Source of the DNA: Polytrichum commune
Lineage: Eukaryota; Streptophyta; Polytrichopsida; Polytrichales; Polytrichaceae
Direction of reading: 5' to 3'
Length of the DNA: 64,000 bases
Assembly: GCA_950295325.1 (NCBI GenBank)
Contig: OX485804.1
Coordinates: forward strand, 4,898,001 to 4,962,000
The position numbers were made by a program, and so were the translations under genes. Below the pieces are notes generated by a model. The model made no database searches. It was not told the origin of the DNA and was given only the letters and a program-made list of their open reading frames with translations. Below, piece by piece: positions 1-64,000 of this stretch; positions within the stretch are counted from its first letter, which is position 1; the number at the start of each line of letters is the position of its first letter.

Positions 1-1439
1 TGTTATTAGTTTTACTTGTATTGCTAGTAGTGTCTAATATGCCAACATTCTATTCATTGCCTTTTTGCTACAACAACCTTTTGTAGATGATCGATGATGC
101 GCTACAACATTTGGCACCTCACCATGGTAGACTCAGAGGATTGTGCTTTGCCTTGGAGGATACGTGATGGAGTGGTTGGAGACTTCGAAGGTTGCCCGCC
201 TCATGCCAACAATTAGTTTTAGTTATTTGTCATCATTGGTGTTAAACCTCTCCAAAACATTTTGTTTTATCATGACATTGTAGAGGATATCGATATGTAC
301 CTTGACATGTATCGGAGGATGCATAGTTATATCCTAACCCTTCACATTGTAAATATTTGGTACAAGGTTGAATGTGTTTGTGAACACAATTAAAGTAAAT
401 GTTTTCAATTTTTGTATTTGGTTTTTTCAATTGAATGCAATCTTTTGTTTTGGAGTAGATAATTATGCAAAATTTCATGTCTTATGACAATTGATTATAA
501 TTCTTGTTTTATTCTATCCGTATTTACAACTTGTCTATGTTAGCTTGTACATTTTGTTATCTTCATGTTCATTGGTAATCTTTTAACTAAACTCCAAGTG
601 TTATTGGTTGTGTTTTGAATGGCATTTTGAACGCTTTAGCATTGGTATAACTAATTGAAACCGATTAAATGATAAGATGGATGGTGTGGAACGTTTGTTG
701 CTCACATAGTTGATTTTGCAATGCTATAGTATTCCATTCATTATTTGGTACTTGTATGATTTATAAAAAAGATATGATGCCAAAAATTGGTCTCTCTAAA
801 AATTTACAAATAAACATAGGGTGCTTAAAAATATGTCAAAGTAACTTTATATCTACAAATAGGGAGGGAAAAAATACCGAGAGGTGCATAAATATCCCCC
901 CATTAAATACCCCATTATCGCACGTGGTTACAAAATGTAAGGGGGTGTGACCCCCCCGTGGAGGCCAATTTCCATTATCCAACCCAATAAAGTACTCTCC
1001 ATCAATCATGATAAAATGGACTACACAAACAACCTCTGATGTTGTGAGTTGGCAGAAGGACAAAGGGGCAGTATGTCAAATTCCCCTCCTACAACAGATC
1101 GTGGCCTTATTTGCAGTCATTGATACTAATAGGTACCAAGTTGTTCATTTCTATGCAATCAATTGGAGCATCGCCCATTGATGTACCATCTTCCAAACAA
1201 CATAATCATTATGTATTGTGGTCACAATCTAGTTTCAATTGACTTGAGTATTGTATGTTCTTGGGTAGACTACCAATGTTGCGCAGTACAAATGACTTGG
1301 TGATAACCATGAATGATTATATGGTCACATGGTATTATATCATGCTTTGACAATTGTTGTCATCTTTTACATACTTAATACCAAACTTTCACTACAATGT
1401 TGAAATTTGGCATGTTTGTTTCATTTTGTGCATGGAAGA
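1..1439. other. AT-rich DNA with no recognised gene
   Basis: Only short open frames with no recognisable motif are present on either strand. I see no RNA gene, tandem array or transposon end in this stretch. It precedes a possible transposon terminus at about 1.44-1.73 kb, so it may be the interior of an old element, but nothing in it shows this. Confidence 0.5.
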
Positions 1440-1725
1440 ATTTGCAGTTGTGTTCCCCATGATGAATGTCCCAAGTTCCCTACGTCATGTTCCCAATGAT
1501 GAATATTAAAACTTCCCAATGCCATGATCATGAGTTCCCATTGATACCTTCCAATGTTCCCAATGATGCATTCCCAAAACACGTTCCCGTTTTCTCCATG
1601 GATCGTTCCCTAGGTTGTATATACAAGTTCCCAATTGCATTTCCATGCTCCCCATAGAATACGCTACCCACTAAATTCTCTTATTTTGGGACTCCCAAAA
1701 GTCCCAAAAGGTTTAATATAGTGTT
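1440..1725 (+). repeat. Possible right-end remnant of the X/Y transposon family (Z)
   Basis: The stretch is rich in repeated TTCCCA/GTTCCC words. It ends in TTATTTTGGGACT, then a CCCAAAAGTCCC segment, then AATATAGTGTT at 1725. The right end of element X at 57310-57358 has the same order: TTATTTTGAGACT, an AAAGTCTCC segment, then AATATAGTGTT, preceded by TTCCCC/TTCCCT words. I infer a degenerate solo end of a related element whose left part lies before the window or is lost. The match is short and diverged, so this is tentative. Confidence 0.4.
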
Positions 1726-2321
1726 AAAAGTGTCAATATTCAACCGGTTGGACTTGGAAACACTAAGATCTTAACTTATTATGCCCTAAAATCTCCCCAG
1801 ACATTGGCCTAGGCGTCCTTCCATATACAAAATAACTCTTCAAGTTACTAGGAGCTCTGAAAAGTTCTTACATGTGGAATGCAATTAGGTCAATGCATTG
1901 CACGACATATGGTATGTGGTCCTATTGTAGGACCTTCCAACTCCATAGACAAATTTGACCATTTGATCGCCTTGGGAATCATCTCATCTAGGTAGTAATT
2001 GCATCTCACAAGAATTGTCGTTTCAAGTTTCATAGTCTCAAGTTCATAGTCAAAGTAAACGCAAGAGATAAAAGAGCCCAAAGTGAAAATAATCTTCCTC
2101 TTTATATGATTATACAGGTCTTTCCAATTTTGTTGACAACTAGGATTCAAGTAGTAGTGTGTATAAGAATATTTTATATGACATCGAAGCATGCACATGG
2201 GAGTGAGAACCACACGTGGTAGGAAAGATGAGCATGACTACAGTTGCCCTCCAAGCCAGATCTCGAGCTTCAAACATTTTTCCATTTCAGGTAGATGTGT
2301 CTTAAGTGGCTCATTTTCTTG
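1726..2321. other. Non-coding stretch, nothing recognised
   Basis: A minus-strand open frame of about 107 codons lies at 1890-2213 but shows no motif, and I take it as chance. No repeat or RNA structure is apparent. Confidence 0.4.
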
Positions 2322-2650
2322 ATCAGACCCCTTTATTTGACCGCTATGTGGTTGGTGAGGATCAAAGAGCAAAATCCATAAAGAAACATGCCTAAAAGAG
2401 ATTGAACTATGTCCTCAAATAATAATAACTACTCTACACTCAACATTGAACACAATTGGAAGGACTTATATATCCAATTAAAAAATCAACAAACATGCAC
2501 TTCCAATAACCATAACTAAACAAGGGAAGGTCCAGATTTTACAAATGTTTCATCATAGATATGCTAACGCAACACAAAGTTTTGTCATATAAATATAATC
2601 GGTGAAAGTTGGAGAACATGACGAATGAACCAAATAACACCCACATACCT
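2322..2650. repeat. Dispersed repeat, copy 1 (partner at 19779-20089)
   Basis: This about 330-bp stretch and 19779-20089 share a long ordered set of words. Examples are GAGGATCAAAGAGCAAA, CATGCCTAAA, AACTACTCTACACTCAACA and AACCAAATAACACC near the end. They are diverged by substitutions and small indels. It is non-coding on both strands. I infer two copies of an old non-autonomous interspersed element and could not identify terminal repeats. Confidence 0.7.
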
Positions 2651-3519
2651 TTCAATACTTATGGTGGATGTCTTTTCCTATGGTCCTACCACTCGCCAGA
2701 TGTCTACCCATGATCACATCCTACTCCTCCATCTCACCATCTGCGGGTGACTAACTTAATCCGATGAGGATTGTCTTTGAATGTGAGATGGGTTTTCCCC
2801 CATGTATTGCAAGGGATTGTAGTAGCGAGAACAATCTAATCCAAATCAAACAACACAAACACATACAACTTACATCAAACTCAAAAAATTTCTCCCATTT
2901 TTTTGAATTAATCAACCATTCAGTAATGTGGTCAAAACATCATCTAATTGTGTATTTTTCACAAATAACATGATAGTGCACATGCAAATAAATTATGGTT
3001 TAAAATTTTGATATTTAAGTAAAATTGGTCCAATGTGATGACAGATTCATAGCGTCATATCCAACACTACTTCTCTGCCATGTGGATGATGGTGGAGACA
3101 CAACGTGACATATGTTTGGCAATGTAATGTTTATCGGAGCCAATGGCAACTTAAATAATTGCCACAACCTTTAGTATTTTGTTCGACACACCTCTTTTTG
3201 ATGGGCCTAACATAATATCCAATAGACCATGATACATTATCCACTTATTGTAATGTAGGACGCCACATGTAGATTTTTCATGCATTTAAATTTCTTTTGG
3301 TCCCTCAGGCCTTCAAGGTTTAGTGTGCAATAGATTTGGACTGTCTCCGGCTACTCAACCAATCATATAATTTGTACACCACGGGTCAAAGGCCCTCAAG
3401 TGCTAGTGTAAAGTGGCCCTTAAGGTTGACAATGCAATGCACCAAACCTAACGCGCTTCACCTAGGTTTTTAAGAACTTCCTCAACACACTTAATTTCTT
3501 TTTAGAAGTCACCTACATG
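2651..3519. other. Non-coding stretch before the LINE, nothing recognised
   Basis: Only short frames without motifs occur here. The stretch ends at the left target-site duplication of the LINE at 3520-3535. Confidence 0.4.
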
Positions 3520-3535
3520 TGAAAGGGCATTTGAA
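3520..3535. repeat. Target-site duplication of LINE, left copy
   Basis: The 16-bp string TGAAAGGGCATTTGAA occurs here and again at 7422-7437, exactly bracketing the non-LTR retrotransposon. A long target duplication of this kind is expected from target-primed reverse transcription. Confidence 0.85.
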
Positions 3536-3720
3536 TTCTCATTTGTATTTGAACTCCAAAAACACTATGAATGGGCATGCCTAGACCTTAACCTCTCCAT
3601 ATGTGTAATCACAGGATGCCCAAACAAATCTAATCTACGATCGACCACCTTCAAAGCATACATACAAGCACGACACATCCACTTCAAAATAAACCCTTCC
3701 CCACCCTCACACAAAATGAA

Positions 3721-4500
3721 TCCTACACGTACCTAGGCATCCACCTAATCCCCTCACTAAAATGAGATATCCGAAAGGACATCACCATGGCAAAAGCCAA
3801 AAAACAAAGCAAACTACTACCGACCTCCCCAGCCATAATCAAACAAAAATTCCACATCCTAAACATAGTTATACAACCATGCATAGCATATGCCTATTAC
3901 GCAATACCATTCTCCAAACCATGCATTAAGACACTTGACAAAATCCTCAGCAAACTAACTAAAAAAATATGTTACCTATCCAAAAGCACGGTGAACATAC
4001 TAACCCACTTATCCAATGAAGACTTTGGCATCAACACCACCTCTATCCTCCCTGAATACATACATTGTATTGGCAATCAACTACTAAACGCTCTCAATGA
4101 CCAAGGTCAGCTAGGCCAAATCTACCAAGGCCTAACAAAATACATCAAAGCAAAATATGGAGGGTCCTACCACCTCCCATGCTTAAAATACCAAGCATGT
4201 GCACGATCTCCCACGACTAAAACAATGTACTTACTAGAATGGGAATACGAGATCCACGTGAATACCAACATTAAAAACTTCCCCATCAAACAAATGCCCT
4301 TTTCTCCCAAGAAAAAAAACAAATAGCCAAGAAATGCCTCAACAAATTACACACATATAACATCACTGCCCTCAACCAAATCCAAAACCCAAACATCCAA
4401 CAAATCCTATCCCCCAAAGAGGTCCATCAGAATTTCAAAGCCGCCCCTAAAATAATAAAGGAAGCCTTAGCACATGCCCAATGTTTGTTCCCAAAAAGCA
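3721..4500 (+). pseudogene. Remnant of LINE reverse transcriptase, post-catalytic region
   Basis: The frame begins with YLGIHLIPSLK, the conserved segment after the reverse transcriptase palm. A TGA at the position where a Trp is expected (about 3763) breaks it, then it continues from 3787 for 179 residues. That part contains repeated Lys-rich segments and the words LTKKICYLSKSTVNILTH and NEDFGINTTS, typical of the thumb/connection region of such elements. No catalytic YxDD motif remains. This belongs to the truncated LINE and is not a functional gene. Confidence 0.75.
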
Positions 4501-5816
4501 TGCCACCAAACAATGACCCTCCCCAACAACAAGTACCAACACAAATACCAACCACAAGTAGTGACAACCAAATAGACCCCACGATAGGTAAACCAATACA
4601 AGACATCATATATGCCAAAACCACAGTATACAAGGACAAATGGGGAGCAAAGGCCATAAAACAACACTACCTATGCCAATAGAACACCCCCCCAACCAAC
4701 ACAACAAAATGGGAAGCCTCATCGCTCCTACACTAGGACAATATCGCCCTAGACCACAATATACTTATAATCCATAAATTCCTACAAAACCTACACAAAA
4801 ACCAATACCCTAACCACCTATAACTCATGCATAAATATTGCATAATTTGAGGACCGCCCATCAACCCCAAACCTCACACTTATCATCAAAGAATGCAACC
4901 TAGATAAAGATATCATCGCCACCAAACCTACCATCCAAATACAAGGTTTAGAATCCAACATCTATGACCAAACTGGAGCATACATCTTAACCATGCCACT
5001 CACAAGACTACAATGGTTGTGGGATAGATGTACCCAAAATGAAACGCACCATATGCTCCACTTCCTAAATCCCCTGCTACAATATTTTACCACAAAATTC
5101 TATGGCCAACCCAAAAAAAAAATACACACACACAAACAAACAAACAAACAAGCAAACTCTACACCCCTCAACCCTACAAGCTTTAAATAGAAGCTTATAA
5201 CATTACACACTCATACTACTCCTCAACCCTCACTTGCCCAACAACACTCACACAATATAACTCCCCGCACAATTGTGATATAATATTTGGATCAACCGGC
5301 CTCACTCACTTGTCAAAGTGGAAAGGCAATGGCCTAGCCCACCCCCTAAACCTTAAACCTGCCATGACATCCATCCATTGGGCCCGCATGGTAGCCCAAA
5401 CAAACCATAACACCACAACCATTATCAAAGTCAACCATAAAGAGAACACCCTCCTCATCACCCATGCATAAATACACATAATAGCAACCATCCCACCTAA
5501 CACCATACAATACGACCCCACACTAGAATGGCCAAAATATCTACACCAATTAGAAAATCAATATACCACCAAAATACGCATCCACAATTATAGTCCCCCA
5601 CCAGGTAACCCACATACATCCAATACACTCACATCCAGCATAGTTGGACTATATTATATTGGAGTCAAAATTAACCTAACCCAAACTACCCCCCCCCCCC
5701 CAAATAAAGGTAAAATACTCCCACGCATGGCACAAAGCCCCACAATACAACCACTCAGAAATCATCCACCCTACCAGCAAAACTATACAATATACACCCC
5801 CCCTAAATTCAAATTC

Positions 5817-6741
5817 CAACGATGCATATACACCGATGGCTCATTTATCCTCCCTTATGAAAATGGCATAGGCAACACATCCGGATTAGGTGTCTACTCC
5901 CCTGCCAACAACCTTCGGATTGCGGAAAGACTCTCAAGCTTACAAAACATCCTCAGAGCATAACTAAACGCCATACTAATAGCAATCCAAGGGACACAAA
6001 ACCACACGCAAGATACCCACATCTTTACAAATAGCCTTAATAGCATACACCTAATACATATCCACAAACGACACCCATCATCCCAACACAACCACCCGGA
6101 TAAATTACTTATCGCCGCTATAGTCAACCATGTAACATGGTCCACACATAAAATCACAATTGAAATACTCAGAGCACACACATGCATTATAGGCAATGAA
6201 ATTGCGGATCAATTAGCAAATGATGGATCCCTCCTAGACAAACCCGCCAACACCCCCATTATACATACAACTCATACTATGCCATACTGGCTCAATGGGG
6301 TCCCAACAAGTACCCACACGGGTGCTATACGTAACCTACAATCATACATCAATAAGGAACACATGAACCAAGAACTAAGACTGGCCCAATCTAAATTCAC
6401 ATACATAGACAAATGGATATCTAATGACCAAATCGACCACAAACTCTCCAACCAATTTTGGAAAAACCTCGAGACCACGGACACCCAAATCACACAAACT
6501 CTAAGTTCCCAATGCCCAATATATGGGTAATCACCAAAAAAATATCCTTTGGCCTAACTTATACCCAAACCCGAACTGTACACTATGCCCCAATAATACC
6601 ATAGACACATGGCCACACCTACTATCTACATGCTCAAACCCACATATAAAGGGACTGCATATAGCACACCATATAAGGCCGTCCACCAAATTGCACATAC
6701 ACTACAATCAAATAAACACACAAGATACTACACACTCATAA
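5817..6741 (+). pseudogene. LINE RNase H domain and zinc-knuckle, inactivated
   Basis: The domain opens with YTDGS, the first catalytic Asp of RNase H. The catalytic Glu expected in the segment ILRA-x-LNAI is replaced by TAA at 5961-5963. The third acidic residue, expected in the FTDS-type motif, is Asn (FTNSLNSI, about 6030). The last Asp, in GNEIADQLAN (about 6207), is kept. Downstream a Cys-x2-Cys...His...Cys segment (CTLCPNNTIDTWPHLLSTC, about 6577-6633) follows in another frame, as is usual in RNase-H-bearing LINEs. Two of four active-site residues are lost, so the enzyme cannot work. Confidence 0.82.
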
Positions 6742-6818
6742 ATGTAGGTGACCAAAACTCTAGACCACAAGACAACATAATCCCACAATGACTACTCCAA
6801 TGCACATGCCCCACTTCA

Positions 6819-7238
6819 TTGTGCACATGCCTAGCCAGACTTAGACCAGACATACTATGCGTTCTAGGTGCTCTCATAGACAACCAACCCCGCCTAATGC
6901 CAACCTCACCAAATGTCATACAATTCATACAATTCACCTATTATCACGACAAATTCCCAGATACCGCACATGGCCAAAAAGTCACTAAATACAACCCACT
7001 CATACAAACACTTAGAACAACCAGTTGGCAAGTCAACCCTCTCATCACCATCACAATAGGTGTTCGAGAAGCTATCCACAAACAACCAATTAAAGACTTA
7101 GAGAAACTCAAAATGCCCAAAAATGAGATCAAAACACTTATGAAACATCTACACCAAATTGCCATTATATACCTCACATACTTAATACTAAACAAAAGGA
7201 AGCTAGACAACAAACAACCCCCCCGTAGACCCCCCTAG
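6819..7238 (+). pseudogene. C-terminal remnant of LINE ORF
   Basis: A 139-codon open frame continues the LINE after the zinc-knuckle segment and ends shortly before the T/A-rich tail. It has no catalytic motif. Position, strand and the same A/C-rich composition link it to the LINE rather than to a host gene. Confidence 0.55.
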
Positions 7239-7421
7239 ATGATAGGTACCGCATTTTTTTTGAAAACTAAAGGAGCCCACCTTCCGAGAGGAAGGAATTA
7301 CCCTTATGGTGATGCTTGGTCAAACATGAACACGGTATAGAGGAAGGGGCTCCCATTCACATCGGTGTATAAACCAAACCCTGACGTTACTTTTATTTTA
7401 TTTTATATTATTGAAAGGGCA

Positions 7422-7437
7422 TTTGAAATGTACTACA
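7422..7437. repeat. Target-site duplication of LINE, right copy
   Basis: Same 16 bp as 3520-3535, directly after the T/A-rich 3' tail of the LINE. Confidence 0.85.
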
Positions 7438-9215
7438 TTGTTTTGGTATCTAGTGTCACGTGCACTCTTTGCAAAGGCCTAAATTAGATGTCTAGAGGTC
7501 TCAAAGTGTGACATCCGCTAATTGCCAATAAGATATTATTTGTCAACATAAGCATTTATTTTAAGTGAACAATTATTTACATTATGACACTTAGTGTAGC
7601 ATGATAGTTTTGCATTTTAGTATGCAAGGGCAAAATATTATTGAGCATACTAATGGCATGTGTCATGTGTTTACACTTTAGTATGCAAGAGGAAGATATT
7701 CTTGAGCATGCTAATGCCAAGTGTCATTTGTGGACACTTTAGTCAACTTGTAACCCATTGAGCACCATAGGCATACACCTCATAACATTATTGAACATAC
7801 TCATGCCAATATTAGTAAGCACACTTGAATGCAAAGTGTGATGAGGTGATACTAATGGTGAACTTTGTTGATCATTAGTGTAACCTAGCATACGCTTCAA
7901 AATAGGGTAAGTGATACTATTACACATGTGACACTAGATACCATAAACAATATACACCATTATGGTATTTGGAATCACACATAGCAATAACTTCTCACCA
8001 CATACTTCACTTGTTACCAACAAATATTAAATAGAATGTATGGACAATATGCAACATAAATGACATCACTTGATTAAAAAGTTATAGTCTTTAGCAAGAA
8101 TTTATAGCATTGTGTAACTTTGGATAGTAAGTGACACTAAATACCATAAACAATGTAGCATGTGTTTGACGTATATTTAAATCATCGTATGTCCACTCTC
8201 AAAATGATGGAATGTAGGTTCTTGTTATTGGCAATTTCTCCAATCAAGCATAATTGTTATATCATAACTCTGACAAGCAAGTAGTTAAAATTGGAATTCT
8301 AAAGAACTTAAAGACAAAAATGTTGATATTTGTGTACTGACGTGAATGTGAGCATGTTGTCCTTACTTTGATCACGTGTAACCAAAATGTAGAGTACGCA
8401 TGTTGTCTTCCTTTGGGAAGGTGGCTCCAATATGTGTTATTTTCATTTAATCATAAGATAACACTTCAAATATTGAATTTGAGATGGCATATGTTAATGT
8501 GTTGAATTTATATGTAAACCTTTTTTTTCTTTTCTTTTTTATTGAAAACATGATGTATCCTAAATGGATCCTATTTGGTGCAATATTGATTCCAAGATTG
8601 CCTATCCCTTGTTCCAAGCTTGAACTTTACTACACTTCGTGTTGTATATAGTGTCATATGGTATTTATGTCATTGTGGCCAGTTCTTTTGATGATGCTTC
8701 TTATGAATAAGTTTACAAAAATCGTCATCTCAGCTTACTTTTACTGAAGCAAACTTTGGTATATTCTACACCCTAACATCTTTGTGATGAATTATTGTCT
8801 TGGATGATTGAAATTTGGATGAAAAATCACTTAAAAAGTGCCAGTAATTGCAACATTGTATATCTATAATGCCTAAATATTTCCACAAAGAATGACACAT
8901 AATGTTAGGTTTACATTTAGTGTAGCAGACACGACATTGGCAGTTTACAATTAGTATTGAGCAACACAAATACAATTGCTGACACTATATATAATATTTA
9001 CTGTAGTAACAAAATTTAAGACCCTTTCTATATGAAAAAAAACAGCTCATAAATTGCCATTGTTCTTTTTCTTATTATGAATCAAACTTGTTCTTTTTTT
9101 TCTTTTTTCTTTTTTCTTTTTTCTTCCTATCATCTTGGCTATTAGTACTCATAGAGCCTACTTTGGTGGAAAGTCTATCTTTTCCAGGTCCTACCGATTT
9201 GTAGTGAAATGAGCT
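7438..9215. other. AT-rich DNA with a short tandem pair
   Basis: No gene is recognised. A pair of imperfect 61-bp units beginning TTTAGTATGCAAG lies at about 7616-7738. The phrase ACACTA(A/G)ATACCATAAACAAT occurs at about 7930 and again near 8132. A pyrimidine-rich T/C tract lies at about 9088-9126, just before the Harbinger element. Confidence 0.5.
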
Positions 9216-9218
9216 TAG

Positions 9219-9250
9219 GGCCGCTTTACACCTAGAGGCCGGGCCAATTT
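9219..9250 (+). repeat. Left terminal inverted repeat of Harbinger element
   Basis: The 32 bp beginning GGGCCGCTTTACACC are the exact reverse complement of 14192-14223. Immediately outside is TTA. Confidence 0.92.
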
Positions 9251-9436
9251 CCCTTGAGGCCGATTGCACAAAATTTCAGCCTTTTTTGGGTTGGAGGCCG
9301 GCCTCTACTACACATTATAATAAGATTATAACGGGGGCCAATTTTCCCATATGTAAAGGCCCTTGGGCCAAGGAGCCAAGCCGATTCAATAAATTGAGCA
9401 GAATTTTAGCTCCTCTTTCTTTCTTTTGATTGTCAT

Positions 9437-10347
9437 TTGTATAAAATGGATGAACGTAGATGGAAGATTTTAGTTGCTCTTGTGTTCTTCATGGCCGTGC
9501 GACATGCTATGGCGGTTGTTGCAATTTTGCAAAAAATTGCTTTGCATGAACATTATGTTGCCATGACAATGGTTTTTGCTACGATGGTTGTGGAGAGTAG
9601 TACGTCTAGGAGGACACAAAGTATTTGGATGTATGACCAGAGTACTATTTTTGCGGACAGATTGTTATTTGGATGTTACTCGGTTAAGTTATTCAAACAA
9701 CATACAAGGTTACTTCCCTAAACTTTTGATTTTTTGTGCGGTGACTTATCTTCATCATTAAGTCATAAGGATACAAATGGTTCTACTCTCATTTCAAAGG
9801 TGAAAAATATGGATTACCTAGAACAAAGGCGCATTGGAATTTTATACAATCATCAACAAGAATGGTAGTAGAAAGAATTTTTGGCATATTCAAAAGGAGG
9901 TGGAGGATACTATTAAAAAGAATTGACATGCCTCTCCGACATGTACCTAATTTGGTTACTATTTGCATTTGTCTTCACAACTTGTGCATAGTACACCGTA
10001 ACAAATTTGATGATGAATGGGAAAAATAAGGAGAATTAATCATGCATAAGGAGAGTACAAATAAACTTGGACAACTAGAAAATGTACATATATTTATGGC
10101 AGCTACACAAGCTGCGAAAGATATGAGAAAATACTTTAAAATAGACGAGGTTGAAGCAGAAACTATGCAAATTGAAGACCTTGAAGAAAATGTGGTAAAT
10201 GCATTTGAAGATGTAGGAGAAGATGAAGATGAGAGTGCAGAGGTTGTAGAATTAAAAAAAGACAAAGAAGCTAGGATAAAAACATTGTTGGTGCAAGCAA
10301 CACAAACACATGAATTACTAGCTCAATATTTTGGAAAACGTATCTGA
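9437..10347 (+). pseudogene. Harbinger-type DDE nuclease remnant
   Basis: The 5' frame (9437-9721) begins with residues typical of the N-terminus of plant Harbinger nucleases (MDERRWKILVALVFFM). The frame from 9772 contains the C-terminal nuclease core: HWNFIQSSTRMVVERIFGIF, with the catalytic Glu in VVERIFG, then FKRRWRIL and CLHNLC. TAA codons at 9766 and 10027 interrupt it. After the second the same frame continues to 10347 with an acidic tail (EDLEEN..., EDVGEDEDESAEVVEL). The central part with the two catalytic Asp residues is missing, so this is an internally deleted pseudogene. Confidence 0.8.
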
Positions 10348-12105
10348 GAATGGAAGGAAAAATTATCTTTCATCGTGATCATGATGCATCTGATTCGGAA
10401 GAGGATTAATTCTAAAGTTTGTCTATAAACCTATTCATTTGTCGGTCTATCCTCTCTAATAAAACATTGGTTTTCTCAAAATTCTTTATCATGACTGAAT
10501 TTTTTTCGGCCATTTGTACGAAAACTCCATAGCATCGCTCTTAAAAATTATTCTTGTCCACCTTGATTGTTGAATTTGGAGTCGTTGTCATAGTTGGAAT
10601 TGGAGTGTCATTTCAATGCAAATCATTTTCATTATTTATGGTGTTGTCTTTGACACTAACAGAATCACTAGCGGATGCTGTCACATGCTTCATTACGGTT
10701 CTAGTTTGATGCTATCATTGATCAAAAGAATCATAAAACTTACAAGCGTGACAATCTGATCCTGAAATTTTATTTGTCAGCTTGTTTTTTTTGGACAACT
10801 TATACAAGGTATTGAATTTTTTATTGCAACCCTCGAAAGTTCGGTTCAGTCCAGAAATTACCGCAATCAAATAAGCATGCAATTTCAACCATGTATCCAT
10901 CCATGCATATAACATGAGAACGCCATAAGGACGATAAATTACATAAATGATTTTAATTTAATTACTACATATGAGATGAAGTGAACATGGTGGAAAAGAA
11001 TGTAGAGTTGGTACTATGAGGAATATTTCTCCTCGCACACGCGAGGTGGAGGGATCAAACCTTAGCACCCATAACTTTAAAATGCCAAATTGGCGAAATC
11101 TGAAATCTGAATTTTTTTTTCAAAAAATTTAGGTTTGCAAAAATCTTACCTTGATTCTTTGCGTTCTTCAAAAATTCAGGTTTCATCTCACCGCGGATTG
11201 CCAATTATTGTCTTCACGTCACGATTCCTCCACATCTTTCAGTCGAATTCTTCATCTTCTTCCACCTCCTTTACGTTTTTTCCCGAGGTTTTTTGGAAGT
11301 TGGAACTTATTTTTTCTTCGGTGCTAGTGGAGCTATAATTTGTACATCCTCATCTGTGAGCCCAAAATGGTGCCCACATGTGGTGATTAACTCTTCGAAA
11401 CCAATTTTAGTTTGACTTGGATGTGTTATGATTATTCACAAAACATAAAAAGAGTGAAGTGTGGTTTGGATTTAAGTTTAGGCATTAGAATGTGTTGTGT
11501 AGTTATTTCAAGGTTTGATTTCAATAAGAGGATGCCTTGATTATGTGAGTAAAGGGTAAGGTGAGGCAAGGTGAGCTCCGCGGGTTAAATGCCCACTTTT
11601 GGATCCACCTTGGTAGTTTAGGAAGAAGGAAGCTTGGTGGAAGGGGATTAGTCCCTACTTTGAAGGTGAAGGTTAAGGGATTGTGATTGGAGGTGCTAAT
11701 CCTCCCACCCTATCCTCACCTCTCTCTCCCTCTCTCCCTCTCTCCCTCTTTGCTACTTAAGGTGTTCTTTCTCTCATTTGCGACTCTCTTCATCAAGTGC
11801 TCTCAAGGGAGCAAGCTCTTAAGAGCTTGAGCCACGTGTGTGGGGGATTGGTTTTTAGTGAAGTTAGTGAGTTAAGCTCTCTCTCTCTCAATGCCTCACA
11901 AGTGAGTGAGCTCTTAGAGTTTAAAGATTGCACGTGGTGATTAGGTAGGAGTTAGTGAAATTAGTTTGTTAGATTAGTTCATTACTTAGGAGCAAAGAAA
12001 AGAAAAAAAATAAGATAACTTCGAAAACATTGTATTAGTGGATGAGAGGGTTCGTATTAAGGTGCATGCTAGTAGTTGGTTGCCTATTCGGGTATTGGAA
12101 CTCCG

Positions 12106-12420
12106 TAGGGTGAGACTGCAGCTGAGCTCCTGGGCTAACAGCACCGAAGCTGGGGTGAGACTGCAGCTGAGCTCCTGGGCTAACAACACCGAGGCTGTAG
12201 GGTGAGACTGCAGCTGAGCTCCTGGGCTAACAGCACCGAAGCTGGGGTGAGACTATAGCTGAGCTCCTGGGCTAACATCACCGAGGCTGTAGGGTGAGAC
12301 TGCAGCTGAGCTCCTGGGCTAACAACACCGAGGCTGTAGGGTGAGACTGCAGCTGAGCTCCTGGCTAACAGCACCGAGACTGGGATGAAATTGCGGGATG
12401 AGACTGCAACTGAGCTAATT
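12106..12420 (+). repeat. Tandem array of 45/47-bp units
   Basis: Six units plus a degenerate seventh carry GTGAGACTGCAGCTGAGCTC, then CTGGGCTAAC and a CACCGA(A/G)GCTG end. Unit starts are spaced 45, 47, 45, 47 and 47 bp. Two unit types alternate (AGCACCGAAGCTGGG and ACACCGAGGCTGTAGGG endings), which suggests growth by duplication of a pair. Open frames here on the minus strand are repeat artefacts. It is copied at about 61698-62012. Confidence 0.88.
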
Positions 12421-14191
12421 AGTAACAAACCATAATTAGGCCGTCTAAGTGTTAGCAAGGCTAAGCCCAATTAGTGGGTGTTAGCACTTAAGAAAATAAA
12501 TCACCTTAGGCCATTTTAGTGGTGGCCAAGTAGTTAGATTCATTAGGCTAGTGGGTGCTACGTGTGGGTTGTATGAGTGTGTTGAACCATTGAGAAAAGT
12601 GTTTTTCAACACTTGCACCTCTTGGTCAAAATAACTCACTGGCATTATTAATGGAGAATGTGGAGGATTCTTGCAATGGCAAGAAAAAGGAAGTGGAGAT
12701 TAAAAGAGTGAGGGGAATGTCCTTAAGGGCATGTGTGGCTAAAGCCGCGGGTTGGACTCTTGAGAACACCAATTCTACCACAAGCCAAGAGGCTAACATT
12801 AATAAAGTACAATGAGTGAAACAATATGTGTTCCTTTGGACATGAAAATTACCTTGCACATGGTTCAAAGTTGTAGAAGATACATGTGATTCTCAAAGCC
12901 ATCACCCGGACTAGGACGCTTAAGGGTGGTGGGTTTGGCCTCACATCATCCCCAATCTCTTTCATAGTCTTTCTCTTCAAATTACTTGTACACATGTTTA
13001 TAATCAACGGAGGCGGAAGAGAAATATAATTTTCACAAGGTGGTTGAAAAAATTCGGGAACCCCTACACTACCTCCATGTTCTTGTAAATGAGCTTGATA
13101 GGGTTGGAAAGCATGAGCTTGAGCACTTTAATACCTTTGCATCACCTTATACATTTCATTAGAATTCCATGCATTCCTCTCTAAAGACCCCTCAATGCTA
13201 ACCCTAGAAACGGTAGCAACAAGCGCAAAAAAATTTAGCAAGAAAAGCTCTAAGAAAGAAAGAGCTGGGCATTTGCTTGAACAGATTCTATGTTTTCACT
13301 CCAGCATAGTTGTTTTTTTAGTACATCCTCTTGTTTAGAGGCCATATCATTCCATTACATATCTATAAACCTTCCAAAACCCGGGAGGGTCTGCCTCACC
13401 TGTGCCCATGCCACCAACCAAATCCAAAGAGAGGGTTAGTAACGTACATGAGGTGAATAACAACAGAACCCAATTGTTATCTATGTCAAACACATGAGTA
13501 CGGTAAAATCATAAGTTTTGTATCTAAGAATACTCAACAATACTAAGTACTCTACATGTTCCTTGGCCATTTGAGCTTAGTGTGTAACAATACTGAGGCC
13601 GGTAGTGTACACCTTCCACAAGTCCTCACACACTTACACTAATCCAAATAGTTACTTAGGGTAAAATTGCCTAAGCGGTTTAACCTTTGAGAGGAAGGCT
13701 CAATGCTTTCCCCACCCTTCATATATGATTAGGTAAAAGCTCTCATCTGTAGATTCTTAGTGTGAGATCTATGGTTGAAAATAGTTAGGTAAACCTCACT
13801 TAGCCCTAGAACACTAAGTTCATTAGGGTTATGTTTTTTTACTAAATGTGTTCATCTATGGCACAGTAAGAACAAAGTATAGAGAGAGAGAGAGAGAGAG
13901 AGAACAACCGTTCAAATTTCCACATAATCCAACGGAACTGCTTTGCTAAAAAATAAAAATTATTGGAAAAATTATATTTTATTAAAATCTGACATTGGCC
14001 CCTAGGCCATGAATTGGCCTTCCATTTTTGGTGCACCCATTTGAGTGAGCTCGGGCCGTGTCAGACCATCCATTTTTTGATTAAAAAATTCATACCACCA
14101 AATCGGCCCGGCCTCTAGGTGTAAAGGGGTTGGGGCCGATTTCAGCCTTTTGACCAATCACAAGTGAGGATTTCAAGCCTCTTACACAATG

Positions 14192-14223
14192 AATTGGCCC
14201 GGCCTCTAGGTGTAAAGCGGCCC
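14192..14223 (-). repeat. Right terminal inverted repeat of Harbinger element
   Basis: Exact reverse complement of 9219-9250, followed directly by TTA at 14224-14226. Confidence 0.92.
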
Positions 14224-14925
14224 TTAGTTAGCACTCTTAGAACATTTGGTTTGCAGTATTCAACCTCTATGTTGGAACGGCTCAATTGGTAATTGTGGAG
14301 AGATGGATGGCTCCTTGCAGATGATAAGAACTAAATTCCTTGAAACCATGTTAAGTTGGATGAAGTGGCAAGCAATTCATGTTGATGGATGATCACTTAG
14401 TAATTAAACCGTACCCGATGAATACCAACTCCACAAAATGTGGTTTGGTTTCCTAACACCTACTAAGAGGTAATAGTAAAACTAACCCTTATAGATTTGT
14501 TGTTAATTCATCCCAATTTTAGTTCGTAAGACTAATCTAGGGTCTCTAACCTTGACTTAGGAGTTCATTTGTCTGAAATTAACAATTAGGTTCTACAATA
14601 GAAATCATGATTTTTTTACCTTCCCTTTTTGTAGTTTTTTCTCCCCCTTGGTAGGTGTTGTGAACTTCACCAATGAACGGGGAGTGCCAATAGTTAGTTA
14701 CAAGCTTGTTAGTTGATTTTGAGAATTTTCAAATGAAATAGAAATGTTTAGGAAGGGGTTTTGGAGGAAAATCAAGGTTTTCGGAAATGGGTTGATTAGG
14801 AAAAAGAAATGGTAGCATTTAGGTAAGCCACCTTGGAGTATCCACGGCAAATTACCGATTGAAAGGCATTTTTCACGGCGGACAGCTGACCAGACATATA
14901 ATTTTTAGGGAATTTCTTTAATACT

Positions 14926-15310
14926 ATGCATAGTTGGAATTACTGCTCACATAGAAGCTTCAAACTTCCTCCTCTTGTGGACCAGGCAACATGTAAGCAT
15001 GAATTTTTTACCTTTAAATTTCATTGCACTACGGAATGGGGGGATAAGAATTTCAAGGATTTGTGGGGCATCACAACTTGGAATCATGCTTTGCAAGCAC
15101 GGTACCCCAACCTCCTCATTCTTGCAAAGTTAGCTCATGTGCAATGTGTTTCTACAGCGATGTGCGAGCATGCTTTTAGTGTGCAAAATTTGATCAAGAC
15201 TAAAGTTAGTTATAAGTTGGGTAGTAAGAATCTGAAGGCAATGTTGTGAAGTGCCTTGGAAGGGCCAAATGAGGGGGTAGATGACATCATCAGTGTTGTT
15301 GTTCCACTTT
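14926..15310 (+). pseudogene. hAT transposase C-terminal (dimerisation) remnant
   Basis: A 107-codon frame contains the words LQARYPNLLILAKLAHVQC, STAMCEHAFSVQNLIKTK and GSKNLKAML. They correspond to the hAT dimerisation region (P-x-L-x2-LA, then E-x2-FS-x2-N-x-IK-x-K and NL-x2-L). Coding stops at 15247, though related residues continue to about 15310. No N-terminal BED finger or catalytic core is recognisable upstream, where the Harbinger element ends at 14223. The copy is truncated and inactive. Confidence 0.75.
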
Positions 15311-16859
15311 GGAAGAATGACAGTAAAAACTAGTTTTTGTATGCTAATCCCTCTTCTTATTTGAATTATCCTAATTCACGGAGTGTGAATGATGTGTCTT
15401 GTTCGTTTGGGGTAGTTGATACTACAACAATGGTACACAAATTTTGTGGCTTTCAATACTAACCAGCCTCCAGAAAATACTTGGACCCTTTGTAGATCTT
15501 GTATTTTTGAAGGCTACATCCTTGGCCTTAAGATGATGGGGCTTTACAAGGTTCAAACCCTGCTAAGGATACTATCTAGACAAAAAAAAATAGAGAGTGA
15601 ATGCCAACATTCTTTAACTTTGAACGCTTGAAAAAAAGAAAAAGGAATGAATGATAATGAAACTTAAAGGGAAAAAAATGGGGAGGGAATAAACATGTGC
15701 CATCAAAATACAAAACCAACCCCATTTTAGACATTTAGGAAACTGGAGAAATGAAAAAAAAAATGTTGGCTTCTTGCCTAAATACATTAGGAATTGGAGG
15801 ATATCAACCAAAAAAAATTGCACTCTGTAGGCCCACTTCCGGGTAAGATTTGAAAAATCCGAGCCACCTCCTAGAAGCTAGAATTATTTTTTGCCTCTAC
15901 AGAACTCCCCAGACTTTATTGTGAACATTCACCCCACAAAATTCATGTGGAGATGCAAACTATTTTAATTCTTGACATTTTATAAGTAAAGGACCAAGGG
16001 GCTCAATGTATGGCCATATACACAATTTCTATGAGCCTCACCAAGTTTAGTAATGAAATTGTATATATTTGTGGCTCTAAATCTTCTTAAATATTGTATC
16101 TTATACACGTCAATAGCAAAAACTCTCATTTGTATGAAAAAAATCATGACCAAAATACAACGTATGTATTTACATCCAAGGGCACCCACGTTGCATATTT
16201 CAACCTAAATCTTCAACATTATTAAAGTATTAAATTGGTTTACAAAAGTGCACTGGAAGAATGAGTTAATTTTGGATGGGATCGCTTTTGACATAATTAA
16301 CTATAACTGAAAGTATTTTTTCTCACATACATTTTGCTTTTATGTATTCATGGGCTCGTATTGAGCCTCTTAGAAGGTTGAGCATTGCCATGTAAGATCA
16401 AGCCTTTCTCACATGGTGACACACATTGCTCATTTGCTAGTTTTCGTCCAACTTGTCTTGCACTAACATGCACACTCCACCCAATAAAAATATTGAGCCA
16501 ATATCACATTTCCATGAATTGTATATAAGGCGTTGGAAGCAAGCATGGGATGTAACTTGTGGTTCCAAAATTATCACAAATACTAGTTGTTAGGCACCAT
16601 TATATAGGCTATTCAAGAAGCATTTTCTCCCATGCCAAAGGTGGGGCATGCTATCCAATTGGGTAGCAAAATGGATGCCCTCATGTGCCCACAATGATTC
16701 ACGAGAACTTCTCATTGAAAATTTTATAAATATTTGAAATACGATTCAAATAATATCAGCAGGTTGGCTTCTAGATCTACTTTGATTTGCTTACCTAACG
16801 AGATGATCAAAATATTGATTGAATCACTCTAGGTACCCAAACGCACCAAAGTATCCACA
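15311..16859. other. AT-rich DNA, no gene recognised
   Basis: Short frames on both strands lack motifs. The part to about 15.6 kb may still belong to the hAT remnant. Nothing else is seen before the tandem array begins. Confidence 0.4.
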
Positions 16860-18400
16860 ATAGATGCAATTACCTTAAGTTGCCTTAACCAAAGTGCTAA
16901 TAAATCTATGAGCATTTTTTATATGGACATCATGCAATTACAAACAAATGCACCACAAACTAGAGTAGTTTGAGCATTGTGAATTGTGCATCGTGTTGTG
17001 CATTCTTCTATAGGAGTTCATGGACCTAATATAAGTTTGCATATGGGTAAAAATGTCACCTTACTCAAACCCCTCACAAATATATGGGCATTTTTAAGTT
17101 CAAGATCACACAATTACAAACAAGTGTACCACGAGCTAGAGTAGCTTGTGCATCCTATTGTGTAATGTTCTCTAGGAATTCCAAACGGACGTTTTCTTAG
17201 TTTGCATACATTAGGTAAAGTTGTAGGTGCCGCCCTATCCAAAGTCTTCACAACTTTATTGGCGCTTTTTATATGGAGATCATGCATTTATAGACAAATG
17301 TACCACAAATTAGAGTAGCTTAAGCATTGTGCATTGTGCATCGTGTTGTGCATTGATTTTTTGCGCCTAATAGATGCAATGTAAGTGGGTGTATAATTAA
17401 GTAGATGTGTAGGTGTTGCCCTACCCAAAGTGTTCACAAGTTTATTGGCATTATTTTTATGGAGGTCATGCATTTACAGACAAATATACCACAAGCTAGA
17501 GTAGCTTAAGCATTGTGCATCGTGTTGTGCATTGATTTTTACACTCAATAGATGCAATCTAAGTGGGTTTGTAAGTAGATATGTAGGTGTCGTTCTACCC
17601 AATCTCTTCACAACTTTATTGGCACTTTTTGAATGGAGATCATGCATTTACAGACAAATGTACCACAAGCTAGAGTAGCTTTTGCATTGTGCATTGTGCA
17701 TCGATTTTTACACTCAATAGATGCAATCTAAGTGGGTGTTTAATTAAGTAGATGCGTAGGTGTTGCCCAACCCAAAGTCTTCCCAAGTTTATTGGCGTTA
17801 TTTTTATGGAGATCATGGATTTATAGACAAATGTACCACTAGCTAGAGTAGCTTTTGCATTGTGGATTGTGCATCATGTTGTGCATTGATTTTTACACTC
17901 AATAGATGCAATCTAAGTGGGTATGTAAGTAGATATGTAGGTGTCTTCCTACCCAATGTCTTCACAACTTTATTGGCATTTTTTGAATGGACATCATGCA
18001 TTTACAGACAAATGTACCACAAGCAAGAGTAGCTTTTGCATTGTGCATTGTGCATCATGTTGTGCATTGATTTTTACACTCAATAGATGCAATCTAAGTG
18101 GGTGTTTAATTAAGTAGATGTGTAGGTGTTGCCCAACCCAAAGTCTTCCCAAGTTTATTGGCATTATTTTTATGGAGATCATGCATTTATAGACAAATGT
18201 ACCACTAGCTAGAGTAGCTTTTGCATTGTGCATTGTGCATCATGTTGTGCATTGATTTTTGCACTCAATAGATGCAATCTAAGTGGGTATGTAAGTAGAT
18301 GTGTAGGTGTTGCCCTACCCAAAGTCTTTACAACTTTATTGGCACTTGCTTAAGGGAGATCATGCATTCACATCAAATGTGCCACAAGCTACAATAATTG
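16860..18400. repeat. Satellite-like tandem array, unit about 178 bp
   Basis: About nine imperfect units carry the marker (T/G)ACCAC(A/T)AGCTAGAGTAGCTT, with ACCAC at about 16952, 17128, 17302, 17488, 17662, 17835, 18016 and 18201 and a degenerate GCCAC at 18381. Spacing is 173-186 bp. Each unit also holds a GCATTGTGCATCGTGTTGTGCATTG-type segment and ATAGATGCAATCTAAGTGGG. Short minus-strand frames here are repeat artefacts. The unit length is in the range of many plant satellites, but nine units alone do not show a centromeric role. Confidence 0.88.
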
Positions 18401-19778
18401 TGGATGGAGGTAATCATCCCCATTGAGCTTTTGAGGTGGAGGGATCTAAGTTACTCATATGATAAGGGCCGGAGCCCATGATGTGCAACCCTTTAGCAAC
18501 ATGGGAAAACATTTTTGAACCCGACCAAAATATGTTGCCCGCCCCGACTGACTTCATAAAAGTTGCCCACCTTGTCCATAAAACCCATATTGAGTGCACC
18601 TCAACTTCCATGTCCTAAATCCAATATAAACGTTTACTTCCACTTAGTACATAACCAATTGACTTGGATTCTTTTCTTGAAGTGCAGTCGTCAATAAAGT
18701 AGGTAATTAACTTGGAAGTTAGATATATGAAAAAAATCTCATTAGCAATAAGGTGATAACTTTTGACTTATTATTAGAAAGGGCCTTTGTCATTATAAAA
18801 CTAGTATGATTAAATAATATTATAAATTTAGCTTAGTCATTTCAAAAAATCAAAGCCTACCCTATTCACAAGTAAATTTCTACAAATTTTCATACATAAT
18901 TAAACTAATTAAGTGCAATTGAATGTTATTGAGAGTAATTAAGCTGAGGGAAACATTGTGGGGAACATCAAAATCCACTTCTAGCTGGTTCTTTATGATT
19001 ATATAAAAGTGCAAAATCTCCATAGTCTTTTTTAATAATATGTGGATAGCATAGTTGGAATAAATTTTGGGAGGAAATAAATGTGGGTACAAATCACTTT
19101 GTCCGCATTTGCATTTATGTGACAATAAATGGTCACTTTCACACAAATATTTTGTTTTTGAGCATCCTGACAATCAAGTCCCTTAAGTTTCTCCTCAATT
19201 CTAAAACACTAAACTATTGCAGCATTAAAACATTGAATGTGTGCTAAACACTTGTAGAATGTGAATATTTACTTGTATGTGGTCCTCAATGCGATATGCT
19301 TTGCCATTTTTGACATGGCCATAATTAGCTTGTGCATTCAAACTTCACTAAATAGTCCCAGTACTATGGGCCACGGTAATTTTCTAGAGCACACGCTAAC
19401 TCTTTTCATAATAAGAATTCATGCGGGCCACATTACTTTTCAACCCATACTAAATCTCTAGTAGAAAATTAGTGTGCATTGCATTTATTTATTTTTAAAA
19501 GACAATTAACATGGGCGACTATATTATTTTGTGCTACTTTTGTCCTATAAAGAAAAATTGATGTGTTGGTTGGAAGTCTTCAATGAAGAGTTAGGGAAGA
19601 CCCTGGGTCTTGGACCAATGATAACTCCACCTTCACTAGAAAATTAGTGTGGCCCACACTAGTTATTTTCATGCTAATTTTCCACCCACACCGATAGGAC
19701 TAATTAGTAGTGTGGTGACAAAAACTATGTTTGGGTCTAAGTTAGTAAGGTAGGTGGATCATAAGTGACTAATTCACT
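18401..19778. other. Non-coding stretch, nothing recognised
   Basis: Short frames without motifs. Two nearby phrases on CACTAA and AATTAGTGTGG near 19.4-19.7 kb recur, but no clear terminal repeats or coding potential are visible. Confidence 0.4.
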
Positions 19779-20089
19779 TAATCGGACCCCTAGATTTGAT
19801 TGATATGTGGTTCCATGAGGATCAAAGAGCAAACATCATAAAGACACATGCCTAAAGAGATTGGACTACATCTTCAAATATCAATAACTACTCTACACTC
19901 AACAATGAAGACAATTGGAAGGACCTATGCACTTCCAATAACTATATAAGGGAGGTCCGATTTTCAATCCGATTTTTGTAGATGTTTCATTGTAGATTTG
20001 CTAATGCAACACGAGTTTGGTTGTGTAAATCTAATCGGTAGAAGTTGGAGAACATGAAGAAAGGAACCAAATAACACCCCACATAACTT
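19779..20089. repeat. Dispersed repeat, copy 2 (partner at 2322-2650)
   Basis: Same order of shared words as 2322-2650, with the same orientation. It is slightly shorter by internal deletion. See the partner for the shared words. Confidence 0.7.
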
Positions 20090-20360
20090 ATGTAGGTTGG
20101 ATGTGTAGGTACCGTCCTACCCAGCATCCTCACAAGTTTATCATGGGCATTTTTCTATTCTGAAGATCATGGATTTACAGGCAGATGTACCGCAAGCTAC
20201 ATCGTGTTGTGCACTTGGGTTTAGGTTTTTGTTCACGGGCCCTACTGTCTGTAAGTTAGACATTGTATAAGTGCTGCCCTCCCCAAAGTCTCACAGGTTT
20301 TTGGGCAATTTTTATGGAGATCGTGCATTTGCACACAACGGTACCACAAGCTCTATCATC
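20090..20360. repeat. Two degenerate units of the 178-bp satellite
   Basis: Marker segments GTACCGCAAGCTACA (about 20186) and GTACCACAAGCTCTA (about 20341), each preceded by a GGAGATC/AAGATCATG-like and GCATTT/GGATTTACAG-like segment, repeat the satellite order but are strongly diverged. They lie 1.7 kb beyond the main array, separated by the dispersed repeat. Confidence 0.6.
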
Positions 20361-20819
20361 TGCGAGATTTGATTGTTGTTGGTTAGATTTAGGGTTTTGT
20401 GCAGTTTTGTGGGTATGGAAGTAGGTAGTCTTGACGTGGTGTGATCCAGCAAGAGCGTTTTGTGTGATACCTTGAACATAAATTTTAAAAAGAGAGATCA
20501 ACCTGTTGACGAGTTGAAAGGCAAATTTCATAGCCTCTGCAATTCGGTGGTCAGGTGGAGGGATTTTGCCTTACTTGAATGTGAACCTTCACTCAACACT
20601 TATTTTGCCTCACTCACCATCGAGGTCTTTTTTGCAGATTAAGGCTGGTTCAAATGCCCGAACTTGTATAGAAAGTGTCTTCGGATCTCGTTCTGGAAGC
20701 AGGGGAACTTAGGCTTTGAGTGTCTTTCTCTTTCGAGGCCAGGTTGGGTGTCGATTTGAGCTCCCGATTCATCACAGGTACAATCCTCATTATGATTGCT
20801 TCTTGCTTCTTGCATTTTA

Positions 20820-22545
20820 CAGACTAGCGATAAGCTGAAGGTGAAACAATTCAACCTCTCTGTGTGTTCTTGTGTTTGTGGTAGTAGTTTCAACTGGGCT
20901 AATTTTGTTGATGGTGGGCAAGCTGATACCCATTCCATTTCATCCCGAAGGAACCAACTTTGGGTTGTATGTATTTTCGTATTTTCGTGTTGTTTTTGGG
21001 AGCTTCTCTGTAGAGTTTACTAGGCTCACCGAAGATGGATCTGTTATCCCAGTTGGGAAGATGGTGATCTCTTCGTAGTTCTTTCATGTTCTTTGGTGTT
21101 TATTCTATGTGAAAGTAGTGCGGTGAGTATTCTTTGGGGAGATCGTGGGCAAATTCGATGGAGATCCTAGCGTTTCCAAGTCCAACCGGTCACATGTTGA
21201 TATCTTTCCCTTTTCCTTCATTAGTTAGTAAGGTGTATTCTACAGATTCCTCTGAAATCATCAACCTGCCCATATGTACGTAGCAACCGGATCTCCCCGT
21301 TCGTGGGTGGTGATATCAGCAACCAGTTTTCGTTCTGTTTGAAAAAGTAGTTGGCATACTTCAGAGTTGTCGAAGCTGTAGAGTGCTGCAATCCTTGTAA
21401 GAACTTGGATTTGGTGTGCTGACCCCCCCGCTGGCCGATGATTGGGCATTCACATGGGGAAGCGCAGGCTGTATTACACTCTACATACTCCCTATGTTTT
21501 TTCCAAATTGTTTAGAGACGTGAGTAGTCTCGTACCTTGCCGAAAATTCAGGAGTTAATCTCATCGCCTAGAGGTGATTAAGACTACTTCAAGAGCGTGC
21601 TTTTGGACAGTGTAAGCCAATGATTTGTCAAATTTGTTCTCGACTTCCAACCGAAACAAACTGTATTCTGTCAAGCACAATCCGGCTGTGTTTCGATACA
21701 TGAGGCAGTCAGTGTCGACTTTTCTTGTCGGAGATGGCATGTTTGATTACTATTGCCATATATGGTAACATACGTCGTATGAATTTCCGCATGAGTTTAC
21801 AGTAATCGTAGTGTGCTGATGTTAGATTCTCAGGCTGTAGTGAAGAATGGACCCCCAACGGACAACTAGAAGGTCATGTGTTACGATCAGATTGCATTAT
21901 GTGATCAAGATATAGACTCCGTTTTAGGTTCAAGAATTTGAGGTGAAACAATTCACCTTCTCTGGATGTTTCTGTGTTTGTGATAGTGGTTGTAACAAAG
22001 TTAATTGTTGTTGACGATCGGCACGCTGATGCCCACCCCATTTCATCCGCAAGGAAGCAACTTTGGATTGTACATATTTCCGTGTTTTCATGTTGCTTTT
22101 TGGAGCTTTTTTGTAGAGTTTACTAAGCTCACCAAAGATAGATCTATTCCCAATTGGGAAGATGGTGGTCTCTTTGAAGTTCTCTCATATCCTTTGGTAT
22201 TCATTCTATGTGAAAGTAGTCGTCACTGGTGAGAGCACCAACCTATTTTCGTCCTTTGTGAAATAGTGGCCAACAAATGTTAGAAATAGAGGCAATCAAT
22301 GTTGATTTTTCTAGCTGGGGATGGTATGTTGGATTGTTATTGCCATACATGATTGAAATTGGGTAGTATGTATTTCCCACATGAGTTTACAGTAATAATA
22401 TTGTGCTTAGCTCAAATTCTTTGGTTGGTAGTGAAGAACGGACCCTGAACAGACACTGAAAAGTCATGTGTTATGATCAGATTGGACTATGTGATCAAGA
22501 TACAGACTCTATTTTAGGGTCAAAGTTGTAGAAATAATTGGGAGG
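20820..22545. repeat. Imperfect direct duplication (about 1.1 kb and 0.6 kb)
   Basis: The segment 20840-21130 recurs at 21960-22240 (both hold CCATTTCATCC, AACTTTGG and GAGTTTACTA, then an AGTTGGGAAGATGGTG-like stretch). The segment at about 21700-21930 recurs at 22285-22540 (ATGAGTTTACAGTAAT, GTCATGTGTTA, GATCAGATTG and ATGTGATCAAGATA). The second copy lacks the middle of the first. Open frames on either strand are short and drift between copies, so I see no gene. A further related pair with GACGTAGTCCCTT/TACGTAGTCCCTT lies at about 23030 and 23317. Confidence 0.7.
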
Positions 22546-25259
22546 GTGTATGTCATTTGTTTCAAGAGAAAGAGAACCTTCACTTCAACCTATGTTACCT
22601 TTTGTATCTCAAGTTTGATTCTGAAACTTGAAAGGACAATCTGCCTGATCGCAGTTGAGGCAGGTAGTCTTGGCATTACGTAATCTTCATCCTCTGCATC
22701 TGTACTCAAATGAGGATAGAGGCATCATAAATTGAGAGGGTGTATTGTTTGGATTATACTGATTGGCTTCTGAGCGACAACTCATCATGCATGTGAGGGT
22801 TCTGAAGGCTAGGGCTTTGTTTACCTTTTGCTCTTTGCTTAAAATAATGGAAGAATCTGTTAGGCTGGAATTCTAGAGACTTTGAGAAACAAAATCTTTC
22901 GCATACCTCGCAAACTCTTAGATTTTTAAGAAAATGGCTACCTCACATCTCTTGGGAAAGTCTTCCGGTAGTAGTGGGTGCGTCATGGTTTTGTGAGCTT
23001 CTCCGTGTCTTGTGGGCGACCTCTTTGGTTAGCTCTTACGTAGTCCCTTCTTGGTGTTTGTAAGGATGCATGTGGATTGAAACTCAAGTTGATTTGGATT
23101 ATGACTTGTCGTAAGGAGTTGATCAGGATTGAAGCCGAGGCAGTCAATGCCTCTCTTCTTTTCCGAATTCGACACTTTTGTGTCTTCTCCTTGCTCTAAC
23201 TTGAGGGATGTCCACGTTGTGTGGAGTACATGTTGGGTCAAAGGTGGATTGTTTAATGACTCAAGCAAGGTGAAATGTTTTAGTTCTAGGGTTTAGGGTG
23301 GGCGAGCTTTTGGGTTACCTCTGACGTAGTCCCTTATTAGTGATTGCAAGAATGCCAATGGATTGAGTTTAGAGTTGATATGGACTACGACTCGAGTTGC
23401 GAGGGCAACTCCAAAATTTGATTGGGATTGTAGCCTAGGTGGCTACTACATCTTTTGAATAGCACAATACTTATAGTTCGTAGTATCATGGTAGTTTCAA
23501 CATTTTGCATTTTTGGATGTTAGTTATTTCTAGGTTTTAGTGAACGTTGTTGGAACACCATAACAATGTCACCTCAAAGTTGATTCAATGAATTGGTGTT
23601 GAAATACTCGGTATCAAAGATTTTGAGTATGAAGTCCATATTTTGGCTATGATCTAGGGTTTTGCAATAGATGAACCGTTCCTTGGAATGAGAAGCATGA
23701 GTCTTGTATTGGACTGCATCTCATGGCACTAAGTGGGTTATAGATAGTTGATCATTTTGATTCTAGTTGTTGGTGCCATAAACCCAATAGATGACTTGTC
23801 CGTCTCAATTTCCAGTGGCCGCTTGGAAGAATGTTGAAACCTCATTTGAAGTTAGATGGTCAGAAGTCCAATTCAAATTTGGAGACATATTGTGAGGGAT
23901 TAAGGCTTGGTTATTCATACAATGTACCCCACTCATGGTATGATGCAAACACTAATGTTTGCGAAATGCTACATCTTAAAGCATGTTTAGTGTTGATTTG
24001 TATGAGATCTATATTTCCCGAAATGTTTACAAAATATTATATTTTCATGGTTTGGGGAATATGTTTGGGGCCTAGCGTTGTGAATCCAACTTGGTTTTCT
24101 TATTGGCTGAACAATGATGTTTAACCATGTTTTAGTGAAAGTTTTTATTTATTATTTTATTATTATTTTGTGCTACTTTGTTATTTCCTTTATGAATTAG
24201 ATGGAGATAACATTCAAAGGACGAGATTGCAATGTTGGGAGATAGGCAGAGCATGAGTTGTTACGTAAAGTGTGGACATGGTCTTCGTTCCCTTGTTTTG
24301 ATGAATGAATGCGTTGCCTACAACTACAAGTTAGAATGAATAGTTGACCCACTACCTATTTCTTGAGTTTTGTTGATTTGTCCTTATTTCTTCTAATGAT
24401 TGTGGCATGCCAACTCTTTAGTTGCTCAATAAAGTCCAAATGCTCATTGTACACTGATCCAAGCAATCCATAACCCCCCAATAAAACCATTGCATTTGTA
24501 TAGCCTTGTATAGTTTTTCTAGAAGTGAACGACTCGCTTTGGTTGAACTAGCTAAATTTTGCATGTTGTGCTTTACTTGGATTTAAGGGGTTCATTTATA
24601 ACCATTGACAATTGTTCGCTTTTAATATCTCGTATGTCTTCTGTTGCGGGTGTGAGTTGTGTTGATGCACTTCATGTTTATTTTATTATTTGGTAATGTG
24701 AAGCTTGTCGGGTGGGTTTATGCATAAATTGTGGTTGAGATGTTGATTATTCTACAAGCAATTGATGTGGACTTAAGGCGATTCCTCTCATGTGCCATTT
24801 TAATCATCTATCCTTTTGCAATCAATCACCAACATCCAATTTTATTTGTGTTAATATGTATTGCTCTTGCATAAGTTGTACCTCATCTCCTAATGGTTGC
24901 CAATTTTGTAACTTTTCTTTGGCTTAGTACATTGCAAGTGCTCAAGATGTTACAATGAATGATGATGACCAATAATTCTCACATGTTGTTTTCAACTCTT
25001 TGTGGGTTGGGTACTATAAGTTGTCGCCAACTCCTTTCCATCGTAATAACCGCCCCCATCTTTTCCAAGTGAAGTGGAACATTTTTTTGTGATGTGATGT
25101 GTAATAATTTCGGGAAATGAAAGTCTAATGGTTAGAAAGAACTTGTAGTTTAGGGTGAGTAGCATAACCAATCACAATGAATTTGGTTCTTAAGAAATCT
25201 TTTTGAAGGGTGGACATAATTCCTTAACTCTAGAGCGTGTTGATTAATGGTGCAGTGAA
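22546..25259. other. Upstream region of the giant gene, no other gene recognised
   Basis: A 97-codon plus-strand frame at 23831-24124 has no recognisable motif and is left uncalled. Just before the giant gene, TTGATTAATGGTGCAG at 25239-25254 could be a 3' splice site for a 5' untranslated intron, since the start codon follows 5 bases later. No TATA box or other promoter element can be assigned with confidence. Confidence 0.4.
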
Positions 25260-28200
25260 ATGGAGTTTGCAAAGATGATGCATGTTTTGAACAATGTTTT
25301 TCTACCAAGAAAACTACCTCAAGAAGACCTTGAATCTACTCTTAATCCCGGCGGAGCTTTTGTTCAATTGGTTGCTCGAGAGGTTGGCGATATTGCAAAA
25401 AAGGTGCCACTTCCAGAGTTCAAGGAAGTTGCACGCATGATGCAAAGATGGACAGAGGTCCAAGCTAAATCTGTTAGCTGGGAAAAAGTGCATAACAATA
25501 TCACAAACCTACGTCAAGGTGAAACTTTTTCTCTTTACGTGAGGGGACAAAATGCTGGTCTTTGTATATCAAGCCCTGTGGTTGCAACCTACCCCACAAC
25601 TATGGCAGTGTTTCGTGTTGCGGCAAACTCCGAAGAGGTGATGGCTGCCAAGGGTGACTTGATTGGCATGTTTCCAAGCTGGACTGTCAAGACCAATGTA
25701 GAAAGAGTTCAAAGCGAGAGTTTCGCAAAACAAGTTGCAGTAATGGCGAACAACATATTCTCAGAGACGTTGCCAGAGTCAAGGAAGTCTGGAGTAAAGG
25801 TGGCAGAGCTACGAGATGTGTCTAATGCAAGCTACATGACAAGATGGTTGGTGCTTGCCGTGGCTGGTTGTTCGGAGATTTCAGGTGGGGAGGATACGGT
25901 GCGCATAGAAAAGAAAATCCGTGATGATATCTTATGGCATAGGGCTAAGCAGCCATGGCGACGATCAGGAGAATACATGACTGTCAAAGCGGTTCTCCAA
26001 AGCATGTTGGAACATCAACTAGGACCGTCCAACGGACGAATTTCTTACAAATTGATGTTGATACAAGTCATGATGAACATCTTGCAAGAAAACTACACGA
26101 AATTGGAAACGGATGTGGTGCTCCAAATGTTGAGCAAGTTGGCTCGACGTCTTTCCAAGATAGATGGTGTGTTTCAAACTGTCTCGGTGCTCCCAGAGAT
26201 TCTAAACAAGGGCCAAGAGATTATAGGAAAATGTTCAAAAGTGTTGGTTAGCATCCGTGGACACATTGATGAGCGGTGGCAAAGGATCATTGAGCGAGAG
26301 GCATCCCATCGTCAAGTGGTTGTGGACATGTCAAAACTCAATTTTGTAGAGCACATCAAGCATTTGCTCAACAATGCCACCCAACACCTTGAGGAGGCTT
26401 TGAGTACATCACCACAACCTACTCCAATCAAAGCAAGAGCTCCAATTTGTTGTAAACGGAACAAATCCAAAACAATTCCAAATGTTGATATTGTTGTTTC
26501 CAACAAAGCCCAAGTTGATATTGGAGAGGCCCTTCATGGCATTGAGTCTTGGGTGCAAAATGTTCTTTGGCGTGGGCGTGAAGAATGCGATATGCATTTT
26601 CAAAGCCCTTCCCTTTTTAACCTCTTAAGGGTGTACATAAAGAAGGGGAAGGAATACTACAAAGATGACCCTTTGGGATCTAGCCGTATGATACTCGCAA
26701 CAATCACCATTGTTGCAGTACTAGATTATATGGCAACCCGAGTACACCCTTTACTCCAAAACTACAATCATGGTGTAAACACATCAGTCTTGCAAGAGTT
26801 ACTTTTGCCCCATCGAGGTGATATGGAACATTTGGCCGAGTTGGAGGCTTATTTTGCTGGGCGTATACACAATGGAAGCTCGGACATTTCTCTAATCAGC
26901 GAGGACGTCCCTTCTATAATGTCTTTTTCAGTGCAATATGCACGCCAAGATCGTGCAATGCAGGAAGTCAAAGAGGAAATTATCGAATTTGGTATTCAAA
27001 AGGAGCGAGAGAAATTGGAGGAAGTATCACAAAGGCGTAGAGATCACGAGCGTCTTCTCCAAAATGCTCAAGCAATATCACACACTCAGTCCACCGATCG
27101 ATATGGATTCCCTATCCATTATTCTTCAAACTGCGGAAAATGCAGTTTGGAAAATCAAGCTAAGAACATGACAGTTTCAATCTACGAGTCCCCATTGCCT
27201 GCAATTGATCATTTACAAGATGCAGTTGTATTTGAATTGGTAAGCCCGACCATTTTGATTGTTCTCCGTGATGCTCTGCATGTTCTCAATAAAGACATAT
27301 TGGGTGTTGAAATGGCATCTGATGATAAAAGGGGAACATGGCTAGAGTACGAACCTTTGAAAAGGTGGGTTTCATTCAGTGCATATTCTAGATTGACCAC
27401 TCTTTGCAGCACCTCCAAGTTGTTTTTGCAAACGCATTATAATGTCCCACCACACGTTTTAAGTCCAGATGATGCTTTTATCAAGCCGAATGGGTTCAAT
27501 GTCCATCCAATGGAAACTCATAGCAATGTATGTGCAAGCGCCTCCACTTACAAGAAAGAGGGGGACATATCCTCTTCGGTAACATTGGGTGTAGATGGTG
27601 TATATAAGTGCCTCCAATGGACCATGGGTAAAACATCTCACACCGAAAATCGAGTTTTGGCTTGTCAAAATCAGTGCCCCCATGAACTGAACCTATCAGA
27701 GTTTAAGGCATTTGGAGCACTACGAGCTGGACATCTCCTTCAAGTCCGAAATATTGCTCGGGCCCTGGAGATGCAATCATTGTCGTTTTGCCAACCAAGC
27801 GTAGTGAATTTATTATCACAATCATTGTGGCAGACCGGTCCACCAATTGTGGGTGGAAACGTCGATGGGTGGGCGCGGGAATCAAACTTGGACTTGCGCA
27901 ATGAAGCCTTTGTGGGGTTTGTCATCAAACAACTTGATTCCCTTCTTGAAAGAAATCAAGGAAATTGGAAGGACCATTTGGTCTTGTTGAGCATTGTAAC
28001 CATAACTGGGCGCCTTTTGGAATTGTCTGAAGGCACTTGGAACAAGGCAATTGCAAATGTTCTCCTATCATGTCGTAGTGTGGCGGAACATTGGTTGGAA
28101 AGAATTGAGCAAGTGCTCGGAGAGATGTTGGCATCGCCAATAGAAGAGGTCGAAAGGATTCGAACCAAGCTCGTTGAAATAGCAGCCATAGCAGCACTAA

Positions 28201-31200
28201 CTTTTGATGTCAATGATCGTCATGTGAGTTTGGTTTTGAGAAACGAGGCCGATGTGACATCTTGGTTGCGGACTATGGCTCGTATTCATGACAATAAATG
28301 CTTGAATTCCAAATCAACTTCGGGAAGGTTCCAAGATTGTTTTGGGCGGAACCTTCTTCGGCAAGTTTGGAATGTAGCGTTGCGATTGGAAGAGAGCTTG
28401 AATCAATGGTTTTCACGTACACGCTATTGCTTGGATGATTTCGTTTCGAAGCATTGGGCTGATGCCGGGCAAGGTCGGTTTGGATCTTGGGTACAATATG
28501 ATTCACCTTGCGAGCGTTGGTGGAGGTGTAGTTTTACAATTTTGAACGCCGATGGAAGTGAACGCAACATGACTTTGCAAATGGACACCTTGCGAGGGTC
28601 ATTTCTTGTGGATGGATGTCCAGTAGCTCGCCTCCCTTCCACAATAAGCGATCATGAAGACTACAAGAGAGTATTTGGCATGCATGTATTTCAAGTGCAA
28701 CCCGCAGCAGCTTGTTCAGGCTCATTTGTGTCTCTCTACAAACTGAAAGGATCCACCTTCACGTTCGCATTACTAGATAACAACCGTCTTCTTGTGAAAG
28801 AACGACATCGTGATGGCTACGAGTTGGAACTCTTTCCAAGTCGGTTTTTCAAAGGCGACCTTCCTTTGCGTCTCATTGAACAACATAGTCATTGGATCCT
28901 AAGAGAAGGAAATGACGCGGGGCTCAAACGATCCAAGCTCATGGACCCCTTTGAAACCCGGGGTTGCATTTTATTTCGTCCGGTCAGGTTTGATGATCTT
29001 GGATTTGTTGACATTGAGGGTGTCCCATTTGTCCTCAATATTGCATTGAAACAAGTGCGTGACATAAAGAGAGGTCGGGACTTGGTGGATATGTGCAGCA
29101 CTACTGTACAAGAGCTTCATAGCAAAGCGCTCCACCGTCTTGAACTGAAGCATTTCATTCATGTCTTTGTCAATGAAGATGATAGGATTGTTGCAGAATT
29201 ACCACGCATGGGGTTGAACTTCAATGTGGATCCAACATCAGGGGAATTTTGGTCTTGCGAGAAACCTGGGTTTTTTGTTTCCAAAGAGCAGGCATTTGGA
29301 GCCTTGATTGGCTTGCATTGCGGTATTGTATTGGAAGAAAAAAATTCATCGGCTCCATGCACCCCAAAACGTTGTATGATAATCCCGCACTTTGTGGGGT
29401 TGTTAGAAAGCAAGATGGCGGGATCCAATTTTGAAAATCACCATGTGGTGGAAATGAAATTTGACGAGTTATGCTCTCCGAGCTTCTTTATCTATGAAGT
29501 TGATGACCGTATGCGTTGTCTTCGAGGTCCGGCAAGTCCAACAGCTTGGCTTTATTTGGCTCTCCTCCATGCTATGACTTCGTACCTATTGCCCGACCCT
29601 TTCACTGGCTTGACTGGAACAGAGTCAGCATTGAGATTGCTCCAGTCCCCACGTTGTTGGACATGTGAGCCGTACAAGGTTGAGGCACATTCTATCTTGA
29701 GAGCCATTGCGCAACTATCCCCAACTCGAACGTGGTATCCAAAACATTTGCAATGTATGCAGAGTGTTGAATGGCCTGCAACAATGTACTCGTCTACATC
29801 TCTTGATGCTTTTCAACTAGTGGTTGGCAGACTCATTGCCGATAATGCGCGCCTCAAATTCCTTTTCCCCATCTCAAACGAGTTGGATTTGCTTCCACCT
29901 CAAGAGGATTCTAAACTCTCTCTCAAATATTATTGGAGGTCTCGGGATGTCTTTGGAAAGGAAGCGCAAATGAATGTTGATTTGGAGCAACACTTTGGAG
30001 GACGGCCATCGTTGAGTGTGACATATATGAATTTGTCAACCGAGGAGCTTGATGATTTCAAGAAACATGATTTTTTGCGAAACTTGGTCGAAGCAGGACA
30101 CACGTGGAGGCATATTTTGATATCTCAGAGATCGGACTTGCTAAAATCTCATTTGCTGAATTGCGAGAAGTTAGCCGGTGTTAGCACTGAAGGCTTTTAT
30201 GGAAACCCAACTGTCTATGCTTGGCGGGGTATAAGTGGGAGTAATTTCTCTCAATATTTTCTCAATCTGTATAATTTTGCTAGAATGGCTCAAGAACAAG
30301 ACCGATGCAGAGAATTCACCTTTCTTCTAGCATTCCTAGCATATTCATCTGTGCATCGTCTACCTTTGTCCGTGCTTCATTGCGTTGCGGTTCATGCAAG
30401 GGATTTCAAGTCCTTAAAACCACCGGTGCATGAAAGCTACGAAGACACCAATGAAGTTGAGTTTGACATGATTATGGTACAGTCTGTGGTGGATAGCCAC
30501 AAGATTTCTTTTGAGGGTTGGATGTCGAAGGAAGGTGGGAGTCCAATACTACATGAATCGAGGAATGCCTTCCTTACAAGGAAAAAACATGAATTCCAAA
30601 GGATCCAAGCAGCAGAAGGTAATGATATTACTAAAACTGCGCGGGAAAGATGGCCAACCAAGCTTCCATATTCTGGTTCATTAAAGACTATTGACAAGGG
30701 CCTAGCTATTAAGAAAATCAACGATCTTTTTGAACGATGGTCCCGCAACAAAGAACTCCATGACTTTGTGGCCATGGTGGAGAAGAAAGTGTTGGATATT
30801 TGCTATGATCCTACATTTGTATTGGAACATGGGCCTCTTCAGGCACCCATCAACTTGCTCACCAGACACAAAAAACAACCCTTTCGCTTGGTAACCCTTC
30901 CACATATGTCGGGCACACTTTCAGACTCACTCACGAACCAATCGGTGTTTCGATCGGGAAACTTTGGGCCAGACATTAGCTCATCCGAACCCACAAGACC
31001 AAATTGCAAACCGGATGATGGGTTGCCACCCTTTCCTTTGCAAGAGGAAAATGAATCTTGCGAGATTGCCAAGAAATTCAACAACGACATGAGAACAAGT
31101 TGGAAAGAGCACCACAAACTTCAACATGGACCGCCACTTGTTGTGGAGAAAGTGCGGATCATCGAGAAATTAAGGGTTTGTAAAGCAAAATCGACTGCTC

Positions 31201-34200
31201 TATGGGATCAAATATGTGATGTTTTGAAACCGCGGGACGTGGTGGGGCAAGCATTAGAAGCTGCCGGGCTAAGGTGCCGAGTTGTGCCAGTTATTTTGCT
31301 TCCGCTTATAATGAGAGGGGAGTTAGAGTTGCAAAATCTTCGGGTTGGTCTTGGTGCTCTAGCAGTTTTGTGGACGTTGGAGCAACAAGCAGAACGTTGC
31401 TTGCGAATGGTGCAATCAAACGAGTCTCCACAGGAGAACGTTGCATTGCAAAAAGAGTTGGCCAATGTCGGTCATTCAAACTGGCAGCCAGAGGATCACC
31501 CAGAGTGGCTCATTCTTGAGCTTGAAGGAGACTATCTGATGCGAATTGTCCAAGTTGATGTCGCCAATAAGATGTTACACCCAGATGGCAACGAGAATGT
31601 GGTTTTGCAATTGAATATGGGTGAAGGCAAGACTAGTGTGATTGTGCCTGCTCTTTGTGCTTCTATTTCTAATGGTGTGCAATATGCACGCCTCACAGTC
31701 CTCAGCTCTTTATTCCGCATGAATTTCGATGCATTGGCCTTCAAGCTCGGCGGATTGCTAAACCGACGAGTATACACCTTCCCTTATCGACGCGACATAA
31801 ATATTAACAAGGAAAAAGTGCGTGTAATAAAGAAGGTTTTTGAAGAATGTGTTGCCAAACGAGGTGTTGTCGTGATGCGACCTGAGCATAGGCTCAGCTC
31901 TGAGCTAAAAGTTTTGGAGCTATGCCGGTCAGGGCATGATCCAAGTCTTGCGGCTCAATTACGCAATCTCCAAACCATGGTCAATGCAAAAGCCAGAGAT
32001 GTTCTTGACGAGTCAGACTTACTCCTTCATGTGAAGTACCAGGTCGTGTACACAGTCGGGGAACAAATGAATCTTGATGGTGGGGCTTTGCGATGGAAGG
32101 TATCACAAAGTGTTCTCCAAAGCGTTCAACGACATTGCGAATCCTTGCTACAAAAATTTGGAAGCAAAGCTATCGAATTGAAACGGGCAAATGAGGAAGC
32201 ATTTGCATTTCCTCACATCCGGTTGTTACGGGAATCCCTTAACAACGACCTTTGCAAGATGATTGCCGACGACATTCTTTGCGGTGGGGATGACAATTTA
32301 CCCCTTCGTGAGCTACATCGTGATGTTGCTGACCGTGTTCGTTCTTTCATCTTGCCAAAGTCAATCGCCGATGTTGATGATGTTTCGTTGGAAGAGATTG
32401 AGAAAATATGCCCTATTGGACCGAGTTTGGATTGCATCCTCATTTTACGTGGCTTGCTATGTTATGGAGTGCTCTTCCATGCACTTCAAATGCGTTGGCG
32501 CGTCCAATATGGAGTGAGACCTTCCGGCATTCCCAAGATGGCAGTCCCTTTCCGAGCAAAGGATGTGCCGGTTGAGCGAGCAGAGTATGGCCACCCCGAT
32601 GTGGCCATCATGTTGACACAAATCAACTATTACAATAGTGGATTGAATGATACACAATTGTCGGAGACATTCCACAAGCTCCATCGGTTATCATCATGTG
32701 AATCAGAGTACCAAAGATGGTTGAGAGATGTGCCCTCTGAACGTGTCCCAAAGACGATGCGCACTCTATCGAGTGTCAATTTGGAGGACTTTGTACAACG
32801 GACCACAATTGTGTTCCCGTTCTTGAGGCGTAATATGCGTGTCATTGATTTTTGGTTATCAACGGTGGTCTTCCCAGTGGAAGCCAAACAATTTGAAGGG
32901 AAGTTGGTGGCATCGGCATGGGACCTCAGTAATTCCTCCAATGAAGGACACCCCGTATCAGGATTTAGTGGCACAAAGGACACCAGTATTCTTCTGCCAA
33001 CCTCTGTCATCCAACGTGACCTACCCGAATTGCAAGGCACAGATGGCGCTGTGATAAAGAAACTTTTGCAACAAGGTAATTCTTCTTATCACGAGTTTCC
33101 ATCGTGCATCACCAATTTGGAGATTTTGGAAAGAATTGTGGAATCAAAAGCTTGTGTTCTCCTTGATGTTGGTGCTCTCATGGTTGACATGGACAATCGA
33201 GACGTTGCAACCAAGTGGCTAGAGAGGCTTATTGATCGAAACAAAATCGAGGCAGCAATATATTTTGATGACGACAACCAAATTATGGCCATCGATAGGA
33301 GCGGACGTAGCGGGCCTTTGCATTTGTCACCATTCCATCAACAAATGTCTCGATGTGTCGTTTACCTAGATGATGTGCACACACGTGGAACTGACTTGAA
33401 GATTCCACGTGGCTCTCATGCTTGTGTAACTCTTGGTAAAGGCATCACCAAAGACCGCCTAGTCCAAGCATGCATGAGGATGCGAATGCTAGGAGAAGGT
33501 CATTCGGTGAGCTTTTGGGCTTCCCAAGAGGTCCACACATCGATTGTGTCCACATCGTCCTCTTCAGTTAAGCCTACAAGCAAAGATGTGCTCCGTTGGG
33601 TCATAAGAAACACCGTGACCGAGATCCAACATGGTTTTCGGCATTGGGGTTCTCAAGGTATCGCACACGTTTGCAAGCAAGTCATTCACAGGAAGTTTCA
33701 AGCCAACCAAGGCGTTCATTCGTTGCAACAACTAGGCCAGCTATGCACGGAACAAGAAATTACTGCACTTTCGCGATCTTATGGTTGTGAAAGAAGGCGC
33801 AAGCCATTGCCATCGATCATGAAAGACCGACTTCAACGTACAGCCAACAACATGCAAAGTGCAATGATTGGCAACGAGACTTCCAACATGGTTGTGGAGC
33901 TTGGTCGTTCTATTATAAACATGATCGATCAGTACACTAAGCATGTCAAATGCTTTGCCCATGTCCTAGACGAAGAGCAGGAGCGTGAGCTTGAGCATGA
34001 GCTGGAGGAACATCAAGAGGTTCAACGACCTGCTGAAGCCACACCACACAAGCCGAAAGTTTCAAAAGCCGTTCGTCAATTGGCCAGACTTGGAAAATTT
34101 GACCGGGCGAGCATTGAATTTCTACCAATCTTGGAAGCATTTAAAGGCACAAAACTATGGCAAAAGGCAGAGGCCAAAGCTTGGAGCAACAAGTTGTTTG

Positions 34201-34925
34201 TTACAAGAGAATTTGCAACTGTCGTAGCACCACACAGTGTGTCTACGGGAGTTGACTTCCTTCGTCCAGTGGCATGGTTAGTAGTGGTCACAAATAGATT
34301 GGACAAGGGTTCAAAGCCCCAATCATCATATCAAGGGAGCAAAACCCACTGTGATCTCATCGAAGACCTCGAGGCCATTGTCCTTTTGAGCCCCTTTGAA
34401 GTCAATTCACTTATGGCAGAATTCCGGCAAGGAAAAGGAGCCCACCTCCATATGGTGGCCCCTCGTCATCATCGAGGACAAAGCTTCATGTTCTCTGAGC
34501 CCTCATTGGTCTTGCCAAAGTTGGGTAGCAAGCATAAGCCATTTGATGATCCCACACACATCGCCCAACTCCTTGGATTTTCAGGAAGCGTTTTCTTTGC
34601 CAATAATCGCGAGCAAGATGCTTATTGTGATTTCTTGGGATTGTGCCCCCGTCCTCGAAGTGAAGTTGAAGAAAATGCATTCCATCATGGCGACATTGAG
34701 CAAGATGGATATGTTCCTCCGGAACAACGGCAGAAGCTTCACTTGAAGACTGCATGTGTTTTTGAACGAAGCCCAATGCCTTTCATGGTTGAGGTTCTTT
34801 CGTCACGTGGATGGGTGGGTCATGCTTCCACATCTCATGTGGGTCAAATCTTATTCATGGGTCAACGTGCACACATTGGTAACGTTGATAATCCATACAA
34901 AGTCAAAGAATTTTGTGGCCCTTAG
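25260..34925 (+). CDS. Giant DUF6606/DUF3638/DUF3645 family protein (3221 aa)
   Basis: This is a single uninterrupted frame. Its N-terminus VLNNVFLPRKLPQED matches the opening of the DUF6606 region of this family, so the start is credible and the gene looks complete. A P-loop NMGEGKTSVIVP sits at residues 2119-2130 (GEGKT at 2121-2125). A Walker-B-like DVLDESD is at 2247-2253, and the DUF3645 signature FRAKDVPVERAEYGHPDVAI begins at 2431. A helicase motif-VI-like stretch, TKDRLVQACMRMRMLG, spans about 2730-2745, with YLDDVHTRGTD just before it. An acidic EEQERELEHELEE segment (about 2904-2916) is also typical. The family is thought to be an SF2-like ATPase. Some databases label it ubiquitinyl hydrolase; I see no ubiquitin-protease motif that proves this. 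No introns are present, unlike the genes at 41-56 kb. Confidence 0.93.
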   Translation: MEFAKMMHVLNNVFLPRKLPQEDLESTLNPGGAFVQLVAREVGDIAKKVPLPEFKEVARMMQRWTEVQAKSVSWEKVHNNITNLRQGETFSLYVRGQNAGLCISSPVVATYPTTMAVFRVAANSEEVMAAKGDLIGMFPSWTVKTNVERVQSESFAKQVAVMANNIFSETLPESRKSGVKVAELRDVSNASYMTRWLVLAVAGCSEISGGEDTVRIEKKIRDDILWHRAKQPWRRSGEYMTVKAVLQSMLEHQLGPSNGRISYKLMLIQVMMNILQENYTKLETDVVLQMLSKLARRLSKIDGVFQTVSVLPEILNKGQEIIGKCSKVLVSIRGHIDERWQRIIEREASHRQVVVDMSKLNFVEHIKHLLNNATQHLEEALSTSPQPTPIKARAPICCKRNKSKTIPNVDIVVSNKAQVDIGEALHGIESWVQNVLWRGREECDMHFQSPSLFNLLRVYIKKGKEYYKDDPLGSSRMILATITIVAVLDYMATRVHPLLQNYNHGVNTSVLQELLLPHRGDMEHLAELEAYFAGRIHNGSSDISLISEDVPSIMSFSVQYARQDRAMQEVKEEIIEFGIQKEREKLEEVSQRRRDHERLLQNAQAISHTQSTDRYGFPIHYSSNCGKCSLENQAKNMTVSIYESPLPAIDHLQDAVVFELVSPTILIVLRDALHVLNKDILGVEMASDDKRGTWLEYEPLKRWVSFSAYSRLTTLCSTSKLFLQTHYNVPPHVLSPDDAFIKPNGFNVHPMETHSNVCASASTYKKEGDISSSVTLGVDGVYKCLQWTMGKTSHTENRVLACQNQCPHELNLSEFKAFGALRAGHLLQVRNIARALEMQSLSFCQPSVVNLLSQSLWQTGPPIVGGNVDGWARESNLDLRNEAFVGFVIKQLDSLLERNQGNWKDHLVLLSIVTITGRLLELSEGTWNKAIANVLLSCRSVAEHWLERIEQVLGEMLASPIEEVERIRTKLVEIAAIAALTFDVNDRHVSLVLRNEADVTSWLRTMARIHDNKCLNSKSTSGRFQDCFGRNLLRQVWNVALRLEESLNQWFSRTRYCLDDFVSKHWADAGQGRFGSWVQYDSPCERWWRCSFTILNADGSERNMTLQMDTLRGSFLVDGCPVARLPSTISDHEDYKRVFGMHVFQVQPAAACSGSFVSLYKLKGSTFTFALLDNNRLLVKERHRDGYELELFPSRFFKGDLPLRLIEQHSHWILREGNDAGLKRSKLMDPFETRGCILFRPVRFDDLGFVDIEGVPFVLNIALKQVRDIKRGRDLVDMCSTTVQELHSKALHRLELKHFIHVFVNEDDRIVAELPRMGLNFNVDPTSGEFWSCEKPGFFVSKEQAFGALIGLHCGIVLEEKNSSAPCTPKRCMIIPHFVGLLESKMAGSNFENHHVVEMKFDELCSPSFFIYEVDDRMRCLRGPASPTAWLYLALLHAMTSYLLPDPFTGLTGTESALRLLQSPRCWTCEPYKVEAHSILRAIAQLSPTRTWYPKHLQCMQSVEWPATMYSSTSLDAFQLVVGRLIADNARLKFLFPISNELDLLPPQEDSKLSLKYYWRSRDVFGKEAQMNVDLEQHFGGRPSLSVTYMNLSTEELDDFKKHDFLRNLVEAGHTWRHILISQRSDLLKSHLLNCEKLAGVSTEGFYGNPTVYAWRGISGSNFSQYFLNLYNFARMAQEQDRCREFTFLLAFLAYSSVHRLPLSVLHCVAVHARDFKSLKPPVHESYEDTNEVEFDMIMVQSVVDSHKISFEGWMSKEGGSPILHESRNAFLTRKKHEFQRIQAAEGNDITKTARERWPTKLPYSGSLKTIDKGLAIKKINDLFERWSRNKELHDFVAMVEKKVLDICYDPTFVLEHGPLQAPINLLTRHKKQPFRLVTLPHMSGTLSDSLTNQSVFRSGNFGPDISSSEPTRPNCKPDDGLPPFPLQEENESCEIAKKFNNDMRTSWKEHHKLQHGPPLVVEKVRIIEKLRVCKAKSTALWDQICDVLKPRDVVGQALEAAGLRCRVVPVILLPLIMRGELELQNLRVGLGALAVLWTLEQQAERCLRMVQSNESPQENVALQKELANVGHSNWQPEDHPEWLILELEGDYLMRIVQVDVANKMLHPDGNENVVLQLNMGEGKTSVIVPALCASISNGVQYARLTVLSSLFRMNFDALAFKLGGLLNRRVYTFPYRRDININKEKVRVIKKVFEECVAKRGVVVMRPEHRLSSELKVLELCRSGHDPSLAAQLRNLQTMVNAKARDVLDESDLLLHVKYQVVYTVGEQMNLDGGALRWKVSQSVLQSVQRHCESLLQKFGSKAIELKRANEEAFAFPHIRLLRESLNNDLCKMIADDILCGGDDNLPLRELHRDVADRVRSFILPKSIADVDDVSLEEIEKICPIGPSLDCILILRGLLCYGVLFHALQMRWRVQYGVRPSGIPKMAVPFRAKDVPVERAEYGHPDVAIMLTQINYYNSGLNDTQLSETFHKLHRLSSCESEYQRWLRDVPSERVPKTMRTLSSVNLEDFVQRTTIVFPFLRRNMRVIDFWLSTVVFPVEAKQFEGKLVASAWDLSNSSNEGHPVSGFSGTKDTSILLPTSVIQRDLPELQGTDGAVIKKLLQQGNSSYHEFPSCITNLEILERIVESKACVLLDVGALMVDMDNRDVATKWLERLIDRNKIEAAIYFDDDNQIMAIDRSGRSGPLHLSPFHQQMSRCVVYLDDVHTRGTDLKIPRGSHACVTLGKGITKDRLVQACMRMRMLGEGHSVSFWASQEVHTSIVSTSSSSVKPTSKDVLRWVIRNTVTEIQHGFRHWGSQGIAHVCKQVIHRKFQANQGVHSLQQLGQLCTEQEITALSRSYGCERRRKPLPSIMKDRLQRTANNMQSAMIGNETSNMVVELGRSIINMIDQYTKHVKCFAHVLDEEQERELEHELEEHQEVQRPAEATPHKPKVSKAVRQLARLGKFDRASIEFLPILEAFKGTKLWQKAEAKAWSNKLFVTREFATVVAPHSVSTGVDFLRPVAWLVVVTNRLDKGSKPQSSYQGSKTHCDLIEDLEAIVLLSPFEVNSLMAEFRQGKGAHLHMVAPRHHRGQSFMFSEPSLVLPKLGSKHKPFDDPTHIAQLLGFSGSVFFANNREQDAYCDFLGLCPRPRSEVEENAFHHGDIEQDGYVPPEQRQKLHLKTACVFERSPMPFMVEVLSSRGWVGHASTSHVGQILFMGQRAHIGNVDNPYKVKEFCGP

Positions 34926-35487
34926 AGCATTGTGGTAGTAATTTTCAACCTTTTTGGTTCAATTCTAGATTAAGTGTGATTAGAGCCTTTACTTATCTTG
35001 TTGTTAATTAAATGGATAAGTGAGAAGAGGTAATTGACTCGGAGAATTAGAAACAGTAACTAGTTGGGACAATGGTCTATGGCGGTTACGGAAGTTACCG
35101 GGCCTCGGCCGGCTCGTGTGGAAGATACAAGGGAGATGAAGACTCATAACTCTCTCTCAAACTTAGAGCAAGAAGGCTGGGAGAGCCGAGTCGCAGAAAT
35201 TGTCTTTGATTCATAACTTTTGGTCCTACCACTTAGTCAATTGTCTTTGAATAGTTTTGTGGAAATTAAGTACGATTTGTAGCGATTTCAGAGTGTATGT
35301 GCTGGATTACTTTAACTTTTGAATTATCTTTGTGCTCTGCCTCGGGTGTTGACATCCTTGCACGAGGTAATCTGATTGTGTGGCATAATTTTCTGTAATT
35401 ACAATATACCTTTGAGTTGAATGATAAGTCTATAGTCTGTGGTATGCTCTGTTATTGATTTACCTATAGGGGTGAACTCGTACGGGA

Positions 35488-35526
<39 letters not shown>

Positions 35527-38500
35527 CCTGATATTCATTTGTGAACGTTTTCTTACTATGAATGATTATATGAGGCAGTCGGCATTAAGGTGGTAAGATA
35601 TATTTCATTCGCAGTTTCTCTTTACTTCGGGCCAATGTCTTGTGGTTGCAAGTATAGAGGAATTATGATATTATGTTATAGTTACCACACAAAGTGAGTC
35701 TGCAGACTGCTTGATTATACTCGCATAGTTCTGCCAGGGGAGAATCTTGGAGCAAGAGTATCTTAGCACTCTGTAATTGACTCAGTTATTCAATTGTTGG
35801 TAACTATGCATGCCTGTATTAATGAGAATCAAGGCTCGACTTGAGATTGCGTAACTTAGCCAGATGATAGAAGGAATGTCCAATTAATGGTCTAAATCGA
35901 TAGCCTGTGTCAAAGAGAAGTTGATTAATTCAACTGGCACAAAGCTGGAATATGAGATTCCCTAGTTATGGATCGTCCTCGAGTGAGGGAAATTCTGTAA
36001 CCCGGCCTTCGTCCTGGCTGGTAGTAAGTACAATTTGAAGCAAGAATATGGTCTAGTCGGATTAATTCCCTACTATTTCTGTGATACCTTTAAACTCGAG
36101 ACTATAGTCGTTGAGTAGTATCAGAATATAATTGAATATAACGTTCACGCAACCTTACGCCGCAAAACTGGTTTGTTCTCAAACATAACTGGATGGACTT
36201 AGTGGATAAGCATTGTGCTGACAATCAAGAATTTAATTTCCGAGTTCTGATTTACGTAATGACTATGGTCCCCGTAAACTAATCCCTGATGTACGTTGCT
36301 TCATCAGTAGTCTTCAGTATTTTACGAGAATATAAGAGGAGTGACGTTTTGATTTATAAACTGTGATTAATGGAAGAGTAAACTTATGATTATGTTTGAG
36401 ATGACAATATACAATTATTGTAATGTTTCATCCTTTTGCTTGAATGTATGATTTAGTTAAGAGACTATGGACGTCTTACAGCTGCACAACTGTCATTCTA
36501 CCTTACCTCTACGTTTAATCACACATTCAAGTTGTTTGTCTTTAATGTGATTACATTGGTTAAGTCCACTTTGGTAAGGAATTTTGTGTCGTTGTAATAT
36601 GTGAAAGGATATAGGAATTGTAGCACCGGATTTCCGGGCACAATCAAAGTTGTCAAGTAACGAGTCTATTATCTTCTTTGTGTAAATGGAGAAACTGTTT
36701 CCTTAAAGTTATAAGGGATGTTGAAAGGGCAACATATTGAAACTATTGACTTTGAAAGGTGAACTCGATGTGGAGGAACCGAATGGACGTGTTGTTTACG
36801 TGGTAAGTAAATTTGGTTTACTCATTGATTTCATAAGGAAATGAATACTAATGTAGAGTTTTACTATTTCTTTGGGAATTGAATTATTCCTTGACATAAT
36901 AATCATCATTGACATATCTTGAGGATTAAAATGTATAAGATTTAAGGATGTGCATTTGGAACATTAATGGAAATTTATGAGCTTAAGAGTGTTGTGAGCC
37001 TGTATTAACCGCATATGTGGTTTGGACTTATTGTCTTGAGGAACGAGATGTTGATTACTTTGGCCGATATCAGGTAAAAGACCATTGTCAAACTGCATTA
37101 CTAAAAAGTGAATTTAATCAAAAGCGACTGTCTATCCTGAAAGGATTACAGCACTGACCTTTTCAAGTTACATTAAATAGGATTAATGAATGAAAGATTA
37201 TGGACTACGCCGAAGTGCCCTTGGCTTCGGTAGAGAGACAAAAATGGGTTACGATTGAAAGATTATTGACTATGGTTGTGCCTATGCTTGTGCACCGCAC
37301 TTGGTCCAATTAAAATGAACTCACTGCCAAACAATTGCCTGGGAAATTAGAGTGAGACGAGAGACTGTCACATTTGCGTGTACTGACATGGAGTGGTTTT
37401 TAGAATTTTTATCCCTTACCCGTAAACCAATTGTCAGTCATAATCCAATGTGAAATGATATACCCTTGTGTTTTCCCTAACAAATCTTATCTAAGACACC
37501 TAGATGTTGTACAAATCACCTTTTAAGTCTTCCATGATTGTTTCCCTGGGTTTTGTTTGTAACCAAAAAGCTAACTACAAGCATGTTCCCCCTCCTAATG
37601 ATTTTTCCACATGCTAAGTATTTTCCACATGCAACTAAGCAATGATAATGTGATTGCAAATTGCATTTTCTTTCATTTGATGCCGTAGTTTGCATGTTGA
37701 GGTTGACTATACCAAATTTGTTGTATTTTTGTCTTCCATGTTTTTGTAGTACAAAAAGTTTGGCTATTGCCTCTTGACACTAGTTGTAGGATGTGGATTA
37801 TATGAAATCGTTTCCTAAAAGACTTTCTAGTCCTAACAATAGTAGGAACCAAAGACTATAAGAAATCACCAAGAGCTTGCAAATTAATTGCACATGAGTC
37901 CGGCATTATAAGAGTAGTCTCTCTAGTGCCACAAGTAGAACAATTTGCAATCTAAACTTGAATATAGCTATGAGAGCTAGTAGGAGGTAGCGCAAGCCAT
38001 AGGCTAAGCGAGTGAGAGACATGAAGCATAGGAATATAGCTACACAATATTGTGATAAGGACTGTGGGCTATAGGCAAGAGTTGCATTCATAGGGTAGAA
38101 TAATCAGTGAACCATGATATAGCATGGTTTTACTTTTGACACATGATTGAGTAGATCCCCATGATCGAGCAACATTGGTCTTGGCAATTTTGATGTGATT
38201 GATATGTAAGTTGAGGTTAATACATGGAGAAATTACTACTATTGTGAAGGTGAAGTGGGTCCGATGTTTTGAATGAAGTTGTTATGAGTGTTGTATGTTT
38301 TTGGAGCATTATTCATTGAAGTTTATTGTGTAGCATGGCCAAAAAACAACTAGCGGTAAACATGAAGTGCTTGATGTGATAGGACAAGACTACCTTACTC
38401 ATGATCATACAAATACTAAAGTGTTTTGGCCCAAAATTAGCTATAGCCACTACTTGATAAATCGTACTGGGTTGTAGGAATTACAGTCAAGGTAGATTGT

Positions 38501-40152
38501 GGGTGAACTGTGTGTCTCCAAAAGCATAGATTGAGAAACTTATAATTTAAGATGGAAGGCTTAATTATTTTGATAGTGATTATAATATACAAAACTCGGT
38601 AGAGATTGATTATATTCTTACAACATGATAAATGATTATGCAAGGGTAGTCACAACCAACAAGTCAAGTGTATAGCTAAGAGAAGGACAAGGTAGTTAGA
38701 GAGATTAACGTGAGGAGTACGAAGTCTTAAGTATTGTGTATTTTAGCAAAAAAGAAATAATTGATTGCATAAAGTATGCTATATACTTCGGAGTGGTGTT
38801 TACAAGCTTGACCCACTAGATTATACCTTTAGATTGAAGTGGTAGCTATAGACTTTGTGAGACTAAATTGTTAGTTTGCAAAGTAAAATGTCGCTATATA
38901 TCTCTTTGATATATTGCAAGTCACAATAAAACAAGATTTATTCAAATAATGGATGTTCTCAACTTCAAAAAGACTATTTGCACCCAGAAAGGCAGCTACA
39001 AGAGAATTGGCCGAGCCAAAAAATTGTCAAGACGGAATAAGAACAAACCAGCTAACTGTAATGATCAACTAACTAGACAGACTCACACATGATACTAAAA
39101 TGACAAAGGAACCATCCTTGAGGGGTCAAACGAAGGGGAAAAAAGAATTAAAAAGAATTAAAAGAATTAAAGTGTAATCATGTCTCATTGTCATGAATAA
39201 ACCTTTATTATGATAATAGTTTGACATAAGACATTATCTTAGTTTTCTAAGAGACTTAGTACCTTGGGTGTTTTGGTTGTTTTAAGTGATAACAAAATCC
39301 TAACCATAGTGTCAATATACGAGATATATAATTGTGTCGGCTTTCATACAATTTGTTTCATAGGGTATGCCCTTGCAATTAATTCTGTCATTTGATTTTT
39401 GGACCTTCATTTGAGATTTTCAAAAGCACAATAGAGTTATCCGCTAACTAAGCATAACTCCACGTGAGTTGGTTGATTTAGCCTAATTCCCCTCCGCTAA
39501 AGAAAACTCACGTTGGTAGAGCATATTGAAAACGAAACATGGCTTGAAACATGTTTTAGACCCACCGAGGAGCTCAAAACTACACCAAATATGATATCAG
39601 TGTGACATGGTATTTTATGTCACTATGGTAACTTTTCGGATGACACTTCTTATGGATAAGTGAAGAAATATTGTCATGGATGATGGTAGTGTTCATCATT
39701 GGCCAGAGCCTTGCCTTTTTCATGTCGACTATTTTTCTTTTGGTTCCGCCTCCAACCTAAGAATTCTTTGTATGCTTGAGAGTTTGATGCATGTGATGTG
39801 GTGCAGTGCCGTGGTGAGGCAGTGAGGCGAGGGTAGACAAATTGTTGGGTACTAGAGGTTTAGTTTGTTGTTATGTAATTTTTGAGAGTTTGTGGAGACA
39901 ACAAGTGGAAAATACAAATGCTAGAGAGAAAACACTTTGATGTGGAGGTATGGGGGATGGTGGCATAGTTGCATTGCAAAATGAAAGCAAATGATGATTT
40001 TGGCGCTCTCAACATCAAAGTGGTTGGCAAGGATACAAACGCATCTTTTGCCTCTTTGCAATCTTCCCCATCGACCGCTTCCCTAAGGCTACAATCAATC
40101 TCCATCTTGCATTGAAGGTAAGAGAAGTTTGATGCTCATTACATTAATTTGA
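34926..40152. other. AT-rich intergenic DNA, no gene recognised
   Basis: No frame longer than about 80 codons shows a motif. A perfect (TA)18 microsatellite lies at 35489-35524. The rest is AT-rich without visible terminal repeats, up to the ATGT duplication that flanks element X. An old transposon too decayed to recognise could be present. Confidence 0.5.
35489..35524. repeat. (TA)18 microsatellite
   Basis: Uninterrupted TA dinucleotides over 36 bp, read directly from the sequence. Confidence 0.98.
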
Positions 40153-40156
40153 ATGT
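40153..40156. repeat. Putative 4-bp target duplication, left side of X
   Basis: ATGT directly precedes the left terminus of X, and ATGT directly follows the right terminus at 57359-57362. A 4-bp match has a 1 in 256 chance on its own; it gains weight from the inverted termini. Confidence 0.6.
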
Positions 40157-40209
40157 AACACTATATTCGTTATTTGGAGACTTTTTGTTAATTTTGAGAC
40201 TATTTAAGG
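40157..40209 (+). repeat. Left terminal inverted repeat of X
   Basis: It starts AACACTATATTCGTTA and continues with TTGGAGACTTT, then a second GAGACTATTTAAGG segment. The first 28 bp match the inverted right end. The first 53 bp also match the left end of Y at 57414 with roughly six substitutions, showing that the same terminus was used twice. Confidence 0.75.
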
Positions 40210-40466
40210 ACGTGGCTTTCACATTTATAGGAATGAAAACACTAAAAATATGCTATGTTCCCAATTTTGGAAACAAATAAGAGACTCAAATGCATGGAAC
40301 TACACATTAACAATAAGAAAATGGGATATATGAAAACATTTGCATATGGAAAATCAATATCATATTTATTGAATAGGGGTTGAAGTACAAAATGCAAGTG
40401 GAATATCCAATATTAGGCGAAAGTCCTAGAAACATAATTCCACAACTACATGTATGTTAATATAGC

Positions 40467-41363
40467 CTATACGTTCGGATCATGATTACGACTCACTACT
40501 TTTGCTTTTGCAATACTATTATTAGCATTTACGGCCGTTTCACGTTCCTTTGCTTTCATGGCCTCCATGGCTCTAAAGATCTCGGGTCCGCGGCTGTAAC
40601 CTTGTTTATTTGTTGACCCCGAATATGTGCCATTTGCCCATATTTGCTGACCCCCTTCCGAATAAGTGGAATACGAATGCGTTTGGGAAACCGAACGTCT
40701 TGCACTCTTCCGTAGGGCCAAACAACGATCAGACTCGCAAGAAGCTGTCTTCAGTGTTCGCCTATCCAATGACGAAGTCGATGATGCCCGGCCCACATTC
40801 GTGTACATTGGGGTCTGAACAATGACCATAAATATATATAATGAAGTGGGTTAGTATAAGTGGTTACAAGTTACGGATGGAAGTCCGAAAAACCCAAGAA
40901 GTTGAAATGCACTAATACACGGAAATCATCAAGGAAAAACTTGAGAATGCCAATAGTTGGGCACCTTCGCCTTTGGGGCGCTGGTTAGAGCTTTTGGGAC
41001 ATCGACGGGTGTAGATACAAGCCCGAGAGGGACGTTCGCAAACGCCGGGACATCAATTTGGGGTTCATCCATGCAAAGGCGTCTGGTCGACCGTGGATTA
41101 CGGACGTGCTTCTCACTGCGGAGGGGAGATGGAGATGGACTTGGAGAGTAATTGAGTTTTGCAACCTTTGCAGGAGGGCTATCCACGACTCCGTCTTCAA
41201 ACCCGGAGTCTTTGGAGTAATCAACAGCAGAGGCAGCATCGACGGCCGAATATTGGAATAGTGAAGGCATTGCAACGTCGCTCATACCAAGGGAAAGGGA
41301 GCCGGTGTCTGCCTGAGATGCAGACATGCCATTGACGACACTTTTGGGTGCTTGGTGAGGCAA
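40467..41363 (-). CDS. Ser/Pro-rich protein of element X, two exons, function unknown
   Basis: Exon 40965-41363 (133 codons) is joined to exon 40467-40814 (115 codons plus stop). The donor AAG|GTGCCC and the acceptor TTCAG|ACCCC give phase 0. Both exons have a paralogue in element Y (57813-58790). The conserved core is MPSLFQYSAVDAASAVDYS, then a Ser/Pro/basic stretch. In the last exon SSTSSLDRRTLKTAS, RKSARRSVSQTHSYST and YSRGPEIFRAMEA are conserved. No enzyme motif is seen; it may be a disordered regulatory protein. The first exon begins after an acceptor-like TGTCTTAG and lacks its own upstream ATG. The Met of MPSL, present in both copies, is a possible start, or an upstream exon is missing from my model. 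Confidence 0.62.
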
Positions 41364-41455
41364 CTAAGACACAAAAATACATTACAAAGATAAGGGGAGA
41401 AATGTTAGATATTTACATGGAGAGTCCAAGTACAAACCCAAAATCATCAAAGTTT

Positions 41456-44400
41456 TCATATTAATTTATTGAGTCTAGCGTAGCCGTACAATCTCCTAAA
41501 TTCCTCATCTTGTGGGCCTAGAGGCCTATTGCCAATTGGGTTGGAGAGCACAAAATCCGGGACACTTCCGGGGTGATAGGCAAGCCTCCTAATGTAGGGT
41601 CCTAGTTCACTCTCTAGAAAGTTGTCATTTCTATCGCTTTCCCAAGGATCCGGGAATATGCAATTGCCCGGGGGATTGAGAATACTCTTTGCCGGGCTGT
41701 CGTCAATGAGGAGTGTGTTATCCGGGGTGGGCCAACAACCGTGGGGAACCCCCTCCAACATAGGGACGCCCACCCAGAGGTTCTTCCTCAGGACCTTTAA
41801 GAATTGAGGCCCACGACCCCCTCCGACCTTGGGTACAATATTGCCACTACGGTCATAGAGGTCATCGCAGTGTTCTTGACCGAGAAGCAAGCATGGCATT
41901 GCGAGTTCTCGGAAAAGGAAACCGACGATGGCCTTCGTGTTGTCCATGAGCATAGAGCTCCAGATGATGACATGGGCGAAGCCAAGGACCTCACGAAGGA
42001 AGCTCCTCAAACCGGGGCGGGCACGTACAACCTTCTTATTTATGAGAGTATCGAAATGTCCGCCGTAATCCATGTCTTGTGGACTACGGAAGGGCCCCTT
42101 GGACGCACTATTCGAGATATGTTTGGATTGACAAAGCACCCCATTGAGGTCAAATATTATGAACGGTTTCATCATGGGCGCGCTTGGTTTTCCCGCGGGG
42201 TTGCGACATATCTCCGACGGACCCTGTGATGGAACATTCTATCTAGGTAAATGGTACTACTCAAGAAAACCAATTGACAAGCATGGATAAACTCAACACA
42301 AATTATAAGGCCAAAAATAATCCGAACCATCCAGTTGAAAAATTGGTATTAATGTAATTGGTGATATACATTTGGTGAATAATATACATTGTCGCAAAAA
42401 ATATCTGTTGAAGTTAATGGAATCTATGCTAACAAAATTGTATCCACCCGCCGGGCGAAGTCGAGGATTGAACTCGATAATATACACACGCCACGAAGGA
42501 GGCAGACAAGGAAGTTTTGGACGCGCGTCCGTAACGTGGGAGGCATGCTCAAAGGTTGATTACCTCTTCAAGGGCGAGGTCCGCGCCAGCAGTGCCTCCC
42601 TCACCTGGCCCCGTCATGGGCACAAGATCCGGACGCGCGTCCGCAAAATTGTCCAGATCTTCGACCACCAACAAGGTGTCTCCAGCCGCTTGCGACCCTT
42701 GAGTATCCACGTAAGGCTGATCCTCGTCTGTGGAGTCTTGGCTGCCCCGCATATGTACATCTTCATCGCCGATGGGGGCATTGCCTTCATTGACATCTGT
42801 CTCGGCGGCACCCGCCATGTCACGTGCCGGTATCTCCTCCACTCCTGTAGGATGAGAGGAGGGCTCCTCTGGAGTGGCGACAACAAGGGGAGAGGGCGGG
42901 ACAATCAACGCGGGGGCTGGATAAGCATGCTCGGGTATATACACCGCATGGCTACTAGACGGAGGCCGCATGAGAGTGGGGGGCATAGACATGACGGCAT
43001 CGGGAGCTGTATAGACTACAGGGGGTCTTGCCTGCAAGCTCTGCATCAGGCTCATAAATTGTTGACTTTGGGCCAAGAACTGTTGATTTTGGGCCATGAG
43101 ATCGGCGTGCCTTCGAGCAGACTCCAACCTAGCTTGCTCCATCTCAGCTTGGATGGCGGCCATCTTTTTGGCGTGCTCCTCGTTAGCTTCTCGAAGCCGT
43201 TGGTCAAGCTCTTCCTTCATTCGCCTCTCCATCTTCTCGTCCAATTCGGACACTGACATCGGCTCTTTCTTCACCTTGCCAGGTTCCGTAGGCAAGGCAG
43301 AGATGGCATTGTGAATCCTAATCTCATCCTCGTCTTCATCGGAGAGCTCCAAGACCGCGCCTTCAGGGTATTCGTTGTATGGCGTCTTGTTCCTCTTTCG
43401 TCGACTCTCACGATATAGAGAGATATCAGGCCTCAATATCAACTCCAGCACATCCCTCCCCTCCATAGGGGGTAGATCTGAATGTTGAGATCCCCCTCCA
43501 GATGAAGCGGTGCATCCGCCTTCTGCCGCAAGGTCCACATCCTTCTCGGCCATAACTCCTGGAGCACGAGATGGACCCGCAGTTGAGGGAAATCCAACTC
43601 GAGAGGTGGGAGTCCCAAAAGGTGAGAGAACAGGGGTATGAGGGACCCTTATCGGAGTGAAGTTCACGCGTGCCTCCTGCGCATCCGTGTCGTCTGTTCC
43701 CAGCAGGAAAGCACTTGGATTAATTGGGTCGCGAACAAGGCCGTGTAAAGGCTCCTGTGTGGAGGGTTGCGCTCTTGGGGAACTGGGATCTTGGTCCTCT
43801 TCAGGGTCTGTCTCCATTCCGGGCATTGCCTCTTCTCTAGAAGAAAGAGGCACAACAGGATGGGGTGTAAGGACGTCCATGATGTCCTGGATATCCATTT
43901 TGGAGGCCATTACCCTGTGAGTATGGGCGTCATCGTAGTCGGAATCCTGCACAAAAGAATTCACCTGCAAGCCAAGCATCTGGACCATAACAAGAAAATT
44001 AGATAAGAACAATAGTGGTGATTGCATATAAATGAGGCTAGATGTCAACACGTTATACGGACGCGCGTCCGTAAAACCACCACTCAAAAGTTGGACAATT
44101 TTACGGACGCACGGTCGTAAAATTCACATGCACCTGATACTGGGTTTTTACGGACGCGCGTCCGTAAAATAACTATGCAAAAGATAGGTGGGTTGAAAGA
44201 CAAACAAATACTCACCAGTGCTGCATACATAAACTTCGTGCCTCCGAAGACGTTGTAAACTGTCTCACTCATGACAGTTAAAGCCTTCAAGACCCCTATA
44301 TAAAAGTCCATCCGGAGCTCGAACGCCGGATAGATTGCATGCATTGTCTCCTCAACAAGCTCCTTGGGATGTGGTGGCGGCAACGAATAGACTTTCCTGA

Positions 44401-46321
44401 ACACCTCGTGTGGTTTAATGGGCAATCGCCCAGTTGGGGAAGACTTGCGTGTTAAGAAATAAAGCTGCACAGCTCCCACTTGCTTCACCCCCCTTGCCTC
44501 TTGAATGAAAGTGATCCCTTCTGTCTTCGCTGGGATGTAGGTGCTGTGGTACATATCGTATTCGAGGTCCATCGTTGATGTGTACAGATGGACAATGGAT
44601 GTGGACCTCTCTTGCTCTACAATCCATAACCACACATGAGGCTCGAAGAGGGCAGGCGAGCGATAGCTCTTGAAGGCTTTTAAGAAGGGCTCGTAGAAGG
44701 GTGCTCCCGCAACGTCTTGCTTCCATGCTCCGGGAATTGCACGAAAATCAAAAATGGCGAAAGGGCAACCCCTGGGGTCATCTCTCACAGAGGCTCTTGA
44801 AGCATGGGTGTCCCATGCGCCGAACTTCATGCCCTTTGCGACCGTGCAGAATCTTGCAAACCCTCCAAATTTCGCGTTCTTTTTCCTATCGAGAAAGTGA
44901 ACATACAACCCTGCCTCCCTCTCGTCGATGGATCCCTTCTTTTCGTTCCTTCTGGATCGTTGGGCAAGGAAGGATGATGCCCCTCTTATCAAAGCTCGCA
45001 TTGAGACGCCATTGATGTGGTATTCACCCTTCAGCTTCCTCCAATTCTCCCACACGATCTCACCATCACTATTAATGAGGTTGTGGGTGGGTAGCAATTT
45101 GCTAATCTCCCTTACAGCCATGGTCTTCTTCTTTCTGTAATCGCACCATTCCTTAATGTGGTACGTGGATGGCTTCATGTGCTTCGGCCGCTTCAGAAAG
45201 ATTTTGGGATAGGGCAAAGTTCTTCTAGGAGTTTCTAGAAGAATGTGTTCTGCTGCCCTGTACAGCTCCGAGTCCATCAATCCTTGGAGGGGACGAAAGA
45301 ACTCTCGCAGGATTGGTGGTACCTTAACTTTTGAGTCGCTCTTGTAGGTGTTCTCCGTATCTGGATTGACAAGGTCGCCGTTGTTGTGGGCATCGAAAAG
45401 TCGCAACCATATTGACCACGTCTCTTCTGTTGCAGTGATGAGCTTGAGTTCGCCTTTTAATTCATGCACTGTTTTCATGCCGCTTGTCTTCATGTCTATA
45501 CTCGAGAACTTTGTCAATATGACATTGCTGAATGTCTGCAAGAGGCGCGAATTGCAAGAAATCAGAACATTGAATTCAGTACAAATTAAATTCAAATATT
45601 TGAATCAGTGGGAGGAGAAGGGCCACATTTACGGACGCACGTCCGTAAATCTATTTGAGTAACATACCTGCCATTTTGGGTTCTTCACGACAGCATTATC
45701 TCTTTCTTTTGGGGGACATTCGTGCTCCACCCACAAGGTCCTCCCAGCCACGATGTTGGCTGCCCATGAAGCCTCGAACTGCCTCACTTTATTCCCCTGG
45801 TTCATGAAGGCAGATATTGCTATGAGTTGGTTCGAGTCCTTGGAATGCACGACGAATGCCTTCCAATATCGGATTGTCTCCTTTAATGGGCTTTTCCACT
45901 CGTCGTCTTCAAGGAGAGCTTTTGCAGCCATTACACTATGTTGGCCGTCGACAATGTAGAACTCTCCATTCTTGAGAATCGGCCAATTTTTTTCGTTGAC
46001 TTCAACGATAGGATCCTTTGGTGTCACACAAATGGTTTGCCTGTCAAACTTGGGGTTGTTCATGATGTTGTTCATTTGCCACCATACACCGCTTTCTTCT
46101 TTTGCTCTGGTATTCATACTTTCGGTGCCCTTGTGGCATTTGTAGACGTCTACTTCGAAAGTAAAATACCTGCCAAGGGGCCAGCATCCCTTCGTCTTCT
46201 CATCGAACTCTTGGAATATTTTTGTTGAGAGTTCGGCGTCAGGGCGTTGACCCTTTTTGAGGAGTGGAGCGACAGTCGGTGTAGAGCTGACATCCGGACC
46301 CTCTGTTAGTCCAGAGTCCAT
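41456..46321 (-). CDS. ParB/DGQHR-like + coiled coil + FCP1-like phosphatase fusion, cargo of X
   Basis: Four exons join in phase 0: 45668-46321, 44216-45535, 42564-43979 and 41456-42223 (218, 440, 472 and 255 codons). Junctions are CAG|GTATGT, CTG|GTGAGT and GAG|GTAATC donors with TTGCAG, GTCCAG and ATCACAG acceptors. Exon 1 has FYIVDGQHSVMAAKAL, like ParB/DGQHR domains. Exon 2 matches no family I know. Exon 3 has a basic SRRKRNK patch, an acidic SDEDEDE stretch and a coiled coil (about 43030-43280). Exon 4 is an NLI/FCP1-type HAD phosphatase: FIIFDLNGVL, VIIWSSM, LLIDDSPAKS and PPGNCIFPDPW. The second Asp of the DxD motif is Asn. The Y copy has the same 768-nt last exon and the same phase, which supports the splice. 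The acceptor used for exon 3 could also be 14 to 29 bp further in. Confidence 0.72.
42519..42530. repeat. GC palindrome in last intron of the X fusion gene
   Basis: Core GGACGCGCGTCC with a right arm GTAA; the left arm is degenerate. It lies in the 340-nt intron 42224-42563. Confidence 0.8.
42630..42643. repeat. GC palindrome inside coding exon
   Basis: CGGACGCGCGTCCG lies within exon 42564-43979. It is read through in frame as FADARPD near the end of that exon. Its flanking arms are lost but the core is perfect. Confidence 0.85.
44056..44169. repeat. Three GC palindromes in one 236-nt intron
   Basis: Perfect 18-bp copy at 44056-44073, imperfect copy at 44099-44122, and a perfect 24-bp copy at 44146-44169 (arms TTTTACGGACGC and its complement). 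All lie in intron 43980-44215 between GTGAGT and GTCCAG. Confidence 0.9.
45627..45650. repeat. GC palindrome in 132-nt intron
   Basis: 24 bp, arms ATTTACGGACGC and complement, with one central G-to-A change. It lies in intron 45536-45667. Confidence 0.9.
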
Positions 46322-46360
46322 CTGCGAGTGAGAGCGTTTACTCGCCTGTCTGCTCCCTCT

Positions 46361-46957
46361 TTATGCACCACTCTGCGAGGGCCTTGAGGATTCCGGCACT
46401 AGTTTAGGCACACGCTTGGGTCGTTCAGGAACGACTTGTTTTTTCTTATCTTTCCCCTTTCTGGCCTCTAGCAAGGCTCTATTTACTCTTGTTACATTGT
46501 TCAAGAGTCGTCCAAGCCGCTTACCCGTCCAAGGTGCATTGCATGCATAGTCTTGGAACTCCGTCTGGAGATTGAAGCAAGCCGCATCTGTACTAGCATT
46601 CTCACACTCATTTTTGTTGAAGGGGTGGTAGGATTCGTGCAAAATGAAAGTGACCCGATCTTCTTTCTTCTCAAGGTCTATTACTACATAATCCCCTTGT
46701 GCCACTGCACACTCTACTGTCCACGATTTAAGCTTTATCCACTTCTCAGCTTCATCTATGTCCGTCTTCATTTGATATGCAAATCTAAGCACAAATATTT
46801 CTTTCTCGTCCTTTTCTACCAATACTGTCCAATTATCCACAATTTCATCTTGTGGCTTGTAATGGTCGTTGGGACTTATGTCTTTGATGGCTTCTGGTAG
46901 CGGAGGAATGAGAGCTTCTGCGAACATCTCAATTGCATGTCTCTTTTTAGATGCCAT
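46361..46957 (-). CDS. N-terminal exon or separate small gene upstream of the fusion gene (198 aa)
   Basis: The frame starts at ATG 46957 (MASKKRHAIEMF), immediately after a good acceptor, ATTTGCAG, and ends at TAA 46361-46363. The same frame stays open from 46360 through the ATG at 46321 that starts the fusion gene, so this one stop is all that separates them. The product is charged and ends in a Lys/Pro-rich tail (KKKQVVPERPKRVPK). I recognise no domain. Either it is a short upstream gene, or it is the true N-terminus, cut by a nonsense mutation or by a small intron I cannot place (no good donor lies in the last 120 nt). Probable 5' untranslated exons lie at 48079-48137 (followed by GTAAGT) and upstream of 48523. 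Confidence 0.55.
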   Translation of the reverse strand: MASKKRHAIEMFAEALIPPLPEAIKDISPNDHYKPQDEIVDNWTVLVEKDEKEIFVLRFAYQMKTDIDEAEKWIKLKSWTVECAVAQGDYVVIDLEKKEDRVTFILHESYHPFNKNECENASTDAACFNLQTEFQDYACNAPWTGKRLGRLLNNVTRVNRALLEARKGKDKKKQVVPERPKRVPKLVPESSRPSQSGA

Positions 46958-47010
46958 CTGCAAATGATAAGATAGATAAGTTAGAATTCTTGGCAAAAGA
47001 TATAGATCAT

Positions 47011-47036
47011 ACTTTACGAACGCGCGTTCGTAAAGT
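47011..47036. repeat. GC palindrome, variant GAACGCGCGTTC, perfect 26 bp
   Basis: Arms ACTTTACGAACGC and the exact complement. Compared with the main form, G is A on the left and C is T on the right, so pairing is kept. It lies just before the acceptor of the first coding exon. Confidence 0.92.
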
Positions 47037-47137
47037 TTTCCAAATTGTCTCAATTACATTTTTGGATCCAAATGAAAAGATACATTTCTTCCAAATACGC
47101 ATAACGCGTATATTATATACTCAAATATCTCTATAAG

Positions 47138-47157
47138 TTACGGACGCGCGTCCGTAA
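47138..47157. repeat. GC palindrome, perfect 20 bp
   Basis: TTACGGACGCGCGTCCGTAA, identical to its own reverse complement. Confidence 0.95.
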
Positions 47158-47282
47158 ACTTCGCAAAGATAGTATGGTGGTAAATATCAATGTATTCAAG
47201 TTACGGTTAATATTTTTTTGAGAGTCTTGTTTCACACCTACATTTTTTTGAGAGTCTTGTTTCTCACCTACACAAAGATCCA

Positions 47283-47719
47283 CAAAGTTTACGGACGCGC
47301 GTCCGTAAACTTTGAGTATTATAAAGGCTATTTTAATATGCCTAATATTACAATATTTGGCTTCGTTTGCGTAATATGTTGTTTGAGAGGCTTGTCTCTC
47401 ACCTACACAAAGATCCACAAAGTTTACGGACGCGCGTCCGTAAACTTTGAGTATTATAAAGGTTATTTTAATATGCCTAATATTACAATATTTGGCTTCG
47501 TTTGCGTAATATGCGGTTTGAGAGTCTTGTTTCTCACCTTCACAAAGATCCACAAAGTTTACGGACGCGCGTCCGTAAACTTTGAGTATTATAAAGGCTA
47601 TTTTAATATGCCTAATATTACAATATTTGGCTTCGTTTGCGTAATATGTTGTTTGAGAGGCTTGTCTCTCACCTACACAAAGATCCACAAAGTTTATGGA
47701 CGCGCGTCCGTAAACTTTG
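47283..47719. repeat. 135-bp tandem array, four units, each with a 32-bp palindrome
   Basis: Palindromes at 47283-47314, 47418-47449, 47553-47584 and 47688-47719 are spaced exactly 135 bp. Each has CAAAGTTTACGGACGC as one arm and its complement as the other; the last has one change. The spacer (about 103 bp) is nearly identical between units and contains AATATGCCTAATATTACAAT. It probably lies in the 5' untranslated intron (46958-48078) of the minus-strand gene. Because 135 is a multiple of 3, both strands stay open, producing false repeat proteins. Confidence 0.95.
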
Positions 47720-48078
47720 AGGATTATAAAGGCTATTGTAATGTTTGCGTATTCCAATGTTTTCATTAATGCTCCGTGTTTTTCGGGACTTTACCTTGTC
47801 GTCCAATATGGTTTTGCCCTCCAAATAAGAATGCAATCTTACTTCACTGCAATAGCAAACACTGCACTGCAGATTGACAACATAAGGCACTTTCAGAACA
47901 CTGACATGTCCATAACTAAATGATTCTTAGAATGTAGCCATAGACAAAGTACTAAACAAATTCAGAATTCCTTGAAACTGGAATCTCACATTCTGTCATG
48001 CTAACCTTAAGCCCTAAACCACAACAACCCAAAATTGCAATCATACAAAATGCAATTGCAATGTTCTAAAAAACTTAC

Positions 48079-48137
48079 CTTTCTAGAGTGTTTGCTCCTA
48101 AACCACAACTAGCTACTCCTGCTGCAGCTAATACCAA
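48079..48137 (-). other. Probable 5' untranslated exon of the X minus-strand gene
   Basis: On the minus strand, TTCATTTGCAG precedes this 59-nt segment and a consensus donor GTAAGT follows it. It contains no ATG. Another strong donor, GTAAGTTCTCC, ends a possible first exon at about 48524. That exon would contain the palindrome variant at 48531-48544. Confidence 0.5.
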
Positions 48138-48530
48138 CTGCAAATGAACAATAAAATTGAGGTCAGAAACCTCTAGTAATTCAATGTGCACATGCATGAT
48201 TCAACATTGAGAACTACTCAAAAAAAGTTGCTCATAAATCATATTCATGCAACACAAGTGAAAGGAAACTATTGATTTGTATGCAAAAAATATAATGAAC
48301 TACATGGTGAAGCTACAACTGAAACCCTAATGAGCAACATCTGAAACACTAATTACCCTTGCAACAACTGAGATCAACAACTGAAAACAACCTAATGAGC
48401 AGTAGCAAGCAACAATGAGCATCCTAATGATCTAATGAGCAGCAAGCAAGCAAGCAGCAAACAAAACTTACTAATGAGCTAATGAGCTAATAAGCAAATG
48501 AGCAGCAAACAAGGAGAACTTACTCTAGCT

Positions 48531-48544
48531 CTGACGCGCGTCAG
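48531..48544. repeat. GC palindrome, variant CTGACGCGCGTCAG
   Basis: A 14-bp perfect palindrome. The usual outer CGGAC/GTCCG pair is changed to CTGAC/GTCAG, again keeping complementarity. Confidence 0.75.
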
Positions 48545-48589
48545 CAATTGACCAATAAGAATGAGTTTTGCATTGTGAGGAAAGAGAAG

Positions 48590-48995
48590 CAAGACCAGCA
48601 AGGGAAGCAAGAGAAGAGAGAGAAGAAAGTGAAGATAAGGGTAAGAAGCAAGAGAAACAAGAGAAGAAAGTGAAGAGAAGCAAAAGAAGCAAAAGAAGAT
48701 GAGCAGATGAGCAAGAGAAGATGAGCAAGAGAAGATGAGCAAGAGCAGATGAGCAAATGAGCAAGAGAAGCAAGAGCAGATGAGCAAGAGAAACAAGAGA
48801 AACAAGAGCTGCAAGAGAAGGAAGCAAAAGCACGAAGAGGAGGGCAAAAGGGAGCTGGTGTACTTTGAAACCCTATAACCCTAAAGCAAGAGAAGCAAGA
48901 GCAACAGTAGAAGGAACGGAAGGAAGAGATGATAGAGAAGGAAGGAAAAGCACGAAGAGCGAGGGCGAAAGGGTGCTGGAGTACTTGGAACCCTA
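48590..48995. repeat. Purine-rich low-complexity tract with a tandem duplication
   Basis: The plus strand is built of GAAGCAAGA, GAGCAAGA and GATGAGCA words. A segment at about 48815-48880 (AAAGCACGAAGAG, GGGCAAAAGGG, GAAACCCTA) recurs with changes at about 48935-48995. It may form the first exon or promoter of the minus-strand X gene. Long minus-strand frames rich in Leu/Ser come from this composition. Confidence 0.7.
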
Positions 48996-48999
48996 AAAC

Positions 49000-51900
49000 A
49001 ATGGCGTGCCTCCACGTGTCCCTACCCCAAACGTCGCGCCCAATCGCCGGCCTATACCCTTACGTGGCATCACCCTACTGGTCTATATTTGGTATTGAAA
49101 TAGGGGTTTAATTTATACTTAGTTTGGTGATTTTATTATCATATTATGTCATAATAACATCTTATGTTTATGCTAAGGCAAGTTAAAAGTCACACTAAAT
49201 GTCACTCTAAATATAAAATGAGCCATCTCGTTGCCTCTTCTCTTCACTTTTGATAATGAGTGAAATATTCATACGAGCTCTAGAAAGTATTCATTATTTT
49301 AGGAAATTATATTAGGGTGTGAGGTTGAGTAAATTATTATGTCATTGTCAACAATTAAATGACATCAATAATAATAATAATATCATTTTGGAACTCCAAA
49401 CAATGAGAGAAACTAACTACAATTTCTAGTGTGGCCTCTATGGAGAGTGGGGGAGCACCTTTCATTAAAACCTAGAATCACGTGCGTTCACTGCATACTC
49501 TAAAAACCCCCTAATATATACAAGTGATTTTTTGTGAAATGAAGTAATACACATACAATTGCAACAATAAATATACAAGCGACAATATGTATACACAAAA
49601 AAACATTCATTCATATATATTAGTCATTACTCGGGGGGGCAGTGTGTTAAAAAAATAAGGATATAGGGGGGTATTACTTTCAATTCTCTTATTTTTTTCA
49701 CATGCTATCATTATATAAATTTCTACTTTGGGTTAATAGAAAAATGGCTTGCATTACTTATAATTCCAAATTACCAATTATTCCATACCCTATACTACTT
49801 TAAAGATGTCCAGTGCCATTTTTGATACCCTATATTACTCTTAAGTCCATAATTTTATAATTTTTTGCCCCCATGTTTTTAAAATACCCTATCATTTGTT
49901 TGCACGTATATTGCTACTCCAACCAATGACTGCCCCCCCCCCCCCGAGAGTCATTAACATAAGTATACAAATGCAATTATTGTCTCTAAGTCTACCATGG
50001 AATGATCAATAAGATCATATGTCCACTTGTTGTTAGCCCCTTTTGATACCAACATAAACCAATCTCCACGTTTGATGGACGGTCCATCAAGTCAAATGGA
50101 TCCCTATACTCCACCCAACGATTACCAAACTTCCTCCGCATCCTATAAACTCTCCCAACAAACCAAACCTTATGAAAACTTATCCAATATGAACACTTAT
50201 GATATATAGTATAGTAACAATACCATACAAGTACAATTATTCTATACTTTTTAAAGGCCTTCCATATATGTACGTAACTATAAATTATAACATGTATACC
50301 ATATGTATATGCAATACGGCAAGGTCCAAATCAATACCCCTCCTGTGCACTCACGTATAACTCGTACATGTTTAGTACAGTGCACCCCCCGAGCTATGGA
50401 GGGGACTCTATATTTCGAGAATAGTAATAATATTCAATAAAAGGATGTCTTGTTGATTAACTTCAGTATAAGAATTCTTTTTCTTCTCAAAGGTGGGATT
50501 CAAATGCAATTGGGGCAATATACCAATTGGCCACAAATTCTCATGAAACTTTGCCAAGAAATACTTGTGAATCCCTCAATTATCGCAATAAGTTGTGAAA
50601 CGCAATTAACAAAACCGAAACATCGAGATATGGGGAGAATTCATATGCTTGTAATACCTTAAACAACATTACGGATTAATTCAATCCCTCCACACATAGG
50701 TCTAAGCTTGTATTAAAACAAAATGCATGGGTATGTGTTGAATGTACATCCCTCTTGTACATTAAACAACCTTTCGGATCCATCCAATCCTTCCACACAT
50801 AGGCCTCAGCTTGTATTATCGCTTATAAGTAGTAGCAAACTTGTTTATATTTGGAGTTTTCTTTCGGTGGTGAGTTGTGTTTAGGACTCGATTATAGAAT
50901 ACCAATATACGATCTTCAAAACCTTTCATCAAAAGTATATGTTTAAAGCAAATGGTTTAAAGCCAAAGAAAGATTTAAAAAAATGAAAGGTAAGGTTACC
51001 CCTAAATTTGCTTCACATTTGAAATGTTTATGGTTTTATTTTACAAAATTTAAAGGTAGTCATATAGTTTTGAATTACTTCCACTTAAGGCTACACATGT
51101 ATTGGGAGTTATTAAGTTAACCATGCGTACCGTATGTCGTTGTGTTTGTTCAGGGGTGGGTGGTTATAGGGTATAGGGTATAGGGTATAGGATTTAGGGT
51201 ACCACGTATGAACTAATGAGAGTATCCCCCTTCTGTCACCAACTTAAAATTGCTTGCCTTTATAATATTTGGATACCCTACCCTCCCCTTCTCTCCATTA
51301 TGCTTTGTTGGGCTCATAATGTTACTTAGAACAACAACTGCTATTGTTTGAGTCAATATTGTAGATAATGTACATGGGGTACTAAAAATTGTTTTTTGTC
51401 TCACGTATAGTACATTAAGAATGCTAGTATTATTTTTTTTGAAATAAATGTTGATGTATTGAAGGGGGCCCTAAGGTTAAGAGAGGAAATTGAGAATATT
51501 GATTTTAAAGCAACCCATTGTGCCTATGACAATAGATGTGCTATTTTCATGGCATCTAGGCGCTCAAAGTTTGTGTACGTATTAATATAATTATGTATAG
51601 GTGTGTAAAAGTGGGTAAATTAAACGGGTTGGATGGTAGGGTGGTGGCAAATGTAATTACTAGTTTAAATGCTAGATGAGAGGAGATAACATGATATTGG
51701 AGTGAATATCATTACATCGTATGCAAAACAATAAAATAGATGCTAGTTTAATTTTGAATGACACGTATTTTTATACTCCATGTACTATTGTTGTTGTTGT
51801 GGTTGATGTTTCACACGACACTATAATTTTCTGTCTCCTAGTTCTACAATGACCTCTCAATATTAGGTACTTCAATATTATAAACCACCCCTCAACAATG

Positions 51901-52410
51901 TTCAATGCTCATATATTATTAGCCTATTTTCTTTGTTGTCCACCATAAATACGTAGATGCCTTTTGCTTTGTCATTATGTGGACTCATCGTCTATGCATG
52001 TTGTCCACTATGAATACACATTCCATTGTAAGGCTGGCACACGGAATGTAGTAATGTTAGGTTTTTATTTATAGGACGTAGATGGTGGCTAGTATCCTAT
52101 GTTGGAAAACGGATCCAAGGGAAACGATCAGTACTTAAGGGGACACCCCTCCACCAAGGGACTCTTTTTGCATCTCAGATGTGGGTTGCGCTGCTTGGAC
52201 CCTTGTAGTGTTCTGGATGTTTATTTCGTGCAGGTACAGATCCTATTGCAATGGACCTTTTATACCCTAAACACTAAATTCCAAGCCATAAACCCATTAG
52301 TGGAGCCAATTTTTATGTGGATTGCACTGTCTGGATCCTTATAGTGATTGATTTTTGTTTATGGCAAGTATCGTTCCTGGTGAAATGGTCCTATTATGGC
52401 GCCGCAAATC
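49000..52410. other. Central part of X, no gene recognised
   Basis: The AT-rich interior between the two divergent X genes. It has a run of 13 C at 49933-49945 and about four TATAGGG units at about 51165-51195. A few short frames carry no motif. It may hold promoter sequences of the plus-strand transposase gene, but none is identifiable. Confidence 0.5.
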
Positions 52411-52415
52411 ACGGA

Positions 52416-52820
52416 GGTTTACGGACGTGCGTCCGTAAACCTTAAACCTCTTGCTTGGTTGGATATCTATTTATGTGAGAATTGCACTTGAGCTATTTCA
52501 TGTACATTGAGGTTTACGGACGCGCGTCCGTAAACCTTAAACCTCTTGCTTGATTGGATATGTATTTCTGTGAGAATTATACTTGAGTTATTTCATTTAC
52601 ATTGAGGTTTACGGACGCGCGTCCGTAAACCTTAAACCTCTTGCTTGATTGGATATCTATTGTTGTGAGAATTATACTTCAGCTATTTCATGTACATTAA
52701 GGTTTACGGACGCGCGTCCGTAAACCTTTAACCTCTTCCTTGATTGGATATCTATTGCAGTGAGAATTATACTTGACCTATTTCATCTACATTGAGGTTT
52801 ACGGACGCGCGTCCGTAAAC
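52416..52820. repeat. 95-bp tandem array, five palindromes
   Basis: GGTTTACGG begins at 52416, 52511, 52606, 52701 and 52796, an exact 95-bp period. Perfect palindromes reach 28 bp (52510-52537 and 52605-52632) and 30 bp (52699-52728). The first has one change. The spacer contains CTTAAACCTCTTGCTTG and GAGAATTATACTT. It shares only the palindrome with the 135-bp array at 47.3 kb, so the two arrays arose separately around the same motif. It lies in the 5' region of the plus-strand transposase gene. Confidence 0.96.
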
Positions 52821-52977
52821 TTTTGCACCTTTTTGTTCCATTGTTCGGTATTGCACCTGAGCTGACATCATGACCACTTGCCATGTATAGTATACCAACG
52901 AGACTGTATTGTCATGAAAATTTTCTGGCTCACGTCCAGTAACCTAAACCTATTTGTGCTAGTAATGAGGTACAGAG

Positions 52978-53460
52978 AGGTTTACGGACGCGCATCCGTA
53001 AACCTGCAAACCTTTGGTTCCATACTTTTCACTATGTGCCATGTAGAATATTACATTGAGACTGTACGGTCAATGGAGGTATAAGATCCCTAAACCCTAA
53101 GCTTACATCACCCTATGTGTCATAGTATAATATTTTGACATTCATAATACACAGTAGGAACCTGGCACCTGGACATCTTGGTTTCCTAAACCTCTGTGTG
53201 TCTTGCACAACACTGACTTTTGACATTCGGATGTTTGCGGACGCACGTCCGTATACCTATGTTGTATAGTTTGCGAAAACATTTGCACATGATATTGACC
53301 TCTTTGACCACGAAGAAATTTACGGGTGCGCGCCCATAAAACTGTCATGTTTTTGTTGTCTGGACCTTTCCGCCGACTATGAACAAATAAAGACATATGT
53401 ATGCGCGTGCTTGCACTGATAATGTTGTTACATGGAGATATACGTACGCGCGTTCGTATA
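52978..53460. repeat. Four diverged GC palindromes before the transposase gene
   Basis: Copies lie at 52978-53005 (one change), 53233-53256 (degenerate), 53319-53340 (TTTACGGGTGCGCGCCCATAAA-type, read as two 11-bp arms) and 53439-53460 (arms TATACGTACGC and GCGTTCGTATA). Several changes are matched on the opposite arm. Confidence 0.85.
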
Positions 53461-53601
53461 CCAATGTGTCTTTGTTTCCAGGCCATGAAATCCACTATTG
53501 TTGACATTGTGTTTCATTGACAATAAGCGTTAGGACTATCCATGACATTTATTGAATGGGATATTTTGACATACTCTTCATGTGGGTCACTTGTAGTGGC
53601 C

Positions 53602-56600
53602 ATGGATTCCAACGTCCGAGATAGTGCATTCGAGTTCTCTTCGGAAGCGTCAAGCTATGCTAGCGAATTTGAAGGTGTCATGGAACATGAAACTACAATT
53701 GGTGTCGCCAATGCAGAGGATGATTTCATACCAACATGTGAGGGTTATTCGCGGGAACAATGGATTGATCTTGATGTTGTCATAGTCAATGGATACGGCG
53801 TCCCCGTGGCCAATGGTGTTTGTAGGAACTCAAATCCTATGGACTGTATTGATGCAAATCCCCTTGGGGAGGAAGATGTTGGGGTGTGCATTTTGAACTC
53901 CTTACATCCATTGGAAGTACCTCCTGGTTGGAGATTCTCTCTTCGTCGATGGCCGTTGCGAAGTGTTCTTCACGATGGTGTCAGCTTGTGGAATCATACA
54001 CGTCGTTTTGAGGAAATACAAAAGACTTTGTTCGCCACAATGCGTCCTAGACAAGGTCGGCGTAAATATGATTCCGTTCGCGTGCCCCGTGAACCCACGC
54101 AACGTCGTCGAGATCTAACATTGGGAGACACATCTATTAGGTCCGTAGCAACAAAGGATTGTTGTGCAAAAATGTGTTGCCAACTATTTCCCCGTGACAA
54201 AATCAAATCTTTGAGACAAGAGATGTGGCTTGCGGACTTTCGGATGCGATCTGCAAAGAAACTTGAAGTCCATCGCAACATGCACTTTGATGCCGAAGGT
54301 CGTAAGGTTGTGACCTTGGAAAATATAGAGGTATGCTGCACGGCATGGTACATTATACATGCAGTTTCAAAGGCAGATTTTTATAGGTTCCGGAACTACT
54401 CGCTGCAAGGACGGCGTTCTCGGTTCCATGGCAACTCTGGTACAAAGAAGCCCAGGGAGGCAACACTCCAAGCAGCTGCAACACTATCAACCATCATTAT
54501 GCCATTAGCAGATGCGATGCCACACAAGACACGGACTCTGCCGTCGGGGGAAAAGGTTGTCCAGATGGTTTTGCCTACAGGGACAAAATGGAAGAACATA
54601 CTTATGGATGTTAATGAGGTTGGCGAAAAGGCTGGATGTGGGCCGATTTCGTTGTCAAAATTGAGTGTGATCAAGAATCAACAATTTGCAGAGTACATTA
54701 CGAAGAGGCCTGGGGATAAGTTTGCCAGGTGTTCTGCTTGTGAGAAATACAAGGGCCTTCGAGATGCACATCCCATAGGGACTGAGTCGCACAATAGACA
54801 TCAACGGAAATACATTGAGCATGTCAACAACCAAGAGGCACACCGTCAAGTCTACTACAAGAATCGCGCATTATCGATAATGAGGCCGAATGAGGTTTTG
54901 ACAATCATTCATGACAAAATGGACCATGCGAAGACTGCGTGCCCTTGTTATGCACGGAAAATAAAGGCTACAGATGGATATTTCAAGCTCCCAATATCTG
55001 TCACAGGTTCGTTGGTTTTCACATTTTTTTTGCGAACCCACATACTCATCGTTAAGAGTTACGGATGTACATCCGTAAGTGTTTGTTCATTTTCTTGGCC
55101 TGCTTGCGGAAAAATTGAATTTCCTTATCATAAATGATATTGGAATGTACTTCTCATTTGTATGTCTTAATTCAGGTATGATCGCACATGGCCATGTGGA
55201 CGTCAAGTATGCACATTATGGCTTGGATTTCTATCCAGGCGACGCCAATCATACCGTAGGGTCTTTTGCAAAACTTCTACGAGATCTTGAGAGTCCGCCA
55301 ACATCATCCTCTCGCGCTCTTTTTGTTGGATGTGGAACAACACCGATTTATGAGGCTGTGCTAGAGGGGAAAGAAGTATGTCTATCGTCACTGCAAGAAC
55401 CGCCTGAACAAACCGTTCTTGCTAAACCTTTGCCTCCAACTCTACATGTGCAACTTGACAATTGTGCCAAAGACAACAAATGTCGATACGTGTTTTGTTT
55501 TTGGTCATTGCTCGTAGCCAAGGGCATTTTCAAAGAAGTGTTTGTGTCTTTTTTGATGGTTGGCCACACGCATGATGACATTGACGCTTCATTTGGACGT
55601 TGGAGTATGAAGTTGCACGAGGAGGATTTTCCGACGATTCCTCTTCTCATGAAATCATACATGGATTTGGATAATGTGCCAGTCATCCCGCATTTGATTG
55701 AAGAAGTGCCCGATTTCAAAGCGTTTATCGAACCATTCATTCTTAAGGGAGGTGACCGTTTAGTGGGCCATACCAAGGCTCAACAATTCCGATTCTATAT
55801 GCGTGATGATGGTTTGCCGGCCATGCAATTCAAAGTTTTGTGCACTTCCCCGGATTGGGGTCCAGAGGAAGGGATACTCGTATGGCGCCAAAACGAAGAG
55901 GGCAAATGTATGCTACCTGATGGGGAGCCGAAGCCTTGCAAACCCAACCCCATGAGGAATGGACCAGAAATCATCAAAGGTATATCCGGATTCATCCAAT
56001 ATTGGAAAGAATTGTGCGAGGAAGACATCACAAGGCGTGTTCGGGATACCCACGAACCATTGATTACGTACTGGGATCGCATTCGCTCAGCATTGCTAGC
56101 ACCCGATGTCGAAACACATTCATGTTTGACACAAGGTTTTTGGCCACAAAGCCGAGTGACAATCGTGGAATCTGAGGCCATGTTCTTCGACAATGGGGAC
56201 ATCCATGAAGAGTTCGCAGCGGACGACCATTATGTTGGCCCAGCTCGTAATCGTCCGGCTCCATCATTTCGTGTGGCTGTTGATTGCTACGAAGGGTATA
56301 TGATCCTCGTACGTCCTGGAGATGATGAGCACCCTAAACCGATTTGGTTGGTAAAAGCATTGTCATCACCAAATTTTGTTCCAACTAGCCCAAATTTTCA
56401 TCAAATTGAGGTGGAATATTGCCGTCCTAGCACCAAAGATCAAAATGTGCTCCGCACATATTTAGGGTGGGACACCAAAAAAGGTTTCAAATGGACAATG
56501 GACTCAGCATACGAACCAATATGGATAAACACAGATACCATACTTTGTGCTTGGAAACCACGCAAAGGTTCCAAATCAGAGACAATGACCATCCCCCAAA

Positions 56601-56698
56601 AACATATAGATTTTGCCAAAGACAACTTGGCACGTATTGCTGCTGCAGAAAACGATGTCGAGAATGGAAATGAAGCTGAAGATGAAGATGGAGAATGA
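53602..56698 (+). CDS. DUF7869-type putative DDE transposase of element X
   Basis: Two exons, 53602-55006 and 55176-56698, join across a 169-nt intron (ACAG|GTTCG to TTCAG|GTATG) to restore the conserved VTGMIAHGH. The product is about 975 aa. Exon 1 has basic and Cys-rich parts (CCAKMCCQLFP; RCSACEKYKG) and ends with IIHDKMDHAKTA. Exon 2 has YPGDANHTVGSFAKLL, LHVQLDNCAKDNKCRYVF and VGHTHDDIDASFGR, the hallmark segments of DUF7869 proteins, then an acidic tail. The Asp residues in KMDH, QLDN and HDDID could form a DDE-like triad; this is inference. The start at 53602 has a good context (GCCATGG); an in-frame ATG at 53542 is possible. A 3' splice site TTTCCAG at 53481 suggests a 5' untranslated intron. 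The intron holds a palindrome. No stops or shifts are seen, so it may be active. Confidence 0.82.
55059..55078. repeat. GC palindrome, compensated variant in transposase intron
   Basis: TTACGGATGTACATCCGTAA is a perfect palindrome. Relative to the main form it has four changes, all C-to-T or G-to-A at CpG positions and symmetric between the arms. Confidence 0.92.
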
Positions 56699-57330
56699 TA
56701 TTGACGTAGGGTTGGACCACAATTATTTGAAATGTGTCTTGGTTTTTCATGAAATATATGGCATTGGGGTCGAATACTATATTAGACACATTTTATAGCA
56801 ATTTTATAGATTACAATTATATATCATGATTGTATTGATTTACGGATGTGGAATCCAACTTCACATGCGCTATCAAATGTTTTTTATATGTTTGTGTTTA
56901 CGGATGTGGAGTCCAAACTATATAATTATATTGCAGATGCTAATTTGCAATTTCTTATACACACTGTCAAATTATTTTAATATTGTTGCGTTTGGGATGT
57001 GCCGTTCAATTCACCTACAATTGGCTAAGATGTTATGTTTGGGATACGCATCCAAGAGTCCCTAGTAGATATAAAATCAGATGGCTATTTATAGATTCGT
57101 TAATTTTGTTCAATACAAAATCAAAAATACAAAATAATTGTGAATTTGTGACATTGGAATATTGTGTTGGCGTAGTTTTGATTATCCCCCAAATAATTAC
57201 TATATTTAGAAACATATATATTCATCACATATGGATCTTTCGAACATTATGTTGCCATTGTTCCCCATGTTCCCTACGTTCACAATATTCGCATCCGAAA
57301 CTACGGGTCCAATTTATTTTGAGACTTTCC
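56699..57330. repeat. Right subterminal region of X with half-decayed palindromes
   Basis: TTTACGGATGTGGA(A/G)TCCAA occurs at 56839-56857 and 56897-56917. Weaker relatives, TTTGGGATGTGCCGTTCAA and TTTGGGATACGCATCCAA, lie near 56991 and 57039. They look like decayed copies of the GC palindrome. No gene is present. Confidence 0.6.
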
Positions 57331-57358
57331 AAAGTCTCCAATTAACGAATATAGTGTT
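57310..57358 (-). repeat. Right terminal inverted repeat of X
   Basis: Read on the minus strand it begins AACACTATATTCGTTA and continues with ATTGGAGACTTT, matching the left end at 27 of 28 positions. ATGT follows at 57359-57362. Confidence 0.75.
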
Positions 57359-57812
57359 ATGTTCTTATTTCCGCATAGTGTCAAGTTTGATCATTAGCTT
57401 CTTAACAACCTTGAATACTATATTCGGTAATTGGAGACTTTTTATTGATTATGAGACTATTTAAGGATGCATTTTTCAAAATTGGACCAGAAATGACAAC
57501 CTAAAAATCCCATATGTATAATTTTGGATACTATTATTAGACATAAAGGCATGAAAGTGAACAAAAATGTGAGACATACATGAAATAGTTGCGTATGAAA
57601 TGAGAGATCGTTATGAATGGAAGGGAAGATGCGGAGCATGATTGGAAGTTGAATGAATTCAATGGGATTGAAATACAATTATAATGGAAATACCATCAAT
57701 GTCTTGAGTAACTTGGAATAGAATAGAAAGTAAGCACTAATATGTTCTACACCTAAGCGCATTTAGGGAGTCTGTCCTACTAGCACGCTTCTAGTCCCAC
57801 TAGTCCGACCCA

Positions 57813-58790
57813 TTATTTTTTTTTCGCGGCCTTGTCCTTGTTTTTGGCAGCCTCCATGGCTCTGAAAATCTCAGGCCCGCGGCTATAACCGTTTTTGTTG
57901 ACGGACCCGGAATACGTGTCGTTCTTCCAAATTTTGGACGCGCTCCCGAATTGTACGGAGTGGTATTGTGAGTGGAATATGAGTGCGTTTGCGAGAGGGA
58001 ATGTCTTGCGCTACGGCGGAGGGCCAAACAATGATCGGACTTGGATGATGCGGCCTTGAGGGCGTGCCTATCCAAGGAGGACGTGGAGGAGGGCCGGGCA
58101 CCAAGCGAGCAGGTAGCCACCTGCGAAACGTCATAGGAAGATAAGAATAAGAATGGAGTGGGGAAAATAATGAGAGCGGTTTGGGGTGGGCGCTCGTAAA
58201 GATAACGGCACGCACACGCAAGACAAGGGAAGCAAAAGCGGGAAAGGGGTTTAAGAGGGCACCTTGGCTTTGGGGACGTCCAAGCGGGGGACGGTGGGCA
58301 CGAGGGGGGCGTCAACGGGAGCATCCGGAGCCGATCGAACTATTGCATTGTTGAATGGCGGGGGGGAGTCGAGGCGTGGAGGGCCCACAATCGCGGAGGA
58401 CATTGCGGGGGGAGGAACGGAGTCGTCGGGGGAGGTGTGGCATGGGGGGCCTTCCATGCAGAGACGCCGGTTGGGCCCACGGCGAGCGATGGCGTCGTCC
58501 GTAGAGGGCGAGAGGTGTCCCAAACGAACGAACGTCCATTTCTCCTTGGAGAGGGAGGAGGGCGACGGGGCGTATGCGCGGGCGACAAGTGGGGGGGGGG
58601 GGGGGCTGTTGACGATGCCGTCGTCGATCCCGACGTCGCGGGAGTAATCCACGGCCGAGGCCGCGTCCACTGCCGAGAACTGGTAGAGGGATGGCATTTG
58701 GAAGTCCGTGACGTTGCGGGAAGGGGAGGCAAGGGGCGAGAGGGGACGGGAAGGGCCGTCGAGTACCGGGGCGCCACACAGGGGGGGAGA
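57813..58790 (-). pseudogene. Ser/Pro-rich gene of Y, frameshifted in last exon
   Basis: Exon 58263-58790 (176 codons) and exon 57813-58120 use the same AAG|GTGCCC donor as the X copy, with a CGCAG acceptor. Conserved words are MPSLYQFSAVDAASAVDYS, SSTSSLDRHALKAAS and RRSARHSLSQTHSYST. After SYSTHN the reading frame shifts. The homologous end YSRGPEIFRAMEA is in another frame that stops at TAA 57813-57815. The stretch between is 17 bp longer than in X and includes a palindrome-like TTGGACGCGCTCCCGAA (57934-57950). A run of 15 G at 58591-58605 encodes poly-Pro. The shift makes it probably defective. Confidence 0.68.
58591..58605. repeat. Run of 15 G in coding exon of Y
   Basis: Homopolymer read directly; on the minus strand it encodes consecutive Pro residues. 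Its length may be unreliable in sequencing. Confidence 0.95.
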
Positions 58791-59794
58791 CTGGGCAATA
58801 ACAACAACAACAACAACAAAAAGAAACATCCAAAAACGGAGCAAGCATTAGATATGTGAAGCACATGATACCAAGCAAAGACATGGAGGCATTTCAAATC
58901 AATTTATTTAATTTGGCGAGCCTCATGATGCTCTTATATACATTATCGCGGGGGCTTAGTGCCGCATTGCCGAAGGGGTTGGACCTAACAAAAAATGGGA
59001 TGCTACCGGCATGGAGCACAAGCTTTCTAAGGTAGGGTGCTAGTCTATCGACCAAAAATGTGTCTTTCTTATCGCCGGTCCAAGTATCCGGGAAGATGAC
59101 GTTGCCCGGGGGATTCAAGACGCTCTTGGCGGGGCTGTCGTCGATGAGGACGGTGTTCTCAGGAGTCGGCCACCACCCGTGGGGTGTCCCCTGCATCCGG
59201 GGGACGCCTCGCCAGAGTCTGGACCGGAGGACCATGAGGAACTGTTGTCCTCCGCCCCGTCTGCCAAACTTGGGCACCGGTTGACCTTTCTCGTCGAGCA
59301 GCTCGTCGCAGTCCTCTTGGCCGAGGACGAGGCAAGAGCTCGGGAGATCACGGAACAAGAAGTCGACGATGGGCTCCGTGTTCTCCATGACCATGGAGCT
59401 CCACACAATGACGTGAGCGAACTCGACCACCTCGCGAAGGAAGTCCCGCAAGCCGGGACGGGCGCGGACAACCTTGCGGTTCATGAGGGTGTCGAGCTCG
59501 CCGTCATAGTCCCTTTCGTCGGGTTGACGGAAGGGACGCGTGGGAACCTTGGGGATGTGTTGGGTATGACACAACACCCCGTTGAGGTCAAAAACTATGA
59601 AAGGTTTGTTCCGGGTGTGAGGTCCACTGGTCGAGGGGTTGCGACCTATCTCCGGGGGGTCCTGTGATGAACAACTCGACTAGTTTAATGCTATGATCCA
59701 ATAATGAAATTTTGCGTAGAAAATGAAGACAATGCATTATGGGAAAAGACGAGGAAGTGAGGAGGGTGCGAGGAATATGTGCTCAAGGGCACAC

Positions 59795-60254
59795 TTGCGA
59801 ACGAGCATTCGTGAATGAAGGTTGCGGGCGGCGATGCGCATCATTTACGAGCGCTCGTTCGTGAGCACGTCTACACGTACATTTACGAGCGGTCATTCGT
59901 GAAGGAGGTGGACAGTGGGTTGCACCCTTTCACGAACAAGCGTTCGCGAATGAGGTGGGTATGCAAGAATGAACATAATCGCATGAACATCCACAATAGA
60001 CAAGAAGGGGTCGAGGGCACAGAATTTGAAGCAATGCGATGCAGAGAACATAAGCTCATATATTAATTCGTTGAATATTTTACATTTCTCACGTGATAAT
60101 CTATCACATTTTCCTAAGGCAACATGATGCCGTGTCCTACAAAACTGGTCGGCCCTAAGGGGGATCGCTGAAGAGGGCTCTCGTGGGCCACTGGATGTCG
60201 ATGGAGAGAAAAACATCATGATGTCAGGGAGGTTACGAATGCGCCTTTGTAAAA
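59795..60254. repeat. Cluster of diverged palindromes in the Y intron
   Basis: Degenerate relatives with TTACGA-type arms lie at about 59795-59815, 59843-59864, 59882-59903, 59928-59950 and 60231-60254, mostly within the 619-nt intron 59662-60280. All belong to the GAACGC...GCGTTC subfamily. Confidence 0.7.
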
Positions 60255-60344
60255 AAATGGTATTCTCAGAAGAAAGTTACCTCGTCATCGGGGGGAGGGG
60301 CAACGGCGCTGGACCGAGCAGCAAGTCCCTCCTCAACGATTAAC

Positions 60345-60356
60345 GAACGCGCGTTC
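60345..60356. repeat. Palindrome GAACGCGCGTTC in former coding exon of Y
   Basis: A perfect core within ACGAACGCGCGTTCAT, read in the exon frame as MNARS. Confidence 0.8.
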
Positions 60357-60730
60357 ATAACCTCCAAAGTTGCAGCCGCCTCCGTCTCCATGGCCTCGGC
60401 CTCACGCTCCGACTGAGACGCTTGTGTCTGCTAGATGTGCAACGCATCTTCTTCCTTGGCGCCCAGGTCGAGCGCGTCCATTCACGCAGCAGGGGTCTCT
60501 TCCACGTCCATCCCCTGCACTCCTGCTGTGTCATTGGGGCTCCCCTGCACTCCTGCTGTGTCATTGGGGCTCCCCTGCGTGTCCTCCACAATGACCATGT
60601 CAGTGTGTCGCGTAGAGTCATCACTCTGTCTGTCTACTACCCTGGGGATAGCGGTGAAAGAGGTGTTGGTGTCTGAGGGCAGTCCTACCCTTGAAGGGGG
60701 AGCGGTGAGGACTGCATGACCTGAAGATTC

Positions 60731-60746
60731 ACGAACGCGCGTTCGT
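60731..60746. repeat. Palindrome ACGAACGCGCGTTCGT in former coding exon of Y
   Basis: A perfect 16-bp palindrome, about 200 bp before the duplication junction; read in the exon frame as RTRVRES. Confidence 0.88.
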
Positions 60747-60946
60747 AAATCCTCGTCCTCCTGGATGGCCGCCGCGACAGCATCGTGGGAGGTGGTCGAG
60801 GGAACCTCTGGGGGCGGAGGAGTGCCAACAGGCGTAGCGTGGGGCGCATGTTGGTGGGATGGTTCTTCTGGGAAGGGATACGCGGGCTGGGGAGGCGCCG
60901 AGAAGCTAGAATGGCGTCCGCCTTGTCATTGGATTGTCTGAGCTCC

Positions 60947-63900
60947 TGTGAGCCCAAAATGGTGCCCACATGTGGTGATTAACTCTTCGAAACCAATTTT
61001 AGTTTGACTTGGATGTGTTATGATTATTCACAAAACATAAAAAGAGTGAAGTGTGGTTTGGATTTAAGTTTAGGCATTAGAATGTGTTGTGTAGTTATTT
61101 CAAGGTTTGATTTCAATAAGAGGATGCCTTGATTATGTGAGTAAAGGGTAAGGTGAGGCAAGGTGAGCTCCGCGGGTTAAATGCCCACTTTTGGATCCAC
61201 CTTGGTAGTTTAGGAAGAAGGAAGCTTGGTGGAAGGGGATTAGTCCCTACTTTGAAGGTGAAGGTTAAGGGATTGTGATTGGAGGTGCTAATCCTCCCAC
61301 CCTATCCTCACCTCTCTCTCCCTCTCTCCCTCTCTCCCTCTTTGCTACTTAAGGTGTTCTTTCTCTCATTTGCGACTCTCTTCATCAAGTGCTCTCAAGG
61401 GAGCAAGCTCTTAAGAGCTTGAGCCACGTGTGTGGGGGATTGGTTTTTAGTGAAGTTAGTGAGTTAAGCTCTCTCTCTCTCAATGCCTCACAAGTGAGTG
61501 AGCTCTTAGAGTTTAAAGATTGCACGTGGTGATTAGGTAGGAGTTAGTGAAATTAGTTTGTTAGATTAGTTCATTACTTAGGAGCAAAGAAAAGAAAAAA
61601 AATAAGATAACTTCGAAAACATTGTATTAGTGGATGAGAGGGTTCGTATTAAGGTGCATGCTAGTAGTTGGTTGCCTATTCGGGTATTGGAACTCCGTAG
61701 GGTGAGACTGCAGCTGAGCTCCTGGGCTAACAGCACCGAAGCTGGGGTGAGACTGCAGCTGAGCTCCTGGGCTAACAACACCGAGGCTGTAGGGTGAGAC
61801 TGCAGCTGAGCTCCTGGGCTAACAGCACCGAAGCTGGGGTGAGACTATAGCTGAGCTCCTGGGCTAACATCACCGAGGCTGTAGGGTGAGACTGCAGCTG
61901 AGCTCCTGGGCTAACAACACCGAGGCTGTAGGGTGAGACTGCAGCTGAGCTCCTGGCTAACAGCACCGAGACTGGGATGAAATTGCGGGATGAGACTGCA
62001 ACTGAGCTAATTAGTAACAAACCATAATTAGGCCGTCTAAGTGTTAGCAAGGCTAAGCCCAATTAGTGGGTGTTAGCACTTAAGAAAATAAATCACCTTA
62101 GGCCATTTTAGTGGTGGCCAAGTAGTTAGATTCATTAGGCTAGTGGGTGCTACGTGTGGGTTGTATGAGTGTGTTGAACCATTGAGAAAAGTGTTTTTCA
62201 ACACTTGCACCTCTTGGTCAAAATAACTCACTGGCATTATTAATGGAGAATGTGGAGGATTCTTGCAATGGCAAGAAAAAGGAAGTGGAGATTAAAAGAG
62301 TGAGGGGAATGTCCTTAAGGGCATGTGTGGCTAAAGCCGCGGGTTGGACTCTTGAGAACACCAATTCTACCACAAGCCAAGAGGCTAACATTAATAAAGT
62401 ACAATGAGTGAAACAATATGTGTTCCTTTGGACATGAAAATTACCTTGCACATGGTTCAAAGTTGTAGAAGATACATGTGATTCTCAAAGCCATCACCCG
62501 GACTAGGACGCTTAAGGGTGGTGGGTTTGGCCTCACATCATCCCCAATCTCTTTCATAGTCTTTCTCTTCAAATTACTTGTACACATGTTTATAATCAAC
62601 GGAGGCGGAAGAGAAATATAATTTTCACAAGGTGGTTGAAAAAATTCGGGAACCCCTACACTACCTCCATGTTCTTGTAAATGAGCTTGATAGGGTTGGA
62701 AAGCATGAGCTTGAGCACTTTAATACCTTTGCATCACCTTATACATTTCATTAGAATTCCATGCATTCCTCTCTAAAGACCCCTCAATGCTAACCCTAGA
62801 AACGGTAGCAACAAGCGCAAAAAAATTTAGCAAGAAAAGCTCTAAGAAAGAAAGAGCTGGGCATTTGCTTGAACAGATTCTATGTTTTCACTCCAGCATA
62901 GTTGTTTTTTTAGTACATCCTCTTGTTTAGAGGCCATATCATTCCATTACATATCTATAAACCTTCCAAAACCCGGGAGGGTCTGCCTCACCTGTGCCCA
63001 TGCCACCAACCAAATCCAAAGAGAGGGTTAGTAACGTACATGAGGTGAATAACAACAGAACCCAATTGTTATCTATGTCAAACACATGAGTACGGTAAAA
63101 TCATAAGTTTTGTATCTAAGAATACTCAACAATACTAAGTACTCTACATGTTCCTTGGCCATTTGAGCTTAGTGTGTAACAATACTGAGGCCGGTAGTGT
63201 ACACCTTCCACAAGTCCTCACACACTTACACTAATCCAAATAGTTACTTAGGGTAAAATTGCCTAAGCGGTTTAACCTTTGAGAGGAAGGCTCAATGCTT
63301 TCCCCACCCTTCATATATGATTAGGTAAAAGCTCTCATCTGTAGATTCTTAGTGTGAGATCTATGGTTGAAAATAGTTAGGTAAACCTCACTTAGCCCTA
63401 GAACACTAAGTTCATTAGGGTTATGTTTTTTTACTAAATGTGTTCATCTATGGCACAGTAAGAACAAAGTATAGAGAGAGAGAGAGAGAGAGAGAACAAC
63501 CGTTCAAATTTCCACATAATCCAACGGAACTGCTTTGCTAAAAAATAAAAATTATTGGAAAAATTATATTTTATTAAAATCTGACATTGGCCCCTAGGCC
63601 ATGAATTGGCCTTCCATTTTTGGTGCACCCATTTGAGTGAGCTCGGGCCGTGTCAGACCATCCATTTTTTGATTAAAAAATTCATACCACCAAATCGGCC
63701 CGGCCTCTAGGTGTAAAGGGGTTGGGGCCGATTTCAGCCTTTTGACCAATCACAAGTGAGGATTTCAAGCCTCTTACACAATGAATTGGCCCGGCCTCTA
63801 GGTGTAAAGCGGCCCTTAGTTAGCACTCTTAGAACATTTGGTTTGCAGTATTCAACCTCTATGTTGGAACGGCTCAATTGGTAATTGTGGAGAGATGGAT

Positions 63901-64000
63901 GGCTCCTTGCAGATGATAAGAACTAAATTCCTTGAAACCATGTTAAGTTGGATGAAGTGGCAAGCAATTCATGTTGATGGATGATCACTTAGTAATTAAA
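60947..64000. repeat. Copy 2 of the >=3054-bp duplication (right half of Harbinger plus flank)
   Basis: It matches 11355-14408 at constant offset, including the 45/47-bp array (about 61698-62012), the AG microsatellite and the right Harbinger terminus with TTA (63784-63818). It begins abruptly at TGTGAGCCC after ACTCC-type unrelated sequence of Y, with only one shared base (C) at the junction. It continues past the window end. No left Harbinger end or nuclease remnant is present in this copy. Confidence 0.95.

Follow-up and report, generated by a model that had tools for sequence, protein, structure and literature searches.

A multi-copy, three-gene DNA transposon of the moss Polytrichum commune with a DUF7869 gene, a ParB-like/phosphatase gene and dense palindromes

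In contig OX485804.1 of the Polytrichum commune assembly GCA_950295325.1, a stretch of 64,000 nucleotides was analysed (positions 4,898,001 to 4,962,000, hereafter the window), and a 17.2-kb region within it raises two questions: whether its genes and inverted ends form one mobile element, and what the short palindromes crowded into its non-coding parts may do. The initial annotation had described inverted ends of at least 28 bp with 27 matches, flanked by ATGT, and both descriptions hold. The left terminal inverted repeat, AACACTATATTCGTTATTTGGAGACTTT, lies at 40157–40184 (+ strand; matched in the window and in the genome), the right one at 57331–57358 (− strand) agrees with it at 27 of 28 positions, and the target-site duplications ATGT can be read in the window at 40153–40156 and 57359–57362. 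The 16-mer AACACTATATTCGTTA, for which 0.02 matches are expected by chance in the window, was found there at both ends of the element and, with two mismatches, at 57414, where a second left end lies. Across the genome (407.8 Mb), the search with the terminus gave 1341 + 1343 matches with up to three mismatches, and the control gave none.

Among 100 exact ends listed on three of the 64 contigs, at least 24 plus-minus pairs within 30 kb were found, at least 19 of them with a spacing of 16.5–18.2 kb, and no pair in reverse order 16–18.5 kb apart was seen among the same ends. The flanking 4-bp duplications matched in all of the 21 end pairs tested (of the 24 listed), with 20 different 4-mers represented. 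A 2-bp duplication (TG, with ends TAACAC), which the window copy by itself would permit, was rejected because 4 bp is the length given by the remaining 20 pairs. Queries made of joined flanks revealed uninterrupted empty sites that hold the 4-bp target once for at least three of the eight insertions queried (80–99% identity across the junction). These sites were judged from the coordinates and identity of the matches, with 40 of 169 first-look candidates scored and five flanks without a listed match being uninformative.

Ten further copies were chosen by exact ends 16.5–17.9 kb apart, the window copy being the 11th. All 11 contain the DUF7869 gene, the ParB-like/FCP1-phosphatase fusion gene and a third gene between their ends; shorter copies with fewer genes, outside this size-selected set, may exist, and one closer end pair was seen (C1:21542854/21550411, 7.6 kb apart). 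Identity between copies reaches 98.9%, every exon of both long genes is open in five of the 11, and the copies fall into two subfamilies, A and B, each made up of closely similar members. Exon by exon, dN/dS between the subfamilies is 0.09–0.28; the three-gene set is under purifying selection. Synonymous divergence between A and B is uneven along the element, from 1.4–1.6 (near saturation) in exons 1 and 2 of the left gene to 0.7 in its exon 3, 0.4 in the phosphatase and 0.3 in the DUF7869 gene, which points to recombination between elements.

The genes diverge from a gene-poor central region and run towards opposite ends, as would be expected if two adjoining elements, or ends paired by chance, had been taken for one. 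This reading has a negligible probability, since in 11 of 11 separately inserted copies examined all of the genes are enclosed by the same ends, around which the duplications match. Thus, 40157–57358 is one complete, multi-copy DNA transposon with demonstrated mobility, as follows from the paired inverted ends, the 4-bp duplications, the empty sites, the recurring three-gene set, the purifying selection and the two subfamilies; its unity, an inference in the initial annotation, is now observed. The paired inverted repeats with target duplications at independent insertions, together with single-copy empty sites, are those of class II elements with terminal inverted repeats.

As to the known superfamilies, CACTA/EnSpm elements have ends beginning with CACTA and a 3-bp duplication; they are excluded by the ends AACACTA... 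and by the 4-bp duplication in 21 of 21 pairs. Sola elements make 4-bp target duplications and use a DDD transposase, and the moss element resembles them in its 4-bp duplication without fixed sequence and in its candidate D-D-D/E transposase. Sola is among the DNA transposon superfamilies listed in the accessible text of PMC4455052, and the mean length of curated Sola1 elements in bivalves is given as 5445 bp (PMC10294476, accessible text); compared by description, the moss element differs in being about three times as long as this mean and in having three genes and palindrome arrays. For Kolobok, the target is TTAA, with duplications of 3–5 bp in the KolobokP lineage (PMC9587614, accessible text); a Kolobok or other TTAA-type element was rejected because none of the 20 different 4-mers among the 21 pairs is TTAA.

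The two outward-running multi-exon genes of the initial annotation were recovered as GT-AG in-frame joins in the genomic sequence, which predict four exons for the left gene and two for the right one. Exon 1 of the left gene (45668–46957, − strand, as are all exons of this gene) encodes an N-terminal YEATS-like match below threshold and then a ParB/DGQHR-like motif region, and exon 2 (44216–45535) continues the ParB-like protein with a conserved domain of unknown fold. Exon 3 (42564–43946), for which the 3' splice site of intron 2 was picked from three in-frame candidates, encodes an acidic/coiled, Ser/Pro-rich linker, and exon 4 (41456–42223) a NIF/FCP1-like phosphatase domain (49.7 bits against a Pfam NIF curated cut-off of 21.8; E-value, 4.4e-13). 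The window copy has one in-frame stop in exon 1, which is free of stops in the four other copies of its subfamily. The phosphatase half of the annotated fusion is supported by the Pfam match, and the DGQHR/ParB-like half is plausible, with a YIVDGQHS motif and, along a single stretch, profile matches below threshold (the best with E 0.012 to Pfam DUF6551 and E 0.028 to PHROG ParB); the AlphaFold model of this protein is poor (mean pLDDT 46.5), and its homology to ParB is weak. Beyond the left gene, the predicted Ser/Pro-rich protein gene was found at 40467–41276 (− strand), with two exons at about 41276–40929 and 40814–40467 (approximate boundaries). No tRNA genes were found, and no Rfam family matched at gathering scores.

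The DUF7869 gene, also named initially, is found on the + strand and matches the Pfam profile with 137.7 bits (E-value, 4.5e-40; curated cut-off, 26). Its exon 1 (53602–55006) ends in a conserved HDKMDH motif region with a candidate first catalytic Asp, and exon 2 (55176–56698) carries LDN and GHTHDDID motifs with the candidate second and third catalytic acids. In the family alignment, HDK[MLI]D is present in 39 of the 43 rows that span 560 aa or more (50 of 67 overall), [VIL]Q[LMI]DN in 62 of 67 and GH.H[DE]DID in 58 of 67. In the candidate triad, HDKMD and LDN are separated by about 122 residues, and LDN and HTHDDID by about 40. From these motifs, we infer that the DUF7869 protein is probably the RNase H-fold DDE/D-type transposase of the element. 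A model of exon 2 alone gave no PDB match with an RNase H fold (Foldseek/VIA); it left out exon 1, where the first strand of this fold is expected, and its C-terminal part had weak matches of SH3/BAH/MazF-like type. A limited search across 5.39 million open papers yielded no mention of the name DUF7869. In prokaryote contigs, DUF7869 was detected at nine loci, all in cyanobacterial bins (best identity 50%), which are probably eukaryotic contamination; they contain no palindrome of the element's type and no full end pattern, and a single 11-mer match to the end pattern was found in one of them (L007). The ParB-like profile had no match in prokaryote contigs, and viral contigs had none to the ParB-like protein, the DUF7869 protein or the exact palindrome.

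A 22-bp palindrome absent from the initial annotation, TTTACGGACGCGCGTCCGTAAA, occurs with up to two mismatches at 21–27 sites per copy, against 0.018 per element expected from shuffles, and of its 262 sites in the 11 copies, 256 fall in 99.3 kb of non-coding and six in 89.6 kb of coding sequence. In none of the 11 copies does a site of this quality lie within 2.1 kb of either end. Within the window, 30 sites with up to four mismatches are confined to this element and the second one that starts at 57414; at five mismatches, 32 are in the two elements and two elsewhere, so a general repeat was rejected as their source. Genome-wide, 5665 matches were obtained, with none for the control.

Upstream of the left gene, the sites form a 135-bp tandem array of about four units with TTTACGGACGCGCGTCCGTAAA in each (47247–47742), followed immediately upstream of the gene by two palindromes (47014–47157), an A/T-type one at 47014 and a G/C-type one at 47138. 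In front of the DUF7869 gene, a 95-bp array of four to five units, again with a palindrome in each, occupies 52414–52820, and four degenerate palindromes lie within 52982–53459 (at 52982, 53235, 53320 and 53440). Single palindromes are present in introns 1 (45629–45648) and 3 (42515–42534) of the left gene and three in its intron 2 (44055–44167), and the DUF7869 intron has one with the symmetrical double change TTACGGATGTACATCCGTAA (55059–55078). A degenerate site lies within coding exon 3 of the left gene (42627–42646) and has a counterpart in subfamily B. In the third-gene intron of the window copy, a degenerate site with three mismatches (40871–40890) is found 0.7 kb inside the left end, a partial exception to the avoidance of the ends.

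The array units measure 135 and 95 bp in subfamily A versus about 53 and 66 bp in B, with an identical core, and the A/T-type site at 47014 is kept in subfamily A (exact in four of five copies). A more distant ParB-like gene (locus L080; 42% and 53% aa identity in two main stretches) has upstream of it an array built from the symmetrical variant ACGAACG..CGTTCGT, with degenerate sites in its intron; neither the ends of the element nor a DUF7869 gene were found within the 9 kb of this locus. In metagenomic intron read-throughs, motif type tracks the ParB-like clade (13:0 v 0:8), with a Fisher p-value of 4.9e-6 that is overstated because the two clades were assigned by identity and the peptide patterns were written after inspecting the tails.

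In bacterial ParABS systems, ParB acts with palindromic parS sites. The moss element is similar in combining a ParB-like motif region with a palindrome of roughly 16–22 bp in cis, and differs in that its gene contains introns and is fused to a phosphatase, the homology is weak, and no ParA was detected among the window open reading frames scanned with profiles. A closer parallel may be drawn with the VANDAL elements, which are MULE-type. According to the accessible text of PMC5735166, VANC21 was experimentally found to bind short motifs in tandem-repeat arrays in VANDAL21 introns and upstream regions. Common to both are a short element-specific motif that is dense in introns and upstream regions and has multiplied through fast-changing tandem repeats, different motifs in separate element families (PMC5735166, PMC10398659, accessible text), and a non-transposase protein encoded by the element. 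However, the VANC motifs named in the accessible text are non-palindromic and in single orientation (PMC5735166), ParB-like and FCP1-like domains are not mentioned there for VANC, and binding and demethylation have been demonstrated for VANC, whereas the moss counterpart is proposed from sequence. Fungal DNA transposons that carry TET/JBP dioxygenase genes have also captured a gene thought to aid escape from epigenetic silencing (PMC12730594, accessible text); the captured genes are different ones, and a palindrome array is not mentioned in that text.

With moderate confidence, we favour a cut-and-paste element, moved by the DUF7869 transposase, whose ParB-like/FCP1 fusion would read the palindromes for control or de-silencing in the manner of VANC. 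On this view, the fusion would regulate the element sequence-specifically: it would attach, probably in dimeric form, to the 22-bp palindromes of promoters and introns and would open the element's chromatin for transcription or keep it open (anti-silencing or self-activation), with its phosphatase part targeting RNA polymerase II or a factor associated with it. The binder may instead be the DUF7869 protein, the third protein or a host protein. More tentatively, the element could represent a self-recognising eukaryotic transposon superfamily, independent of VANC, in which the fusion counteracts silencing only at the element's palindromes, protein clade and palindrome change together, and a parS-like logic has been reinvented or captured.

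In other elements, dense, palindromic, element-specific sites are accessory sites for the transposase. This likeness and the tight linkage of motif and element would suit sites of the transposition reaction itself, at which the transposase or an accessory factor synapses or bends the element; the 2.1 kb free of sites at both ends and the placement in introns and in front of both genes (256 non-coding against six coding sites) make such a role unlikely. A recruited host factor (a transcription factor, an insulator or a centromere-type protein), with the fusion acting otherwise, appears about equally unlikely. Short palindromes rich in CpG are a typical form of host factor site, and what ties the palindrome to the element's own protein is an association of sequences; nevertheless, 42 of 43 G/C-type or mixed sites among the matches listed on contig C1, as judged by eye, fall inside the element family, and the motif type varies within one host genome with the element's own protein clade. 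Since tandem arrays hold many of the sites, the palindromes might also be passive: hairpin-prone DNA that tandem duplication and gene conversion have multiplied. We regard this as improbable, because both subfamilies retain palindromes in left introns 1–3 and in the DUF7869 intron, an A copy and a B copy compared upstream of the left gene align only over stretches of 26–35 bp, and palindromy is kept through symmetrical double changes (TTACGGATGTACATCCGTAA, ACGGCCGCGCGGCCGT).

Few transposons seem to encode sequence-specific anti-silencing systems of their own; the worked example found is VANC in Arabidopsis. If the favoured reading is true, an unrelated protein and a clear palindromic tag would make transposon self-addressing directly testable, helped by the near-identical copies (up to 98.9%) and the genes open in five of 11; a modular DNA-tag/protein pair could result, and DUF7869, without an assigned function in Pfam, would gain a likely job as the transposase of a giant element.

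The second copy that had been noted alongside is a diverged element that shares the left end and the order of genes and extends over 57414–60945 (+ strand). No right end or duplication was found for it within the window, and another repeat breaks it at 60946. It comprises the left end AATACTATATTCGGTA, the third gene, palindromes of its own and a phosphatase exon 60% identical in amino acids to that of the first element.

The initial annotation placed a 17.2-kb DNA transposon at 40153–57362 of the window; its inverted ends match at 27 of 28 positions, and ATGT is present on both flanks. The outward-running genes were found in the window sequence, as was the second, diverged left end, located at 57414. 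The right gene is confirmed as DUF7869 (Pfam, 137.7 bits; cut-off, 26) and encodes a predicted protein of 975 aa. The predicted left frame comprises 1586 codons in four exons, with a single in-frame stop within exon 1 of the window copy and, at its end, the proposed phosphatase (Pfam NIF/FCP1-like, 49.7 bits; cut-off, 21.8), after which the Ser/Pro-rich third gene follows. Exons of both genes were joined in frame at GT–AG sites and, as transcript evidence is absent, these structures are predictions.

A search of the window's genome (407.8 Mb, 64 contigs) with the end pattern, allowing up to three mismatches, returned 1341 forward and 1343 reverse matches, while the reversed control gave none in either orientation. 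Pairing was analyzed for the 100 exact ends among the matches listed (51 plus and 49 minus, on contigs C1–C3). They include 24 plus-minus pairs no more than 30 kb apart; the spacing is 16.5–18.2 kb in 19, and no minus-plus pairs occur at 16–18.5 kb. Ten further copies, selected for exact ends 16.5–17.9 kb apart, were fetched and examined together with the window copy. All 11 have matching 4-bp flanks, and another ten pairs, for which only the ends were compared, carry a matching duplication in every case. Across these 21 of the 24 listed pairs, 20 different 4-mers were observed, indicating a target without fixed sequence. Every exon of all three genes was matched in each of the 11 copies (ten of them picked for an end spacing of about 17 kb), except that left exon 1 is short of about 340 bp in copy L046. 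Thus, the proposed unity of ends and genes as one mobile element holds in all copies examined. When the joined flanks of eight copies were used as queries, three were matched by places running across the junction, as judged from match coordinates and identities, not from sequence letters: L052 by two uninterrupted empty sites (99% identity), L056 by 37 (97–98%), and L042 by five adjoining satellite units (80–98%). The latter copy (L042/L043) is inserted in the satellite at C1:37237712–37239036 of G000, the window's genome, and the adjoining units are its empty sites.

Many other ends among the matches listed have no exact partner. Some of these are partnered by a variant end, AACACTATATTCGGTA, as at C1:27947644/27964932; the genome-wide search for variant ends gave 53 + 54 matches, most of those listed being AACACTATATTCGGTA. 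Plus and minus ends only 7.6 kb apart (G000 C1:21542854–21550411) may delimit a shortened copy. Two distant end pairs, L034/L035 (61 kb) and L037/L038 (38 kb), also have matching 4-bp flanks (ATGT and ATAT, respectively), which could reflect greatly enlarged elements, insertions nested within one another or coincidence. An element end and the left end of the second element, 80 bp apart, recur with identical spacing at G000 C2:5049368/C2:5049448, 94 kb from the window copy, as if this junction had been duplicated.

The copies fall into subfamilies A (window, L040, L044, L048, L058; 96–99% mutual identity) and B (L042, L046, L050, L052, L054, L056; 97–99%), which share 84–86% identity where alignable. 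The A–B dN/dS ratios are 0.09–0.12 for left exons 1–2 and 0.27–0.28 for left exon 3 (three pairs each), 0.17–0.18 for the phosphatase, 0.12–0.21 for DUF7869 and 0.23–0.26 for third-gene exon 1 (two pairs each), and point to genes that are kept. Within subfamilies, the ratios (0 to 1.7) rest on few changes and are hence uninformative. Five of the 11 copies (L040, L044, L048, L058, L042) have both long genes open in all six exons. Synonymous divergence between A and B nears saturation in left exons 1–2 (1.4–1.6) and is lower in exon 3 (0.7), the phosphatase (0.4) and DUF7869 (0.3). This unevenness suggests that elements have swapped segments with one another, the ParB-like region of the left gene being the older divergence.

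The non-coding DNA of the element is marked by a palindrome, ACGGACGCGCGTCCGT, with 22 sites in the window at up to three mismatches (0.02 expected), 20 in the element and two in the second copy. With the 20-base consensus and up to four mismatches, 23 sites are found in the element and seven in the second copy (3.5 kb); the rest of the window has none, and two at five mismatches. Arrays lie upstream of the left gene (135-bp units) and of the DUF7869 gene (95-bp units), and further palindromes in left introns 1, 2 and 3 and the DUF7869 intron, with a degenerate site in the intron of the third gene. Of the 262 palindromes with up to two mismatches in the 11 copies, non-coding sequence (99.3 kb) accounts for 256 and coding sequence (89.6 kb) for six, and none comes closer to an end than 2.1 kb; first-order shuffling yields 0.018 per element. 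The palindrome at 42627–42646 sits in coding exon 3, near the exon end, and has a subfamily B counterpart at about the same position; at 72% aa, this exon encodes the most weakly conserved portion of the left protein. In subfamily B, the array units are about 53 and 66 bp, and the commonest core is that of A. Between L040 (A) and L042 (B), only 26–35-bp pieces align upstream of the left gene, and longer pieces (70–78% identity) remain upstream of DUF7869. Genome-wide, 5665 matches (up to one mismatch) were found and none for the control, which, at 15–20 per copy, suggests about 330 full-length equivalents. Of the distinct G/C-type (41) and mixed (2) sites listed on C1, 42 of 43 are located inward of an end, as assigned by eye against the listed end and variant-end matches.

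The other type, TTACGAACGCGCGTTCGTAA, is represented by 12 listed sites on C1, none inside a standard end among the matches listed; the site at 2367515, however, lies 2.8 kb inward of a variant end. At L080, a locus with a distant ParB-like gene (42% and 53% identity to the window protein over two main stretches; 68–81% in long stretches to metagenomic relatives P0138, P0141 and P0165), an array of 51–52-bp units of TTACGAACGCGCGTTCGTAA type lies upstream of this gene, whose intron holds degenerate palindromes; neither the end pattern nor a DUF7869 gene was found in its 9 kb. The left-protein search gave 45 relatives, whose ORFs read through the exon end into the intron, so that the palindrome is visible as the peptides FTDARP, LRTRVRK, YGRAS and variants, in 20 of 30 nearer-clade and 11 of 14 farther-clade members (P0121, the only relative whose single frame spans both exons, was excluded). 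Where readable from codons, the type is G/C in 13 of 13 nearer-clade and A/T in 8 of 8 farther-clade members (Fisher, 4.9 × 10−6), an association weaker than this value suggests, since there are only two clades, assigned by identity rather than by a phylogeny, and the tails had already been seen when the peptide patterns were defined. With this reservation, palindrome type and ParB-like protein appear to change together; subfamily A retains one A/T-type palindrome.

Transposons with TIRs and 4-bp duplications are already a known kind. Sola transposons likewise have 4-bp target duplications. No mention of DUF7869 was found in a search of 5.39 million open-access papers, and its best organism-named relatives belong to Physcomitrium (49%) and Ceratodon (48%), which would fit a moss as the host. 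DUF7869 genes also occur on nine cyanobacterial MAG contigs, L001–L009 (one Synechococcales, eight Trichormus), which are probably eukaryotic contamination. A bolder reading, that the element carries a new self-recognition system, is possible.

Elsewhere in the window, a 3055-bp repeat starting TGTGAGCCC is present at 11354–14408 and 60946–64000 with 100% identity (the second cut by the window end), and its 60946 copy breaks the second element's left gene. L080 contains, at 4811–5179, a relative of the start of this repeat (79.6% identity), which suggests that the stretch represents a repeat family with a genuine end. Broken frames at 3766–7238 (+) resemble LINE-type reverse transcriptase/RNase H, as judged from translations; a tandem array of 181/366-bp units occupies 16879–18391, and a single unbroken open frame of 3225 aa lies at 25248–34925 (+).
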